A stretch of DNA of 64,000 bases from Bacteroidota bacterium (GTDB lineage Bacteria; Bacteroidota; Bacteroidia; Bacteroidales; Paludibacteraceae), in the NCBI GenBank assembly GCA_021779195.1, contig JAJYBB010000006.1:1-64000 (forward strand), given 5' to 3'. A program made the translations under genes and the position numbers. This document shows positions 1 through 64,000 of the stretch, in pieces. The notes beneath the pieces were generated by a model. It ran no database searches and had not been told where the DNA came from. It worked only from the letters and a program-made list of their open reading frames with translations. Numbering within the stretch: position 1 is the first letter of the stretch; each line of letters begins with the position of its first letter.

Positions 1-100
1 CAATGAATTCTGTTATAAATTCAATCGAAGATATTTTGGAGAAAATTTATTTGATAGGCTTATGATAGCCTCGGTTACATACAAAAATCAATTTAGGTAG
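1..100 (+). pseudogene. C-terminal end of an IS1595-like (ISXO2 type) transposase, cut by window edge
   Basis: An open frame runs in from the window edge and stops with TAG at 98-100. The 33 visible residues begin NEFCYKFNRR and continue FDRLMIASVTYK, which resembles the C-terminus of IS1595-family DDE transposases from memory of that family. It lies on the chromosomal side of the integrative element, just before a hairpin. Whether the transposase is intact cannot be seen because its start is outside the window, and no terminal inverted repeat was recognised. Confidence 0.5.
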
Positions 101-117
101 TACAACGGATAATCATT

Positions 118-167
118 TAAAAAAATAAGCTAACAATCGGTTTAATAGATTGTTAGCTTATTTTTTT
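118..167. terminator. Hairpin terminator, probably the original tRNA-Phe terminator
   Basis: A perfect stem (AATAAGCTAACAATC and its complement) with a 9-base loop is flanked by A and T runs on both sides, so it could act in both directions. It touches the left att repeat. Read on the minus strand it would lie directly downstream of tRNA-Phe if the element were excised, so I infer it is the native tRNA terminator displaced by the insertion. Confidence 0.7.
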
Positions 168-182
168 AAGTGGTACCACCAG
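167..182. repeat. attL: left 16 bp attachment repeat of the integrative element
   Basis: The 16 bp TAAGTGGTACCACCAG recurs exactly at 24524-24539, where it covers the last 12 bases of tRNA-Phe plus 4 bases beyond. Sequence on either side of the two copies differs. The integrase gene begins 195 bases inside this copy. This is the usual arrangement for a tyrosine-integrase element in a tRNA 3' end. Confidence 0.85.
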
Positions 183-312
183 TACTACTTTTGCGCAATA
201 TCATACCTCTCTTGTATTCCTTGTTTTGTAAGTGCTTGATAATTAAATAAATTGATTTGCAACGTTTTGGCTGTCAAAAAAGATTGCATTTGATTGTAAA
301 TAATTTCATTAT

Positions 313-352
313 GTGGTGCAAATGTGGTGCAAAATTTGTATATTTGCACCAC
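313..352. promoter_or_regulatory. Integrase promoter with two direct and one inverted GTGGTGCAAA motifs
   Basis: GTGGTGCAAA occurs at 313-322 and 324-333 (11 bp apart, one helical turn) and inverted at 343-352. A TATATTTG -7 box (339-346) overlaps the inverted copy, 32 bases before the integrase ATG. The direct pair is repeated at 24451-24470 near the other end of the element. They could be integrase arm sites, an excisionase site or an autoregulatory operator; the sequence alone cannot decide. Confidence 0.55.
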
Positions 353-377
353 GGGTCTAATGAAATAATATACAATT

Positions 378-1727
378 ATGGCAACAGTTACAGCATTTAT
401 CAGGGTTTCTACAAAAAAATCAAGCGATGTAAATGTCCGATTTAGGCTAAGAGATGGTCGCACTATGCAACTTTTCTACAAAAGCGAAATTACAGTAAAA
501 CCTTCCGATTGGGATTCAAGTTCTCAGGCAATCAAAGCTAAGGTATTATTCGACAATCAAAAACGAGCTGAATTCAATAAATCAATTAATGATCGTAAGG
601 CTCTTGTTATTGAATTGTATAACGCCCAGCCTATCAAAGATACTTTGACCTCTGAATGGTTAGAAGATGCCATTGATAGAAAATTAAATCCCATAAAGTA
701 TAAATCAGAAGAGCCAGAGGAGGAGCAGCCTCAGAAGGTAATTGAGTTCGTTGATAATTTTGTATCAACAGCCCATTTACGCAAAGATAAGCAAACGGGC
801 CGTTTCCTTTCGCCCAATACTAAGAAACAATATGTAACTACAGCTAAGCACCTCAAGGAGTTTGCAGCAATAAACAAGAAAAAAGATTTTGAGTTTTTTG
901 AAATCGATCACAAATTTTATACTAATTTTGTTGAATACTTGCAACGGGAAATTCAGGCGGTGGATGAAAAAGGTGAGCTTATATTCAACGAAGATAAAAC
1001 GCCAAAGCTCTCAAAACAAAACTTCTCTCAAAATTCTGTTGGTAAATATATCAGGGCTCTAAAAGTGATGTTGAATGAAGCTACACGGAACGGTATTAAT
1101 ACGCAAAAAGCATATAACGAGTTCCATGTTTTTAATGAGGATGTGGACAATGTGTATCTCGATGAAAAAGAATTGCTTGTTTTGAAAAATGCTGATCTTA
1201 AAAGCACTCCACACCTTGAGAGGGTTCGTGATTGGTTTTTATTGTTGGCGTGGACAGGATGCAGATTCAGTGATTTAGAAAAGATTTCCCGTACAGATAT
1301 TAAAGATGGCTTTATTACTTTTCGGCAGCAGAAGACAAATACAAAAGTAACTATTCCATTGCATCCGGTTGTATTAGAGATTCTCGAAAAATATAATTTC
1401 GAAATGCCTAATTCAATAACCAATCAGAAGTTCAACGACTATATAAAAGATGCCGCTAAAGTTGCAAAGATTGAATCAGAAGAAGTCATTACAAAAACGA
1501 TAGGTGGAGTCCTTAAGTCTATAACAATGCCTAAATACGACCTTATTACAAGCCATACAGGCCGTAGAAGTTTCTGCACAAATATGTACAAACGTGGTTT
1601 GCCTACATTGATGATAATGAGTATATCAGGTCATAAAACTGAAAAATCATTTCTCAAATATATTAAAGTACGTCAAGAGGAACACGCTGAAATGATGGCA
1701 GCTAAATGGAAAGAGTTTTACAAATAG
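378..1727 (+). CDS. int: Tyrosine recombinase/integrase of the element
   Basis: A 449-residue site-specific recombinase expected to integrate and excise the element at the tRNA-Phe att sites. The N-terminal third is an arm-binding domain, followed by a SAM-like core-binding domain (about 145-245) and a C-terminal catalytic domain. The full catalytic set is visible: R296 in WTGCRFSD, K319, H393 and R396 in HTGRR, H419 in SGHK, and Y428. The protein ends in the normal place for this family. It reads away from the left end, and its promoter overlaps the repeat cluster at 313-352. An intact active site suggests the element can still move. Confidence 0.92.
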   Translation: MATVTAFIRVSTKKSSDVNVRFRLRDGRTMQLFYKSEITVKPSDWDSSSQAIKAKVLFDNQKRAEFNKSINDRKALVIELYNAQPIKDTLTSEWLEDAIDRKLNPIKYKSEEPEEEQPQKVIEFVDNFVSTAHLRKDKQTGRFLSPNTKKQYVTTAKHLKEFAAINKKKDFEFFEIDHKFYTNFVEYLQREIQAVDEKGELIFNEDKTPKLSKQNFSQNSVGKYIRALKVMLNEATRNGINTQKAYNEFHVFNEDVDNVYLDEKELLVLKNADLKSTPHLERVRDWFLLLAWTGCRFSDLEKISRTDIKDGFITFRQQKTNTKVTIPLHPVVLEILEKYNFEMPNSITNQKFNDYIKDAAKVAKIESEEVITKTIGGVLKSITMPKYDLITSHTGRRSFCTNMYKRGLPTLMIMSISGHKTEKSFLKYIKVRQEEHAEMMAAKWKEFYK

Positions 1728-1800
1728 TCACAAGGCATTTGCCAGATACCGTGAAATTGATGAAGATATGAAAAAGCATTTAGTCAATTTGTTGATGTAG
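1726..1800 (+). other. Possible degenerate C-terminal fragment in another frame
   Basis: Directly after the integrase stop, a different frame reads SHKAFARYREIDEDMKKHL and a few more residues before TAG. It has no start of its own. It vaguely resembles C-terminal tails of other Bacteroidetes recombinases and may be a remnant of a longer or second integrase. The evidence is weak and it could be chance. Confidence 0.2.
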
Positions 1801-1865
1801 AAATCATGTCAATGCTAATGTTTTTTTATGAATCTCGTCCCTTATTACTACAGTTATAATATTAA

Positions 1866-1996
1866 ATGGATAAATCAATAGAAACACCTTTTTTCAAAGC
1901 CTTTGAATTTGGCCAAGTTGTGCATAATTGCATTGATTATATTAGGGAAAAATATGATTTGGGATATATGCCAGGGGTAACAATAAAACTGAATTA
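1866..1996 (+). pseudogene. N-terminal part of the frameshifted gene that continues to 3580
   Basis: ATG at 1866 opens a frame reading MDKSIETPFFKAFEFGQ that ends at TAA 1994-1996. The neighbouring frame continues as NNKTELNEKWQNHYD and runs on into the long reading frame to 3580. One extra G in the run GGGG at 1974-1977 would join the two parts into a single protein of about 571 residues. It is therefore a one-base frameshift: a sequencing error, a real mutation, or a phase-variable G tract. Confidence 0.6.
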
Positions 1997-2029
1997 AATG
2001 AAAAATGGCAAAACCACTATGATGTTGTA

Positions 2030-3580
2030 TTGCCAAAATTAATTTTAGAGGCAACAGAAGCATTTGATGATGGTGTATTAATCTACACTGAAAGTCCTCT
2101 AATTGATGAAATAGAAAGAAATCTAAATGAATGTCAAACAGACAAACAAAAGGAAAGATACATTTTTTCTTTGCTAAAACCTTTTTCCGAGATAAGTAGC
2201 ATTTATTGTCCAACTGCAACAGTAAACCGGCGAAAAAAAGATATACAGGGCTGTGAAAGTGACAGGAAACATTGGGAGGCGTTGCCACCAGATAAAATTC
2301 TATTTAATACGGCTGGAAATCAATCTGGAACACCTAAGGAACAAATAGAAGCATGTGATAGCTTTATAGATAGATATAAAAAAGATATTGATCGGGCGTA
2401 TTATATTAACAGTCAATTTTGTAAAATAACAGGTCAACAAGTAAATGAAAAAGGATCTGTTGAACATTGTTTAGAGCAGTTTGTCCGCGTACAAGTAATG
2501 TTTGCAAATCGATTAGATGCCCTCTTACTTATTTACGGGATTGATTTAATGAGACTTCAAAAAGAAAGCGGAATATACCTAAAACAGTACCGTTGTATTA
2601 CTGACGTAGATTTTTACATTGGAAGTCTGGAGCTATCACAAAAATATATTGACGAATTACCTCGTTTAGAACCTGAAGACTCAACAAACAACAATACCAT
2701 TAATATAAATCACAACTCAATGAACTATAAACAGATTGTTTTAAACGCCTACACCGAACACCGTGAACAAAAAACAACTTATAAGTCCTATTTCAAGAGA
2801 GAAGCACAAATTGCTAAACGTGATAACTTTGTTGAGTTTCCTGATTATTTTTCCGGGTGTCAATATGTATTAGAGTCCTATAAAAATGAGATTACAAAAC
2901 GATACAATAAACGACTAACTGAAAATGATTGGGTTGTTGCAAGTGTAATGTCAGGGCATGGAATAAAGTTTGAAGACGAGGTTGTTACAGATCAATCAGA
3001 CAAAAGAATACAAGACCATTTACACTACATTGCTGAGGAAAAGAAATTTGTTCAAAATAGAGGTTATGAAAATAATCATGATTATGCTTGCTTTTTGACG
3101 GAAACAGGCGAAACTACCAATGATATATGGGGACAAAGTAATGTTCGAGAGCTTTTCTGGCAAGATATTTTACAAATTGAACAGGGAGTTAATGACGCCA
3201 AAGAAGAATTATTAGTACAAAATTCCGCAAACCTACAACCGAAATCTTTGCAAAACAATACTCCTTCAGAACCTTTAAGTGAGTTCGCAGGTTTTCTGCT
3301 GACAAATAATCAAACCATTATTTCAAGTATTGTTGAGATTATTAAAAGCGACTTAAAAAATAGTAAATCTAAAAATTTGTGTGCTGCCCTTTTTACAGTG
3401 GCATTGCAAAAAAAAGGATATCTTGCCTCGACAATAAATAAAACTAAATATCACAATGCATTTGTTGGTTTATTTGGGAAAGAAGCAGGTACAAGGGCAA
3501 AGTTTACTGAAAAGGTTGGTGAAATTGCACAGGATCAATATGAAGACAAATTAGCAGAATACATTAATAGATTACCCTAA
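2030..3580 (+). CDS. Conserved unknown protein of the integrative element (main part, frameshifted start)
   Basis: A 516-residue reading frame from a TTG codon; the true start is very probably ATG 1866, restored by one base at 1974-1977. The first part is mixed helical, with charged stretches and no signal peptide or membrane segment. A central Asn-rich linker (about 220-235) separates an N-terminal region from a C-terminal region containing SVMSGHGIKFEDE. Its position, directly after the integrase, is where Bacteroidetes elements often carry a large unknown gene. I recognise no catalytic motif and claim no function. If the frameshift is real, the product is probably inactive or truncated. 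Confidence 0.6.
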   Translation: MPKLILEATEAFDDGVLIYTESPLIDEIERNLNECQTDKQKERYIFSLLKPFSEISSIYCPTATVNRRKKDIQGCESDRKHWEALPPDKILFNTAGNQSGTPKEQIEACDSFIDRYKKDIDRAYYINSQFCKITGQQVNEKGSVEHCLEQFVRVQVMFANRLDALLLIYGIDLMRLQKESGIYLKQYRCITDVDFYIGSLELSQKYIDELPRLEPEDSTNNNTININHNSMNYKQIVLNAYTEHREQKTTYKSYFKREAQIAKRDNFVEFPDYFSGCQYVLESYKNEITKRYNKRLTENDWVVASVMSGHGIKFEDEVVTDQSDKRIQDHLHYIAEEKKFVQNRGYENNHDYACFLTETGETTNDIWGQSNVRELFWQDILQIEQGVNDAKEELLVQNSANLQPKSLQNNTPSEPLSEFAGFLLTNNQTIISSIVEIIKSDLKNSKSKNLCAALFTVALQKKGYLASTINKTKYHNAFVGLFGKEAGTRAKFTEKVGEIAQDQYEDKLAEYINRLP

Positions 3581-3793
3581 TCAATTAAATTTATGTATTC
3601 GTTTTGTTTTCAAAAAATACCCTTATTAGCTCAAAAATTAAGTCGCCTTAATGTCCCTCAAAAAAGTTAATTCAAAATTAATACATAATCACAAAATCAA
3701 TAGATTGCATTTGCACACCAAGTAATTCCTCAGTGAAATTGATTTGATTTAATAAATCTCCAACTACTTGAAACTCTAATAAAAAGGGACAAA
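3581..3793. other. AT-rich intergenic stretch upstream of the HTH operon
   Basis: About 210 bases without a gene lie between the frameshifted gene and the palindrome at 3794. It is rich in A/T runs, and I see no terminator hairpin or promoter of note in it. Confidence 0.5.
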
Positions 3794-3828
3794 AAAGGAC
3801 AAAAAAGAACTGTTCTTTTTTGTCCTTT
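3794..3828. promoter_or_regulatory. Perfect palindrome with 17 bp arms, candidate operator
   Basis: AAAGGACAAAAAAGAAC (3794-3810) and its exact reverse complement (3812-3828) are separated by one base. A shorter GGGACAAAAAA copy lies just upstream (3786-3796). A TACTTTTG -7 box follows at 3849-3856. The palindrome sits about 20 bases upstream of that box, so an operator for the HTH-primase genes is likely; a two-way terminator is the alternative, since T runs follow on both strands. Confidence 0.5.
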
Positions 3829-3848
3829 CGTATTATTGCACTACCCTC

Positions 3849-3856
3849 TACTTTTG
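3849..3856 (+). promoter_or_regulatory. Bacteroidetes-type -7 box TACTTTTG for the HTH-primase operon
   Basis: TACTTTTG matches the TAnnTTTG consensus of the primary sigma factor in Bacteroidetes. It lies 113 bases before the first start codon (3970), leaving room for a leader. No TTG at ideal -33 spacing is seen; the upstream palindrome may serve activation instead. Confidence 0.45.
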
Positions 3857-3969
3857 CAGCATGCTTTTAATTCATACGACCGTAAACGTTTGAGATAATT
3901 GCATACGCTTGCAAAGGGGCTGTTTTACGGCTACCCCCTGAGCGGCAAAATTTTAAAATTCTACTAAAA

Positions 3970-4278
3970 ATGAATTTGAAGGAAATTTTGCAAGAATCAG
4001 GTAACGTAACGATTGCCGTTTCTTTAGTCGATTTAAAACAATTTGCTGTAGACATAATCGAATCTACAAAAAAGGAACTTGAAGATGTAGTTATTGCCGA
4101 CAAAGCCGAAACCTACCCAAGCCCAAAGAGGGTTTGTGAGATTCTGGATGTGGATGCCAGCACGTTATGGAGATGGAACAAGCGTGGTTATTTATGTCCT
4201 GCCGAGGTCGGAGGGAAAAGGAGATACAGGATGTCTGAGGTAAATGCAATTCTTAACGGTGGGAGGATAAAAAAATGA
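3970..4278 (+). CDS. Small HTH protein, MerR/excisionase type
   Basis: A 102-residue DNA-binding protein. The N-terminal half is a helical segment with many Lys and Glu; the C-terminal half (about 50-98) is a winged HTH of the MerR/excisionase fold: SPKRVCEILDVDASTLWRWN, then the wing GGKRRYRMSEV. Such proteins are common as recombination directionality factors or regulators in Bacteroidetes elements. It overlaps the next gene by 4 bases (ATGA), so the two are translated together. It probably controls excision or the downstream replication genes, by analogy. Confidence 0.8.
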   Translation: MNLKEILQESGNVTIAVSLVDLKQFAVDIIESTKKELEDVVIADKAETYPSPKRVCEILDVDASTLWRWNKRGYLCPAEVGGKRRYRMSEVNAILNGGRIKK

Positions 4279-4628
4279 ATTACCAGGAACACCTCGAAAA
4301 ACTTGTTGCTGACATTCGCAACAAAGTTTTCACTGAAGAAGAAATCAAAGAATCATTGAAAGTTATCACACGGAACTACGACAGGGTTTTGAACCAACTC
4401 GATGAATTAACCGCAGCACTGAAACAGAATTCTGTGAAGTTTGATGACCCGATTATTACTAACAGCCAGTTTACGAAATTAATGGGAATCAGTCTTAAAA
4501 CTGCCCAATCATGGAGGGACCAAAATGTCATTAATTTTTCGCAAGTAAATAACAAAATTTACTACCGGGCTTCTGATATTAAAGCATTACTTGACAATAA
4601 CTATCGTAAAACACCTAAATCTGAATAG
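4275..4628 (+). CDS. Second small HTH protein
   Basis: A 117-residue protein starting inside the stop of the previous gene. Residues 1-55 look like a coiled helix pair; residues 62-112 form an HTH domain: TNSQFTKLMGISLKTAQSWR followed by a wing around NKIYYRASDIKALL. Like its neighbour it resembles HTH_17/excisionase proteins that come in pairs before DUF3987 genes in Bacteroidetes elements. The next gene starts 2 bases after its stop, so the operon continues. The role, regulator or Xis, is inferred. Confidence 0.75.
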   Translation: MNYQEHLEKLVADIRNKVFTEEEIKESLKVITRNYDRVLNQLDELTAALKQNSVKFDDPIITNSQFTKLMGISLKTAQSWRDQNVINFSQVNNKIYYRASDIKALLDNNYRKTPKSE

Positions 4629-4630
4629 CT

Positions 4631-5965
4631 ATGAATACCCTAAAACAAACCCCTTCGGACTCGCCGAAGTCCTCAGGGGTAAATGAAATATTGCAAGACA
4701 AAAATACTGATTTTATCAAAGCGATGCAATCAGATATTCTATCCATTTCAAAGCAAACCGAAGTAAAAGACAACCCTTTTCCAATGACCGGAATGCCTCA
4801 AATTCTTGCCGACCTGATTAATGATAGTGTAGATGTTTATGGTAGCCCACTTGAATACTTTGCATGTACTCTGTTGGTTGCATGTGCTTCGGTTGTTCGC
4901 AAACATGCTGTTTTAGACGATGGTAAATATAAGAATTACCCGCAATTGTGGATAATGTACATTGGCTCGTCGGGCATTGGAAAAGATGCCCCATTGAAAA
5001 TTGCATTTAAACCAATAATTGAATATGATTTGGAAGCATACGGCAGATATGAATTTGAATTGGCTGAATGGAGAAATGTTGATGCAACTTGTAAAAAAGC
5101 CAAAGAATCTTCTCCTCCAAAACCATTTCCAAAAATGATTCTTATTGACGATGCTACACCCGAAAGTTTTTATCCGTGTTTACAACAAAATGGTGGCTTA
5201 ACGTTGCATAGAGACGAATTAAGCGGTTGGTTTGCTGACTTTGGAAGATATGCTAAAAGTGGCGAAGTAGCCCGTTACTTGTCACTTTTTACCAATGGCA
5301 CATTTTCAATAAATCGAGTAGGTAAAGACCATATTAAAATCTCAGACCCATATTATTCAATCATTGGAGGTATTCAGCCCCTGGTATTGGGTTCAACGCT
5401 CAATGAAAATCAAATGAGAGAAAATGGGTTAGCACAAAGGTTTCTTTATGCTTTCCCTGACAATGCAAAACAACCAATGTATAATGATGCTATGCCGAAT
5501 CCGGTATATCCTTTACGCTACAAAAAGTTGATAGAGTACTTACACGATAATGACTTTGGGACACTCACACTTTCTGCCGAAGCCAAATCCTGTTATATTG
5601 ACTTCGTCAATGAGATGGCGCATGAACGGAATAAAACAGACATTGAATACCGTCAGGCATTGTATTCTCGATTTCGAATGCATGTATTAAGAATTGCTCT
5701 AACCCTTGAATTAATTAGTTCATATCCAATTGGATTAAATGATTCCAAAACAATTTCAGTAGAAACTATGCAATATGCAATTGATATTTGTCGATACTTT
5801 ATTGTCTGTGGCTTAAAAGTCGAAAAGTTGGGCGGTTCAAATAATGAGAATAAAACTCAAGACATGAAAGAGTTTGCAAGACTATTATTAGAAAAAGGCA
5901 TTACTCAATTGGAAGCTGCACGGATTACTGGACTCTCTCAAGCAACCATTAGTAGAAACAAATAA
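4631..5965 (+). CDS. DUF3987 (primase-helicase-like) protein
   Basis: A 444-residue protein of the DUF3987 type found in phages and integrative elements, thought to act in element DNA replication. A P-loop-like GSSGIGKD (112-119) and an acidic ILIDDATPESF stretch that may be the Walker B region are visible. The C-terminus ends in a small HTH (LEKGITQLEAARITGLSQAT). Near the N-terminus residues 8-17 (PSDSPKSSGV) are encoded by a GC-rich palindrome (4650-4679), seemingly an inserted short repeat. It shares an operon with the HTH genes, and its usual partner, a TOPRIM/primase gene, follows after a MITE-like gap. Confidence 0.78.
   Translation: MNTLKQTPSDSPKSSGVNEILQDKNTDFIKAMQSDILSISKQTEVKDNPFPMTGMPQILADLINDSVDVYGSPLEYFACTLLVACASVVRKHAVLDDGKYKNYPQLWIMYIGSSGIGKDAPLKIAFKPIIEYDLEAYGRYEFELAEWRNVDATCKKAKESSPPKPFPKMILIDDATPESFYPCLQQNGGLTLHRDELSGWFADFGRYAKSGEVARYLSLFTNGTFSINRVGKDHIKISDPYYSIIGGIQPLVLGSTLNENQMRENGLAQRFLYAFPDNAKQPMYNDAMPNPVYPLRYKKLIEYLHDNDFGTLTLSAEAKSCYIDFVNEMAHERNKTDIEYRQALYSRFRMHVLRIALTLELISSYPIGLNDSKTISVETMQYAIDICRYFIVCGLKVEKLGGSNNENKTQDMKEFARLLLEKGITQLEAARITGLSQATISRNK
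4650..4679. repeat. GC-rich REP-like palindrome translated within the DUF3987 gene
   Basis: CCCC and GGGG outer arms enclose the inner stem CTTCGG/CCGAAG. It is read through in frame, adding about ten residues near the protein start. Related small palindromes occur at 6393-6409, 7065-7084 and 12122-12135. Confidence 0.5.
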
Positions 5966-5979
5966 TTGGAAGTCGCGCT

Positions 5980-6141
5980 GAATAGTGAATAATGAATATC
6001 ATTTTAATTGCTTGTATATCTGAAATATAGTGTATGTTTCATTATTCACTCATTCAAATTAAAAAAACTCAATGAATAATCTAAATCACTGTATTAAATT
6101 GTAATTCAATACTTTATATTATTATTCATTATTCACTATTC
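5980..6141. repeat. MITE-like element with about 18-20 bp terminal inverted repeats
   Basis: GAATAGTGAATAATGAAT at 5980-5997 is matched by its reverse complement at 6124-6141. About 125 bases of AT-rich non-coding DNA lie between, including a partial third copy near 6040. It fills the gap between the DUF3987 and primase genes. No target duplication is evident, so it may be a miniature transposon, a structured RNA or a regulatory repeat. Confidence 0.5.
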
Positions 6142-6179
6142 ACATAGCATTATAATTATTCAATTTCAAATTATTAATT

Positions 6180-7334
6180 ATGTACGCTCAACCATACCTC
6201 CAAAAATACAAAGGCATATCAACCCGGCACACCTGCCCGGAATGTGGTCAAAAGCAAAGTTTCACCCTCTATTTAGATGGTACCACCAACGAGCCAATTC
6301 ACAAAACCGTTGGCAAATGCAACCGTGAATCAAAATGCGGTTATCATTATACCCCGAAACAATATTTTTTGGATAATCCTTCTTCTCTTACTCCTCCCCT
6401 TGGGGGAGGTTGGGTGGGGTCGCATGCCACGTCTGAAATATCAAATCAAAATATCAAGAAGGATGCCCCACCGCAACCAGCCGGTACAATCCCTTTCTCA
6501 TTCGTTGAACGTTCAGCCAGCTACCAGAGCAACTTTGTTCGCTTCCTTTGCGAAATATTGACAGATGAGCAAATACATTCTATTGGAGAAAACTATGCCT
6601 TAGGAGCTACCAAAACAAATGAAGTAATCTTTTGGCAGATTGACTTAAATGGCAAAGTCCGAACAGGTAAAATCATGCAATGCAACCCCGAAACAGGTCG
6701 AAGATTGAAGCACGAAAGCGGAGCTATAGATTGGGTTCACAACAAATTAAAAAATTCCAGACAGCTCCCCGATGATTTCAATTTGCAACAATGTTTCTTT
6801 GGTGAACACCTGCTGAAAATCTATCCTAATAAAACCGTGGCAATTGTAGAAAGCGAAAAATCAGCCATAATCGCAAGTGCTGTCTTTCCTGAATTGGTAT
6901 GGCTTGGGGCAGGAAACATTCACGGATTAACTACTGAAAAATGTCAGGTACTTAAAAACAGAAAGGTTATTCTTTTCCCCGACTTAAACGCTTTTGAGAA
7001 ATGGAATGAAAAGGCTCAAATGCTAAACTCTCTTTTCCCCTCAAACTCTAAAGAAGTCGATTTTCTTTCTCCAAATGGAGAAAGTACCCGAAGGGGGATA
7101 GAGGTCAGAGAGGGGTTAGGTGTGAGGTGTTCAACCCTTTTAGAAGATATTGCAACACCTGAAGCAAAAGAGAAGGGGCTCGATGTTGCTGATTATCTGA
7201 TTGCTCAACTACGTTCTAAAAGGTCTGACACAGAAAATAAAAATCAAATCAGTGAAGTCCTTAACGATTTCATTAATAGAAATAATGCTGTGAAAATATT
7301 AATAGATAAACTTCAACTTACAGAAATACTCTAA
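6180..7334 (+). CDS. Zinc-finger/TOPRIM primase-like protein (DUF6371 type)
   Basis: A 384-residue protein resembling the primase partner of DUF3987 in Bacteroidetes elements. An N-terminal zinc-binding region has C19/C22 (HTCPECG) and a second pair in GKCNRESKCGYHY. The second half has a TOPRIM-like core: VAIVESEKSAI (about 220-230), the LGAGNIHGL stretch, then VILFPDLN with the acidic residue expected for metal binding. It probably helps to prime or replicate the excised element. Two GC-rich palindromes (6393-6409 and 7065-7084) are translated in frame and add low-complexity segments (LTPPLGGGWV, and SPNGESTRRGIEV), so the protein appears to tolerate insertions between domains. Confidence 0.75.
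   Translation: MYAQPYLQKYKGISTRHTCPECGQKQSFTLYLDGTTNEPIHKTVGKCNRESKCGYHYTPKQYFLDNPSSLTPPLGGGWVGSHATSEISNQNIKKDAPPQPAGTIPFSFVERSASYQSNFVRFLCEILTDEQIHSIGENYALGATKTNEVIFWQIDLNGKVRTGKIMQCNPETGRRLKHESGAIDWVHNKLKNSRQLPDDFNLQQCFFGEHLLKIYPNKTVAIVESEKSAIIASAVFPELVWLGAGNIHGLTTEKCQVLKNRKVILFPDLNAFEKWNEKAQMLNSLFPSNSKEVDFLSPNGESTRRGIEVREGLGVRCSTLLEDIATPEAKEKGLDVADYLIAQLRSKRSDTENKNQISEVLNDFINRNNAVKILIDKLQLTEIL
6393..6409. repeat. GC-rich REP-like palindrome inside the primase-like gene
   Basis: CCTCCCC and GGGGAGG flank a 3-base loop. It is followed by a G-rich tail (TTGGGTGGGGT). It is in frame in the coding sequence between the zinc finger and the TOPRIM-like domain. Confidence 0.5.
7065..7084. repeat. 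Short palindrome inside the primase-like gene
   Basis: CTTTCTCC and GGAGAAAG flank the loop AAAT, followed by GAAGGGGGATAGAGGT. It is also translated in frame. The surrounding G-rich tail resembles the other REP-like repeats of the element. Confidence 0.4.
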
Positions 7335-7404
7335 TTAAATTTGTTTTGTTTCTTCCGAATAATTTTCAATATTAAAAAAGTGTGGTCAATTAAGATGTTA
7401 TTTG

Positions 7405-7412
7405 TATTTTTG
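7405..7412 (+). promoter_or_regulatory. -7 box TATTTTTG for the hsdM-hsdS operon
   Basis: TATTTTTG fits TAnnTTTG and lies 28 bases before the hsdM start, in the 106-base gap after the primase-like gene. A -33 TTG at ideal spacing is not obvious. It suggests that the restriction genes have their own promoter. Confidence 0.5.
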
Positions 7413-7440
7413 TGAAACTTATTAAAAAGCAAAAAAATCT

Positions 7441-8895
7441 ATGTTTGAACAGACTTTCAAAAATATCGATGACATATTGCATAAAGATGCAGGATGTGGG
7501 AGTGAATTAGATTATGTTGAGCAATCGTCGTGGATACTTTTTTTGAAATACTTGGATGATTTGGAAACCGCCCGGGCTCTGGAAGCCATGCTTAAAAGCG
7601 AAACCTATCAACCTATAATTGACAAAGATTACAGTTGGAGTACGTGGGCAGCACCCAAAACCGCCGACGGAAAACAAGACCATAACTCAGCCCAATCGGG
7701 CGACGACCTGATTGATTTCGTAAACGCAAAACTCTTTCCCTATTTGCGTAAATTCAAGAACGAAGAAACTTCACCCTTTACCATTGAATATAAAATTGGT
7801 GAGATTTTTGGCGAACTGCGTAACCGCATTTCCAGTGGGTACAATCTGCGGGAAATTCTGTGGATGGTGGACGAACTGAAGTTCCAAACCAGCAAAGAAA
7901 AACACGAACTCAGTCACTTGTACGAAAGCCGCATTCACCGCATGGGTAGTGCCGGACGAAACGGAGGTGAATATTATACACCTCGTCCACTCATTAAAAC
8001 CATTGTAAAAGTAATCAACCCCGAAATTGGCAACACGGTGTACGATGCTGCTTGTGGTAGTGGTGGTTTCTTGTGCGAGGCATTCAACCACATGAAAAAA
8101 AGTGCCAAAGGCGTGGGCGACATGGAAATACTTCAATCACGCAGTTTTTACGGCAAAGAAAAGAAGGGACTGGCTTACATTATTGGCATTATGAACATGA
8201 TTTTGCATGGCATTGAAGCTCCCAATATTATTCACACCAATACATTAGCTGAGAACTTAGCCGACGTACAGGAACGTGACCGTTACGATATTGTATTAGC
8301 TAATCCACCCTTTGGAGGTAAGGAGCGTGACGAAGTGCAACAAAATTTCCCAATACGCACAGGCGAAACAGCTTACTTGTTTATGCAGCATTTTATCAAA
8401 TACCTCAGGGCTGGCGGTCGTGCAGGGATTGTAATTAAAAACACATTCCTGAGCAACACCGACAATGCTTCGGTGGCTCTCCGCCGCAAGCTGCTCGAAG
8501 AATGCAACTTGTATGCAGTGCTCGACCTTCCTGGTGGTGTGTTTACCGGTGCAGGTGTGAAAACTGTAGTTTTATTTTTCGATAAAGGACAACCAACCGA
8601 GAATATCTGGTATTACCAACTCAAACTAACCCGCAATTTGGGGAAAACAAGCCCATTGAACGAAAAAGATTTAGCCGAATTCGTGGCACTTCAGCATAAA
8701 AATGAAGAGAGCGAAAATTCATGGATAATAAATGTGGCTGACCTTGATTCTGCTACACTGGACTTATCAGCCAAAAACCCAAACCGTAAAGAAGAAACCG
8801 ACCTTCGTACTCCTGCTGAAATAGCTGCCGAAATGCAAGACATAAACGAAGAAAACACCCTGTTATTAAACGATATTCTAAGTCTGTTGCAATGA
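7441..8895 (+). CDS. hsdM: Type I restriction-modification DNA methyltransferase subunit
   Basis: A 484-residue adenine-N6 methyltransferase. It has the N-terminal HsdM helical domain (about 1-150), then the SAM-binding motif I DAACGSGGF starting at D202, and the catalytic motif IV NPPF at 288-291 (N6-adenine type). The length is normal for the shorter HsdM family. It acts in the nucleus of the M2S methylase and, with HsdR, in restriction. It overlaps hsdS by the ATGA at 8892-8895, so the two are co-translated. No catalytic residue is missing. Confidence 0.93.
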   Translation: MFEQTFKNIDDILHKDAGCGSELDYVEQSSWILFLKYLDDLETARALEAMLKSETYQPIIDKDYSWSTWAAPKTADGKQDHNSAQSGDDLIDFVNAKLFPYLRKFKNEETSPFTIEYKIGEIFGELRNRISSGYNLREILWMVDELKFQTSKEKHELSHLYESRIHRMGSAGRNGGEYYTPRPLIKTIVKVINPEIGNTVYDAACGSGGFLCEAFNHMKKSAKGVGDMEILQSRSFYGKEKKGLAYIIGIMNMILHGIEAPNIIHTNTLAENLADVQERDRYDIVLANPPFGGKERDEVQQNFPIRTGETAYLFMQHFIKYLRAGGRAGIVIKNTFLSNTDNASVALRRKLLEECNLYAVLDLPGGVFTGAGVKTVVLFFDKGQPTENIWYYQLKLTRNLGKTSPLNEKDLAEFVALQHKNEESENSWIINVADLDSATLDLSAKNPNRKEETDLRTPAEIAAEMQDINEENTLLLNDILSLLQ

Positions 8896-10103
8896 AAAAA
8901 GGGTGGGAAATAAAAAAACTTTCTGAAATAGGGAAAGTATTTAATGGCAACAGTATTAATGAAAAAGTCAAGAAAGACAAATATTTAGGCATTGATAATG
9001 GATTCCCTTTCATAGCAACAAAAGATATTAGCTATGAAAGTGTTATTGATTATGATAATGGAGTTAAAATCCCATTTGAAGAAAAGTCGTCTTTTAAAAC
9101 TGCACCGGAGAATACAGTTCTTATTTGTGCAGAAGGCGGAAGCGCAGGAAGAAAAATAGGATTTACAAATCAGACTGTTTGCTTTGGGAATAAGTTGTTT
9201 GCTCTTGCAACGAATAAGAATGTTGATAGTCGCTACGTTTACTATTATTATTTCAGTTCAACATTTCAGAAACACTTTGCTGTTGAATTAACAGGTATTA
9301 TTGGTGGTGTTTCAATGAATAAATTTAAAGATTTAGAAATTCCAATTCCACCTCTTCCTGAACAGCAACAAATCGTTGAATTTTTAGATAATGCCTTTAA
9401 AAAGATTAACGAATTAAAAGCCAATGCCGAACGGAATCTACAAAATGCCAAAGAACTGTTTGAAAGTGCATTGACAGACGAATTGAAAACAAGAAAAGGA
9501 TGGGAAGAAAAAAAATTGGGAGAACTTGCCACTTTTAGAAATGGTATGAATTTTACAAGGACTGGAAAAGGTGACGTGATACAAATAGTTGGAGTAAAGG
9601 ACTTTCAGAAAAGTTTTTGGGTTCCATTTGACACCTTAGAAACAGTAACGTTGGATGGCAAACTTAATGAAATAGATTTACTTAAAGAAAATGATATTTT
9701 GGCGGTACGCTCTAATGGCAATCCAGCACTTATTGGTAGAACTCTATTATCTGGTAAAGTAAACGGAAATATTTCTCATTCAGGTTTTACAATCAGAATA
9801 AGATTAGATTCGTCCATTATTTCACCGATTTATTTATGTCATTATTTAAAGACACAAAAAACGAGAAAAGAGCTCGTTGATAGTGGCAATGGAGTTGGAA
9901 TCAAAAGTTTGAATCAAGGTTCGCTTTCTTCTTTATCAATTCCTTTTCCTAAATCACTTATCGAACAGCAAACCATAGTTCAAAAGTTAGAGGTTTTATC
10001 TTCTAATTGTCAATCATTGGAAACCAACTATCAAAAAACGATTGTTCAATGTGAGGAACTAAAAAAAGCAGTATTGGCAAAAGCATTTAATGGGGAATTA
10101 TAA
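8892..10103 (+). CDS. hsdS: Type I restriction-modification specificity subunit
   Basis: A 403-residue HsdS with the two-fold layout of target recognition domain, central conserved helix, second target domain and final helix. The first half opens KGWEIKKLSEIGKVF and the second KGWEEKKLGELATFR, marking the two TRDs. Conserved helices follow PLPEQQQIVEFLD and SLIEQQTIVQKLE. It sets the DNA sequence that is methylated or cut; the sequence itself cannot be predicted here. It is placed between hsdM and an AlbA_2 ATPase gene that starts at or overlaps its stop codon. Only one hsdS is present, and no recombinase-shuffled spare TRD is seen. Confidence 0.93.
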   Translation: MKKGWEIKKLSEIGKVFNGNSINEKVKKDKYLGIDNGFPFIATKDISYESVIDYDNGVKIPFEEKSSFKTAPENTVLICAEGGSAGRKIGFTNQTVCFGNKLFALATNKNVDSRYVYYYYFSSTFQKHFAVELTGIIGGVSMNKFKDLEIPIPPLPEQQQIVEFLDNAFKKINELKANAERNLQNAKELFESALTDELKTRKGWEEKKLGELATFRNGMNFTRTGKGDVIQIVGVKDFQKSFWVPFDTLETVTLDGKLNEIDLLKENDILAVRSNGNPALIGRTLLSGKVNGNISHSGFTIRIRLDSSIISPIYLCHYLKTQKTRKELVDSGNGVGIKSLNQGSLSSLSIPFPKSLIEQQTIVQKLEVLSSNCQSLETNYQKTIVQCEELKKAVLAKAFNGEL

Positions 10104-11556
10104 TATGGAAACAGAAAAATACACAAAACTAATCAATGATTTGGTACGTATGCCAGCTGAATGTGAGTGGATGGAATTTAAGCAGAATTTCCACTCGCCC
10201 GAAGAAATTGGCGAGCGCATTTCAGCCCTTTCAAACGGTGCTTGTTTACACAATCAACCTTACGGCTATTTGGTTTTTGGCGTAAAAGATGGTACGCACG
10301 AAATTACGGGTACTACTTTCAAAGTAAAAACCCATACCAGGGGTAACGAAAACCTGGAGAATTGGCTAATAAACCGCTTAAGTCCCCGCATTGATTTTGT
10401 GGCTCATGAGTTCGACTATGATCACGAAAGGCACATTTCGCTTTTCGTCATTCCTGCTGCCACCAATCGCCCAGTCGATTTCCTGAACACTTCTTACATA
10501 CGTGTTGGCAGTGTTACACGCAAATTGAGTGAGTTCCCCGAGAAAGAAGCAAAAATTTGGCGCACTGCTTCGGGTACTGTTTTCGAGAAAGAAATTGCAA
10601 AAACCAATGTAAGTGCTGCGGATATAATCCAACTGCTCAGCACTCAAACCTATTTCGATCTGCTTAAAATTCCCTATCCGTCAAACCAACAGGGCGTTAT
10701 TGAAAAATTTATTTCCGAAGGCCTCATTGTAAAAGACAAAGTAAATTACCACATAACAAATCTGGGTGCTATACTCTTTGCTAAAAATCTAACCGATTTT
10801 GATTCGGTCTATCGCAAATCGGTAAGAGTGATAGTGTACAAAGGAAAAAATAAAATCGAAACCATTCGGGAGCAAATTGGTACCAAAGGGTATGCAGTTG
10901 GTTTCGAAGGATTGGTCGATTGGATTAATAGCCAGTTGCCTGCCAACGAGGAAATAGGTAAAGCATTACGCAAAGAAACCCGGATGTACCCCGAAATTGC
11001 CATTCGTGAATTGGTTGCAAATGCCATTATTCACCAGGACTTTTCCGAAAAAGGTTTTCCGATGGTTGAAATCTATTCCGACCGTATTGAAATTTCCAAT
11101 CCCGGAAACCCACTTATCAATCCCGAACGGTTTATCGACGAATATATCTCACGTAACGACAAGTTAGCTGACCTGATGCGCCGTATGGGTTATTGTGAGG
11201 AAAAAGGTAGCGGATTAGATAAAGTAATTTTCTATGTGGAATTATTTCAGCTTCCTGCAATCAATGTTATTAATGGCGATAACCGTACAAGTGTAACCAT
11301 GTATAGCTATATGCCACTCAACGACATGGATAAAAAAGATAGAGTGCGTGCTTGTTATCAACATGCCTGCCTGAAATATGTGTCCAATGAAAAAATGACC
11401 AATCAAAGTTTACGTGAGCGGTTTCAGATTGAGGTTCATAACTATTCCATTGCCTCACGTATCATTCGGGAAGCAATGGACGAGGGTGTGATTAAAGAAA
11501 TTGATCCTGATAATAAATCCCGCAAATATGCTGGATATATTCCATTCTGGGCATGA
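10090..11556 (+). CDS. AlbA_2/Schlafen-type ATP-binding protein linked to the restriction operon
   Basis: A 488-residue protein with an N-terminal AlbA_2 domain (about 18-150; ECEWMEFKQNFHSPEEIGER, then YGYLVFGVKDGTHEITG) and a C-terminal ATP-binding domain of the HATPase_c_4 type with ELVANAIIHQDF and a Gly-rich GSGLDKVIF. A winged-helix tail is likely. The family is often encoded beside type I systems and other defence genes, as a putative DNA- or RNA-binding regulator; its exact job there is not established. The ATG at 10090 overlaps hsdS; ATG 10105, one base after the hsdS stop, is a good alternative. It ends the first restriction operon. Confidence 0.82.
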   Translation: MGNYNMETEKYTKLINDLVRMPAECEWMEFKQNFHSPEEIGERISALSNGACLHNQPYGYLVFGVKDGTHEITGTTFKVKTHTRGNENLENWLINRLSPRIDFVAHEFDYDHERHISLFVIPAATNRPVDFLNTSYIRVGSVTRKLSEFPEKEAKIWRTASGTVFEKEIAKTNVSAADIIQLLSTQTYFDLLKIPYPSNQQGVIEKFISEGLIVKDKVNYHITNLGAILFAKNLTDFDSVYRKSVRVIVYKGKNKIETIREQIGTKGYAVGFEGLVDWINSQLPANEEIGKALRKETRMYPEIAIRELVANAIIHQDFSEKGFPMVEIYSDRIEISNPGNPLINPERFIDEYISRNDKLADLMRRMGYCEEKGSGLDKVIFYVELFQLPAINVINGDNRTSVTMYSYMPLNDMDKKDRVRACYQHACLKYVSNEKMTNQSLRERFQIEVHNYSIASRIIREAMDEGVIKEIDPDNKSRKYAGYIPFWA

Positions 11557-11573
11557 TTTCTTCTCGATAGTAA

Positions 11574-12090
11574 TTCTTATGTGACGGTCATGTGATAGAA
11601 ACCGGCATTCTAAAATTACATAACTGATTTTCAGCACTTCCTTATTTGATGGTTATGTGATGAATCTTTTGATTAATTCTATTGAGCAAAACTTGTAAGA
11701 AAACGGATAAATGCTTTATAAGATGCTCTATAGAAACAAAACGTTTTAATGTATTATTAAAGCAAAACATGCAAGAAAACGACCAAATGCTTTAATTGTG
11801 CTTTAATTGGAGCTTGTTTTTATAAAGCAAAAGTTGTAAGAAAACGCATAAATGCTCAATAGTTTGCTCTATAGAAAATAGTAAAGTTTATTTGATGGTT
11901 ATTTGATAAATCTAACCGCACTTATTAGTAAGTAGCTGATAATCTATCAATTCTTATTTGACGGTTATTTGATAGATGTGGTTTTATAGGATAATATTTC
12001 TTATGTGACGGTCATGTGATAGAAATGCACATTTTTAAAACACATTGCTGATTTACAGCATATTCTTATGTGATGGTTATGTGATAGACG
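11574..12090. repeat. Interspersed repeat tract: six A repeats and three B repeats, non-coding
   Basis: The gap between the AlbA_2 gene and hsdR holds two repeat families. Family A (about 28 bp, built from two TTATGTGA/TTATTTGA units 11 bp apart) lies at 11574-11601, 11638-11664, 11887-11910, 11951-11978, 11998-12025 and 12063-12090; the first and fifth are identical. Family B (31 bp, AGCAAAAC...AAATGCT) lies at 11685-11715, 11761-11791 and 11826-11856. The A1-A2 and A5-A6 pairs also share a related spacer containing CTGATTT and CAGCA. It is not a CRISPR. Possible roles are iterons, tandem operators or an oriT; none can be proven here. Confidence 0.65.
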
Positions 12091-12121
12091 AAATACAAAC
12101 TCAAATTATAACAAACTTTAG

Positions 12122-12135
12122 CCCCCTTTAGGGGG
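12122..12135. repeat. GC-rich REP-like palindrome before hsdR
   Basis: CCCCC and GGGGG flank TTTA, then comes a G-rich tail (TTGGGGGTAGG). It lies 22 bases before the hsdR start codon and could affect its translation. The same kind of palindrome sits inside two replication genes of the element. Confidence 0.5.
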
Positions 12136-12157
12136 TTGGGGGTAGGTCTTTAATCTT

Positions 12158-14590
12158 ATGAATGAATCTCAAACCCGACTCGACAAAATTGACCCCAAGC
12201 TAAAACAAGCAGGTTGGAACGTTACGGACGATAGCCGTATCATTACCGAATACGTCATTGCTAAAGGAAAAATCAGTATTTCTGAAAAACAAAAAATACT
12301 GAAAGCCGATTATATTCTGAGCTACAAGGGCGTAAAATTAGCCATTGTCGAAGCCAAAAGTGATGAATTACCTGTTGGTGAGGGAGTCATGCAAGCCAAG
12401 CTCTACGCTCAAATGATGCGTATTCGCTATGCATACGCTACCAACGGAAACGAGATTTATGAAATAGATAGGAAAACGGGCGAAGAAGGACCCGTTACCG
12501 AATTTCCAAGCCCCGAAATACTGTGGAATCGTACTTTCGGAGACGTAAACGAATGGCGCGATAAATTCTACGCTGAACCGTTCTACATTGACGAAGGTAA
12601 AAAGTTACGCTACTATCAGGAAATTGCCGTAAATCGTGTGCTCGAAGCCATAGCCAACGAAAAAATACGCATATTACTTACACTTGCTACCGGAACAGGA
12701 AAAACCATGCTTGCATTTCAAATTGCATGGAAACTGTATCAAACCCGATGGAATATCAGCAAATCCGAACGCCGACCACGCATTCTCTTTCTGGCCGACC
12801 GAAATATATTAGCCAATCAGGCTTTCAATGGTTTTGGTGGTTTTAGTAAAATGGACGAAAACAGCGTAACTCGTATAAGTCCCAAAAGTATCAAAAAGAA
12901 AGGCGGACAAGTTCCCAAAAATGCCAGTGTATTCTTTACCATTTTCCAAACATTCGATTCTGGCGATGCCGAACCTCATTTTGGTCAGTACCCGCAGGAC
13001 TTTTTCGATTTTATCATTATCGACGAGTGTCACCGTGGCGGTGCAAGCGACGAGAGCCGTTGGCGCAGAATTATGGAGTATTTTTCACCGGCAGTGCAGT
13101 TGGGCTTAACCGCCACACCCCGACGTGATGTAAATGCCGATACTTATGATTATTTTGGAAAACCTGTGTTTGAGTATTCACTCAAAGAAGGCATAAACGA
13201 TGGATATCTCACACCTTTCCGACATGTGGTATTGCAAAGCAATATCGATAATTACGTGTATCAACCCACCGACACCATTGTGGATGGCGATATAGACGAA
13301 GTAGAAAAACTCGTAAAAGGGAAAACCTATGTTGAAACTGATTTTTATCAGGGCAAAATTGAAATAAAACAACGTGATGAAGCTCGGGTAAAAGAGTTTA
13401 TGAAGAATATGGGCAAGACAGAGAAAACGCTCATATTCTGTTATACACAAGCCCATGCAGCAGCAATCAGGGATTTGATTAACCAGCAAAAGAAAGTAAA
13501 TAACGCTTTGTATTGTGTTCGTGTAACCGCTAACGATGGTGAACAGGGCGAAAACTATCTCAAAGAATTTCAGGACAACGAAAAAACAATACCAACAATA
13601 CTCACCACCTCACAAAAACTCTCAACAGGAGTTGATGCGCTCAATGTACGTAATATCGTTCTGCTCCGCCCAATCAATTCAATGATTGAGTTTAAACAGA
13701 TTATTGGACGTGGTACCCGGTGCTTTGATGGTAAATCTTATTTTACGATATACGATTTTGTGGAGGCATACAAGAAGTTTGCTGACCCGGCTTGGGATGG
13801 ACTTCCTGTTTGTAGCAAATGTGGTGAAGATCCTTGCACTTGCGAAAAGAAACCTCAACCTTATCCATGTCCTGAATGTGGCGAAATTCCATGTGTGTGC
13901 GAAACTACTACTGAACCGTGTCCGGTGTGTGGTCAAGACCCTTGCACTTGTCCAAAACAAACTGAACCATGTCCGAAATGTGGAAACCTGCCCTGTACAT
14001 GTGTGAAAAAACGATCATTGATAGTTAACCTTTCTGACGGTCGCACCCGACAAATACAACATATAAAGACCGATTTCTTTTGGGATGCTGATGGAAAACC
14101 CATTTCAGCACAAGACTTTCTGGAAAAAATGTTTGGTCAGTTACCCGATTTTTTCAGCGATGAAGAAGAACTCCGCAAAACATGGTCAGACCCATACACC
14201 CGCAAAGTGTTATTGGGGAAAATGGCTGATGTAGGTTACGACGACGAAGTGTTGAAGAAAGTACAAACCATTATTAATGCCGAAAATAGCGACTTGTACG
14301 ATGTGTTGGAATACATTGCTTTTGCCAAAGAACCTATTGAACGGCTTCAACGTGCCAACACAGCTCAGGCGCATGGCTACATTGGCTTAAACGAGAAGCA
14401 AAAGGAATTTATCAACTTCGTTCTGGCCAAATACATTGAATCCGGTGTAAACGAACTCTCAATCGAAAACCTGCCCGAATTACTCAAATTCAAATACGGA
14501 ACAGCTATGGACGGAATCCGTGAACTGGGCGACATTCAGATTACTCAAAACACCTTTGTTGGTTTCCAGAAGTATCTATACGGGGCGTAA
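12158..14590 (+). CDS. hsdR: Type I restriction endonuclease/translocase subunit with Cys-rich insertion
   Basis: An 810-residue HsdR of the EcoEI-like group. The N-terminal nuclease region has a PD-(D/E)xK-like core (DYILSYKGVKLAIVEAK). The superfamily 2 motor follows, with Walker A ATGTGKT (177-183), DECHRGG (289-295) and LGLTATP, then the second RecA domain and the arginine-finger region IGRGTRC. Residues 552-615 hold four back-to-back Cys-rich units of the form CPxCGxxPCTC, 16 cysteines in all, likely zinc-binding. The C-terminus is the usual helical EcoEI-type domain. It starts the second restriction operon, separated from hsdM-hsdS by the repeat tract. Confidence 0.93.
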   Translation: MNESQTRLDKIDPKLKQAGWNVTDDSRIITEYVIAKGKISISEKQKILKADYILSYKGVKLAIVEAKSDELPVGEGVMQAKLYAQMMRIRYAYATNGNEIYEIDRKTGEEGPVTEFPSPEILWNRTFGDVNEWRDKFYAEPFYIDEGKKLRYYQEIAVNRVLEAIANEKIRILLTLATGTGKTMLAFQIAWKLYQTRWNISKSERRPRILFLADRNILANQAFNGFGGFSKMDENSVTRISPKSIKKKGGQVPKNASVFFTIFQTFDSGDAEPHFGQYPQDFFDFIIIDECHRGGASDESRWRRIMEYFSPAVQLGLTATPRRDVNADTYDYFGKPVFEYSLKEGINDGYLTPFRHVVLQSNIDNYVYQPTDTIVDGDIDEVEKLVKGKTYVETDFYQGKIEIKQRDEARVKEFMKNMGKTEKTLIFCYTQAHAAAIRDLINQQKKVNNALYCVRVTANDGEQGENYLKEFQDNEKTIPTILTTSQKLSTGVDALNVRNIVLLRPINSMIEFKQIIGRGTRCFDGKSYFTIYDFVEAYKKFADPAWDGLPVCSKCGEDPCTCEKKPQPYPCPECGEIPCVCETTTEPCPVCGQDPCTCPKQTEPCPKCGNLPCTCVKKRSLIVNLSDGRTRQIQHIKTDFFWDADGKPISAQDFLEKMFGQLPDFFSDEEELRKTWSDPYTRKVLLGKMADVGYDDEVLKKVQTIINAENSDLYDVLEYIAFAKEPIERLQRANTAQAHGYIGLNEKQKEFINFVLAKYIESGVNELSIENLPELLKFKYGTAMDGIRELGDIQITQNTFVGFQKYLYGA

Positions 14591-14618
14591 AATAGATGTT
14601 TAACAAAAATACCAAACA

Positions 14619-15158
14619 ATGAAACTATCAGATTTACTGAAAGAAAGCAAGTGGGACAAAGTCAAATCTTATCTACTTCAGTATTATGGTGCTAAAGAAA
14701 ATGATATTGTATTTTCCGAAAAAAGTATTGAAGAATACAAGAAAGTATATCATAGCTTATTTCACATAGAAGTTGCACCAAGCGAAATGCTTATATGGAT
14801 TAAGTTTGATACTTACGACGACGATGATGAAATTTATCCTCGTGTTTATGCTACAGATACCACTTTGAGAGCAAATTCAACTGAATTGGAACACTTTGAT
14901 ATTACTCCTGTACCTTGGAAAGAATGGTTGGGTATGGAAATTTCAGATAAAACAGCTAACGAACTGGATTTGAATAAAATTGTTGCATTATGTTTGTACG
15001 AAATGACCTTTACCGGTTTTGACGAAGAAACTATTCAACAATATTGGGATAAACTATATAAAGAATCTGAAGAATTGAAAAACATGACTCCGGAAGAAAG
15101 AAAGGAGCATACTTTCACAGTGGATGATTTAAGAAAAGAATTGGGACTGGATTTGTAA
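14619..15158 (+). CDS. Unknown acidic protein downstream of hsdR
   Basis: A 179-residue soluble protein, rich in Asp and Glu (for instance DTYDDDDEIYPRVYATD), with no signal peptide or membrane segment. It may belong to a small family of unknown function seen in Bacteroidetes, possibly DUF6557-like, but I am not sure. It starts 28 bases after hsdR and probably shares its transcript. The acidic patch could suggest DNA mimicry or an inhibitor, though that is only speculation. No catalytic motif is recognised. Confidence 0.6.
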   Translation: MKLSDLLKESKWDKVKSYLLQYYGAKENDIVFSEKSIEEYKKVYHSLFHIEVAPSEMLIWIKFDTYDDDDEIYPRVYATDTTLRANSTELEHFDITPVPWKEWLGMEISDKTANELDLNKIVALCLYEMTFTGFDEETIQQYWDKLYKESEELKNMTPEERKEHTFTVDDLRKELGLDL

Positions 15159-15290
15159 AATAAAATTGACTTTACTACTGTTATGATAGGTTTTAAATGG
15201 CGCAAAGCATTAAACTATAGGTGATTGATATGAAATACTTTAATTTATAAACTTTTTATTATTGACTTAACACCACTTAATAAATACTCT

Positions 15291-15758
15291 ATGGAACCAA
15301 CAAAAGAAAACACCTTGTATTTGCCCATTAAGCAAATCTATTTCGATGCAATTATTGAAGGCACAAAAAAAGAAGAATACAGGGAAATAAAAGACACTAC
15401 TTTTAAAAAGTATCTCGAAACATGGAAAGAAAACGGAGAGGAAGGATTTATGTTCGAGGAAGAAAAAGTCAATCCAGATCAAGAGCTTGACATTATGATG
15501 TATAACAATGGCGTTTATCCCTTTATCCCTATTGAGTACAACTACCTTTATTTGGCAGTAGGTTACGAAAAAGAACGTGACACAGCCACTGTAGAAGTAA
15601 CGGATATTACTTTTGAGATTGCAAAAGATAAAAATGGGAAAGATGTTCGTTTTTTCTGGGATAAGAAAGATGGTTTTAGAGCCGACGAAAATGGAGATAG
15701 TGCAATGTGGAATGTTGTATATCATTTAGGTAAAATTGTTGATTTGCATAGAAAATAA
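15291..15758 (+). CDS. ASCH-domain protein
   Basis: A 155-residue protein with features of the ASCH/PUA-like fold: LPIKQIYFDAIIEGTKKEEYR near the N-terminus (the Gly-x-Lys-x-x-Glu-x-Arg signature) and a later EVTDITFE strand. Family members bind RNA or nucleotides; some are amidohydrolases or ribonucleases, others regulators. It lies 131 bases after the previous gene and 6 bases before the HD gene, so it is most likely co-transcribed with HD and GmrSD genes. Substrate unknown. Confidence 0.7.
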   Translation: MEPTKENTLYLPIKQIYFDAIIEGTKKEEYREIKDTTFKKYLETWKENGEEGFMFEEEKVNPDQELDIMMYNNGVYPFIPIEYNYLYLAVGYEKERDTATVEVTDITFEIAKDKNGKDVRFFWDKKDGFRADENGDSAMWNVVYHLGKIVDLHRK

Positions 15759-15764
15759 TCATTT

Positions 15765-16319
15765 ATGGATATTCAATCCGTTTATCAAAAAACCATTCGA
15801 TATGCTGCCGGGAAGCATGCTGAGTTACAACAGACTTTACCCGACAGTATAATTCCGTATGCAGTTCATTTGAGTAATGTGGCTATGGAAATACTGGTTG
15901 CAGCTTCGCAGACTAAGGACTTTGATACAGAATTTGCTATACAGGTAGCTTTGTTGCATGATATATTGGAAGATACTCATGTAACATTTGAAGAATTGGC
16001 AAATGAGTTTGGTAGTAATATAGCAATGGGAGTTTTGGCATTGACCAAAAGAGAGTTTCTTCCAAAAGATCAGCAAATGCCCGATAGTCTTTCACGCATA
16101 AAATTGTGTGCGCCTGAAGTCCGTGCCGTTAAACTCGCCGACAGAATAACAAATCTACAAAAGCCGCCAATGTCATGGACAACTGAAAAGAAACAGAAAT
16201 ACATGAAAGAAGCTAAACTTATTCTAAAAGAATTAAGCGGTACAAATGAATACCTTGAAAACCGAATGCAATTAAAAATCGAAGCATACAAAGAGTATAT
16301 TTTAGATTCAAAATCTTAA
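15765..16319 (+). CDS. HD-domain hydrolase, SpoT/MESH1-like
   Basis: A 184-residue single-domain HD phosphohydrolase. The metal-binding HD pair is H65-D66 in LLHDILEDTHVTFEEL, as in RelA/SpoT hydrolase domains, and the later VKLADRITNLQ matches the conserved KLADR motif. No synthetase, TGS or ACT domain is present, so it is like the small alarmone hydrolases. The likely reaction is removal of pyrophosphate from (p)ppGpp or a related nucleotide, inferred from family. It starts 6 bases after the ASCH stop, suggesting translational coupling. Confidence 0.78.
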   Translation: MDIQSVYQKTIRYAAGKHAELQQTLPDSIIPYAVHLSNVAMEILVAASQTKDFDTEFAIQVALLHDILEDTHVTFEELANEFGSNIAMGVLALTKREFLPKDQQMPDSLSRIKLCAPEVRAVKLADRITNLQKPPMSWTTEKKQKYMKEAKLILKELSGTNEYLENRMQLKIEAYKEYILDSKS

Positions 16320-16347
16320 TCTCATAATACTGAAATAACAAAATAAT

Positions 16348-18156
16348 ATGGCTGAAAAATATCAATCCTCCAGTGTCAGTATTGAACAAATACTCAATTT
16401 GATAAAATCAAACGAAATTGCTATACCGGAAATACAACGTCCGTTTGTTTGGAAACCGAAACAAGTAAGGGATTTAATTGATTCGTTATACACAGGCTAT
16501 CCAACGGGTTATTTGATTATATCACAAAGTCCTAATATGCGATTGAGAGATGGCTCACTCTCTGAAGGGAAAAGAATAATGATCGATGGTCAACAACGCA
16601 CAACTGCATTGATGACTGCAATTGTTGGTCAAGAAGTCATAAATTCTGACTTTGAGAAAAAGCGAATAAAAATAGCGTTTAATCCCCTTGCTGATGAAGA
16701 TGAAGAAAGATTTAAGGTACAGGATAACGCAATTCTTAAAGATAAAAAATGGATTGCGGATATTGCGGTAATCTTTAATGCTGAATTCAAAAGAGGTAGT
16801 TTCGTATCAAAATACTGTGAAAACAACCCGGACAAGAACTCTGACAGACTTCATGATATTTTAGATGAACTTATTGGAATAAAGAATAGACAAATTGGAA
16901 TTATTACACTTGATAAGGAGTTGACTATTGATGAAGTTACTGAAATCTTTATTCGTATAAATAGTCAGGGTGCAAAATTAAATCAGGCTGACTTTGCAAT
17001 GTCCAAAATTGCGGCAAATACCATTTATGGAGGTAATATATTGCGGAAGGCAATTGATTATTTTTCGCATTTGGCAGTTCAGCCTGATTGGTATTCAGAA
17101 ATGTCAAAGGATAAAGATTTTATGAATTCTGGTTTTGCCCCAAAAATTAAATGGCTTAAAGATGATATAGGTGATATTTACGATCCCGATTATGGAGATA
17201 TTCTTCGCGTTGCATTAATGCACAAATTTGGCAGAGGTAAAATGAAAGATTTAGTTAGTTTACTTGGTGGGCGTGATTTTATAACTCGCGATTATAAAGA
17301 AGAAATTGCAGAAGAATCGTTCGCAAAACTTACTCAGGGTGTTTATAATTTTATAAATGAATACTCTTTTTCAAATTTTATACTTGCACTTAAATCAGCA
17401 GGTTTTATTTCAAGTCGGCTTATTAATTCCCAAATGACGCTTAACTTCGCATATACCCTTTATTTATTGTTGAATGCAGATAATAATATAGAAAGAACTC
17501 AAATAAAACACTATGTTTCCAAATGGTATGTATTAAGTACTCTTACAAGCCGTTACATATCTTCCCCCGAAACGGTAATGGATAAAGACATTCGGAGAAT
17601 TGCAGAAAAAGGTTTCGTGGAATTCTATAATGAAGTGGAAGCAGCCGAACTTTCTGAAACGTTTTGGTCAATTGGGTTAGTTCAAAATTTAGAAACTTCA
17701 GCTATTAACAGTCCTTATTTTAATACTTTTCTGGCTGCACAAGTGCATAGTGCCGATAATTCATTGTTGATGAATGGTACAAAAGTATATGACTTAATCA
17801 CTATTATGGGCGATATTCACCATATTTTCCCAAAAGACCATTTGGAGTCTCATGGGATAAAAGATAAAGCTAAATATAATCAAATTGCAAATTACACTTA
17901 CTTAGATACTACTACCAACATTGCAATTGGAAATAGACCACCTTGTGAATACTTCGGTACAGTATTCAACCAATGTGATACAAAAGTAATGGTGTATGGA
18001 AATATAAACGATAAAGATAAGTTACTTGATAACTTAGCTGTTAATTGTATCCCTGAAAATATTGTAGATATGGATTACAAACATTATGAGGAGTTTTTGC
18101 TCGAAAGAAGAAAACTAATGGCTAAGAAAATTAAGGAGTATTATTATAGTCTTTAA
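16348..18156 (+). CDS. DUF262/DUF1524 GmrSD-like restriction nuclease
   Basis: A 602-residue fused protein. The N-terminal DUF262 ParB/Srx-like domain has the EIPEIQRPFVWKPKQ and IDGQQRTTAL (79-88) signatures, which in GmrS bind and hydrolyse nucleotide. The C-terminal DUF1524 HNH nuclease has IHHIFPK (H491-H492) and an Asn-rich NYTYLDTTTNIAIGN. GmrSD enzymes are type IV restriction systems that cut modified phage DNA (glucosylated hydroxymethylcytosine in the founding case); the target here is unknown. It lies 29 bases after the HD gene and 16 bases before a WYL regulator, in one apparent operon. Confidence 0.88.
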   Translation: MAEKYQSSSVSIEQILNLIKSNEIAIPEIQRPFVWKPKQVRDLIDSLYTGYPTGYLIISQSPNMRLRDGSLSEGKRIMIDGQQRTTALMTAIVGQEVINSDFEKKRIKIAFNPLADEDEERFKVQDNAILKDKKWIADIAVIFNAEFKRGSFVSKYCENNPDKNSDRLHDILDELIGIKNRQIGIITLDKELTIDEVTEIFIRINSQGAKLNQADFAMSKIAANTIYGGNILRKAIDYFSHLAVQPDWYSEMSKDKDFMNSGFAPKIKWLKDDIGDIYDPDYGDILRVALMHKFGRGKMKDLVSLLGGRDFITRDYKEEIAEESFAKLTQGVYNFINEYSFSNFILALKSAGFISSRLINSQMTLNFAYTLYLLLNADNNIERTQIKHYVSKWYVLSTLTSRYISSPETVMDKDIRRIAEKGFVEFYNEVEAAELSETFWSIGLVQNLETSAINSPYFNTFLAAQVHSADNSLLMNGTKVYDLITIMGDIHHIFPKDHLESHGIKDKAKYNQIANYTYLDTTTNIAIGNRPPCEYFGTVFNQCDTKVMVYGNINDKDKLLDNLAVNCIPENIVDMDYKHYEEFLLERRKLMAKKIKEYYYSL

Positions 18157-18171
18157 AAATATATTTTTTTT

Positions 18172-19082
18172 ATGGATCAGCCAAAACTTGAACGACTCCT
18201 ACGTTTAATGAAATTGCTTACAGCAAATAATTCATTAACCGTTGACGAAATTGCAGCAAAGCTCTCAATTTCTCAACGTTCCGTTTATCGTTATATTGAT
18301 ACATTTCGGGAAGCTGGTTTTGTTATAAAAAAACGGATAATTACATAAAGCTCGATAAATCTTCGCCTTATTTCAAGGATATAAGTCAACTAATACACTT
18401 TACAGAGGAAGAAGCCTTTATTCTCAAATCTGCGATTGAAAATATCGACGAAAACAACTTACTCAAACAAAACCTCAAAAAGAAACTCTATACCGTTTAC
18501 AACTACAACATACTGGCCGAAACCATTGTAAGTGGCAAAAATGGAAAGAATGTTCAACAATTGGTTGATGCAATAGAAAACAAACGCTCGGTAATTCTCC
18601 GTAATTACGCTTCAGCACACGGCAACGATATTCGTGACCGCCATGTGGAAGCCTACGCATTCACAACCAACTATGTACAGGTATGGTGCTATTGCCCCCA
18701 CGAAAAAACAAACAAACTATTCAAAGTATCTCGCATAGGTTCAGTGGAGATATTGCCCGAAAATTGGGGCTCAGAGGAAAATCACAAACCGGGTTACATT
18801 GATATATTTCGCATGAACAGCGATGAATTGCTACCAATAAAACTAAAACTCGGTCTGCGTTCCGCCAATTTACTTATCGAAGAATTCCCACTTGCCACAA
18901 AACACCTCCAAAAATTACCAAATAATGAATGGTTATTAGATACCGAAGTTTGCTCATTCGATGGCGTAGGTCGCTTTGTAATGGGTTTGTTAGACGATAT
19001 TGAAATAATTGATTCACAAGAATTTGAACAACACATTGCAGAAATTTTAAATAAAATGAAAAATAAATTTTCATTGTCATAA
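18172..19082 (+). pseudogene. WYL-domain transcription regulator, frameshifted in a poly-A tract
   Basis: ATG 18172 opens an HTH reading MDQPKLERLLRLMKLLTANN and ends early at 18346. The rest, including the WYL domain (RSVILRNYASAHGND and YVQVWCYCPHEK), lies in the next frame to 19082. Adding one A to the run of seven at 18327-18333 joins them into a protein of about 303 residues. WYL proteins sense ligands and regulate defence operons in many phage-resistance islands. The frameshift could be a phase-variable tract, ribosomal slippage on A7, a real lesion or an error. The C-terminal part alone could start internally at 18561. Confidence 0.75.
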
Positions 19083-19151
19083 GTTGTCAAAATACCATTG
19101 TTACTTTTTACTTTATTTATCTAACTAATAAATCATTTAAAAAGTAACAGT

Positions 19152-19787
19152 ATGAAAAAGTTTAATCTAATTATTTCTATTGCATTTATTTGTGTAATTA
19201 CTTCATTTGCCCAACTCCCATACTCAAAGATGATGGGACTTTCTGTTGACCAGTTAAAAGAAAAAGGATTTAAATTCGACCAAAAAAAGAATCAATACGT
19301 TTTGACCAAAACCGATGGTTTAAACGTTACACTTAACGTTTTAACTGCATTATCAGGTCAGGCCTCAACGTACCAACCTTCAAAAAAAGACTATGTAATT
19401 ACATTACAATACGGTCAGTTAGATAGCTTATCCTCACTAACAGCAACCTTTTATAGTGATGATACATACAATGAAATACAAACATGGTTGGCAGAAAAAA
19501 ATATTCAACCAATTACTTCAAGTTCCGGTAAAGTAACTATACAGAGATTTACTTATGACAGTCTAAAAGTTGAACTTCGGAGCGAAGCTATTCTACAATC
19601 CCAAGGCTCAATGACAAGAAGTAGATATTCAACAAACTCAAATTCAATCGATAAGTCATATACGGTTTATACTTACACAATTTTCACCGGAATAAAGCCA
19701 CAATCTGAATATCTCACAAAATTACAACAGAAAAAGGATGCCAATAAAGCAAAGGGGAAAAAAGAAGATTTAAATGATCTATTCTAA
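19152..19787 (+). CDS. Secreted unknown protein
   Basis: A 211-residue protein with a clear signal peptide (MKKFNLIISIAFICVITSFA, cleavage about 20). The mature part is a mostly beta, Ser/Thr-rich domain, with a Lys-rich tail (QQKKDANKAKGKKEDLNDLF). No lipobox and no known domain were recognised. It lies 69 bases after the WYL reading frame and 35 bases before the vWA gene. Its function is unknown; it is odd to find an exported protein among nucleic-acid defence genes. Confidence 0.6.
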   Translation: MKKFNLIISIAFICVITSFAQLPYSKMMGLSVDQLKEKGFKFDQKKNQYVLTKTDGLNVTLNVLTALSGQASTYQPSKKDYVITLQYGQLDSLSSLTATFYSDDTYNEIQTWLAEKNIQPITSSSGKVTIQRFTYDSLKVELRSEAILQSQGSMTRSRYSTNSNSIDKSYTVYTYTIFTGIKPQSEYLTKLQQKKDANKAKGKKEDLNDLF

Positions 19788-19822
19788 GCCAGTATTTTAT
19801 TTTCAGTAAATATCAAATCACT

Positions 19823-20467
19823 ATGGAAACAAAACACCAAGTTCACAACCTTATTATTTTAGATGAAAGCGGTTCTATGGAATCGATTAAAAGCTCAATC
19901 ATACAAGGCTTTAATGAAATTGTTCAAACTGTAAAAGGCATTGCCAAACAATATCCGGAGCAGGAGCATATTATTTCATTTATAACATTCAACGGTTTGG
20001 GAAATAAAATATTACATTTCTGCGAACCGGTTGAAAAACTGGAACAAATTGACGAAAAGAAATATCAACCTGATGCTTCAACACCTTTGTATGATGCAAT
20101 GGGTTTTGGTTTAGCTAAGTTGAAAAAAGAGTTAGAATCAAAATCCAATTATAATGTATTAGTAACAATCCTGACAGACGGGGAAGAAAATTCTTCAAAA
20201 GAATTTACGGGTGTAAGTATCAAAAAAATAGTAGAGGATTTGACACAAAACGGATGGACATTCACCTATATTGGCACCGACCATGATGTTGAAAAATTCG
20301 CAACTTCAATTTCTATCACAAACATAATGCATTTTAGCAAAAATGACATAGAGATTGAAGCCATGTTCGTAAAAGAAAAACAAGCCAGAACCAATTATAG
20401 TAAAAAAATCAGATCGAACGAAGAAATCCAATCAAATTTTTATGATAATGAAGAAATAAAATTTTAA
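19823..20467 (+). CDS. Single-domain vWA protein
   Basis: A 214-residue cytoplasmic von Willebrand A domain. The MIDAS metal motif DxSxS is present as D14, S16, S18 (LIILDESGSMES), followed later by the conserved TDGEENSSKE loop with its acidic residue. It has no signal peptide and no TM segment. Such single vWA proteins act as adaptors in protein complexes, and related ones occur in ternary phage-defence systems, but no MoxR or protein phosphatase partner is beside it here. It ends with a hairpin terminator (20557-20588). Confidence 0.75.
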   Translation: METKHQVHNLIILDESGSMESIKSSIIQGFNEIVQTVKGIAKQYPEQEHIISFITFNGLGNKILHFCEPVEKLEQIDEKKYQPDASTPLYDAMGFGLAKLKKELESKSNYNVLVTILTDGEENSSKEFTGVSIKKIVEDLTQNGWTFTYIGTDHDVEKFATSISITNIMHFSKNDIEIEAMFVKEKQARTNYSKKIRSNEEIQSNFYDNEEIKF

Positions 20468-20556
20468 AATTAATCAAGGTATATAACACCTTAATGATGA
20501 AAATAATAAAGCAAATTATTTATCAAGCTGTTTACAAACATATTGATTTCATTTTT

Positions 20557-20588
20557 AAACAGACCTTTTCAACAGAATTGGTCTGTTT
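20557..20588 (+). terminator. Rho-independent terminator after the vWA gene
   Basis: AAACAGACC and GGTCTGTTT flank a 14-base loop and are followed by a T-rich run. It separates the vWA gene from the ADP-ribosylglycohydrolase gene, which has its own -7 box. Confidence 0.7.
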
Positions 20589-20623
20589 TGTTTATCTCGA
20601 AAAATTTAATAACAATTTATTTC

Positions 20624-20631
20624 TACCTTTG
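20624..20631 (+). promoter_or_regulatory. -7 box TACCTTTG for the ADP-ribosylglycohydrolase gene
   Basis: TACCTTTG fits TAnnTTTG, 39 bases before the start at 20671. The preceding terminator indicates independent transcription. No clear -33 TTG is seen. Confidence 0.5.
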
Positions 20632-20670
20632 TGAAAGAGTTTTTAATTTCAATTGTAAACCTCATAGTAA

Positions 20671-21864
20671 ATGTTAGGAGCTATATTTGGTGATATAGTT
20701 GGCTCAATATTCGAGTTCAACAACATAAAATCTACTCAATTTGAGTTGATAGGTAAAAGGTCGACGTTCACAGATGATTCGATTCTGACTATTGCTGTAG
20801 CAGATTGGTTATTAATGGGTGTTCTCAATAAAGAGAGACTCATATTTATCATAAAGCAATATGTAAAAGAATATCCTAATCCCCTGGGTGGATATGGTTC
20901 TCGATTTCAGCAATGGGCATTTAGCAGTGATAATGAGCCTTACAAGAGTTGGGGGAACGGTTCAGCTATGCGGGTGGCTGCGGTGGGATGGGCATTCGAT
21001 ACATTGGAAGAAACCGAGAATATTGCGAAACTCACAGCCGAGATAACACACAATCACCCTGAAGGGATAAAAGGAGCACAAGCTACAGCAGCAGCCATTT
21101 ATATGGCACGTACTTGTTCTACTAAATTGGAAATAAAAGAGTATATCGAAAATAATTACGGATATAACTTATCACGTACTTGTGACGAAATTAGACCTGA
21201 TTATAGTTTTAATGAAAGTTGTGCGGGAACTGTCCCCGAAGCAATCATTGCCTTTTTGGATAGCTCAGATTTTGAATCAGCAATTCGTCTGGCAGTGTCA
21301 TTAGGTGGTGATAGCGATACACTCACTTGTATTACCGGTGGTATTGCTGAGGCTTTTTACGGCATGTCCAACAGTATTCCCGAAACTACTATTTCAGAAT
21401 ATAATCTGATTTATTTTGAAGAAGAAACAATTAATCGGCTTCCCGAAAATTTAAAAAAGGTCGTCGCTGAATTTTATCAAACAATTGTAAGTAAAAACAA
21501 ACTATTTTGGGCTAAGAATGATTCGAGAACTGTTTGGGGTGAGGTAAAATGGATAAAAACCAAGTTGGATGATAAAACGCTTGACGAAGAAAGTTATCGT
21601 TCATTCCTCAAATCTTACGGTCCTGATTGGGATATGCGTTTTGGAGTATATTATGAAGATGGCTGGAATTATATTTACAGGTCTAACTTTTTGCTCAAAA
21701 AATTCAAATTTCAAAAACAGGAGGATGGTCAATATCATTTGATTGAATCATATAGCACCCAAAGGGAAGTAGAATATGATATGATTGAAGATGTGCTGTG
21801 GCATGGATATTTTAAACAACCTTATATTTATAAAGGTTTTGTAAGAGGTGAAAGAATTTATTAA
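20671..21864 (+). CDS. ADP-ribosylglycohydrolase with C-terminal extension
   Basis: A 397-residue protein. Residues 1 to about 260 form an ADP-ribosyl-glycohydrolase (DraG/ARH) domain: LGAIFGDIVGSIFEF at the start, metal ligands in STFTDDS (D35-D36) and SLGGDSDT (D214, D216). It would remove ADP-ribose from proteins or nucleic acid or hydrolyse ADP-ribose derivatives. The C-terminal 130 residues (about 270-397) are an unrecognised domain with many aromatic residues. In phage defence the family can counteract or process ADP-ribosylation; here that link is inferred. It is the last forward gene of the element. Confidence 0.85.
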   Translation: MLGAIFGDIVGSIFEFNNIKSTQFELIGKRSTFTDDSILTIAVADWLLMGVLNKERLIFIIKQYVKEYPNPLGGYGSRFQQWAFSSDNEPYKSWGNGSAMRVAAVGWAFDTLEETENIAKLTAEITHNHPEGIKGAQATAAAIYMARTCSTKLEIKEYIENNYGYNLSRTCDEIRPDYSFNESCAGTVPEAIIAFLDSSDFESAIRLAVSLGGDSDTLTCITGGIAEAFYGMSNSIPETTISEYNLIYFEEETINRLPENLKKVVAEFYQTIVSKNKLFWAKNDSRTVWGEVKWIKTKLDDKTLDEESYRSFLKSYGPDWDMRFGVYYEDGWNYIYRSNFLLKKFKFQKQEDGQYHLIESYSTQREVEYDMIEDVLWHGYFKQPYIYKGFVRGERIY

Positions 21865-22143
21865 ATCTTCTATTCCCCCAAAATCCTAAATAAATACCAA
21901 ATGAAAAGCGGTCAGGCTTTGCCTGTAAGTAAATTACGGGCAGCTACGCAGGTCAATCCCCAGCCGCCAAAAATCCCCGCCCCTCGTACCTCTGGGCTTG
22001 CACGGTCTTTTTGTCGGCTTCCGCACAATCAACCCTGCTGTTGTTTTTTTCTGTCACACTTTTTGCAGAATAGCAAAAAAGACGTTTGCACTCCAACCTC
22101 CACCACCGTGCTACACTTGCGCCAGAAAAAAAACAACTCAAAG

Positions 22144-22230
22144 CTATTATACATAACATGTAGTTAATGGTCATTCCCTTGCCTGACGGCAAATTAATAG
22201 GGAAGCCCATAACCTAATTATGTATAATAG
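22144..22230. repeat. Cruciform-like palindrome with an inner hairpin
   Basis: CTATTATACATAA (22144-22156) pairs with TTATGTATAATAG (22218-22230). The arms continue imperfectly inward (GTTAATGG against CCCATAAC), and an inner stem TTGCC/GGCAA closes the top. The shape resembles a recombination site such as an attC-like hairpin, but no integron signature is confirmed. Confidence 0.45.
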
Positions 22231-23024
22231 CCCCACAAAATCAACGCTTTAGCCCAGCTCCGTTGCCCGAAGACCAACAAATTCCCCTCCTCCCTTTCAG
22301 CGGTTGCAGTAAGAAAAAATAGGTCGTGTTTTATTTCCATGAGCTTGCGGTCGGTTCATTCTCTTCTCTCATTTCGTTTCGGGGGACGCTGTTCGTGCCT
22401 CACTTAGCATCCACCCTTCACTACATTGCGTTCAGTTCATTTCACCCACCTCAGCACCCCACAGCATAGGTGGCTTAGTCGCTCCATTCCACAATCCACG
22501 CAATCATTCCATTTCGCTTTCCGGCTGTAATCCTCTCGCAAATCAATCAACGCACAAACAGCCAGTAAAGCTCCATTTCATTCCCCAACGCCTGTTTCAT
22601 TACACGCCTAATCCACCCATGCCCTTTTCCAACGCATTTCCAATGGTCTATTTTTCATACTGCGGCGAGTCCACCCCATTAAGCGCCTTTCAGGCAGAGC
22701 GGTAAGTTTATCACACCTAATCGGTGAGTGTTTAGGCTACCGCCAATATAAGAAACCACAGATGACCCCACCACCCAATAGTTGTGCAGAAAACAAATAT
22801 ATATCGTGTTGATTATCCATGTGCTTGCAGTCGGCGAAATACGCCCACTTCAGCACCGCACGGCTTCGGGAAATACTCATTTCCATTTCGCAAGCTCATT
22901 CATTCCGTTTTCCCCAAGCCCTTTTCCAACGCCAACCCAACGGTATATATTTATTTCTGCGACGAGTTAGCCCCAATAGGTCTAATCCCCTACGGGAGAG
23001 CGGGAAAAAGAAATGTTTAATTTG

Positions 23025-23250
23025 GATTACAACTGGCGGTAAGCCGAGAATAACTTTTAGTGTTTATTTTTTCAGTTGATTAAAAGTTATTTCCCGTCTT
23101 CCCGAATGTTGGCTGCAAATCTCAAATGTAGTACTGATATTCAAAATTGCTTTAGTTACAACCGGCGGAAAAACGAGAAAAACTTTTTTCGGGCTCGGTG
23201 GGACGGCCCCAAAAGTTTTTTCCCGTTTTCCGAGTGGTGGGTGCAAATAT
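23025..23250. repeat. Two tandem, related hairpins with a compensatory base-pair change
   Basis: Copy 1 has AATAACTTTT (23049-23058) pairing with AAAAGTTATT (23082-23091); copy 2 has AAAAACTTTT (23178-23187) pairing with AAAAGTTTTT (23211-23220). Flanking words (TTACAAC, GGCGG, GCAAAT) are shared. The paired T-A to A-T change keeps the stem, which suggests selection for the fold. Confidence 0.5.
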
Positions 23251-23269
23251 TCACCAGTTCAAGTCATAG

Positions 23270-23313
23270 ATAAGCCTACCATAAGTCTACCATAAGCCTA
23301 CCATAAGCGCACC
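23270..23313. repeat. Four tandem 11 bp repeats (ATAAGCCTACC)
   Basis: Four units in a row: ATAAGCCTACC, ATAAGTCTACC, ATAAGCCTACC, ATAAGCGCACC. The spacing of one helical turn suits a protein-binding array. It lies downstream of the minus-strand gene at 23407-24213, beyond its terminator. Confidence 0.65.
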
Positions 23314-23345
23314 CATTACAAGAAATGTATATCAAGATAGTTGCA

Positions 23346-23376
23346 ATAAAAAAGGGCATTCCTTGCGGAATACCCC
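23346..23376 (-). terminator. Terminator of the minus-strand unknown gene
   Basis: On the minus strand GGGGTATTCC pairs with GGAATGCCC around a GCAA loop, followed by a run of T. It lies 31 bases past the stop of the gene at 23407. Confidence 0.75.
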
Positions 23377-23406
23377 TCTCATAGTTCAATAACCCTTGTA
23401 AAGTTA

Positions 23407-24213
23407 TTAAAATACTGTTTGAATCTTCAATGCATTACCTGTATTGAACAGATAATAATTTGCACCGGCTTTTTGATAAAACTCAATTCCAATACAACTT
23501 AAAAGACTATCGTCGGTTGTTAGTGTTGGATTGCCTGGTAAAGTACTTATAATTGAAATTGGGTCTGAAATAGTTGTTCCAACTTCAATATAATCTGAAT
23601 ATGTGACATTCGAAAGTTCATTCAAAGCTGAATCTATCGGTTCGTAGATTTTAGTTGATGAATTATATGCAAAATCAGAAATTACCGAAATTGCATTCAC
23701 CAAACGAAAATGAGTGGCTCCGGCAGGTGTTTTCACTTGACTTTGTGTATTGAATGGCTCAACAGACATCATTACCGTGTTCCGCTCTGGACTTGTTGCA
23801 ATTTCTACAGGAGCTGTAAACTTTCCTTCAAAACAGCTATTGCGGTTGAAATTGAGACCTACCAAATACTTTGATTGAGTTGAAACTAAAATAGCACGAT
23901 AACCACGAGCTTCAGTTTGATCTTCCAGGTTAATCTTTTTCATGATTGCCGTTAATCTTCCTGTAAGTTGCGGGTCGCTCATCTGTTTCATAAGTTGAGC
24001 TAATCCAACACGAACCGATTTGCCGACTGCCGCACAGCCTCCAAACTCATTCATGTTTTCGCGAGTTCTGACGAATACAGGATCGCTTTTTATCTGTTCT
24101 GCACTTGCACCACCATTTAACCCGGCAAAATTGCCAGTTAAACCTTTAATTTTAAAGTGACGGATGTCCCCAATCGTCCCTTTGTACTTAACAACACCAA
24201 TCTGTTTTGCCAT
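23407..24213 (-). CDS. Conserved Bacteroidetes unknown protein (element right end)
   Basis: A 268-residue soluble protein that starts MAKQIGVVKYKGTIGDIRHF, the opening of a Bacteroidetes family of unknown function often found in many copies or near mobile elements. The N-terminal half has the charged RTRENMNEFGG segment; the C-terminal half is a beta-rich domain. No signal peptide or catalytic motif is recognised. It is the only gene of the element on the minus strand, about 310 bases from attR, with its own terminator. Confidence 0.65.
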   Translation of the reverse strand: MAKQIGVVKYKGTIGDIRHFKIKGLTGNFAGLNGGASAEQIKSDPVFVRTRENMNEFGGCAAVGKSVRVGLAQLMKQMSDPQLTGRLTAIMKKINLEDQTEARGYRAILVSTQSKYLVGLNFNRNSCFEGKFTAPVEIATSPERNTVMMSVEPFNTQSQVKTPAGATHFRLVNAISVISDFAYNSSTKIYEPIDSALNELSNVTYSDYIEVGTTISDPISIISTLPGNPTLTTDDSLLSCIGIEFYQKAGANYYLFNTGNALKIQTVF

Positions 24214-24523
24214 TGTAGTATAATTTTACAATAATTCGACGTTGAATTATATGTGTAAAATTATATTGAATTAGAAAGATTTGAAATAGTAAATGCAATG
24301 TAAATCAGAGAAAAATAGGGTGTTTGAGTCGTTTTAGTGATTGTTGCTCATAGATTAAATGAGGATGAATTAAATAATGAAAGGATTGTATTTTACAGGG
24401 AGTATTTAATTCTAAATCAATAATATGCAATGCGATAAGATGATTTGCATGTGGTGCAAATGTGGTGCAATTGATAAAAGCGGAAAACGCAACTGATTGA
24501 ATATCAATTGCGTTTTCTTCTTA
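24214..24523. other. Right end of the element: non-coding, with the paired GTGGTGC motif and a hairpin
   Basis: About 310 bases without a gene. Two GTGGTGCAA motifs 11 bp apart (24451-24470) match those in front of the integrase. A hairpin with arms GAAAACGCAA and TTGCGTTTTC (about 24483-24517) lies just inside attR and may now terminate tRNA-Phe. Confidence 0.6.
24483..24517 (-). terminator. Hairpin terminator supplied by the element for tRNA-Phe
   Basis: GAAAACGCAA and TTGCGTTTTC pair around a short loop extended by TGAT/ATCA. On the minus strand it comes directly after the tRNA-Phe 3' end and attR. It appears to replace the native terminator left at 118-167. Confidence 0.5.
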
Positions 24524-24539
24524 TAAGTGGTACCACCAG
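24524..24539. repeat. attR: right 16 bp attachment repeat
   Basis: Same 16 bp as 167-182. It includes the last 12 bases of tRNA-Phe (acceptor and T-stem 3' strand), so insertion leaves the tRNA whole. Confidence 0.85.
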
Positions 24540-24600
24540 GAATCGAACCGGGGACACAAGGATTTTCAGTCCTTTGCTCTACCAACTGAGCTATGGTACC
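24528..24600 (-). tRNA. tRNA-Phe (anticodon GAA)
   Basis: A 73-base cloverleaf with acceptor stem GGTACCA/TGGTACC, D-arm GCTC/GAGC, anticodon stem AAGGA/TCCTT around CTGAAAA, and T-loop TTCGATT. The discriminator is A and CCA is not encoded. The T stem has one C-T mismatch (CCCGG against CCTGG). Its 3' end is the insertion target of the element. Confidence 0.95.
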
Positions 24601-24793
24601 TTTTTCGCTTAGCGGGTGCAAATATACGGTTTTTTTTTATTTTTCAAAAATGCTTTTCTGATTTTTTTTTAAAATAGCGAAAAGCGAAAACGATTTTCAT
24701 ATACTTCAATCAGGTATACATCTTATTATCTATAATTTACACATCTTCACTCAGTAAATATAAATCAAAATTTATTCTAAGAAAAAATATCGT

Positions 24794-25894
24794 CTAAGGT
24801 AATGCAATTACTGAATTAGGATTCAAACCAATACTATTTAACGTATAAAGCAATTTGCCATTACTATTGAAACAGAGCAAATTTCCTTTGACCGTGTAAT
24901 TACGAGCATCAGCAATATAAATATGTCCATTCTTGGGATTAGCATAAATTGCATATGGTCGCTCAATTTTCGTTGAATCAGTAACAAAATGAGCTGTAAT
25001 TAATTGTTCTTTTTTACAATCAAAAGTCTTTAGATCGAATAAATTCGTTTGATAATCGAAATTATACATAAAAGCAGTATCATTACGAATACAAAAGTTT
25101 GTTACGGGTAAATCAGTAAATACACGCTCAACTAAGTCTGTTTTAGTGTTAATTTTGCTCCAAGTTGGTTTTATACTTCCATTGTTACCTCTGGAAATCA
25201 CGTAAATGTCTCCCTGAGAATCAGCTTGTAACTTGTATGGATTCAATCCTACATCTATTTTCTTAATTTCCACGAATGAATTTATATCAATAACCGAAAT
25301 CGTATGATCATAGTTCGGTTGATCGAGCCCACCGGAATTTGAAACATACAACTTATCATTAGCAAAAGCTATTCCATCAGGGTTACGTCCACAAGTAGTT
25401 ACTGCGTCTACTTTAAGCGAAGAAATATCTATACGTGAAACGGTACCATCAAATGAACAAACATAGGCTTTTTGTTTATCAAATGCAATAAAACGGGGTT
25501 GGCGAGCCATACCGTCAGGGTTGAAAATAGGTATCCTACGAATTGAAGTACCTGTGTTGGGATCAACAATTTCAACTTGAGAAGAAACGTTCACAACAAT
25601 CCACAAGAGATGGTCATAAAATTCCATATCATTTGCTGTATCGCCCAACCCGCGTCCATTAATATTTGTAAAAAAATCAGTTTCAATGGTTCTATTATCA
25701 AAATTTATATTGCATAATGTACTGTTATTCATATTGAAAAGCCCTTCGGAAAGTACAAATAAAATTCCTTTTTCACCCGGTGTGCGCGGTAAACTTACAG
25801 GAGTTGGAACATCATGCATATCATCGCAAGCTGCAAGAAAAACAGTTGCAAGAATGACGAAAAATATAAAATTCGAATGAGAAAAATGAAGCAT
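24794..25894 (-). CDS. Beta-propeller (YncE/DUF5074-like) lipoprotein
   Basis: A 366-residue lipoprotein with lipobox LAAC (Cys23) after a hydrophobic signal. The mature part is a repeat-rich YncE-like beta-propeller (motifs such as VEIVDPNTGTSIRR, VSRIDISSL, ISVIDINS). Such proteins bind ligands or partners at the cell surface; some are linked to cobalamin uptake, but no receptor is beside it. The start is ATG 25894 rather than the TTG one codon earlier. It is the last gene of the minus-strand group 28818-24794, about 50 bases after the SurA-like gene. Confidence 0.75.
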   Translation of the reverse strand: MLHFSHSNFIFFVILATVFLAACDDMHDVPTPVSLPRTPGEKGILFVLSEGLFNMNNSTLCNINFDNRTIETDFFTNINGRGLGDTANDMEFYDHLLWIVVNVSSQVEIVDPNTGTSIRRIPIFNPDGMARQPRFIAFDKQKAYVCSFDGTVSRIDISSLKVDAVTTCGRNPDGIAFANDKLYVSNSGGLDQPNYDHTISVIDINSFVEIKKIDVGLNPYKLQADSQGDIYVISRGNNGSIKPTWSKINTKTDLVERVFTDLPVTNFCIRNDTAFMYNFDYQTNLFDLKTFDCKKEQLITAHFVTDSTKIERPYAIYANPKNGHIYIADARNYTVKGNLLCFNSNGKLLYTLNSIGLNPNSVIALP

Positions 25895-25944
25895 CAAAAT
25901 ATGAACGAAAAGGTGGATAATCCAAACAATAACAAGCGCATAAA

Positions 25945-26796
25945 TTATTTACGAAAAAACTTAACTGTTTTATTATCAACAGCATCATCATATAGATCCT
26001 TTTCAAATTGATTAATAAAATCGGCTTTCAGTTTATTTTGCAAGATATTTGAAATCCTGCTTTTAGACATTTCAAAAGGCTCAACCTCTCCTATAATTCG
26101 AAAAGCATCAATGCGAAGAAAATAATGGTGTAAACTATCTGACACTTCTACAAAACGATTTTTGGAAATATAAGCAGCCGGATCCTGTACATGCAAAGGA
26201 ATTTTACGAAGAATCTCGGAAAAAACAATCCATTTATTTCCAAAATAATCGTAACTAATGGCATTTTGCAAGCTGTATTTATCAATATTTTCTAAAGACT
26301 TGGTATTACCTGATTGAACCCAACTTCTAACATTGGCAATGTTTCGGGCATTTTGAGGAACAACCAGTAATAAACCCTTGATAATATTATCTTTAAGAAT
26401 CAGTTGTTCACTATATTTATCGTAAAAAGCTTTTAGCTCTTCCTCAGAAGGCTCAGCTGGCAGTCGTTGCTCAATCAGCTTTTGTTGATATTGATGAATC
26501 ATTAAAGACTTTCTGTAATTATCTACCAATTCATCAATTTCAGATTGATTACTGATATTTCGCTTGGCATTATCATACAGTAAAATATCGGTAACCCATT
26601 TTTTAATATAGCTTTGGGCAATCTGCACACTGTCTTCTTTTCCAATATTAGGTGGAATAATCTGTTGAACTTCGTCAGCATACAAATACATTCCATCCAC
26701 TTCCAATAAAGGATGTCGGTTTTTATCAGCTTCATTATGGGTACATGAAAGAAAAATTAATAGTGAAAAAATCAGTACTGAAGTCAGTGTTTTCAT
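25945..26796 (-). CDS. SurA-like periplasmic chaperone lipoprotein
   Basis: A 283-residue lipoprotein (lipobox LSC, Cys18) with a long N-terminal helical region as in SurA-like folding factors (DELVDNYRKSLMIHQYQQ) and a region that could be a degenerate parvulin domain. No clear catalytic parvulin residues are seen. It is expected in the periplasm or outer-membrane inner leaflet, aiding outer-membrane protein folding together with the larger isomerase upstream. An inverted repeat (26818-26855) separates it from that gene. Confidence 0.7.
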   Translation of the reverse strand: MKTLTSVLIFSLLIFLSCTHNEADKNRHPLLEVDGMYLYADEVQQIIPPNIGKEDSVQIAQSYIKKWVTDILLYDNAKRNISNQSEIDELVDNYRKSLMIHQYQQKLIEQRLPAEPSEEELKAFYDKYSEQLILKDNIIKGLLLVVPQNARNIANVRSWVQSGNTKSLENIDKYSLQNAISYDYFGNKWIVFSEILRKIPLHVQDPAAYISKNRFVEVSDSLHHYFLRIDAFRIIGEVEPFEMSKSRISNILQNKLKADFINQFEKDLYDDAVDNKTVKFFRK

Positions 26797-26817
26797 GTTT
26801 TCGTTTCAAATAAAAAA

Positions 26818-26855
26818 GCGAAAATAAAAGTCATTTGACCGACTTTCATTTTCGC
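26818..26855 (-). terminator. Hairpin between the two parvulin-like genes
   Basis: GCGAAAAT/ATTTTCGC and AAAGTC/GACTTT form a long stem, followed on the minus strand by a T-run. It may partly terminate transcription after the 648-residue isomerase gene or stabilise its mRNA. Confidence 0.5.
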
Positions 26856-26871
26856 CATTAAAAGAAGTCAT

Positions 26872-28818
26872 TTAATTTTGCTTAATGGTTTTCAGCACGT
26901 CCCGATTAATAACTACGGGATATTTGGCACGAAGTGATTTTATCCATTCTTTTTCAAGATACTCCTGATAATCTGCAGTTACCAAACCGCGAACATCGGT
27001 ATAATCCTCGGGTGATTTTTTAAGTAATTTTCCCCTCACGAAAACAAATGGGTAATCTTTGGAAGGAGTATATTTCTCTTTTGTTTTAAAAACGAAATGA
27101 TCCACTGCCTTATTATCGCCTTGAACATAGAGTCCTTTTTCAATTTTCACATATTGGATACTATCATTTAACCGTGTACGTAAATATTTATCAATAGAAT
27201 CGACATTGGATATTCTAACAATAGATTGCGCAATTTTAAATGTCGGTTTATCTTTACAATAAATCACACGTCCTTTATAATGAGGTTTTTCCCATGTATA
27301 TACAGCACGATGCTCTTTAAAATAATTATCCAAACCAGTAGTATCCCGAGAGGCTTTATCCCAAACTTCTTTATTACTGATATCAAAAAGTAAGATTCCG
27401 TCGTGGTATTCTTGCATTAAATTCCTAAAATCATCATATTTCTTTTCCAACTGTGAATCTTCGTATCGCATCAAATTATTATCGGTAAAATTATTAAATT
27501 CAACATTCATAATATCTGTGAACTTTGACTTATCGGCACCAAGTTGTTTTTTCAAAAATTGAGCAAAATCTCCTTGTGTAAAAGTTTTATCGGCAAAAGT
27601 AAGAACAGGCTTTTTCAATTTAATGGCTTCAATCAAAAAAGCCGAATCACTAACAATTTTTGTACCGGCCAATTTAGCCATTTCCTGTAAATTATCATCA
27701 AATGATTTCACGTTGTAAATTTTGCGCAAATTTGCCAAAAAGGCATTTCTACCCATATTAGCACGTTCATCTCGTTTTACCTTTTGTTCAATATCAGCTT
27801 TTGTATTTTCAAAACTATCAAGCCCACGACGATCCATTAATTTGATAATATGCCATCCATAAGGAGACTCGATTGGACGAGATATATCACCGATATTTTT
27901 CAGTGCAAAAGCAGCATTTTCAAATTCAGGTACCATGCGTCCTGTTCCGAACCAAGGTAATTCTCCATTTTTCGCAGCTGAACCTTTATCCATTGAATAT
28001 TTTTGAGCTAATTTGCCAAAGTCATCCCCTGCTTTAATCCTTTGATAAATAGAATCAATTGTAATTTTGGCTTTTTTATCCTGAACAGTATCTCCTGGTG
28101 AAGTAAAAATCATAATATGCGAAACCAACACTTCTCCCAATGATTTGCGTCGCCCAATTACTTTTACGATATGATATCCGAAAGCAGTACGTACCGGTTT
28201 AGAAAAAGAGCCTACAGCAGTATTGTAAGCAGCTGTTTCAAAAGGGTAAACGGTTCTGAAAGCAGATATCCAACCAATATGACCTCCATTTTTTTCAACT
28301 GAGGGATCTTGTGAAACTTCTTTGGCTACTTTTGTAAAATCCGCTCCATTTTTAAGCCTATTGTAAATCTGCTCGATTTCGAGCCAAGATTTTAAAGTAT
28401 CAGCCGGAGAGGCATTTTGTGCAACCCGAATTAATATATGGCTTACATTCACATCTTCTTTCATGCGGTCATACGCTTCTTGTAAAATATGATTATCTAC
28501 CTTTGAGTCCGTTAAATACGGTTTTGTCAGTTGCGTTCTGTATCCTGCCAGTTCATTTCTAAAAGCAGCTGTAGTATCAATGCCCTGCGTCTTAGCTTCT
28601 TCAACTTTTAATTTAAAGTTGACAAACAAATCCACATATTCGTCCAAAGTCTTCTTATCGAGCGAATTGTTCGAGTTATTTTTATTGTAAATGTATTCAA
28701 ATTCCGATCTCGAAATCGGATTGCCATTGATTGTCATCAAAACAGGGTCACTAACCTGTGAAAATAAAATATTTGAAAAAACAAATAATGCTGATAAAAC
28801 AAATGCGCTTGATTTCAT
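26872..28818 (-). CDS. Periplasmic peptidylprolyl isomerase with two parvulin domains (SurA/PpiD-like)
   Basis: A 648-residue protein with a signal peptide (MKSSAFVLSALFVFSNILFS). An N-terminal chaperone helix region is followed by two parvulin domains: VSHILIRVAQN through FGYHIVKVIGRR (about 120-230), and VSHIMIFTSPG through YGWHIIKLMDRR. The long C-terminal domain is helical. It would help to fold outer-membrane proteins. The next genes downstream are the SurA-like lipoprotein and the beta-propeller lipoprotein, giving a small envelope-biogenesis cluster. Confidence 0.87.
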   Translation of the reverse strand: MKSSAFVLSALFVFSNILFSQVSDPVLMTINGNPISRSEFEYIYNKNNSNNSLDKKTLDEYVDLFVNFKLKVEEAKTQGIDTTAAFRNELAGYRTQLTKPYLTDSKVDNHILQEAYDRMKEDVNVSHILIRVAQNASPADTLKSWLEIEQIYNRLKNGADFTKVAKEVSQDPSVEKNGGHIGWISAFRTVYPFETAAYNTAVGSFSKPVRTAFGYHIVKVIGRRKSLGEVLVSHIMIFTSPGDTVQDKKAKITIDSIYQRIKAGDDFGKLAQKYSMDKGSAAKNGELPWFGTGRMVPEFENAAFALKNIGDISRPIESPYGWHIIKLMDRRGLDSFENTKADIEQKVKRDERANMGRNAFLANLRKIYNVKSFDDNLQEMAKLAGTKIVSDSAFLIEAIKLKKPVLTFADKTFTQGDFAQFLKKQLGADKSKFTDIMNVEFNNFTDNNLMRYEDSQLEKKYDDFRNLMQEYHDGILLFDISNKEVWDKASRDTTGLDNYFKEHRAVYTWEKPHYKGRVIYCKDKPTFKIAQSIVRISNVDSIDKYLRTRLNDSIQYVKIEKGLYVQGDNKAVDHFVFKTKEKYTPSKDYPFVFVRGKLLKKSPEDYTDVRGLVTADYQEYLEKEWIKSLRAKYPVVINRDVLKTIKQN

Positions 28819-28990
28819 AAATACTTAACGATTAATTCATTAAAAAAACCTTATAATAACAATTGTACAAAGTCACTCTAGACCAAATAGCTTTTAAGCT
28901 TAAAAGCCAATTGTAAACGAAAAAAAAACGATTTTGTTGTTTAGAAAAAAAATATTCGCCTGAAAATATAAAAATCAACAGATAAAATCT

Positions 28991-30478
<1,488 letters not shown>

Positions 30479-30541
30479 TTAAATTAATTTAAGTAGTTGG
30501 AACCGTCAGATACGACTCTTTACTATGAAAAATATTGCGTG

Positions 30542-30549
30542 CAAATGTA
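30542..30549 (-). promoter_or_regulatory. -7 box TACATTTG of guaB
   Basis: TACATTTG on the minus strand fits TAnnTTTG, 76 bases before the guaB start. Confidence 0.5.
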
Positions 30550-30874
30550 CGCATTATTTATGATTGGAGAAATAATTTGAAAGTAAAAAAAGATTAATTG
30601 TATTGATATTGAGAGATTTTGTGAAAATAATTTATATGAAAATCATTAAAAATAACACTGACCCAAATTTAAACGATTATCAAATAGCCTCACTTAAGAA
30701 GAAATAATGTTGGGTAATTCGAAAATTAATCCTTAACTTCTAAGTAAATAAATGATTGAACGATTAAATTGAAAAAAGAGATTCTCAAATGAAATGCCTT
30801 TGAACCAAGAATTAAAATTGTAGTACTGTTCTAAAATTATCATATTAAAACTTCAGAATTGGCAAATAAAGCAT

Positions 30875-30882
30875 TACTTTTG
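30875..30882 (+). promoter_or_regulatory. -7 box TACTTTTG of the decarboxylase gene
   Basis: TACTTTTG fits TAnnTTTG, about 95 bases before the start at 30978. The nearest upstream TTG (30859) is too close to be a standard -33. Confidence 0.45.
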
Positions 30883-30977
30883 TACTTAATTTAAATATTT
30901 TCATCTAATCCAAATCAGTTAGATAATCAATTTTTTGTATGTCCAAGTAACTTACATTAAACATAATTCGGTATAAC

Positions 30978-32369
30978 ATGAAAAATAAGTATATTGATTT
31001 AATCGAACAAAGTCTCGAATTTCCAAATGATGAATTCAATATTATTGAAAATGAGTTAGAATGGTGCGGAATCCCTTTAATGGACATAATAAAACAATAC
31101 GGCACTCCCTTACGAGTTGCATATTTACCAAAGATCAGCGAGAATATCCAGAAAGCAAGAAGAATGTTTAACGTTGCAATGGCAAAAGTTGATTATGAAG
31201 GAGATTACAACTATTGTTACTGTACGAAAAGTTCTCATTTTTCGTTTGTTATGGAAGAAGTGCTTAAAAACGGCGTGCATTTAGAAACTTCATCTGCATT
31301 TGACATCAACATCATGGAATCGCTGTTTGAACAAGGGTTACTCAAACAAGATACGTACATCGTTTGCAATGGATTTAAACGACCACAATATGCTGAGAAT
31401 ATTCAAAATCTTATAAATCAGGGATTTACAAATGTATTACCTATTTTAGATAATAAATTTGAATTAGATTTACTATTAAAAGATTTTAGTCTAAAGTTAA
31501 AAGTTGGAATCCGAATTGCAGCTGAAGAAGAACCAAAGTTTGATTTCTACACATCAAGATTGGGAATTCGATATAATGATATTATTCCTTATTATTCAAA
31601 ACATATCGCCGGAAATCCACAAGTTGAATTAAAAATGCTGCATTTCTTTATTAATACCGGAGTAAAAGACACTTCATATTATTGGAATGAATTAAACAAA
31701 GCGGTGAATTTATACTGTGAATTAAAAAAGAAATGTCCCGAGTTAGATAGTTTGAATATTGGGGGTGGATTCCCCATTCAAACGCATCTGGATATGGATT
31801 ACGATTACGAGTACATGGCTGAAGAAATTGTAGCTCAGATTAAAACCATTTGTACTCAAAACGGAGTACCGGAACCGCATATTTTCACTGAATTTGGTTC
31901 ATATACTGTGGGTGAAAGTGGTGCCATGTTGTATTCTATTGTAAATCAAAAAAAACAAAATGACCGTGAGCTGTGGAATATGATCGATAGTTCATTTATG
32001 ACCACTTTACCAGACACATGGGCGATTAACCAACGCTATGTATTTTTGGCTATAAATAATTGGGATTCGGAATATGAACGTGTAAATTTAGGAGGACTGA
32101 CTTGTGATAGCGAAGATTTTTACAATGCTGAAGTGCACTCGAATGCTATTTTTCTCCCGAAAATGCAGGAAGATCGAGAACAATATATCGGTTTCTTTCA
32201 TACCGGAGCTTATCAGGAATCATTGAGTGGATTCGGTGGCATTCAGCATTGCCTGATCCCTGCACCAAAGTTGGTCATCATCGATAAGGATGAAGATGGC
32301 GAATATTTTACAAAGCTTTTTGCTAAAGAACAAAGTTATAAATCAATGCTGAAAATTTTAGGATACTAA
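30978..32369 (+). CDS. PLP-dependent decarboxylase, Orn/DAP/Arg family 2
   Basis: A 463-residue group IV decarboxylase. The PLP-binding lysine is K84 in YCTKSSH; the Gly-rich phosphate site is NIGGGFP, and a later FHTGAYQE segment matches the C-terminal active-site motif. The length suits a biosynthetic arginine decarboxylase-like enzyme of Bacteroidetes, shorter than SpeA of E. coli, but ornithine or diaminopimelate are possible substrates. It would feed polyamine or amino acid synthesis. It is a single gene, ending at a strong palindromic hairpin shared with the convergent acyltransferase gene. Confidence 0.8.
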   Translation: MKNKYIDLIEQSLEFPNDEFNIIENELEWCGIPLMDIIKQYGTPLRVAYLPKISENIQKARRMFNVAMAKVDYEGDYNYCYCTKSSHFSFVMEEVLKNGVHLETSSAFDINIMESLFEQGLLKQDTYIVCNGFKRPQYAENIQNLINQGFTNVLPILDNKFELDLLLKDFSLKLKVGIRIAAEEEPKFDFYTSRLGIRYNDIIPYYSKHIAGNPQVELKMLHFFINTGVKDTSYYWNELNKAVNLYCELKKKCPELDSLNIGGGFPIQTHLDMDYDYEYMAEEIVAQIKTICTQNGVPEPHIFTEFGSYTVGESGAMLYSIVNQKKQNDRELWNMIDSSFMTTLPDTWAINQRYVFLAINNWDSEYERVNLGGLTCDSEDFYNAEVHSNAIFLPKMQEDREQYIGFFHTGAYQESLSGFGGIQHCLIPAPKLVIIDKDEDGEYFTKLFAKEQSYKSMLKILGY

Positions 32370-32391
32370 TTGCTTTGTATAATATATCAAA

Positions 32392-32444
32392 TTCACATTT
32401 AAAAACTCGATTTAAATGTTTTAAATCGAGTTTTTAAATGTGAA
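32392..32444. terminator. Bidirectional terminator: perfect 25 bp stem, 3-base loop
   Basis: Arms 32392-32416 and 32420-32444 are exact reverse complements separated by TGT. It lies between two convergent genes. The unusually long perfect stem also contains A and T runs, so it can end transcription from both sides. Confidence 0.8.
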
Positions 32445-32469
32445 TCAAAATTTCGGCAATAAAATCTCT

Positions 32470-33627
32470 TTACTTGGCAAGTGCTTCAATATTATTAATT
32501 AAAGGATTTGCATACATTTCAAGCAATTTAGTGCGCAGAAATGGTTCATCTTTAATTTCGAGATCGATCTTTGCAATTTGATGATTTAAATATTTTTCAA
32601 AATCAGACTTTTCAACTTCAGTATACTCATCACTAAAACGTGATTCGTTTTTCAACGCATCATATGCAATTTTATTATTTGTATAAATACGGTAGTTGGC
32701 ATGAATTCTACGATCAATTAACGCTGCTGTTAATCTAATTTGTTCACTACGCAAGGATGAAGAGCGCTGAATTTCGGCAAGCTCATGATGAATCGTTCCT
32801 GTGATTTGATAAACAACTTTACCTTTATAACCCATTACTCCGGTTTTCATATTCAGCAAATCGTCTTCAGAAGATTTTTTAAAATTGGGGATATCCCGTT
32901 TTTGTTGAAACTCTTTGGCTTTCAGAAAGTCACAAGGATCATACTCATACGAAATACTTAACGGACAAATATTTAATTCTTTAATATTTTCGATAAAACT
33001 ACCCAAACCTTGCATAGAAAACATTTTAAGAAGACTTTCCTGAGTTCGGTCATTCGAATCTTTTGCTCTGCCTTCACGTTGAGCAATCCAAACGGATTGA
33101 TTTTTCTCTTTTAATGTAAAGGCTATATACGATGAAAGTTTTTTAGAGCTTTCTAATATTTGTCTTGAACTCAAATCTCGTTTAACAATAAAACTCTTAT
33201 TTACTCGAACCAATTCCTTTATCCAGGGAAGAAAAAGCAAGTTATCACCAATAGCAATCTCAACGGTATTCATTTCCTTTTCAATAAATTTACCACATAA
33301 AAATGCAGAATCGAGAATTATATCCCGATGATTGGAAATATAGAGATATGATTTCGAAAGATCGAGTTTTTCTAAACCATTTAATTCTATACCTTTAGTC
33401 ATATTAGCCTCTAAATATTGAAGAAACGGATATACCATTTCCTTCTGAAATTCATAGCTTGAATGAAAAGATGTCAAGCGTTTGCGAAGTACTTCTTTTG
33501 GTAAAAGTGGATAAACAGTGCTTATCACTTTCATAAAAGGTTTCACATCAACCAAGCGTTCAAGTGCATTCTTGATCTCATCATCGTTATAGCATCGTAT
33601 ATCCTCAAAATTCTGATCGATTATCAT
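32470..33627 (-). CDS. Glycerolipid acyltransferase-like protein
   Basis: A 385-residue protein of the PlsB/PlsC-like acyltransferase group. The catalytic NHxxxxD block is NHRDIILD, followed by the substrate block WIAQREGRAKDS. No strong membrane segment is seen, which points to a peripheral enzyme. It likely moves acyl groups in phospholipid or lipid A-like synthesis; the substrate is not clear. Its closeness to cdsA fits membrane lipid synthesis. Confidence 0.72.
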   Translation of the reverse strand: MIIDQNFEDIRCYNDDEIKNALERLVDVKPFMKVISTVYPLLPKEVLRKRLTSFHSSYEFQKEMVYPFLQYLEANMTKGIELNGLEKLDLSKSYLYISNHRDIILDSAFLCGKFIEKEMNTVEIAIGDNLLFLPWIKELVRVNKSFIVKRDLSSRQILESSKKLSSYIAFTLKEKNQSVWIAQREGRAKDSNDRTQESLLKMFSMQGLGSFIENIKELNICPLSISYEYDPCDFLKAKEFQQKRDIPNFKKSSEDDLLNMKTGVMGYKGKVVYQITGTIHHELAEIQRSSSLRSEQIRLTAALIDRRIHANYRIYTNNKIAYDALKNESRFSDEYTEVEKSDFEKYLNHQIAKIDLEIKDEPFLRTKLLEMYANPLINNIEALAK

Positions 33628-33777
33628 AAATATAATTGATTCTTAATATATTAAAATTGTAGTTTCAAAATCACGTTCATTTAATCATCCAAACTAATAG
33701 CAACGTTTTGCTCATTCATCTTAAAAAGAAAATATAGCTATCGGGCATTTAAAATCTTATCTTAAAAATTTTCAGTG

Positions 33778-34596
33778 TTAAAACAAAAAACTTAAATAAA
33801 TAAATATTACCGGTGCAGCCATTAACATACTATCGAATCGATCGAGCAAACCGCCATGGCCGGGAATCATTTTTCCAGAATCTTTGACATGAATAGTTCG
33901 CTTAAGTAAGGATTCTGATAAATCACCAAATGTACCAAAAATCACAATAATTTCGGAAAAAATCATCCATTGCAACAAGGTCAAATGGGGAATATACAAT
34001 GAAAAAATATATCCTGAAAGTAATGCTGCAAAAGCACCTCCAATAAACCCTTCCCATGATTTTTTGGGTGAAATTCGTTCAAACAAACGATGCTTTCCAA
34101 AAGTTACGCCAACCAAATAAGCGCCACTGTCATTTACCCAAATAGTTACAAAAAGTGCAATTAATATCAACGGCTGCCAGTCATGAATAAAAAGTATGAA
34201 ATTTAAAAGTGAAAAAGGCAAGGCTATCAACATCTGACCCAACATAAAATAAGCCCAATTGTGAATTGGATTTGATTTCTGTCGGTACAACTCAGCAATC
34301 AATACAATCAATACATAAAATCCATAAACTGAAAAGGCAGGATATGCAAAGGTTTTTGCAGAAAAAAAATACGAGGTTACAAACAACAAAACACCTCCAA
34401 TTACACCCCACCATTTTGATACGTGTACATCAATCTGCAAATTGGTTAGCTTATGAAATTCATGTACCGTATAACCTGTAATGAATGAAAAAACTAATAG
34501 AAAAACATAATACCTACTAAGGAGAATAGAACCAATAATCAATGTTACAAAAAAGAAACCACTGAAAGTTCGTTTCACAAAGTTATTCATATACAT
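33778..34596 (-). CDS. cdsA: Phosphatidate cytidylyltransferase
   Basis: A 272-residue, multi-pass membrane enzyme making CDP-diacylglycerol from phosphatidate and CTP. Hydrophobic segments fill the N-terminal two thirds; the signature near the C-terminus (PKKSWEGFIGGAFAAL and the KDSGKMIPGHGGLLDRFDSM motif) is intact. It lies in the cluster after ftsH and an OmpA lipoprotein gene. Confidence 0.95.
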   Translation of the reverse strand: MYMNNFVKRTFSGFFFVTLIIGSILLSRYYVFLLVFSFITGYTVHEFHKLTNLQIDVHVSKWWGVIGGVLLFVTSYFFSAKTFAYPAFSVYGFYVLIVLIAELYRQKSNPIHNWAYFMLGQMLIALPFSLLNFILFIHDWQPLILIALFVTIWVNDSGAYLVGVTFGKHRLFERISPKKSWEGFIGGAFAALLSGYIFSLYIPHLTLLQWMIFSEIIVIFGTFGDLSESLLKRTIHVKDSGKMIPGHGGLLDRFDSMLMAAPVIFIYLSFLF

Positions 34597-34628
34597 TTAT
34601 AGTATTAGCTGTAAGGAAGAAACAAAAT

Positions 34629-35531
34629 TTAATTTAACTTGATTAACTTCATAATTTCATCCAGTTTTGGGGATAAAATAATTTCAGTTCGTCGGTTCAA
34701 TGCTCTTCCTTCAGGAGTAGAATTATCAGCGCGAGGTGAAAACTCTCCTCTACCAGAAGCAGTTAATCGTGTAGGTTCAATACGATAATTATTCGTTAAA
34801 ATACGGACAATTGACGTAGCACGAGCAACGCTTAAATCCCAGTTATCCTTATATATTGGAGTTTTAATTGGAACATTATCAGTATGTCCCTCTACCAGAA
34901 TATCAATATCTTTATTTTTATTAAGCACATCAGCTAGAACTTTAATTGCTTCCAATCCTTTAGATTCTACAGTAGCGCTTCCAGATTGAAACAGCAACTT
35001 ATCGGACATAGATACATATACTTTTCCATTTTTAACCTGAACTGATAATTCATCAGATTTAAAATTCAACAAAGCATCTTTCAAAATACTATTTAATCGC
35101 TTTGTGATAGAATCCTGACGAGCTAATTCCTTTTGCAAATTAAATAATGATTTTTCGCGATCTTTCAATAATTTTTCTTTAGTTAAAATTTCATCAGACT
35201 TTTGTTTTAATTCATCTGATTTTTTATTCAACTCAATTCTAAATAATTCATTTTGTGTCATATTAGCATTCGTCAAATCCTTAAATTTTTGTTTTAAAGA
35301 ATGAATATTTGAATCATTTACATCAATAGTTTTAACTAAATCAGAAATTTGCTGATCTCGTTGACTTAATGTACTGCAAAGTGAATCTCGTTCATTGATT
35401 ACATTTTGGAAAATTTTTGGCACAAATAATTTTTTGACAGGTTTTGCTTCACCACATCTATAAATGGGTTTACATGAAAAAAGAACGCTTGATAAAAAAA
35501 TGATCGAAAGAAATAGTACTGAAGGTTTCAT
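34629..35531 (-). CDS. OmpA-family lipoprotein with coiled coil
   Basis: A 300-residue lipoprotein (lipobox FSC, Cys20). The middle (about 55-150) is a charged coiled coil (KSDELKQKSDEILTKEK), and the C-terminal 110 residues are a peptidoglycan-binding OmpA domain with VEGHTDNVPI and RALNRRTEI. It would tether outer membrane to cell wall. It sits between the LUD gene and cdsA, 32 bases from the latter. Confidence 0.87.
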   Translation of the reverse strand: MKPSVLFLSIIFLSSVLFSCKPIYRCGEAKPVKKLFVPKIFQNVINERDSLCSTLSQRDQQISDLVKTIDVNDSNIHSLKQKFKDLTNANMTQNELFRIELNKKSDELKQKSDEILTKEKLLKDREKSLFNLQKELARQDSITKRLNSILKDALLNFKSDELSVQVKNGKVYVSMSDKLLFQSGSATVESKGLEAIKVLADVLNKNKDIDILVEGHTDNVPIKTPIYKDNWDLSVARATSIVRILTNNYRIEPTRLTASGRGEFSPRADNSTPEGRALNRRTEIILSPKLDEIMKLIKLN

Positions 35532-35688
35532 AATTTACTTCTTTGAGTTATAAAATTTTTATAATTAAAAACTTGCCATAAATTCATTGAATTTAAAAAG
35601 TAGTCGGCATTCACAATTGATAATTCGGATTTTGGTTAGTATTAATAAAAGTAACAGTAATAAATTGGAAGACAAAGATAGAAAAAAA

Positions 35689-36330
35689 TTAGTTTTTTTG
35701 AAGAAAAACAATTAATTCTTTTGGACCATGTGCTCCTAAAACCAAGGTTTTTTCAATATCAGCTGTTCGACTGGGTCCGGTAATAGTAGAAATTAGAGAA
35801 GGCAAAATTCCTACATATTTTTGTTGAATGGCAATATAAGCATCTTCGACATAATTGACCAATTGAGAAACGTGAGCTAACACAATATGAACAGGAGGAA
35901 AAACATTCATTTTTCGCCCTGAAGCTAAATGAGAGGATACTACCACACTACCGGTTCGTGCGATTAAAAATTCGCATGATGTTACACCGGCTTTCATATT
36001 TGAAAAAGTGGCAGCTGATTCATCATCAACGAAAATTGCAGCTGATTTCAAAAATTCAGAAATACTTTTATCGAGACAATAAACAGATGATATACCATGT
36101 TCAATTAAATATTGATGCAATTGCTGTAATAAGTCTTCGTCAGAGTCGCATAAAAAACAACGTCCGTTTACAGCTTCCAATTCAAACTTAAAACAGTTGA
36201 CTGCGTCCGGTAGAATTGCCTTATAAATATCAGAATTTTGATCTTGAGAAGGCTCAATAAAAACAGTCCGCCCTTGAGAGGCGGCTGTCAGTTTACTAAT
36301 TATCAGTTTTTTAGAAGAACTATTTGGCAT
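35689..36330 (-). CDS. LUD-domain protein (LutC-like)
   Basis: A 213-residue LUD-domain protein resembling LutC/YkgG, involved in lactate utilisation in bacteria that carry LutABC. Hydrophobic beta strands and the conserved GPSRTADIE segment near the end are visible. No lutA or lutB is nearby; in Bacteroidetes the gene is often found beside ftsH and rsfS instead. The start is 5 bases after the ftsH stop, so they probably form one operon. Its true role in this setting is unclear. Confidence 0.78.
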   Translation of the reverse strand: MPNSSSKKLIISKLTAASQGRTVFIEPSQDQNSDIYKAILPDAVNCFKFELEAVNGRCFLCDSDEDLLQQLHQYLIEHGISSVYCLDKSISEFLKSAAIFVDDESAATFSNMKAGVTSCEFLIARTGSVVVSSHLASGRKMNVFPPVHIVLAHVSQLVNYVEDAYIAIQQKYVGILPSLISTITGPSRTADIEKTLVLGAHGPKELIVFLQKN

Positions 36331-36335
36331 AAAGA

Positions 36336-38399
36336 TTATGCATTAACATCAATTGTACCAGCACTTTCATCAGTTGTATCGGTTCTATCAGCAGTCTCGC
36401 TTTTATCAGCGGAATCATTAATATTAGCGGATTTTTCGCCATCTTCATTTTCAATTCCGAATCCATTCTGAGCCATCAGTTCATCATTTCGTGAAGTCCA
36501 TGGACGTTTACCAAAAATTCGTTCCAGATCTTCAGCAAAAATCACTTCTTTATCAATTAAAAGTTCAGCCAATTCATTGTGTCCGTGAGCGTGATCATGT
36601 AGAATTTTTTTAGCTCTTTCAAATTCGACAGCAACAATTTTTTTTGCTTCGGTATCAATTAATTCTGCTGTTTTTTCGCTATAGGGCTTTGTGAAACCAT
36701 AATCCGAATTTCCAGTTGAATCATAATAACTCATATTGGGAAGTTTATCGCTCATTCCAAAATAAGCAACCATAGCATAAGCACGTTTGGTAACGCGTTC
36801 CAAATCATTTATAGCACCAGTTGAAGTTTGATTCATGAAAACTTCTTCTGCGGCGCGACCACCCAAGGTGGCACACATTTCATCTAAAATATGTTCACGA
36901 TTTGTAAGTTGACGTTCTTCTGGCAGATACCACGCAGCACCTAAAGCTTCTCCCCGCGGTACAATCGTAACTTTAACCAAAGGGCTGGCATGTTCAAGCA
37001 TCCAGCTTATAGTTGCATGACCGGCTTCGTGAAAAGCAATTGATTTTTTTTCGGCAACAGTTGTAATCTTTGATTTCTTTTCCAAACCGCCAATAATTCG
37101 ATCAACAGCATCTAAGAAATCCTGCTTTTCAACAAACGATTTATTTTTACGTGCTGCAATCAGAGCTGCTTCGTTACAAACATTAGCAATATCGGCGCCA
37201 GAAAATCCGGGTGTTTGTTTTGCTAGGAAATTAACATCTACTGATTCGTTAATTTTTATTGGGCGCAAATGGACATTGAAAATCTGTTTTCTTTCGTGAA
37301 TATCAGGTAAATCAACATGAATTTGACGATCGAAACGACCGGCGCGTAATAAAGCTTTATCCAAAATATCAGCTCTATTGGTTGCAGCTAAAATAATAAC
37401 GCCACTATTTGACCCGAAACCATCCATTTCAGTCAATAACTGATTCAGTGTATTCTCACGTTCGTCATTACTTCCCATGTTTGGGTTTCGACCGCGAGCA
37501 CGTCCAACCGCATCAATCTCATCAATAAAAATGATACAGGGAGCTTTTTCTTTTGCTTGACGAAATAAATCACGAACCCGTGAAGCCCCTACTCCGACAA
37601 ACATCTCAACAAAATCAGAACCTGATATAGAAAAAAATGGAACATCGGCTTCTCCTGCTACTGCTTTTGCGAGCAAAGTTTTACCGGTACCTGGAGGTCC
37701 CACTAGCAAAGCTCCTTTCGGAATTTTTCCACCTAATTCGGTATATTTAGATGGGTTCTTCAAAAATGCAACGATCTCTTCAATCTCTTGTTTAGCTTCG
37801 GCTAAACCAGCTACATCTTTAAATGTAATTTTATTGGTATCATCGCCTTTATCAAATAATTGTGCTTTAGATTTTCCAACGCTGAAAATTCCTCCGCCAC
37901 CGCCACCCATTTGACCCGACATACGGCGGTTCATAATAACAAAAAAGATGATTAGTAATAAAAAGGGAAAAATAGAATACAAAAAAATATCCAAATAATT
38001 TTTACTTTCCTTATATTCAACAATTCCATTAAAAGCATTTTGATCTTTTGCTTGTTGAATCAATTTCGAAAATTCATCTACCGAAGGAATCCGAACCGTT
38101 ATCATCCGATCTTTAGCATAGCTTTCGAATTTATCACCAAAAACTTTTTTTAATGAATCTTTAACCACAATAGCTTCCACACTATTTCGAGCTGAATATA
38201 CAGTAATTTTCTCAATTATTCTACCCTTCACATACTGTTCGAACGTCGAAAAAGGAACTTCTTTACTTTGAACATTGTCGCTTAAAAAATAAGATCCTAA
38301 AAGTACAAGAATAATAATACCGTAAATCCACGATATATTAAACTTTGGCGCTTTGCCAGAAGATTTTATTGGATTTGGTTTGGGAGTTTTATTTTCCAT
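36336..38399 (-). CDS. ftsH: ATP-dependent zinc metalloprotease FtsH
   Basis: A 687-residue inner-membrane AAA+ protease. Two N-terminal membrane segments (about 20-40 and 130-150) are followed by the AAA domain with Walker A GPPGTGKT and arginine region LRAGRFDRQ, then the zinc site HEAGH. It degrades misfolded and regulatory membrane proteins. The C-terminal tail ends in an acidic low-complexity stretch. It is in the rsfS-ftsH-LUD cluster, 65 bases after rsfS. Confidence 0.97.
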
Positions 38400-38464
38400 C
38401 CTATTAATTTTGATCGTTTTATCCTAATGCCTAATTAATTTATTCTATATAAAATTTTTAATAC

Positions 38465-38824
38465 TCAATCTATATCGGGAATCAACTTTAAGTCCGCATC
38501 TGCCCACAAATGTTCCAAATCATAAAACTTCCGAGAATGACGTTGAAAAACATGAACAATAATTTGTCCGTAATCAATAGCAATCCATTCGGAATTTTCA
38601 AAACCATCCATTACATAGGGTTTTACTTGTATATGATCGCGTACCCAGTCCTTTATAGAAATTGCAATTGAATTCACATGTATATTTGAATCACCTTCGC
38701 ATATTACAAAAAAACTGCAGGGTGCATCTTTCAACTTATTTAAATCCACAATAACAACATTTTTACCTTTCCGTTCCTGTATTCCTTCAACAATTTGTTC
38801 AACAATTTGTTCGTTTTCCTTCAT
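38465..38824 (-). CDS. rsfS: Ribosome silencing factor
   Basis: A 119-residue RsfS (DUF143) that binds L14 and blocks joining of subunits under starvation. The conserved WIAIDYGQIIVHVFQ stretch and the YDLEHLW end are present. It is the first gene of the rsfS-ftsH-LUD transcription unit, with a -7 box at 38864-38871 on the minus strand. Confidence 0.93.
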   Translation of the reverse strand: MKENEQIVEQIVEGIQERKGKNVVIVDLNKLKDAPCSFFVICEGDSNIHVNSIAISIKDWVRDHIQVKPYVMDGFENSEWIAIDYGQIIVHVFQRHSRKFYDLEHLWADADLKLIPDID

Positions 38825-38863
38825 GCGAATATTTTAATGATTTAATTTTTGAATATATGACTA

Positions 38864-38871
38864 CAAAGATA
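38864..38871 (-). promoter_or_regulatory. -7 box TATCTTTG of rsfS-ftsH
   Basis: TATCTTTG (minus) fits TAnnTTTG and lies 40 bases before the rsfS start. Confidence 0.5.
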
Positions 38872-39003
38872 CGCTTTAATGACCGAAAATTAAAATTTTG
38901 TTCGTAACAATTTCATATAAACTACTTTAATTGTAACAAAATAGGGGTAAAATTTATTGCAATAATTTGCATCCATCAAATTTAACCTTGAAATTAAAGA
39001 AAA

Positions 39004-39034
39004 AAAATCCGACACAAAATTTGTATCGGATTTT
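39004..39034 (-). terminator. Terminator of the TPR lipoprotein gene
   Basis: AAATCCGA/TCGGATTT stem with a short AT loop, flanked by A and T runs. It lies 22 bases past the stop at 39056 on the minus strand. Confidence 0.7.
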
Positions 39035-39055
39035 CTTTAAAAAAAATATTAAAGA

Positions 39056-40759
39056 TTATTTGATAATCGACAAGAAAGTGTCATCGGTTGCAAATTTAGC
39101 AAATTCTATATCATTTAATGCTTTAGTAGCAAATGATTTATCTTGTTTTATAGCATCTTTCAAATTGCTGTAAACAGCATTTTTATCATTTGTACGAGCA
39201 CCAACTACAGCAGCAAGATATGCAGTAGTAGCATCGGGTTTAGCAATTGAAGCTAACGTTTTTGTAGCACCACTATAATCAGAATTCAAAATTTGCAATA
39301 AAGCAGCATTGTTTGAAGCGCTTGAACCAAAATAGTTCTTTGCTTTCGCATAATCGCCCTTCATGATGGCAATTGTACCCAAACCTTGTCCAACAGCTCC
39401 TGAAGTACCGGCAGCTTTTCCAAAATACATTTCAGCCGAGGCGACATCACCTTTTGCTAAAGCAGCAGCACCAGCATTATAATTAATATCGGCAGAATTA
39501 GAATTCAAATCCAAAGCTTTAGCAAAATAACGTGAAGCATCAGCCATGTTACCTTGTTGATAATTAACAACTCCAAGATTATTGAAAGCACGGAAGCAAT
39601 TCGGGAAGAGTTGAGTAGCTTTTTCATAAATAGCTGCCTTTTGACCCAAATCATTTGTCAACGTAGCTGCATAAAGCAACTCCTCAATTGAAAGTTTAGA
39701 AGGATCGTTTTGTGCTAAATTTGAAATTTCTGCATCTGATTTACCGGTAACATTTACAGTCAGGTTCAATTTTGAACGACGTAATTGTGGTAAAATCTCT
39801 TCTGCAATCGTTTTAAATGCAACGGACATATTTTTAATTTCTCGTTCGCGTTGTTCAGGATCGGTATACATTGTCAATACCCTTAAAATCAGATCTTTGT
39901 CTTGAATATTTGATTTTTCCATTAAAGCCTGGAACCCAGCCCAATCTTCAGGAGTGAAGTTTGAACTAATTGGCACACTTGCTTTCAGTTTCTTCAACTG
40001 TTTGTTTAAGAAATTAACGGTAACTTTTTCTCGCTTTTCAGCTAAATTGGTATTCAGCTCCATTCCACCATCCGGAGATGCATACGCAGATACTCCGAAA
40101 TCGGCAACTTGCTGATTCTGACTTTCTTTTACATCTTTAATTTTCTTTGTCAAACTAACAATATCGCTTTTGTTTGTTTCCGATTTGCGCAAATTAGATT
40201 GTTGAATTAAAAACAAAATGTCAGCCTCTTGTTTTTCTTGAATTACTCGTTGGAATTTATCCGGAATCAGCACAGCAGACAATTCATCAGATCCTGTTGT
40301 GATCAATTGAGAAGTAGCAACTACTCCATCAGCTACTTTGACGCTAGGAATTTGGTACGTTTTCTTTTTTGTACTGATACTAAAATCAAGATACAACTCT
40401 GATTTTGCCATGTCAGGAACATAATCAAACGAAGCTTTCATAGTATAAGTTCCACCAGTTTTGTAAGAAATTGTTTGATTATTACCAATAACTTTTTCTC
40501 CTTGGAAAACAGAAGGGGTACCTTTAACTTCTTTACCCATGAATTTCATTACTGGAGTAACAGTAACTGTTGCATTTTTTGTGAAATACTTTTCAGGAAA
40601 TGTCCCTGTTATGGTTGCATTCACTTTTCCACCTTTAACTTCAAGTGGATTTGGGGTACATTTAAATAGACTTGGGTCTAAAGCCGTCATGTCCTTTTGA
40701 CAAGAAGTAAAGATCAAGCCAAGCACCATCGAAATTGCGAAGAATAATTGCTTTCTCAT
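39056..40759 (-). CDS. TPR-containing OmpA-like lipoprotein
   Basis: A 567-residue lipoprotein (lipobox TSC, Cys20) of a type frequent in Bacteroidetes. The N-terminal half has beta-sandwich domains (KGGKVNATITGTFPEK) and an OmpA-like segment with SAYASPDGGMELN; the C-terminal half has tetratricopeptide repeats (for example RAFNNLGVVNYQQGNMADAS and ADINYNAGAAALAKGDVASA). It presumably scaffolds envelope complexes. It has a -7 box at 40816-40823 and a terminator beyond 39034. Confidence 0.75.
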   Translation of the reverse strand: MRKQLFFAISMVLGLIFTSCQKDMTALDPSLFKCTPNPLEVKGGKVNATITGTFPEKYFTKNATVTVTPVMKFMGKEVKGTPSVFQGEKVIGNNQTISYKTGGTYTMKASFDYVPDMAKSELYLDFSISTKKKTYQIPSVKVADGVVATSQLITTGSDELSAVLIPDKFQRVIQEKQEADILFLIQQSNLRKSETNKSDIVSLTKKIKDVKESQNQQVADFGVSAYASPDGGMELNTNLAEKREKVTVNFLNKQLKKLKASVPISSNFTPEDWAGFQALMEKSNIQDKDLILRVLTMYTDPEQREREIKNMSVAFKTIAEEILPQLRRSKLNLTVNVTGKSDAEISNLAQNDPSKLSIEELLYAATLTNDLGQKAAIYEKATQLFPNCFRAFNNLGVVNYQQGNMADASRYFAKALDLNSNSADINYNAGAAALAKGDVASAEMYFGKAAGTSGAVGQGLGTIAIMKGDYAKAKNYFGSSASNNAALLQILNSDYSGATKTLASIAKPDATTAYLAAVVGARTNDKNAVYSNLKDAIKQDKSFATKALNDIEFAKFATDDTFLSIIK

Positions 40760-40815
40760 AAAATTGTGTTTTTGTTATTAATAATTAATTTTGCTTTTAA
40801 CAGTCTTTTAGGCTG

Positions 40816-40823
40816 CAAATATA
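40816..40823 (-). promoter_or_regulatory. -7 box TATATTTG of the TPR lipoprotein gene
   Basis: TATATTTG (minus) fits TAnnTTTG, about 57 bases before the start at 40759. Confidence 0.45.
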
Positions 40824-40955
40824 CAATGTTTCAACGAATTTTATATTACTTTGCCAATGATATTTACATTTTTTTGTTAATCAAACCTGAATAAAGGAAA
40901 TCCAGATATAAAAAATTCAAAACATTAAATTCTATTCATTCATTAACTTTTCATT

Positions 40956-41966
40956 ATGAACAAATTGAAATTAATTTTCCATTACAAAAAATATCTTTCA
41001 GTCCGAAAAATCAACAATTTTCTACTGTTATATTTATCGTACGTTGTTTCAAGATCTAAACCTGTTTTATCAAAGCATAGTTTACCTTTCTTTATTTCAA
41101 TTGAAAGTTCGAATTATTGCAACTTACATTGCCCGCAATGTCCGGTTGGTATCGGAAAATACATTCAAAATACAGATAAACAGTTATTTGATTTCAAATT
41201 ATACAAAAAAATAATAAACGAATTAAAACCAACGCTACTACATGTTATATTGTATTTTCAAGGGGAACCTTTAATAAACAAACAGTTGCCTGATTTTGTT
41301 CGTTATGCCCATGAAAGAAAAATTTTCACTTCAACTTCGACGAACGGACAACTAATTAACAAAAACAATGCCAAGTTAATTGTGTCATCCGGCTTAGATA
41401 AACTTATCGTTTCAATTGACGGCACCACACAAACAGTTTATGAAAGTTATCGAGTGGGTGGAAATTTACAAAAAACAATAGAAGGAATCCGTTTATTGGT
41501 TGATGAGAAAAAAAGGCAAAAATCATTTACTCCTATAATTGAGATTCAATTTATCGTGTTGAAAACCAACGAACACCAAATGAATGAATTGCGAAAATTA
41601 GCAAAGAAACTTCATGTAAATCGATTCAGATTCAAAACCGCTCAATTATACAATTATGAAAAGGGGCATCCTTTAATTCCTGAAAATTTAAAATATTCAA
41701 GGTATAAGCAACAAAAAGACGGAATTTATACGGTAAAAACCAAACAACCCAATCATTGCTGGCGACTTTGGAATGGGGCTGTCGTTAATGCATCGGGCGA
41801 AGTATTGCCATGCTGTTTTGATAAAGGTTCAGAATTTTCTTTTGGCAATTTAAACGCATCATTATTTTCGGACATTTGGCACAATACAAAATCAAATAAA
41901 TTTCGAAGTGATTTACTCCAAAATCGGCTTCAATTCGAAATCTGCAAAAATTGTATGAGCCAATAA
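40956..41966 (+). CDS. Radical SAM/SPASM protein
   Basis: A 336-residue radical SAM enzyme. The iron-sulfur motif CxxxCxxC is present as CNLHCPQC (in SSNYCNLHCPQCP). The C-terminus holds a SPASM/Twitch-like cluster site: VLPCCFDKG and CKNCMSQ. It transfers or modifies a peptide or small substrate by radical chemistry; the target is not known and no small peptide gene is beside it. It is convergent with atpG, ending 11 bases before it. Confidence 0.85.
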   Translation: MNKLKLIFHYKKYLSVRKINNFLLLYLSYVVSRSKPVLSKHSLPFFISIESSNYCNLHCPQCPVGIGKYIQNTDKQLFDFKLYKKIINELKPTLLHVILYFQGEPLINKQLPDFVRYAHERKIFTSTSTNGQLINKNNAKLIVSSGLDKLIVSIDGTTQTVYESYRVGGNLQKTIEGIRLLVDEKKRQKSFTPIIEIQFIVLKTNEHQMNELRKLAKKLHVNRFRFKTAQLYNYEKGHPLIPENLKYSRYKQQKDGIYTVKTKQPNHCWRLWNGAVVNASGEVLPCCFDKGSEFSFGNLNASLFSDIWHNTKSNKFRSDLLQNRLQFEICKNCMSQ

Positions 41967-41977
41967 GAAAAAAATGA

Positions 41978-42838
41978 TTATTTAAATGAAGCTCCAACAA
42001 TATCGAGCAATTCGTTAGTAATGCTTTGCTGACGGGTTTTGTTGTACTGAAGTGTAAGGGTTTGAAGTATGTCATCAGCATTTTCAGTAGCCGTTTGCAT
42101 GGCAACGGTACGGGCAGCATGTTCAGAAGCTGCTGCATCAAGTGCAGAAGCAAATATTTTTAACCTTAAAACCATAGGAATTAACGTATTAATGATTTCT
42201 TCACGAGATGGTTCAATTATATAATCTGTTTGCATTTCGCCCGGTTGACTGTATTCTAACTGTATCGGCAAGAACGTATCGACGGTAAGGATTTGTTTTC
42301 CCTTGCTTTCATAATGATAAAAAATAACTTTTACGCGATCAATTTCGTTATTAACAAACATATTCATGAGTGTATTTGCCAATTCCTGAGCTTGATCGAA
42401 AGAAGGAGTTGCCGAAAGATGTTCAAAATTTCCGGCAACTTTAAGTTCCATTTTTAATGCAGCCTGAGCTACTTTTTTGCCCACGGGAAATACGACTACA
42501 TCTTCTTTACGAACATCGCGGTGCATAACAATAGATTGATGCATCCGTTTAATCAGGTTTGCATTGTAACTTCCACACAAAGATGAATTTGAAGCGAAAA
42601 CAACAACTGCTACGCGTTTCACATCCCTAATCTGAGCATAAATAGAAGGCACTTCAATATCACTGCTCAAATAACTTCGTAAAATACGGTTCATTTCTTG
42701 CTGATAAGGCAAATAACCATTTACGGCTTTCTCGGCTTTACGTAGTTTTGCCGACGAAACCATTTTCATTGCCGATGTTATCTTTTGCGTAGATTTAACC
42801 GATTGAATACGCGATTTTATTTCTTTTAATGAAGACAC
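41978..42838 (-). CDS. atpG: ATP synthase F1 gamma subunit
   Basis: A 286-residue central-stalk subunit, last gene of the ATP synthase operon. Long N-terminal and C-terminal helices frame the domain (KEIKSRIQSVKSTQKITSAM at the start, ARTVAMQTATENADDI near the end). The start codon is GTG. Confidence 0.95.
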   Translation of the reverse strand: MSSLKEIKSRIQSVKSTQKITSAMKMVSSAKLRKAEKAVNGYLPYQQEMNRILRSYLSSDIEVPSIYAQIRDVKRVAVVVFASNSSLCGSYNANLIKRMHQSIVMHRDVRKEDVVVFPVGKKVAQAALKMELKVAGNFEHLSATPSFDQAQELANTLMNMFVNNEIDRVKVIFYHYESKGKQILTVDTFLPIQLEYSQPGEMQTDYIIEPSREEIINTLIPMVLRLKIFASALDAAASEHAARTVAMQTATENADDILQTLTLQYNKTRQQSITNELLDIVGASFK

Positions 42839-42947
42839 TACGATTAAATTAAAATTGATATATTGGAATTTGTACTTTACAATTCACCCCAGATAAAGCC
42901 GTGAGTGTGTTATGGTAATGAAAAAAAGAAATACGGTAAAATTGAAA

Positions 42948-44534
42948 TTATGCAATATAAAGCTGTGCAATTTCGGCAGCAACATTTTCTATTATCTTGG
43001 AAACCTGATCGTTGATCACTCCACTTTTAATAACATCCAGAACATCGACTTGATGAATCTGTTCCAACTTAATTAAAAACTGTTTTTCAAAATCCTGAAC
43101 TTTATTCAACGGAATCTTAGCCAACAATCCGTTAGTACCACAATAAAGCACGGCTACCTGTTTCTCAACTGTCATTGGATGGTGTAAAGACTGAACAAGC
43201 AAACGTGTATTTTTTTGTCCTTTGTCAATCGTCATGGAGGTTACAGCATCCATATCACTTCCAAATTTAGTAAACGCCTCAAGTTCACGAAATTGTGCCT
43301 GATCAATTTTTAAAGTGCCAGCTACCTTTTTCATTGCCTTGATTTGAGCATTTCCACCTACACGTGAAACTGAAATTCCAACATTAATCGCAGGACGATT
43401 TCCCTGGTTGAATAAATCAGTATCGAGAAAAATCTGACCATCCGTAATAGAAATCACGTTGGTAGGAATATATGCCGAAACATCACCAGCTTGTGTCTCG
43501 ATTACAGGTAAAGCAGTCAAAGAACCGCCACCACGAACTTTTCCAATTAAACTCTCAGGTAAATCATTCATTTGTTCAGCCACTTCCTGTTGAGAAATAA
43601 CCCGAGCTGCACGCTCCAATAAACGAGAATGTAAATAAAAAATATCACCAGGATAAGCTTCCCTTCCCGAAGGACGTCCTAAAATAAGCGAAACTTCACG
43701 GTATGCAACTGCTTGTTTAGATAAATCGTCGTATACCACAAGTGCATCGCGACCTGTATCCCGAAAATATTCACCTATGGATGCACCAGCAAAAGGAGCA
43801 TAATATTGCAGAGCTGCAGGATCAGAAGCATTAGCTGCCACAATAACGGTATAGTCCATAGCTCCGTGATCTTGTAAAGTATTGACGATAGAGGCTACTG
43901 TCGAACCTTTTTGTCCAATGGCGACATAGATGCAATAAACAGGTTTTCCTGCTTCATATTCTGAGCGTTGATTAATAATCGTATCGATAGCAATACTTGT
44001 TTTTCCAGTCTGACGGTCGCCGATTATTAATTCCCGTTGTCCTCGTCCAATTGGAATCATGGCATCAATTGATTTCAAGCCTGTCTGAAGTGGTTGATTT
44101 ACAGGTTGACGATAAATAACGCCTGGAGCTTTTCTTTCCAAAGGCATTTCAACCATATTACCGGAGATTTTACCTTTTCCATCTATTGGTTCACCTAAAG
44201 GATTAATGACACGACCCAACATCTTTTCAGAAACATTGATGGAAGCAACACGCTTCGTACGTTTTACCGTAAATCCTTCTTTAATTTCGCTCGTTGGTCC
44301 AAGCAATACAGCTCCTACATTATCTTCCTCTAAATTCATGACAATGGCTTTCATACCATTTTCAAATTCCAATAATTCATTGGCTTCAGCATGTTTTAAA
44401 CCGTAAATACGTACTACTCCATCACTTACTTGTAATACAGAACCAACTTCGTCGAATTTGACTTGGGTGTCAATTTGTTGTAATTGCATCCGAAGTATGT
44501 CAGAAACTTCGCTAACCTTTATATTATCAGACAT
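42948..44534 (-). CDS. atpA: ATP synthase F1 alpha subunit
   Basis: A 528-residue nucleotide-binding subunit with the P-loop GDRQTGKTS and the signature [14 protein letters not shown]. It assembles with beta into the catalytic hexamer. It lies 109 bases upstream of atpG in the operon. Confidence 0.98.
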
Positions 44535-44653
44535 GTCTATTAATTAATTTGCTGTTATATTTCTATTAAAAATCCAATTTAATGATATAATTTATAATTG
44601 ATTATCTATCGTTTAAAATCAATATCTGTATAAAATATCATTATTATTTTTAT

Positions 44654-45208
44654 TTACATAGTTTTTAAATTGCGCTGAATAAATTCATTACGAATAATAT
44701 TCAACTGTCCTTTCATACTTGCATCCCATCGTTTAAAATCAACTTCAAAAATAAATCCTCCCAAAATAGTCGGATCGACCATTTTCTCAAATTCAATGAC
44801 TCCTCCGGTTTCACGTTCAATAGCATCAATCAATTTAAGCTCGATTTTAAGATCGGTTTTATCGGCAGTAATTAATTTTCCATAATGCACATTTTTATAT
44901 TCCCGATAATACGAAATAAAATTCAATGCAATAGTTTGTAAATAACTGATTCGTTTATTTTTAATCAGCAATTCAATAAAACGTTCCAACGTTTCACTCA
45001 CTTTAATACCGGCACCGGTGAAGATTAATTTTCTTTTTTCATTATCATTCAAAACAGGGTTATCAAGTACCAATCTAAAATCATTTAATCTGATAAAAGC
45101 ATCTGACAATAATTTAGATTCATGATAAACCTGATCCAATGAATCATTTCCCTTGGCAAACTCAAATAATGCCTTTGCATAACGTACTGATACTAAACCT
45201 GAACTCAT
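44654..45208 (-). CDS. atpH: ATP synthase F1 delta subunit
   Basis: A 184-residue peripheral stalk subunit (OSCP-like). The N-terminal helical bundle starts VSVRYAKALFEFAKGN, and the C-terminal DPTILGGFIFEV matches the conserved region. It starts 8 bases after atpF and links F1 to the b subunit stator. Confidence 0.93.
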   Translation of the reverse strand: MSSGLVSVRYAKALFEFAKGNDSLDQVYHESKLLSDAFIRLNDFRLVLDNPVLNDNEKRKLIFTGAGIKVSETLERFIELLIKNKRISYLQTIALNFISYYREYKNVHYGKLITADKTDLKIELKLIDAIERETGGVIEFEKMVDPTILGGFIFEVDFKRWDASMKGQLNIIRNEFIQRNLKTM

Positions 45209-45215
45209 AGTTACT

Positions 45216-45716
45216 TTACGATTTAGATATATTAATTTCGTCGATCAGACGGTTAATCATATCCATTTGTTCATTTTTGTTATCCAATTTCTCACGAAGC
45301 ACTTTTTCGGCAATTTCAACAGATAACTCAGCTACCTGTCGGCGAATGTCGCGAATGGCTTCCATTTTCTCTTCCTGAATTTGCAAACGGGCATCTTCTA
45401 TTATTTTTCGTGCTTCAAGAGTCGCTTTGTCTTTTGCATCCTGAATCATCGCATTACGGGCATTAGAACTTTCATTTATAAGCCTAACTTGTTCAATTCG
45501 AGCGTTTTTAACAATTTCCTCGCTTTCTGCTTTCACGTTTTGTAACTCATCGTGAGCTTGTTGAGCAACTAAAAGCGACTCATCAATATATTGTTTTCGT
45601 TCTTCTACCATTTTAACAATAATAGGAAACCCAAATTTTGCGAGTACAAAAACAACGATTCCAAACGTTAAAAGCATCCAGAATAACAATCCGGTTTCGG
45701 GCAATAGCAATGACAT
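45216..45716 (-). CDS. atpF: ATP synthase F0 b subunit
   Basis: A 166-residue stator subunit: one N-terminal membrane helix (residues about 8-28), then a long Glu/Lys/Ala-rich coiled coil (KATLEARKIIEDARLQIQEE). It forms the peripheral stalk with delta. Confidence 0.93.
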   Translation of the reverse strand: MSLLLPETGLLFWMLLTFGIVVFVLAKFGFPIIVKMVEERKQYIDESLLVAQQAHDELQNVKAESEEIVKNARIEQVRLINESSNARNAMIQDAKDKATLEARKIIEDARLQIQEEKMEAIRDIRRQVAELSVEIAEKVLREKLDNKNEQMDMINRLIDEINISKS

Positions 45717-45880
45717 AATTATAAAATTAAATAAAGCTCATGCATTTCATTAAAAAAAAGAACGCATGAAACGAATTAAAACCGATTGATTTATAATATA
45801 TTGCACAGAATTATATAAAAATAAAACTGAACAAAAAATGATAGATAACTATCAATGAAAAAATGAAGAAAATAAATTTA

Positions 45881-46141
<261 letters not shown>

Positions 46142-46171
46142 TTAAATGGTTTATATAAATTTTAAATTGTA

Positions 46172-47242
46172 TTATTGATTGTGATGAGATTTCACTTGAG
46201 CCAGCCCAATAAAAACGGCTGACAGCATGACAAAAATATAGGCTTGAATATAAGCCACCAGTATTTCAACAAACCCGATAAATACGCTGAATAAAACAGA
46301 AACTATGGTCATACTCGTATTCATAGCAACGCCCATACTTACCGTTACAAATATTAAACTTGTAAGACCAAGCACGATAGAATGTCCTGCTAACATATTG
46401 GCAAACAACCGGATCATCAAAGCAAAAGGTTTAGAAAATATACCTACTAATTCAATCAAAGGCATTAAAGGTACAGGTACTTTTAACCAAAGAGGAACAT
46501 CCGGCCATAATATTTCACGCCAATATTCTTTGGTCCCAAATACATTAACCAATAAAAAAGTGATCACAGCTAATCCAAAGGTAATTGCGATATTTCCGGT
46601 AACATTTGCACCTCCTGGAAAAAGCGGAATCAAGCCCAATAAATTATTAACAAAAACAAAAAAGAAAAGCGTAAGTAAATATGGTGCAAAATGTCGGTAT
46701 TTCTCACCAACTGCAGGTTTAATTACGTCATCGTGAATATTCATAATTAATAACTCCATGAATCCCACGAATCCCTTTTTAGATTCATAAACCCCGTTTC
46801 GATAACTCTTGGCAACCGACATTATAATAATAATAAGCAAGATACCGCTAATTATTAATGATAAAGCTACTTTTGTAACAGATAAATCGAGGGGACGCAC
46901 TTCAACTCCTGAAGCATCTTTCTCAACAATTTTACCTTTAAATTTTCCGTCGGAGGGGATAAATAAACCATAAGGATGTTGTTGATGCAATTCAGATGAA
47001 AGAAAAACATGCCAACCAGTAATTGAACTGTGAACAATCACCGGAAGCGGAATAGCGATTTGCTTATCATTAAAAGTAGTGATATGCCATTCATAAGAAT
47101 CGGCAATATGTTCGAGAATAAAATCTCTTACATTTAAAGGTTTAGCTTTATCATTCGGCTGCGATGATTCAACGGCAAAAATACTATTTGACGAAAGCAA
47201 AGCGAAAGCTAAAAGAATTAATATCTTATATAAATATTTCAT
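46172..47242 (-). CDS. atpB: ATP synthase F0 a subunit
   Basis: A 356-residue membrane stator subunit. A cleavable-looking signal (MKYLYKILILLAFALLSSNS) and a long N-terminal domain unusual in E. coli but usual in Bacteroidetes precede the membrane core. The essential arginine is in MIRLFANMLAGH. It starts 1 base from the AtpI-like gene. Confidence 0.95.
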   Translation of the reverse strand: MKYLYKILILLAFALLSSNSIFAVESSQPNDKAKPLNVRDFILEHIADSYEWHITTFNDKQIAIPLPVIVHSSITGWHVFLSSELHQQHPYGLFIPSDGKFKGKIVEKDASGVEVRPLDLSVTKVALSLIISGILLIIIIMSVAKSYRNGVYESKKGFVGFMELLIMNIHDDVIKPAVGEKYRHFAPYLLTLFFFVFVNNLLGLIPLFPGGANVTGNIAITFGLAVITFLLVNVFGTKEYWREILWPDVPLWLKVPVPLMPLIELVGIFSKPFALMIRLFANMLAGHSIVLGLTSLIFVTVSMGVAMNTSMTIVSVLFSVFIGFVEILVAYIQAYIFVMLSAVFIGLAQVKSHHNQ

Positions 47243-47638
47243 TTACAAATTTTTAATATATTTCTCGGTACGATAGAAAAAATAAGTTTCCAAGCACAGA
47301 TAAATAAAATAATAAATTGCAAAAAACATTGCAAAATCTCTGAAATGTTCTTTCCCGAAGATCAAATAATAAAGCCCTAAAACTAAGAAACAAAATACAA
47401 ACTTGGCAAGTTTCATGATCATGTAAATATTGACAGATTTTTGCGGATTTCTATTATTAACTTTACCCATCAATTGAATGTCAACCCGACCCAAAATAAA
47501 GAAAAACAAAGGAATCAAAGGATAATGTGATACATAATGTTCAGGAAAATACCTTTGTAAAACGAACCATCCGATCCCACTGGAAAACAACAATGCAAAA
47601 AATAAAATCAAAATCAAATTACGCCTCAATCTATTCAT
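47243..47638 (-). CDS. AtpI-like small membrane protein of the ATP synthase operon
   Basis: A 131-residue protein with four predicted membrane segments and basic loops. It lies between atpC and atpB, adjoining atpB with no gap, as does the AtpI/UncI protein that helps assemble the c-ring in many operons. Sequence similarity to AtpI was not tested; the call rests on position and topology. Confidence 0.6.
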   Translation of the reverse strand: MNRLRRNLILILFFALLFSSGIGWFVLQRYFPEHYVSHYPLIPLFFFILGRVDIQLMGKVNNRNPQKSVNIYMIMKLAKFVFCFLVLGLYYLIFGKEHFRDFAMFFAIYYFIYLCLETYFFYRTEKYIKNL

Positions 47639-47641
47639 AAT

Positions 47642-47890
47642 TTACTTTGATAAAATATTTTCGACACAAACGGTAATAATATTTTTATCAACCTCAACAA
47701 ATCCACCGTCAATTTCCATTTCATGTACTTTACCATCTATTTGATAAAGAATTTTCCCAGTTTTCAGCATTGAAATAAGTGATGCATGATGTTCCCATAT
47801 CGAAAAGAAACCTAAGCTTCCTGGTAAAGTAACACTATTTACTTCGCCACTGAAAAATATTTGTTCAGGTGTTACTATTTCTAATTTCAT
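47642..47890 (-). CDS. atpC: ATP synthase F1 epsilon subunit, short form
   Basis: An 82-residue epsilon subunit from ATG 47890 (MKLEIVTPEQIFFSGEVNSV); ATG 47908 is an alternative start. Only the N-terminal beta-sandwich is present. The C-terminal helical hairpin that inhibits ATP hydrolysis in many bacteria is absent, as commonly seen in Bacteroidetes. It follows atpD in the operon. Confidence 0.9.
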   Translation of the reverse strand: MKLEIVTPEQIFFSGEVNSVTLPGSLGFFSIWEHHASLISMLKTGKILYQIDGKVHEMEIDGGFVEVDKNIITVCVENILSK

Positions 47891-48015
47891 TGTTGGTTTA
47901 TTAAACATCAACCTATTCGGTCTATTAAAAATTCAAATTCCGAAATCAATACAAAGAATCGAAGAATCAAAGTGCTATGCATTCAGAATGCAATTATTTA
48001 TGCGAAAAAATCAAA

Positions 48016-49890
<1,875 letters not shown>

Positions 49891-51174
49891 TCAATAAAAT
49901 AATTTTTCGATAAGCATATAAGCAAATGAACCTCCAAAAAAGCCAATTAATGCCAGCCAGCTGATCTTCTTTATATACCAAAAGAAATTAATTTTTTCCA
50001 TTCCCATTGCTGCCACGCCTGCAGCCGATCCAATAATAAGAATACTTCCTCCCGTACCCGCACAATATGCCAAGAACTCCCAAATATAGTTATCAATCGG
50101 ATATTGGGATAAACTGTACATACCCTGCGTGGCAGCTACCAATGGCACATTATCAATAATTGCTGACGAAAGTCCGATGGTCATAACAATGGCGCTCAGA
50201 TTGCCTACTGTTTGAGCAAGCCATTTCGCCATTTCACTTAAAATATTCGCCGATTCAAGAGCACTGATTGCCAACAGTATTCCCAAAAAAAATAAGATAC
50301 TTGTCAAATCAATTTTATGAAGCGCATGAACCAACGTTAAATGCTGTTTTTTTTCAACATCCCCTTTTCGGTGCATAAATTCAGTAAGTATCCACATAAA
50401 TCCCAAACTGAACATCATACCCATAAATGGAGGTAAATTGGTGAATGATTTGAAAATAGGGACAAAAATTAACGATACAATACCAAGAACCAACACAACA
50501 ACTTGTTGTCTGTCAGTATGTTGTCTGTCGGATGTATTTTCAGATACCAATGTTCGCTCTGCATTTCCGTGAAGCTGAAACGTAACAGCCACCAGCGGGA
50601 TCAACAGACTTATCATGCTCGGGATAAATAATTTCATCATGATATTAGCACTCGAAATTTGTCCACCAATCCAAAGCATGGTAGTAGTTACATCACCGAT
50701 TGGTGTCCAGGCACCACCGGCATTTGCCGCGATAATAGTTATCCCAACAAAAAGTAACCGATCCTCGCGATTCTTTATCAATTTTCGAAGCAGCGACACC
50801 ATTACAATCGTAGTTGTCAAATTATCAAGAATTGAAGAAAGAAAAAATGCGAGTAAACCTATTATCCAAATTAAACTTCGCTTATTGGTTTGCTTAATTA
50901 TCTTGGTGATTGTCTGAAAGCCATCGTGAGCATCTATCAATTCAACGATAGTCATTGCTCCCATCAAAAAGAATAAAATGCCGGAAACATCTCCCAAATG
51001 TTTCAGCAATTCTTCATTTACAAAATTTTTATCAGGTGTCAGCAAAGCAAAAATCACCCAGCATAAAACACCAGTAATCAATGCCGAAGCTGTTTTATTG
51101 ATTTTAATGTTATGCTCGGTTACAATTGCGGAATAGCCTATCACAAAAATAATGATAAGCAAAGTAATCATCAT
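49891..51174 (-). CDS. nhaD: Na+/H+ antiporter NhaD
   Basis: A 427-residue membrane protein with about 11-12 hydrophobic helices. The family patterns FLMGAMTIVELIDAHDGF, LDNLTTTIVMV and IDNVPLVAATQGM are present. It exchanges Na+ for protons at the inner membrane. It lies between lepA and the ATP synthase operon, with gaps on both sides, so it is probably transcribed alone. Confidence 0.92.
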   Translation of the reverse strand: MMITLLIIIFVIGYSAIVTEHNIKINKTASALITGVLCWVIFALLTPDKNFVNEELLKHLGDVSGILFFLMGAMTIVELIDAHDGFQTITKIIKQTNKRSLIWIIGLLAFFLSSILDNLTTTIVMVSLLRKLIKNREDRLLFVGITIIAANAGGAWTPIGDVTTTMLWIGGQISSANIMMKLFIPSMISLLIPLVAVTFQLHGNAERTLVSENTSDRQHTDRQQVVVLVLGIVSLIFVPIFKSFTNLPPFMGMMFSLGFMWILTEFMHRKGDVEKKQHLTLVHALHKIDLTSILFFLGILLAISALESANILSEMAKWLAQTVGNLSAIVMTIGLSSAIIDNVPLVAATQGMYSLSQYPIDNYIWEFLAYCAGTGGSILIIGSAAGVAAMGMEKINFFWYIKKISWLALIGFFGGSFAYMLIEKLFY

Positions 51175-51257
51175 AGCGGATTTACTTTATTTATTTTAAT
51201 CTCAAATCTTGAGTTGAAAGTTAATTAACACCCGAAAAGATAGAAGATAAACCCAAT

Positions 51258-53045
51258 CTAATCTAATTTTAAAACGGCTAAAAATGCTTTTTGAGGTACT
51301 TCCACATTCCCAATTTGCTTCATGCGTTTTTTTCCTTTTTTTTGCTTTTCAAGCAATTTTCGTTTTCTCGAAATATCTCCTCCGTAACATTTAGCTGTAA
51401 CATCTTTTCTGACTGCTTTAATTGTTTCGCGGGCAATAATTTTAGCGCCAATTGCAGCCTGCACCGCAATATCGAATTGTTGACGAGGGATAAGTTCTTT
51501 TAATTTTTCACACATACGGCGACCCAGATTCACAGCATTATCAAAATGTATAAGCGACGAAAGCGCATCTACAGGTTCTCCATTTAACAAAATATCGAGT
51601 TTGATTAATTTTGATGGTCTGAAGCCGTGCGGATGATAATCAAAAGAGGCATACCCTTTTGAAATACTCTTGAGTTTATCGTAAAAATCAAATACGATCT
51701 CGCCCAACGGCAAATCGTAAATTAATTCCATCCGGTTACCGGAAATATAAATTTGTTTTACTAATTCACCCCGTTTTCCCAGACACAAAGTCATTATTTG
51801 TCCGATATAATCCGTTCGTGTAATAATTGAAGCCCTTATATAAGGTTCTTCAATACGATCGATAGTAACAATATCGGGCAATCCGGCAGGGTTGTGCACT
51901 TCAATCAACTCATCTTTTTTAGTAAAAACCCGATACGAAACATTGGGTACCGTGGTAATTACATTCATATCGAACTCCCTATCTAAACGTTCTTGGATAA
52001 TTTCCATGTGTAACATGCCCAGAAAGCCACAACGAAAACCAAATCCCAATGCGATTGACGATTCAGGTTCAAAAGTAAGGGATGCATCGTTCAGTTGAAG
52101 TTTTTCAATAGAAGCACGTAAATCTTCAAAATCTTCGGTTTCAATAGGGTAAACACCGGCAAAAACCATCGGTTTAACTTCCTGAAAGCCCTCTATCGAT
52201 TTGAGACAAGGACGTTTCACATGCGTAATCGTATCACCCACTTTTACTTCACGAGAGGCTTTAATACCAGATATAATATAGCCCACATTCCCGGCACTCA
52301 AACTTTGCGTAGGCGACATCTCTAATTTCAGGATGCCGATTTCGTCGGCAAAATATTCTTTTTCAGTATTGACAAATTTTACAAAGTCGCCTTTGTTAAT
52401 TGTGCCGTTTACAATTTTGAAATAAGCAATGATTCCTCTGAAAGAGTTGAAAACAGAATCGAAAATCAGACACTGAAGCGGGGCTTCGGGATCGCCTTTG
52501 GGTGCAGGAATACGTTCAACAATTGCCTGTAAAATTTCGGCAACTCCCATTCCCGTTTTCCCACTGGCACGGATAATTTCATTTTGCTTGCATCCGAGTA
52601 ACTCCACTATTTGATCTTCTACTTCTTCGGGCATGGCGTTATCCATATCCATTTTATTCATCACCGGAATAATCTCCAAATCGTGCTCAATGGCCATATA
52701 TAAATTTGAAATAGTCTGTGCCTGAATACCTTGCGTAGCATCGACAATCAGCAATGCACCTTCGCATGCAGCTATTGAACGCGACACTTCATAGGAAAAA
52801 TCGACGTGCCCCGGAGTATCAATCAGATTAAAAACGTATTCTTCACCTTTGAATGTATAACTCATTTGGATTGCATGGCTTTTAATAGTAATTCCACGCT
52901 CGCGTTCAAGATCCATATTATCAAGGACTTGTGCCTGCATTTCCTTCCCCGCGACGGTATTGGTATATTCTAATAAGCGATCAGCCAGGGTGCTTTTTCC
53001 GTGATCAATATGGGCAATAATGCAAAAATTTCGGATTCTATTCAT
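51258..53045 (-). CDS. lepA: Elongation factor 4 (LepA)
   Basis: A 595-residue translational GTPase that back-translocates or helps ribosomes under stress. The G1 loop AHIDHGKST is at 11-19, G3 DTPGHVDF and G4 NKMDMD follow, and the LepA-specific C-terminal domain ends in [17 protein letters not shown] -7 box is at 53079-53086 on the minus strand. Confidence 0.98.
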
Positions 53046-53078
53046 TCGTAATTTCCTTTTTTTTTAGCAATTGGTTTG

Positions 53079-53086
53079 CAAAAATA
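53079..53086 (-). promoter_or_regulatory. -7 box TATTTTTG of lepA
   Basis: TATTTTTG (minus) fits TAnnTTTG, 33 bases before the lepA start, an ideal distance. Confidence 0.5.
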
Positions 53087-53147
53087 CACAAAAAAGATGA
53101 ATATTCAGGAATGAATCATTTCCAATTTCAAACCGATAACACAAAAA

Positions 53148-53178
53148 AACATCTTCAATTTCTTGAAGATGTTTTTTT
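53148..53178 (-). terminator. Terminator of the cysK-metY operon
   Basis: AACATCTTCAA pairs with TTGAAGATGTT around a 4-base loop; the minus strand continues with a T-run, 40 bases after the metY stop. Confidence 0.8.
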
Positions 53179-53212
53179 ATAATCTTGTTTAGTTTCGATA
53201 ACTACAAAAAAA

Positions 53213-54580
<1,368 letters not shown>

Positions 54581-54635
54581 TTATAATTTGATATTTATTT
54601 GGTATTTACTTTCCCTTTATTAGAAGATAAGTGGG

Positions 54636-55583
54636 TCAAAGCGGATATTCTTCGAAAGCGTAAAGTTGCGTCGACAAATACCTTTCACCTGTATCAGGAA
54701 GCAACACCACGATGATTTTTCCTTTGTTTTCGGGGCGTTGAGCCAAAATGGTGGCAGCATAAGTAGCAGCTCCAGATGAAATTCCCACCAACAATCCTTC
54801 TTGCTGAGCCAACTGGCGTGAAGTAAGAATTGACTGATCATTAGTTACCTGAATCACCTCGTCAACCACGCCGGCATTGTAAATTTTAGGTATGAATCCG
54901 GCACCAATACCCTGAATTTTGTGTGGACCGGCTTTACCACCCGAAAGAACGGGAGAATCAGCAGGCTCAACTGCAACAATCCGAACGTTCGGATTATGTG
55001 CTTTCAGTGATGCACCCACACCGCTCACAGTTCCACCGGTACCCACTCCGGCAACAAAAATATCGACTTTACCATCAGTATCGCGCCAGATCTCTTCTCC
55101 GGTTGTTTTGCGATGAATCTCACTATTGGCAGGGTTTTCGAACTGTTGGGGAATAAACGACCCCGGAATTTCAGACTGAAGTTCCAATGCGCGGGCAATT
55201 GCTCCCTTCATACCTTCAGCACCAGAAGTCAACACGATATTGGCACCAAAAGCTTTTAATAAATTGCGACGTTCCAGACTCATGGTTTCTGGCATTGTCA
55301 GTGTAAGTTTGTATCCTTTGATGGCGGATACCATTGCCAGCCCTATGCCCGTATTTCCACTGGTTGGTTCAATAATTTCAATACCGGGTTTTAAAATACC
55401 TCTTTTTTCGGCATCTTCAATCATGGAAAATGCAATACGTTCTTTTACGCACCCAGCCGGATTGAACGATTCCAGTTTTGCAACAATGGTGGTCAGAAGA
55501 CCTTTTTTGTTACTGTAATTTGCCAATTGAACCAGAGGAGTATTTCCAATCAGTTCGGTAAGATCATTTGCAATTTTTGCCAT
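54636..55583 (-). CDS. cysK: Cysteine synthase A
   Basis: A 315-residue O-acetylserine sulfhydrylase: the PLP lysine is K47 ([10 protein letters not shown]), the phosphate loop is [11 protein letters not shown], and the substrate loop is PTSGNTGIG. It is the first gene of the cysK-metY operon. A promoter with matching -33 and -7 boxes lies at 55622-55652, and a dyad at 55663-55681 could be an operator. Confidence 0.96.
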
Positions 55584-55621
55584 GACAGTAAATATTAATG
55601 AGTTTGTTTGTTTTTATGATG

Positions 55622-55652
55622 CAAAGATATTTGACTTTCACATTCTTCACAA
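55622..55652 (-). promoter_or_regulatory. Promoter of cysK-metY (TTG, 20-base spacer, TATCTTTG)
   Basis: On the minus strand TTG (55650-55652) and TATCTTTG (55622-55629) are 20 bases apart, matching the Bacteroidetes consensus with correct spacing. It lies 39 bases before the cysK ATG. Confidence 0.6.
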
Positions 55653-55662
55653 TCGCAATGAT

Positions 55663-55681
55663 ATGGTATTTTATATACCAT
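55663..55681. promoter_or_regulatory. Inverted repeat ATGGTAT-N5-ATACCAT upstream of the cysK promoter
   Basis: A perfect 7 bp dyad just upstream of the -33 box. It could bind a sulfur- or cysteine-responsive regulator; which one is unknown. Confidence 0.45.
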
Positions 55682-55787
55682 GTTTATGGTAGATAAACGT
55701 CTGAATACAGCGAAGTCCTCATTCATTGCAATTGAATAAGCAAAAAAACGAAGCAAGAAGAAGTTTTGTTCTTATGAATTTATTATT

Positions 55788-57677
55788 TTATATTTCACTC
55801 AACTCCATCCAACGCATGGTTTTATCATCAATCCGATTAATAATTTCAGCGTGGCGTTGTGAGGCTTTTATTATTTCGTCAGCGGATAAGGAACCTGAGG
55901 CTAGCTGAGATTCAATATCTGTTTTTTCTTTTTCAAGTTGTAGAATTTCTTCTTCCAATGATTCAAATTCCTGTTTTTCTTTGAAAGTAAGTTTCTTTTT
56001 AATTGCTGATTGTTGACTGCTGACTGCTGACTGCTGTTTGGGCTCTTGGTTCTTGGTTCTAGATTCTTGTTTCTTCTCTTCCTTTTCCTGATCTTCCATC
56101 AATTCATTCCATTCGCGGTAGTCGGTGTAATTGCCGGGAAAATCTTTCAGTTCGGCATCGCCTTTGAAAACCATTAAATGATCCACCACTTTATCCATAA
56201 AATAGCGGTCGTGGCTTACCACAATCACGCATCCTTTGAACGATTGCAGGTATTCTTCCAATATGTTTAGCGTTACAATATCGAGGTCGTTGGTGGGCTC
56301 ATCGAGTACCAGAAAGTTAGGATTTCGCATCAGAACGGTGCAAAGGTGCAACCGTCGTTTTTCGCCACCGCTTAGTTTGTACACATAGTTGTATTGTGTT
56401 TCGGGGGTGAAAAGGAAATGCAACAGAAATTGTGATGCAGTCATCTTCTTGCCGTTACCCAAATCCACTACTTCTGCAATGTCCTGTACCACGTCAATCA
56501 CTTTCATTTGTTCGTCGAACGCCAACCCATCCTGGCTGTAATACCCAAATACAACTGTTTCGCCAATATCAAATGAACCCTTGTCGGGTTTTACTTCGCC
56601 CAGCAGCATTTTCAAAAAGGTTGATTTTCCGGTTCCATTTTTACCCACAATACCCATTTTTTCGTAGCGGGCAAAGTTGTAGTAAAAATTGTCGAGAATT
56701 TTCAAGTCGCCGTATGCTTTGCTCACATATTTCGCTTCAAAAATTTTAGATCCGAGATAACTTGCTTTTACGTCTAATTGTACTTTGTCGTTGTTGCGGC
56801 GTTGTTTGGCTCGCTCTTCAATTTCGTAAAAACTTTCCTGACGCGATTTAGCTTTGTGGGCACGAGCTTGTGGCTGACGGCGCATCCATTCCAGTTCCTT
56901 TTTGTACAAGTTGATGGTACGATCGCTTTCGGCATTCCAGTTCTCGATACGTTCCTGCCTTTTTTCGAGGTAATAAGAATAATTTCCGGAATATTGAAAC
57001 AAACCCTGATGGTCAATTTCCATGATATTGGTACAAACACGATCGAGAAAATACCTATCGTGCGTTACCATCAGCAACGCCATAGTGGAACGTTTCAAAA
57101 AATCTTCGAGCCATTCCACCATTTCAAGGTCGAGGTGGTTGGTGGGTTCATCCAGAATCAATAAATCAGGCTCGGAAATCAACACATTGGCCAGTGCCAC
57201 ACGTTTCAATTGTCCGCCCGAGAGCTCACCGATAAGTTGCTCTAAATTGGTAATTTTCAATTTGCCTAAAATTTGTTTGATACGTGTTTCGTAGTCCCAC
57301 GCTTTGTGCAAATCCATTTGCGACAGGATTTCGTCCAATCCTTCCTGATCTTCCGACATCAGGCAATGCTCATAAGCGGCAATGGTCCGAACGGCCTCGT
57401 TATCGGTACGCAGACAAGCATCAATGACCGATAATTCTTTTGGAAAATCAGGATTCTGATTCAGATAACCTATGCGTAAATCGCGCCTAAACGAAATAGT
57501 TCCGCCCTGATAATCTTCAATTCCGGCAATAATGTTGAGTAACGTGGTTTTCCCTGTGCCGTTTTTAGCAATAAGCGCCACACGTTGATTGTCGGCAATG
57601 CCGAAAGAGATATCTTCAAAAAGCAAATTATCGCCAAACGATTTGGTAAGATTTTCTACTTGCAGGTAATTGATCAT
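55788..57677 (-). CDS. ABC-F ATP-binding cassette protein
   Basis: A 629-residue protein with two ABC domains and no membrane segment. Walker A motifs AKNGTGKTT and GKNGTGKST, and signature motifs LSGGQLKRVALA and LSGGEKRRL are intact. ABC-F proteins act on ribosomes (translation factors or antibiotic protection). The C-terminal linker before a final coiled coil contains a run QQSAVSSQQSA encoded by tandem 7-base repeats (56014-56034). A -7 box is at 57712-57719. Confidence 0.92.
   Translation of the reverse strand: MINYLQVENLTKSFGDNLLFEDISFGIADNQRVALIAKNGTGKTTLLNIIAGIEDYQGGTISFRRDLRIGYLNQNPDFPKELSVIDACLRTDNEAVRTIAAYEHCLMSEDQEGLDEILSQMDLHKAWDYETRIKQILGKLKITNLEQLIGELSGGQLKRVALANVLISEPDLLILDEPTNHLDLEMVEWLEDFLKRSTMALLMVTHDRYFLDRVCTNIMEIDHQGLFQYSGNYSYYLEKRQERIENWNAESDRTINLYKKELEWMRRQPQARAHKAKSRQESFYEIEERAKQRRNNDKVQLDVKASYLGSKIFEAKYVSKAYGDLKILDNFYYNFARYEKMGIVGKNGTGKSTFLKMLLGEVKPDKGSFDIGETVVFGYYSQDGLAFDEQMKVIDVVQDIAEVVDLGNGKKMTASQFLLHFLFTPETQYNYVYKLSGGEKRRLHLCTVLMRNPNFLVLDEPTNDLDIVTLNILEEYLQSFKGCVIVVSHDRYFMDKVVDHLMVFKGDAELKDFPGNYTDYREWNELMEDQEKEEKKQESRTKNQEPKQQSAVSSQQSAIKKKLTFKEKQEFESLEEEILQLEKEKTDIESQLASGSLSADEIIKASQRHAEIINRIDDKTMRWMELSEI
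56014..56072. repeat. Heptanucleotide tandem repeats inside the ABC-F gene
   Basis: TGACTGC is repeated three times (56014-56034), and a TTCTTGG-like 7-mer recurs from about 56047. They encode the low-complexity C-terminal linker. Gain or loss of one unit would shift the frame. Confidence 0.55.
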
Positions 57678-57711
57678 AATTTAAATTGAAAAATTGAAAA
57701 AAATAAAAGGA

Positions 57712-57719
57712 CAAAGATA
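57712..57719 (-). promoter_or_regulatory. -7 box TATCTTTG of the ABC-F gene
   Basis: TATCTTTG (minus) fits TAnnTTTG, 34 bases before the start at 57677. Confidence 0.5.
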
Positions 57720-58026
57720 CGGTTTTTTGAAGCACGAATCAATTTGCAAAATAAATGGTTGTTTTGTTGTATGGTAAAATGAAAATTATTAATTTTGGAA
57801 ACTGATAATCTACGAAAGATATGGCTAAAATTAATGTAAAAAAACAGCACTTTAAACGTTTTTTGGATTAATAATTCCGATTCTATTTGCATTGTAAGAA
57901 TCAATTTAAGTCAACCGGAAAGGCTGATACGACACAATAAAATTGCCGTTCGACTAATGAAAATTTTAGATGAACCAACAAACAGAAAGTTATTGAAATA
58001 ATTACCACCATCAAAAATTAAAAATT
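57720..58026. other. Gap between the ABC-F and rubrerythrin genes
   Basis: AT-rich non-coding stretch of about 300 bases. A short frame without a start codon (ending near 58000, with SQPERLIRHNKIAVRLMK) might be a decayed regulator, but this is uncertain. The rubrerythrin promoter must lie here but no -7 box was recognised. Confidence 0.4.
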
Positions 58027-58602
58027 ATGAAAAGCATTAAAGGAACTGAAACAGAAAAAAATTTGCTAAAGTCGTTTGCCGGCGAAAGTCAGGCTCGGAT
58101 GCGTTACACGTATTTTGCCAAAGTGGCAAAAACTGAAGGTTTTGAACAAATCTCAGCAATTTTTACTGAAACTGCCGATCAGGAAAAACAACATGCTAAA
58201 AAGTTTTTTAGCTACTTAGAAGGCGGTATGGTTGAAATTACAGCCTCTTATCCAGCCGGAGTAATCACTACAACTGCTGAAAACCTGAAAGCAGCTGCTG
58301 ATGGTGAAAACGAAGAGTGGACTGATTTATATCCTCATTTTGCCGATGTGGCCGAAGCAGAAGGATTTCCAAACATCGCAGCTACCTGGCGCAAAATTGC
58401 TGCCGTAGAAGCACAACATGAAAAACGCTACCGCAAATTGCAGACTCGTGTTGAAACGAACACTGTTTTTGTTCGCGAAGAAGAAACTTATTGGCAATGT
58501 CGCGAATGTGGTCATATTCATTATGGCAAAGAAGCCCCAAAGGCTTGCCCGACCTGTGCCCATCCTCAAGCTTACTTCGAAGTAGAAAAAACAAACTATT
58601 AA
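58027..58602 (+). CDS. rbr: Rubrerythrin
   Basis: A 191-residue iron protein that reduces peroxide in anaerobes. The N-terminal ferritin-like domain carries the di-iron Glu ligands (E20 and the [11 protein letters not shown] motif); the C-terminal rubredoxin domain has CRECGH and CPTCAHP. It is followed by a terminator hairpin at 58628-58658. Confidence 0.95.
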
Positions 58603-58627
58603 TGTGCCAATATGGCAATAGATTAAC

Positions 58628-58658
58628 ACAACCGTTGTTCAATTTGTGCAACGGTTGT
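58628..58658 (+). terminator. Terminator of rubrerythrin
   Basis: ACAACCGTTG and CAACGGTTGT flank an 11-base loop, followed by T-rich sequence. It lies 26 bases after the stop. Confidence 0.8.
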
Positions 58659-58689
58659 TTTGTTTCACGCTTTTCAGTATTTTTGCAAT

Positions 58690-59346
58690 ATGAGCACTGA
58701 ATTGATGGTAACCGAAGATGGTTCACACACATTGTTTGTTTCCGAAATTGATGAATGTTACCACTCGTCGCATGGTGCTATTCAGGAATCGCGTCATATT
58801 TTTATTGAGGCGGGACTCAAACAATCTAAAAAAAATGAAATACATGTGTTGGAAATTGGTTTTGGAACGGGTTTGAATGCGTTTATGGCTTTAATTGAGG
58901 CTGAAAAGAGCGGTAAACATATTCGGTACACTTCGCTCGAAAAGTATCCGATAGAAGCAGGAAAGGCAATGCAGCTGAATTATCCGGAAATACTTTCACC
59001 TGCAAACCGAAATCTTTTTAAACTGATTCATACTTCGCCATGGAATGTTGATGTTGAAATCACTGGGTTATTTACATTAAAAAAAACAGAAACTGATTTT
59101 ACACTTTATGTTCCCGAAGATGAATTTGATGTCGTATTTTTCGATGCATTTTCACCTGAAAAGCAACCCTTTATGTGGACGCAGGAACGATTTGAAATGA
59201 TTTTTAAACATTGCAACTCGGGAGGAATTATCACTACTTACTGTGCTAAAGGAGCTGTTCGCAGGGCAATGCAGGCTGCCGGATTTACGGTCGAACGTTT
59301 GAAAGGACCTCCAGGTAAAAGGGAAATATTGAGAGGCATCCGCTAA
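58690..59346 (+). CDS. mnmD: tRNA U34 5-methylaminomethyl methyltransferase (MnmD-like)
   Basis: A 218-residue SAM methyltransferase of the MnmD/MnmC N-domain group that modifies the wobble uridine of tRNAs. The SAM loop VLEIGFGTGLNAF is clear, and VVFFDAFSPEKQP is the family catalytic motif. The start is ATG 58690, just after the rubrerythrin terminator. As in other Bacteroidetes the oxidase domain of MnmC is not fused here. Confidence 0.88.
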   Translation: MSTELMVTEDGSHTLFVSEIDECYHSSHGAIQESRHIFIEAGLKQSKKNEIHVLEIGFGTGLNAFMALIEAEKSGKHIRYTSLEKYPIEAGKAMQLNYPEILSPANRNLFKLIHTSPWNVDVEITGLFTLKKTETDFTLYVPEDEFDVVFFDAFSPEKQPFMWTQERFEMIFKHCNSGGIITTYCAKGAVRRAMQAAGFTVERLKGPPGKREILRGIR

Positions 59347-59354
59347 AAAGAAAA

Positions 59355-59387
59355 AGTGAAGACTTCATTCTGAATGAAACCCTCACT
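59355..59387. terminator. Possible weak terminator between convergent genes
   Basis: AGTGA/TCACT and TTCATT/AATGAA form an imperfect stem between mnmD and the convergent methyltransferase gene. There is no strong T-run, so it is uncertain. Confidence 0.35.
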
Positions 59388-59404
59388 TACAAATCTGCAT
59401 TTCA

Positions 59405-60016
59405 TTAAATATTTTTTTGAGCTACCAATATAAACTGCTCGTATTCATTAATTGTGCCGGGAATAAGTTCCTTTTTCAATAAATTATACGTGTAACACGA
59501 CTTAATTTTAAAGCCAGCATTTGTAAATTGTTTTCCCAATTCATCAGTGTCAAATCCTTTGTGCGGAATTGGTTCAAAATTATGAAAAGAGCCATCTTCA
59601 GTACGTATGTCTCCTACGACAATTTGTGCCCCCGGCAACATAATATTGTACAAATGTTTTAAAACACGATCCATATCCGTTAAATGATGGAAAGCCATAG
59701 CCGAAAATATCAGGTCGATATCCTTTCTCTGATATTCAAATATCTCACCGTGTACAATTTCAACCGGTTCAATACCTTCAAGTTTTTGGCGCAAAATATT
59801 TAACATACTTTCCGAAGTATCGACAAGCACAGCCGATTTTACTTTCGGTAAAATTTGTAACCCAACTAAACCCGTTCCTGTACCAATTTCTAAGACACGC
59901 AAACTCTTATTTAGTTCAACGTTTTTGTTCATTTCTTCAACAAACTTAGAAGTCATACCAATCTTTTGAGGACTATCCCAGTCCGATGCTTTGTGTGCAA
60001 AATTATCCTTATTCAT
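59405..60016 (-). CDS. Class I SAM-dependent methyltransferase
   Basis: A 203-residue methyltransferase with motif I LEIGTGTGLVGLQ and the following VDTSESML and FSAMAFHHLTDM motifs of the Methyltransf_11/UbiE-like group. The substrate is unknown. It stands alone on the minus strand. Confidence 0.82.
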   Translation of the reverse strand: MNKDNFAHKASDWDSPQKIGMTSKFVEEMNKNVELNKSLRVLEIGTGTGLVGLQILPKVKSAVLVDTSESMLNILRQKLEGIEPVEIVHGEIFEYQRKDIDLIFSAMAFHHLTDMDRVLKHLYNIMLPGAQIVVGDIRTEDGSFHNFEPIPHKGFDTDELGKQFTNAGFKIKSCYTYNLLKKELIPGTINEYEQFILVAQKNI

Positions 60017-60101
60017 ATTTACAATTTTCTAAATCTAACATGATTTAAAATGCATTGTTCATTAAATCTGAAAATATTCCCGAATATTCATACAAAAATC
60101 T

Positions 60102-60109
60102 TACTTTTG
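60102..60109 (+). promoter_or_regulatory. -7 box TACTTTTG, possibly for the S9 peptidase gene
   Basis: TACTTTTG fits TAnnTTTG, but it lies 144 bases before the start at 60254, so it would give a long leader. Confidence 0.35.
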
Positions 60110-60253
60110 CAATTTAATAAGTCATTAATTTTGGCATTGACAGTTCATTGATTCACGGAACAAAAATTCTTCCACATTAAAGGATAGAATTAAAAATAAA
60201 TTTTTACGAAGAATACAGAAAAACACAGAAATATAATTAATACATATTTACGA

Positions 60254-62329
60254 ATGAAAATAAAAACAACACTTATGGCATTAGCCGTTTTAGCTGCTAC
60301 TTCGTGTGCTACCAAGGATGAAGCACCGATAATAGGCAAACAAAACCCCGAAATTAAAGACGGGCGTATGACACCTGAAATTCTGTGGTCGTTCGGTCGC
60401 ATTGGCGGAACACAGGTTTCACCTAATGGAAAGAGAATTCTTTACAGCGTTTCGTATTACAGCATAGCTCAGAATAAAGGAAATTCCGAGATATTTGTTA
60501 TGAACGCCGATGGTACGGATAAGAAACAAATTACACACACCGCAACCCGCGAAGCAGCTGCGAAATGGATGAACGACAACGAGCATATTGCCTTTTTAAG
60601 TTCTGAAACCGGAACCATGCAACTTTGGATTATGAAATCCGACGGTTCTGATCGGACACAAATCACCAATCGTGAAGACAACATCAATGATTTTCTGTTT
60701 TCTCCTGATGAATCCAAACTACTCTTTATTTCAGATGTAAAATATGGCAAACGCACAGCTGACATTTATCCCGATCTGCCCAAAGCCAGCGGTATATTGG
60801 TAAACGATTTAATGTACAAACATTGGGATGAATGGGTGCAAACAGTTCCCCACCCTTTTGTGGCTGATTTTAAAAATAACAAAATCGAGAACGAAGTAGA
60901 TATTTTAAAGAATGAACCATTCGAAAGCCCAATGAAACCATTTGGTGGTATCGAACAATTAGCATGGAGCCCCGATAGTAAAATCGTTGCTTACACTTGT
61001 CGGAAAAAAACCGGAAAAGCCTATGCTTTATCTACAAACTCTGACATTTTCTTTTATAACATGAACACTGGAAAAACTGAAAATAAAACTTTAGGTATGA
61101 TGGGCTACGATCAAAACCCTGTTTTCTCGCCTGATGGCAAATGGATGGCTTGGGAAAGCATGCAACATGATGGTTATGAGTCTGATAAAAGTCGTTTATT
61201 TGTAATGAATATGCAAACCGGAGAAAAAACTGATCTTTCCGCTGATTTTGACCAAAATTCCAATAACCTGGCTTGGTCCCATGATAGCAAATCCATTTAC
61301 TTTATAAGTTGCTGGCATGCATTAACCCAAATTTATCGCGCCGATTTAGCAGATAAAAAAATCACTCAAATTACAAAAGGCATCCAGGATTACAGCGTAG
61401 TGATTCCTACGAATGAAAAACTTATCGGGGTCAAACATTCAATGAGTAAACCTGACGAAATTTATAGTATAAATTCCATAACCGGTGCCGAAACCGAGCT
61501 TTCGTACGAAAATAAAGACTTACTTGCCAAACTTAAAATGGGACGCGTAGAAGAGCGTTGGATTGAAACAACCGACCACAAACAAATGCTTACCTGGGTG
61601 ATTTATCCGCCAGATTTCGATCCTCATAAAAAATATCCTACTTTGCTTTACTGTGAAGGCGGACCACAATCCACAGTGAGTCAGTTTTGGTCATACCGAT
61701 GGAATTTCCAACTGATGGCAGCTAATGATTATATTATTGTGGCTCCAAACCGACGCGGATTGCCCGGATTTGGCATGAAATGGCTGACTGAAATCAGTGG
61801 CGACTATGGCGGACAAAACATGAAAGATTACCTGTCTGCCATCGATGCGTTGTCAAAAGAACCTTATGTAAATAAGGATAAATTAGGTTGTGTTGGTGCA
61901 AGTTATGGAGGATTCTCGGTTTATTGGCTTGCAGGTCATCATCAAAAACGATTCAAAGCTTTTATCGCACACGACGGAATGTTCAACCTTCCGCAACAAT
62001 ATTTGGAAACCGAAGAAATGTGGTTTGTAAACTGGGATTTAGGTGGTCCATATTGGGATAAAATGAATGCAATTGCTCAACGTTCCTACGCCAACTCTCC
62101 GCATTTATTTGTTGACAAATGGGATACACCTATTTTAATCATTCATGGCGAAAAAGATTATCGCATTTTGGCTTCACAAGGAATGGCTGCATTCAATGCA
62201 GCTGTTTTACGTGGTGTTCCGGCAGAGATGCTTATTTTTCCGGATGAAAATCATTGGGTACTCCAACCTCAAAATGGAATCTTGTGGCAACGAACTTTCT
62301 TTGCATGGTTGGATAAATGGCTTAAATAA
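60254..62329 (+). CDS. S9 family prolyl-type peptidase lipoprotein
   Basis: A 691-residue exported peptidase. The lipobox is TSC (Cys18). The N-terminal half is a TolB-like/DPP beta-propeller (several SPDGKWMAW and WSPDSKIVAY repeats); the C-terminal half is an alpha/beta hydrolase with nucleophile S550 in GASYGG, Asp in HGEKDYRI and His in ENHWV. It likely cleaves dipeptides or tripeptides in the periplasm, as DPP-type enzymes do in amino-acid-fermenting Bacteroidales. It ends at a strong terminator. Confidence 0.9.
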   Translation: MKIKTTLMALAVLAATSCATKDEAPIIGKQNPEIKDGRMTPEILWSFGRIGGTQVSPNGKRILYSVSYYSIAQNKGNSEIFVMNADGTDKKQITHTATREAAAKWMNDNEHIAFLSSETGTMQLWIMKSDGSDRTQITNREDNINDFLFSPDESKLLFISDVKYGKRTADIYPDLPKASGILVNDLMYKHWDEWVQTVPHPFVADFKNNKIENEVDILKNEPFESPMKPFGGIEQLAWSPDSKIVAYTCRKKTGKAYALSTNSDIFFYNMNTGKTENKTLGMMGYDQNPVFSPDGKWMAWESMQHDGYESDKSRLFVMNMQTGEKTDLSADFDQNSNNLAWSHDSKSIYFISCWHALTQIYRADLADKKITQITKGIQDYSVVIPTNEKLIGVKHSMSKPDEIYSINSITGAETELSYENKDLLAKLKMGRVEERWIETTDHKQMLTWVIYPPDFDPHKKYPTLLYCEGGPQSTVSQFWSYRWNFQLMAANDYIIVAPNRRGLPGFGMKWLTEISGDYGGQNMKDYLSAIDALSKEPYVNKDKLGCVGASYGGFSVYWLAGHHQKRFKAFIAHDGMFNLPQQYLETEEMWFVNWDLGGPYWDKMNAIAQRSYANSPHLFVDKWDTPILIIHGEKDYRILASQGMAAFNAAVLRGVPAEMLIFPDENHWVLQPQNGILWQRTFFAWLDKWLK

Positions 62330-62367
62330 AACCCTTTGGGGTTTCGACAATATTTCCACTTTAAAAA

Positions 62368-62403
62368 AATACTCCAACCCATTCAACGGGTTGGAGTATT
62401 TTT
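62368..62403 (+). terminator. Terminator of the S9 peptidase gene
   Basis: AATACTCCAACCC and GGGTTGGAGTATT form a 13 bp stem with 7-base loop, followed by TTT. It also lies near the end of the minus-strand gene at 62421. Confidence 0.85.
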
Positions 62404-62420
62404 GTTTGCTCGACAATTAA

Positions 62421-62900
62421 TTAATTGTTGGCCGGTTGACGATGAAATTTTTGAGGACGATGCGTAGAATCATTCATCATTCCACATCCATTGTGTTTCA
62501 TCTTACTAATCATTTTCCCCATGTGTTCAATTCGCAACGATTGCAATTTATTGAATTTCTCCTGACCGATAATGCTCTGAAGTTCCTGATCCTGAGCTTT
62601 GTGCTGACTTTCAAATTTGGCTTTAAATTCAGCTCTTGTCTTTTTAACTTCAGCCTGTAGTTGCTTTTGGTCGGCGGCTTGTTTTTCGAACAATGCTTGT
62701 ACTTTAACCTTTTCTTCATCGGTCAATCCTAAAACTTTTGCCATTTGCTCAGATCTCCTTTGTGGAGACATCATTGGCATTTTTCCATTACGAAATTCAT
62801 TTTTCATTCCCATTTTCCCCTTAGGAGAAGTCTGAGGCTGCGCCATAGCGATTCCAAACATCATGAAAGAAGCCATAACTAATAACACATACTTTTTCAT
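62421..62900 (-). CDS. Spy/DUF4890-like periplasmic protein
   Basis: A 159-residue secreted protein with signal peptide (MKKYVLLVMASFMMFGIAMA) and a helical domain with LGLTDEEKVKVQALFEKQA, as in Spy/CpxP-like stress proteins of Bacteroidetes. The C-terminus is His/Asn/Gln-rich. A paralogue with the same helix motif is at 63323-63733. Function in metal or protein-folding stress is inferred. Confidence 0.72.
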   Translation of the reverse strand: MKKYVLLVMASFMMFGIAMAQPQTSPKGKMGMKNEFRNGKMPMMSPQRRSEQMAKVLGLTDEEKVKVQALFEKQAADQKQLQAEVKKTRAEFKAKFESQHKAQDQELQSIIGQEKFNKLQSLRIEHMGKMISKMKHNGCGMMNDSTHRPQKFHRQPANN

Positions 62901-63322
62901 ACTTTCTAATTTTAAAATTTTAATAAAACGATAAATAATAACTTTTATTCTTTGTTGTTTTGACCAAAAAACTGCTCAAAAGTTTAATCTAACCATTTCG
63001 TTTTTAGTTTTTTAACTGAATACTCTCTTTTGAGAATAAAATTTAAACTATCGAAAGAGAATTGCAAATTTCAATATTGAGCGTATGTTCAAAAAGAGAT
63101 ATATTCAGCGCAAGAACTCAAAAACAAAGTTTTATTCCAATTATAAAATAGATTTGATCGTGTTACCATTAAAACTCAAATAGAGAATCAACTATTTTCG
63201 ATTAAAACAGGCATTTGAGAGTGGATTCAATGCTCCAAATTAAAAAACTCCTGCTTCCCAATGAAGAGCAAGAGTTTCTTAAAAATGAAATTATATCAAA
63301 TTACAATCGGAGATTTTATCAT
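62901..63322. other. Gap between the two Spy/DUF4890-like genes
   Basis: About 420 AT-rich bases without a gene. A hairpin at 63242-63278 probably terminates the gene at 63323-63733. No -7 box was recognised for the gene at 62900. Confidence 0.5.
63242..63278 (-). terminator. Terminator of the second Spy-like gene
   Basis: AACTCCTGCT pairs with AGCAAGAGTT with one mismatch, and the minus strand carries a T-run after it. It lies about 45 bases past the stop. Confidence 0.6.
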
Positions 63323-63733
63323 TTAATTTTTGTTTTCAGGACTCATATTCCTCATTTTCGACATCCGTTCTTCACGCATTTTTTGCCATTGATCAAATTT
63401 TTCATTACCAATAATAGATTTTAAATCAGCATCTTGCGAATCGCGAAATTCTTTCATTTTTGTTCTAAAATTAGGATCATCGCGTTTTACTTCGGTACGA
63501 AGCTTTGCAAAATCGGCATTATTCTTTTCGAACAAAGCTTGCACCTTTGCTTTTTGTTCGTCAGTTAAGCTCAAATCTTTTGCCAACATTTCTGCCCGAT
63601 GTTGAGCTGTCATTTGAGGACGACCTCCCTGATGATTTTCACCATTTTCGTTTCTGGGCTGTTGAGATTGTGCCATTGCACTCATTCCAAATAGCATAAT
63701 CATTGCTATTCCTAAAATTCCAATTTTTTTCAT
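63323..63733 (-). CDS. Spy/DUF4890-like periplasmic protein (paralogue)
   Basis: A 136-residue secreted protein with signal peptide (MKKIGILGIAMIMLFGMSAM) and the helix motif LSLTDEQKAKVQALFEKN, closely matching the protein at 62421-62900. The two genes lie in tandem and probably arose by duplication. A -7 box TACGTTTG is at 63788-63795 on the minus strand. Confidence 0.72.
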   Translation of the reverse strand: MKKIGILGIAMIMLFGMSAMAQSQQPRNENGENHQGGRPQMTAQHRAEMLAKDLSLTDEQKAKVQALFEKNNADFAKLRTEVKRDDPNFRTKMKEFRDSQDADLKSIIGNEKFDQWQKMREERMSKMRNMSPENKN

Positions 63734-63787
63734 AACACGATAATTTTTAAAAGTGAGTAATTTTTAAACTTTAATAGATTGACAAAG

Positions 63788-63795
63788 CAAACGTA
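63788..63795 (-). promoter_or_regulatory. -7 box TACGTTTG of the second Spy-like gene
   Basis: TACGTTTG (minus) fits TAnnTTTG, 54 bases before the start at 63733. Confidence 0.45.
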
Positions 63796-63890
63796 CAAAA
63801 GTTTAATTTACAGCTTCATCAATTCAATTCATTTAACATTCAATTTAAACAAAAAAATCTAATCTTCTCTCTTCAACTAAAAAACTATAA

Positions 63891-63931
63891 AAAAAACACC
63901 TCCTATTCAAACAAATGAACAGAAGGTATTA
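63891..63931 (-). terminator. Terminator of a minus-strand gene beyond the window
   Basis: ACCTCCTATTC pairs imperfectly with GAACAGAAGGT; the minus strand follows with eight T. The stop of a short frame is seen at 63952-63954. Confidence 0.5.
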
Positions 63932-63951
63932 ATTAAATGATATGCTCCCAA

Positions 63952-64000
63952 TCAATTCGAAGCAAAATTTTGTCTTTGAAATATTATTTCTTTTTCAACA
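63952..64000 (-). CDS. Possible C-terminal end of a minus-strand gene cut by the window edge
   Basis: The minus strand reads VEKEIIFQRQNFASN and stops at 63952-63954, just before a terminator. Only 15 residues are visible, so identity is not possible. Confidence 0.3.
   Translation of the reverse strand, partial: VEKEIIFQRQNFASN

Follow-up and report, generated by a model that had tools for sequence, protein, structure and literature searches.

Does a compact run of genes downstream of a type I restriction gene act as one defence system, or do its members merely travel together? Five such genes lie at positions 14619-19082 of a 64,000-nucleotide stretch of DNA from a Bacteroidota bacterium of the Paludibacteraceae (the window), and a first-pass annotation had read them as a single cassette linking DNA cutting with signalling by alarmones or nucleotides. 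We consider it probable that the genes of the run, some for defence and some accessory, are independent of one another and travel as cargo of a ~24.4 kb element in a tRNA-Phe gene. What we observed directly are the ends of the element and its integrase, the families to which the genes belong and, in a sister locus, the replacement of genes one by one.

Results

The element is inserted at the 3′ end of the tRNA-Phe gene (24527-24600, minus strand), and the five-gene run is among its cargo. Its left attachment-site repeat (167..182) is a 16-base exact match to the right repeat (24524-24539), itself overlapping the tRNA-Phe 3′ end, and a tyrosine recombinase (integrase) gene (378..1727, plus strand) adjoins the left repeat. 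The best NCBIfam models for the integrase are of the XerA/XerC/XerD type (E 1.3e-11 and weaker, all below curated cut-offs). These two features, an integrase and a pair of direct repeats at the 3′ end of a tRNA gene, mark a tRNA-integrated mobile element. The type I restriction-modification genes (7441..14590, plus strand; Pfam N6_Mtase, Methylase_S, SLFN_AlbA_2, ResIII and EcoEI_R_C) comprise hsdM (7441-8895), hsdS (8892-10103), an AlbA/HATPase gene (10090-11556) and hsdR (12158-14590), the last directly upstream of the five-gene run. The defence setting originally proposed for the run is borne out.

Downstream of hsdR the order is DUF6557, ASCH, HD, GmrSD and a WYL frame ending at 19082, all on the plus strand, with intergenic gaps from hsdR onward of 28, 132, 6, 28 and 15 bases. 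The genes had been described as tight after hsdR. They do share a strand and mostly short gaps, but 132 bases separate DUF6557 from ASCH, and because of this gap the first gene is not closely coupled to the remaining four. Couplings of 6 and 16 bases had been noted; we measured the first as 6 and the second as 15. The short gaps suggest that ASCH, HD and GmrSD may be co-transcribed; sigma-70 and terminator scans gave scores no better than those of shuffled sequence. Close packing of genes on one strand is commonplace in bacteria. Domain searches upheld the family names first given (acidic protein, ASCH, HD, GmrSD and WYL), but the WYL gene is split by a frameshift.

The sister locus L034 retains DUF6557, HD, WYL and DraG in order without ASCH, for which no match was found there, and an unrelated HNH nuclease gene occupies the GmrSD position. 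DNA similarity between the window and L034 is confined to blocks at 14605-15160, 15763-16301, 18170-19128 and 20518-22026, and ASCH and GmrSD fall between them. In a further locus, L035, HD is preceded at 2 bases by a gene for a GIY-YIG protein that ends in an ASCH domain, and is followed by an HNH gene. The nuclease gene follows HD directly at 28 bases in L034 and 19 bases in L035. A weaker pattern than a full cassette therefore holds up: with the window, this hydrolase clade stands directly before a nuclease gene in three loci, and restriction or toxin genes are near HD in 5 of 13 Bacteroidales loci. The HNH part of the L034/L035 nuclease matches PADLOC type IV models, and the AlphaFold model of the L034 protein was unusable (mean pLDDT 32.8).

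Not one of the 80 best HD loci holds all five genes, L034 having three, and none of 149 other family genomes, each probed with all five, had more than two. A conserved multi-gene system would keep the same genes together in independent genomes, and in those compared they were not together. Recurring linkage, which had been set beforehand as the test, is thus largely absent for the full set (80 HD loci, 149 family genomes), and the coupled cassette of the first-pass annotation, recurring nowhere in the loci compared, is not supported. In the open PMC literature we found no description of a DUF262, HD domain and ASCH combination, nor of an alarmone hydrolase paired with type IV restriction.

A single ASCH-HD-GmrSD-WYL system tying alarmone signalling to DNA cutting is accordingly highly improbable. 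Gaps of just 6, 28 and 15 bases would fit it, as would the partial echo in L035 (ASCH domain, HD, HNH). Against these stand the single sighting of the complete set, the position of ASCH and GmrSD outside the blocks common with L034, the split WYL gene, and the phage-like gene run in which the nearest ASCH relative resides. This last relative, at 57% identity, lies in L158 next to genes for phage terminase, portal and tape-measure proteins. The ASCH gene of the window (15291..15758, plus strand) encodes a 155-aa protein of phage type that matches phrog_625 (E 1.1e-14) and Pfam ASCH under the cut-off (E 0.12). The C-terminal domain of the L035 protein passes the Pfam ASCH cut-off and aligns to the window protein with 31% identity over 112 columns, the E value of 1e-9 coming from a single pairwise comparison only. 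No ASCH relative was found in viral contigs or plasmids, and the AlphaFold model was unusable (mean pLDDT 36.8).

ASCH domains occur alone or fused to restriction proteins, here to HsdR in L159 and to GIY-YIG in L035 and L147, which resembles known ASCH/EVE-restriction links: an ASCH-HsdS fusion, ASCH proteins standing alone alongside type I systems and an EVE-GIY-YIG fusion are on record in excerpts of PMC7641849. GIY-YIG-ASCH and HsdR-ASCH fusions were not found among the cases described in those excerpts, and the standalone ASCH of the window differs in being phage-type. It may be a modified-base or RNA-binding module of phage type that was separately acquired.

The HD gene (15765..16319, plus strand) encodes a 184-aa protein with a Pfam HD_4 match (E 1.4e-8). 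Residues H35, H65-D66, E69-D70, D126 and N130 are unchanged across nine aligned proteins, and a profile of these nine matches Mesh1/small alarmone hydrolase structures (E 9.7e-49 to 2.7e-40). With a single HD_4 domain and complete metal and catalytic residues, the protein is predicted to be an orphan, Mesh1-like small alarmone hydrolase. It has the size, the HD_4 family and the H...HD..ED...D residues of Mesh1 and of bacterial orphan enzymes such as XccSAH, and differs in having restriction genes around it on an element integrated at a tRNA. It would lower (p)ppGpp-like nucleotides or NADPH, presumably without being dedicated to GmrSD as its partner. Phages contributed 191 HD records, every one below 60% identity.

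One role for such an enzyme would be to protect the cell from toxic alarmone synthetases or from abortive infection based on alarmones, the gene being carried in defence islands irrespective of what lies beside it. We regard this as unlikely. Its nearest structures are indeed those of Mesh1 and bacterial small alarmone hydrolases, and the abstract of PMC9765508 describes bacterial alarmone hydrolases acting in self-resistance, an orphan one having aided survival against competing bacteria. Neighbours of the 13 Bacteroidales HD loci (classed by record titles, two being from one genome) matched many PADLOC models: 171 model families against 16 for other HD loci, figures that count models and not proteins (a single type I protein accounts for 98) and come from unevenly sampled neighbours. 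On the Bacteroidales side the scan took in every one of the 68 neighbours that lie within 3 kb and have 90 aa or more, and on the other side 70 of 237, the nearer ones, from 23 of 38 non-redundant loci. Against this role, a profile of long RelA/SpoT proteins, which may miss divergent toxic synthetases, found no synthetase-like neighbour at any of the 80 HD loci.

The GmrSD gene (16348..18156, plus strand) encodes a 602-aa predicted restriction enzyme, BrxU-like and of the GmrSD (DUF262) type, matching Pfam GmrSD_N (E 2.1e-32) and PADLOC HEC-05 (E 3.5e-28) and carrying the DGQQR motif of its DUF262 domain in the translation. The match to GmrSD_C (DUF1524 HNH) is under the Pfam cut-off (E 0.034), and an HHIFP motif was noted by eye. 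The enzyme resembles BrxU and GmrSD in its DUF262 N-part and may do so in a putative HNH-like C-part, in which HHIFP would replace DHIYP. Its single PDB sequence match is a DUF262 protein (7p9k/7p9m), the similarity to 7p9k being short and local only. It differs from BrxU/GmrSD in the HD and ASCH genes upstream. No relative was found in viral contigs. It would act alone as a nucleotide-using type IV enzyme that cuts modified phage DNA, as BrxU does.

We also weighed a functional pair, in which a modification-dependent nuclease is gated or limited by a nucleotide that the hydrolase alters, and different nucleases (GmrSD, HNH) can fill the slot; this is quite improbable. BrxU does depend on hydrolysing nucleotides in order to cut, preferring ATP and being inhibited by high-level GTP or CTP (excerpts of PMC8565348), and HD stands directly before GmrSD in the window and before HNH in L034 and L035. 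A non-orthologous HD gene of another subfamily takes the same position in L187, with 8 bases between its end and a GmrSD of 77% identity. L187 is, however, the only one of 22 other genomes with GmrSD relatives (11 of the family, 11 of the class) in which an HD gene is adjacent; HD is absent in 18 of the 19 informative genomes, the other three having less than 400 bases of upstream sequence. Among the 80 best HD loci, whose neighbours were domain-searched in part, a nuclease directly after HD was seen only in L034 and L035, and sets of 9-12 loci have ordinary chromosomal neighbours in common. The downstream gene lies on the same strand within 150 bases in 46 of the 80. In the 8 of 21 plasmid records inspected, no HD gene was listed within 3.5 kb of GmrSD relatives (the PLSDB gene tables are incomplete), and restriction or BREX genes lay beside the relative in four of the eight.

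The WYL gene consists of an N-terminal helix-turn-helix part (18172..18348, plus strand; 58 aa; HTH_11, E 3.1e-10), ended by a frameshift, and a WYL/WCX part in a different frame (18333..19082, plus strand; WYL, E 5.2e-5; PADLOC WYL, E 2.2e-11). Comparison with L034 locates the break within a run of A residues near 18330, and the WYL/WCX part is 83% identical to a one-frame 303-aa protein of L034. Programmed frameshifting was rejected as the main account, although the A-run could permit slippage; relatives carry full-length copies in a single uninterrupted frame, which makes a mutation or an error of assembly the simpler explanation. The product would be a defence-island regulator, broken here or seemingly so through assembly error. 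Like BrxR-type regulators it has HTH, WYL and WCX parts and is placed with defence genes; unlike them it is last in its run and in two frames, its three parts lying on one polypeptide in L034 and not in the window. WYL is found in 25 of 150 family genomes, and in the 13 places read a HIRAN gene was beside or near it in four, VWA in two and HD in none.

A TGTCATAAGTTGTCA motif (19075..19089, plus strand) spans the WYL stop, 62 bases upstream of the next ATG (19152). It is promoter-like and a candidate site, which we treat as a separate lead; TGTCAWAAGTTGTCA promoters are candidate targets of the WYL protein. BrxR binds inverted repeats (excerpts of PMC9122601), whereas this candidate site is a direct repeat. 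The string TTGTC is absent from the texts of two WYL papers (PMC12340889, PMC11804915) consulted for a matching site.

The first gene of the run (14619..15158, plus strand) lies 28 bases after hsdR and encodes a 179-aa acidic protein (pI 4.56) of DUF6557 (PF20194; E 6e-30). Its region (14605-15160) is 91% identical in DNA to L034. A homologue in L195 stands between hsdR and hsdM, inside a type I restriction operon. Membership in an HD cassette was rejected: DUF6557 adjoins HD in L034 too, but lies within the type I operon in L195. Since only 3 of 150 family genomes, the window's own included, carry DUF6557, we infer rather than observe its place outside such a cassette. It would functionally be part of the upstream type I restriction operon. 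No relative was found in plasmids and no description in the open PMC literature.

Discussion

Judged by their relatives, the five genes appear to be interchangeable cargo and not one joint machine. Some observations count against a reading as independent cargo: the HD gene directly before a nuclease gene in L034, L035 and, with the other subfamily, L187, and DUF6557 beside HD in L034 also. There is a slim chance that the Bacteroidales hydrolase clade serves modification-dependent nucleases as a modular helper, remaining in place while GmrSD, HNH or GIY-YIG/ASCH nucleases are swapped around it, with nucleotide turnover and DNA cutting linked in one operon.

A new-looking gene run can thus be reshuffled cargo in which individual genes have been exchanged near their boundaries. 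Small alarmone hydrolases have been described as antitoxins or metabolic enzymes; should the adjacency of hydrolase and nuclease prove functional, restriction would be added to these roles.

Organization of the integrated element and its tRNA-Phe site

The genes downstream of hsdR (12158-14590) are carried by an integrated element within the first 64,000 bases of a 142,834-base contig (genome 3.12 Mb). The left repeat (167-182) corresponds to the 3′ end of a tRNA-Phe gene at 24524-24539, and a second repeat, of 22 bases, is present at 311-332 and 24449-24470. A tyrosine recombinase gene starts at 378 inside the element, and other cargo includes DUF3987, DUF6371 and type I restriction genes. 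Among these restriction genes, an AlbA/HATPase gene (10090-11556) overlaps hsdS. In L036, a locus from another Paludibacter bin, an HD gene (73% identity) ends 73 bases from tRNA-Phe (L036 10629-10702), and a 64% homologue of the window gene at 24794-25897 lies 2.4 kb past this tRNA. The tRNA-Phe integration site therefore appears to have been reused, carrying the HD hydrolase in another species too.

Identity of the genes following hsdR

The first-pass annotation described 14619-19082 as five genes forming a candidate defence cassette. The ASCH-like, HD_4, GmrSD and WYL assignments were upheld and the acidic protein is DUF6557, but there are six reading frames, with WYL occupying two; from hsdR onward the gaps are 28, 132, 6, 28 and 15 bases. 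The DUF6557 protein (PF20194, E 6e-30) is a member of an uncharacterized family that is not mentioned in the open-access papers searched (PMC). The ASCH-like protein reached only E 0.12 with Pfam, matched phrog_625 at 1.1e-14, and also matched a domain that a GIY-YIG protein of locus L035 carries at its C-terminus and that itself clears the Pfam ASCH cut-off. The HD protein (15765-16319) retains H35, H65-D66, E69-D70, D126 and N130, and a profile of nine HD proteins gave Mesh1 and small alarmone hydrolases as its top structure matches. The two WYL parts are split by a frameshift that falls within a run of A bases near 18330 (18320-18345), and relatives carry the whole protein in a single frame; mutation, assembly error or slippage may each account for the break.

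The GmrSD protein (16348-18156) matches GmrSD_N and PADLOC HEC-05, and its sole PDB match is a DUF262 protein (7p9k/7p9m), which we take to be BrxU. The identifier 7P9K occurs once in the BrxU paper, consistent with this assignment (PMC8565348).

Recurrence of the gene set and comparison with a sister locus

A scan of 84,980 genomes for HD relatives gave 452 encoding stretches. The nearest named relatives come from two Paludibacter bins and one bin of an uncultured Bacteroidales, which suggests a Paludibacter-like member of Bacteroidales as the source of the window. When the window genes were searched at E 1e-5 against the best 80 of the 452 loci, GmrSD had one match (L066, 24% identity, 5.2 kb away), DUF6557 and WYL had one each, both in the sister locus L034, and ASCH had none, although the fused ASCH domain of L035 was missed at this threshold and detected later. 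Among 150 family genomes, own included, ASCH was found in 7, DUF6557 in 3, the L034 HNH protein in 2, WYL in 25 and HD in 2 (both E 1e-20), and GmrSD in 12 (E 1e-30); ASCH was found in 2 of 149 class genomes, own included. No other genome among the 150 had more than two of the five genes; recurring linkage, whose absence would refute the first-pass proposal, was largely not borne out for the full set.

Gene order in L034 runs from type III restriction genes through a group of four, the last of which matches MksE and which is Wadjet-like by our reading, to DUF6557 (86%) and HD (88%); next come an HNH protein, a WYL gene with a single frame, HIRAN and, further on, DraG (96%). DNA similarity to the window is confined to blocks at 14605-15160, 15763-16301, 18170-19128 and 20518-22026, with a short stretch at 19075-19158 likewise matching. 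Each of the first three blocks begins 2-14 bases upstream of a start codon and finishes near a stop codon, at most 18 bases short of it or 46 bases past it. The fourth begins 153 bases before DraG and extends as far as the L034 sequence does. Both ASCH and GmrSD fall between blocks. L034 is the most telling comparison and shows replacement of single genes, not a fixed cassette.

Occurrences elsewhere indicate separate histories for the genes. DUF6557 lies directly between hsdR and hsdM in L195, and in L158 ParB-like, terminase, portal and tape-measure genes come after a 57% ASCH relative. An HsdR protein (L159 611-4597, minus strand) ends in an ASCH domain, as do GIY-YIG (T5orf172/MUG113) proteins (L035 4332-5561; L147 10014-11231, minus strand).

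A motif near the WYL stop codon

TGTCAWAAGTTGTCA occurs once in the window, over the WYL stop; with three mismatches allowed, window shuffles gave a mean of 7, so the motif number is not raised. With one mismatch allowed it occurs once in the genome, as does the reversed control. Exact copies are present in 20 of 150 family genomes (25 places), versus 5 genomes for the reversed control. Six of the 20 genomes, all from one genus, have the motif at a coding-sequence start by our reading. Nine of the other 14 have a WYL gene, versus 25/150 (hypergeometric 2.9e-5); the overlap value is 0.0012 with all 20 kept, and without the 6 genomes where the motif adjoins WYL the overlap is 3/8 (p 0.07). In 12 of the 25 places the motif begins 47-145 bases upstream of an ORF start, and TAnnTTTG-like boxes follow it in several places (by eye). 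WYL control of ASCH-HD-GmrSD through TGTCAWAAGTTGTCA is not supported, since the motif does not precede these genes.

A direct-repeat motif, TTGTCAWAAGTTGTCA, is a candidate WYL site found before WYL-linked and defence genes (19075-19089; L034 4075, 12394 and 13663; L148 7436 and 8134; L185 9446; L231). Genes downstream of it include the L034 Wadjet-like operon, HIRAN genes, a Cas9-like gene (L231, by eye only) and, in L185, an HTH gene that precedes restriction genes. An imperfect inverted repeat at 19099-19149 (22-base arms, 86%), matched in L034, L147 and L148, follows the motif and precedes the start codon (ATG, 19152) of a secreted-like protein.

The hydrolase beside nuclease and restriction genes

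A minority reading is that hydrolase and nuclease form a functional pair. At locus L187 a gap of 8 bases separates an HD_4 gene from the 77% GmrSD that follows it; the HD_4 protein is 29% identical to the window HD, with a Pfam E of 3.3e-4 (below cut-off) and E 5.5e-13 with a profile built without it. HD is followed by an HNH protein after 28 bases in L034 and 19 bases in L035; the two HNH proteins are 55% alike, and type IV models of PADLOC recognize their HNH part. Around GmrSD relatives from 22 other genomes, 11 of the family and 11 of the class, an HD neighbour was sought with two profiles, one built without the L187 protein. L187 alone had one among these 22 genomes, of which 14 offered at most 1.5 kb of upstream sequence and three (L178, L199 and L205) had less than 400 bases and so were uninformative. 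None was listed beside a GmrSD relative in the 8 of 21 plasmid records inspected.

In L035 the gene in front of HD, at a distance of 2 bases, encodes a GIY-YIG protein with C-terminal ASCH; in L052 HD is preceded at 3 bases by a methylase/specificity protein. Restriction or toxin genes are near HD in at least 5 of 13 Bacteroidales-classed loci (L034, L035, L037, L052 and L101). Neighbours of these 13 matched 171 PADLOC models, versus 16 for the other loci, the two samples being drawn differently. Groups of 9-12 Flavobacterium or Chryseobacterium HD loci have repeated chromosomal neighbours in common.

We favour independent parts over one linked system. Alarmones and NADPH are both substrates of an orphan hydrolase (PMC9765508), and complementary BREX and BrxU within one island are a known pattern (PMC8565348). 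Type I restriction would hit unmodified DNA and GmrSD would restrict modified DNA, while the alarmone hydrolase would bring a benefit tied to neither.
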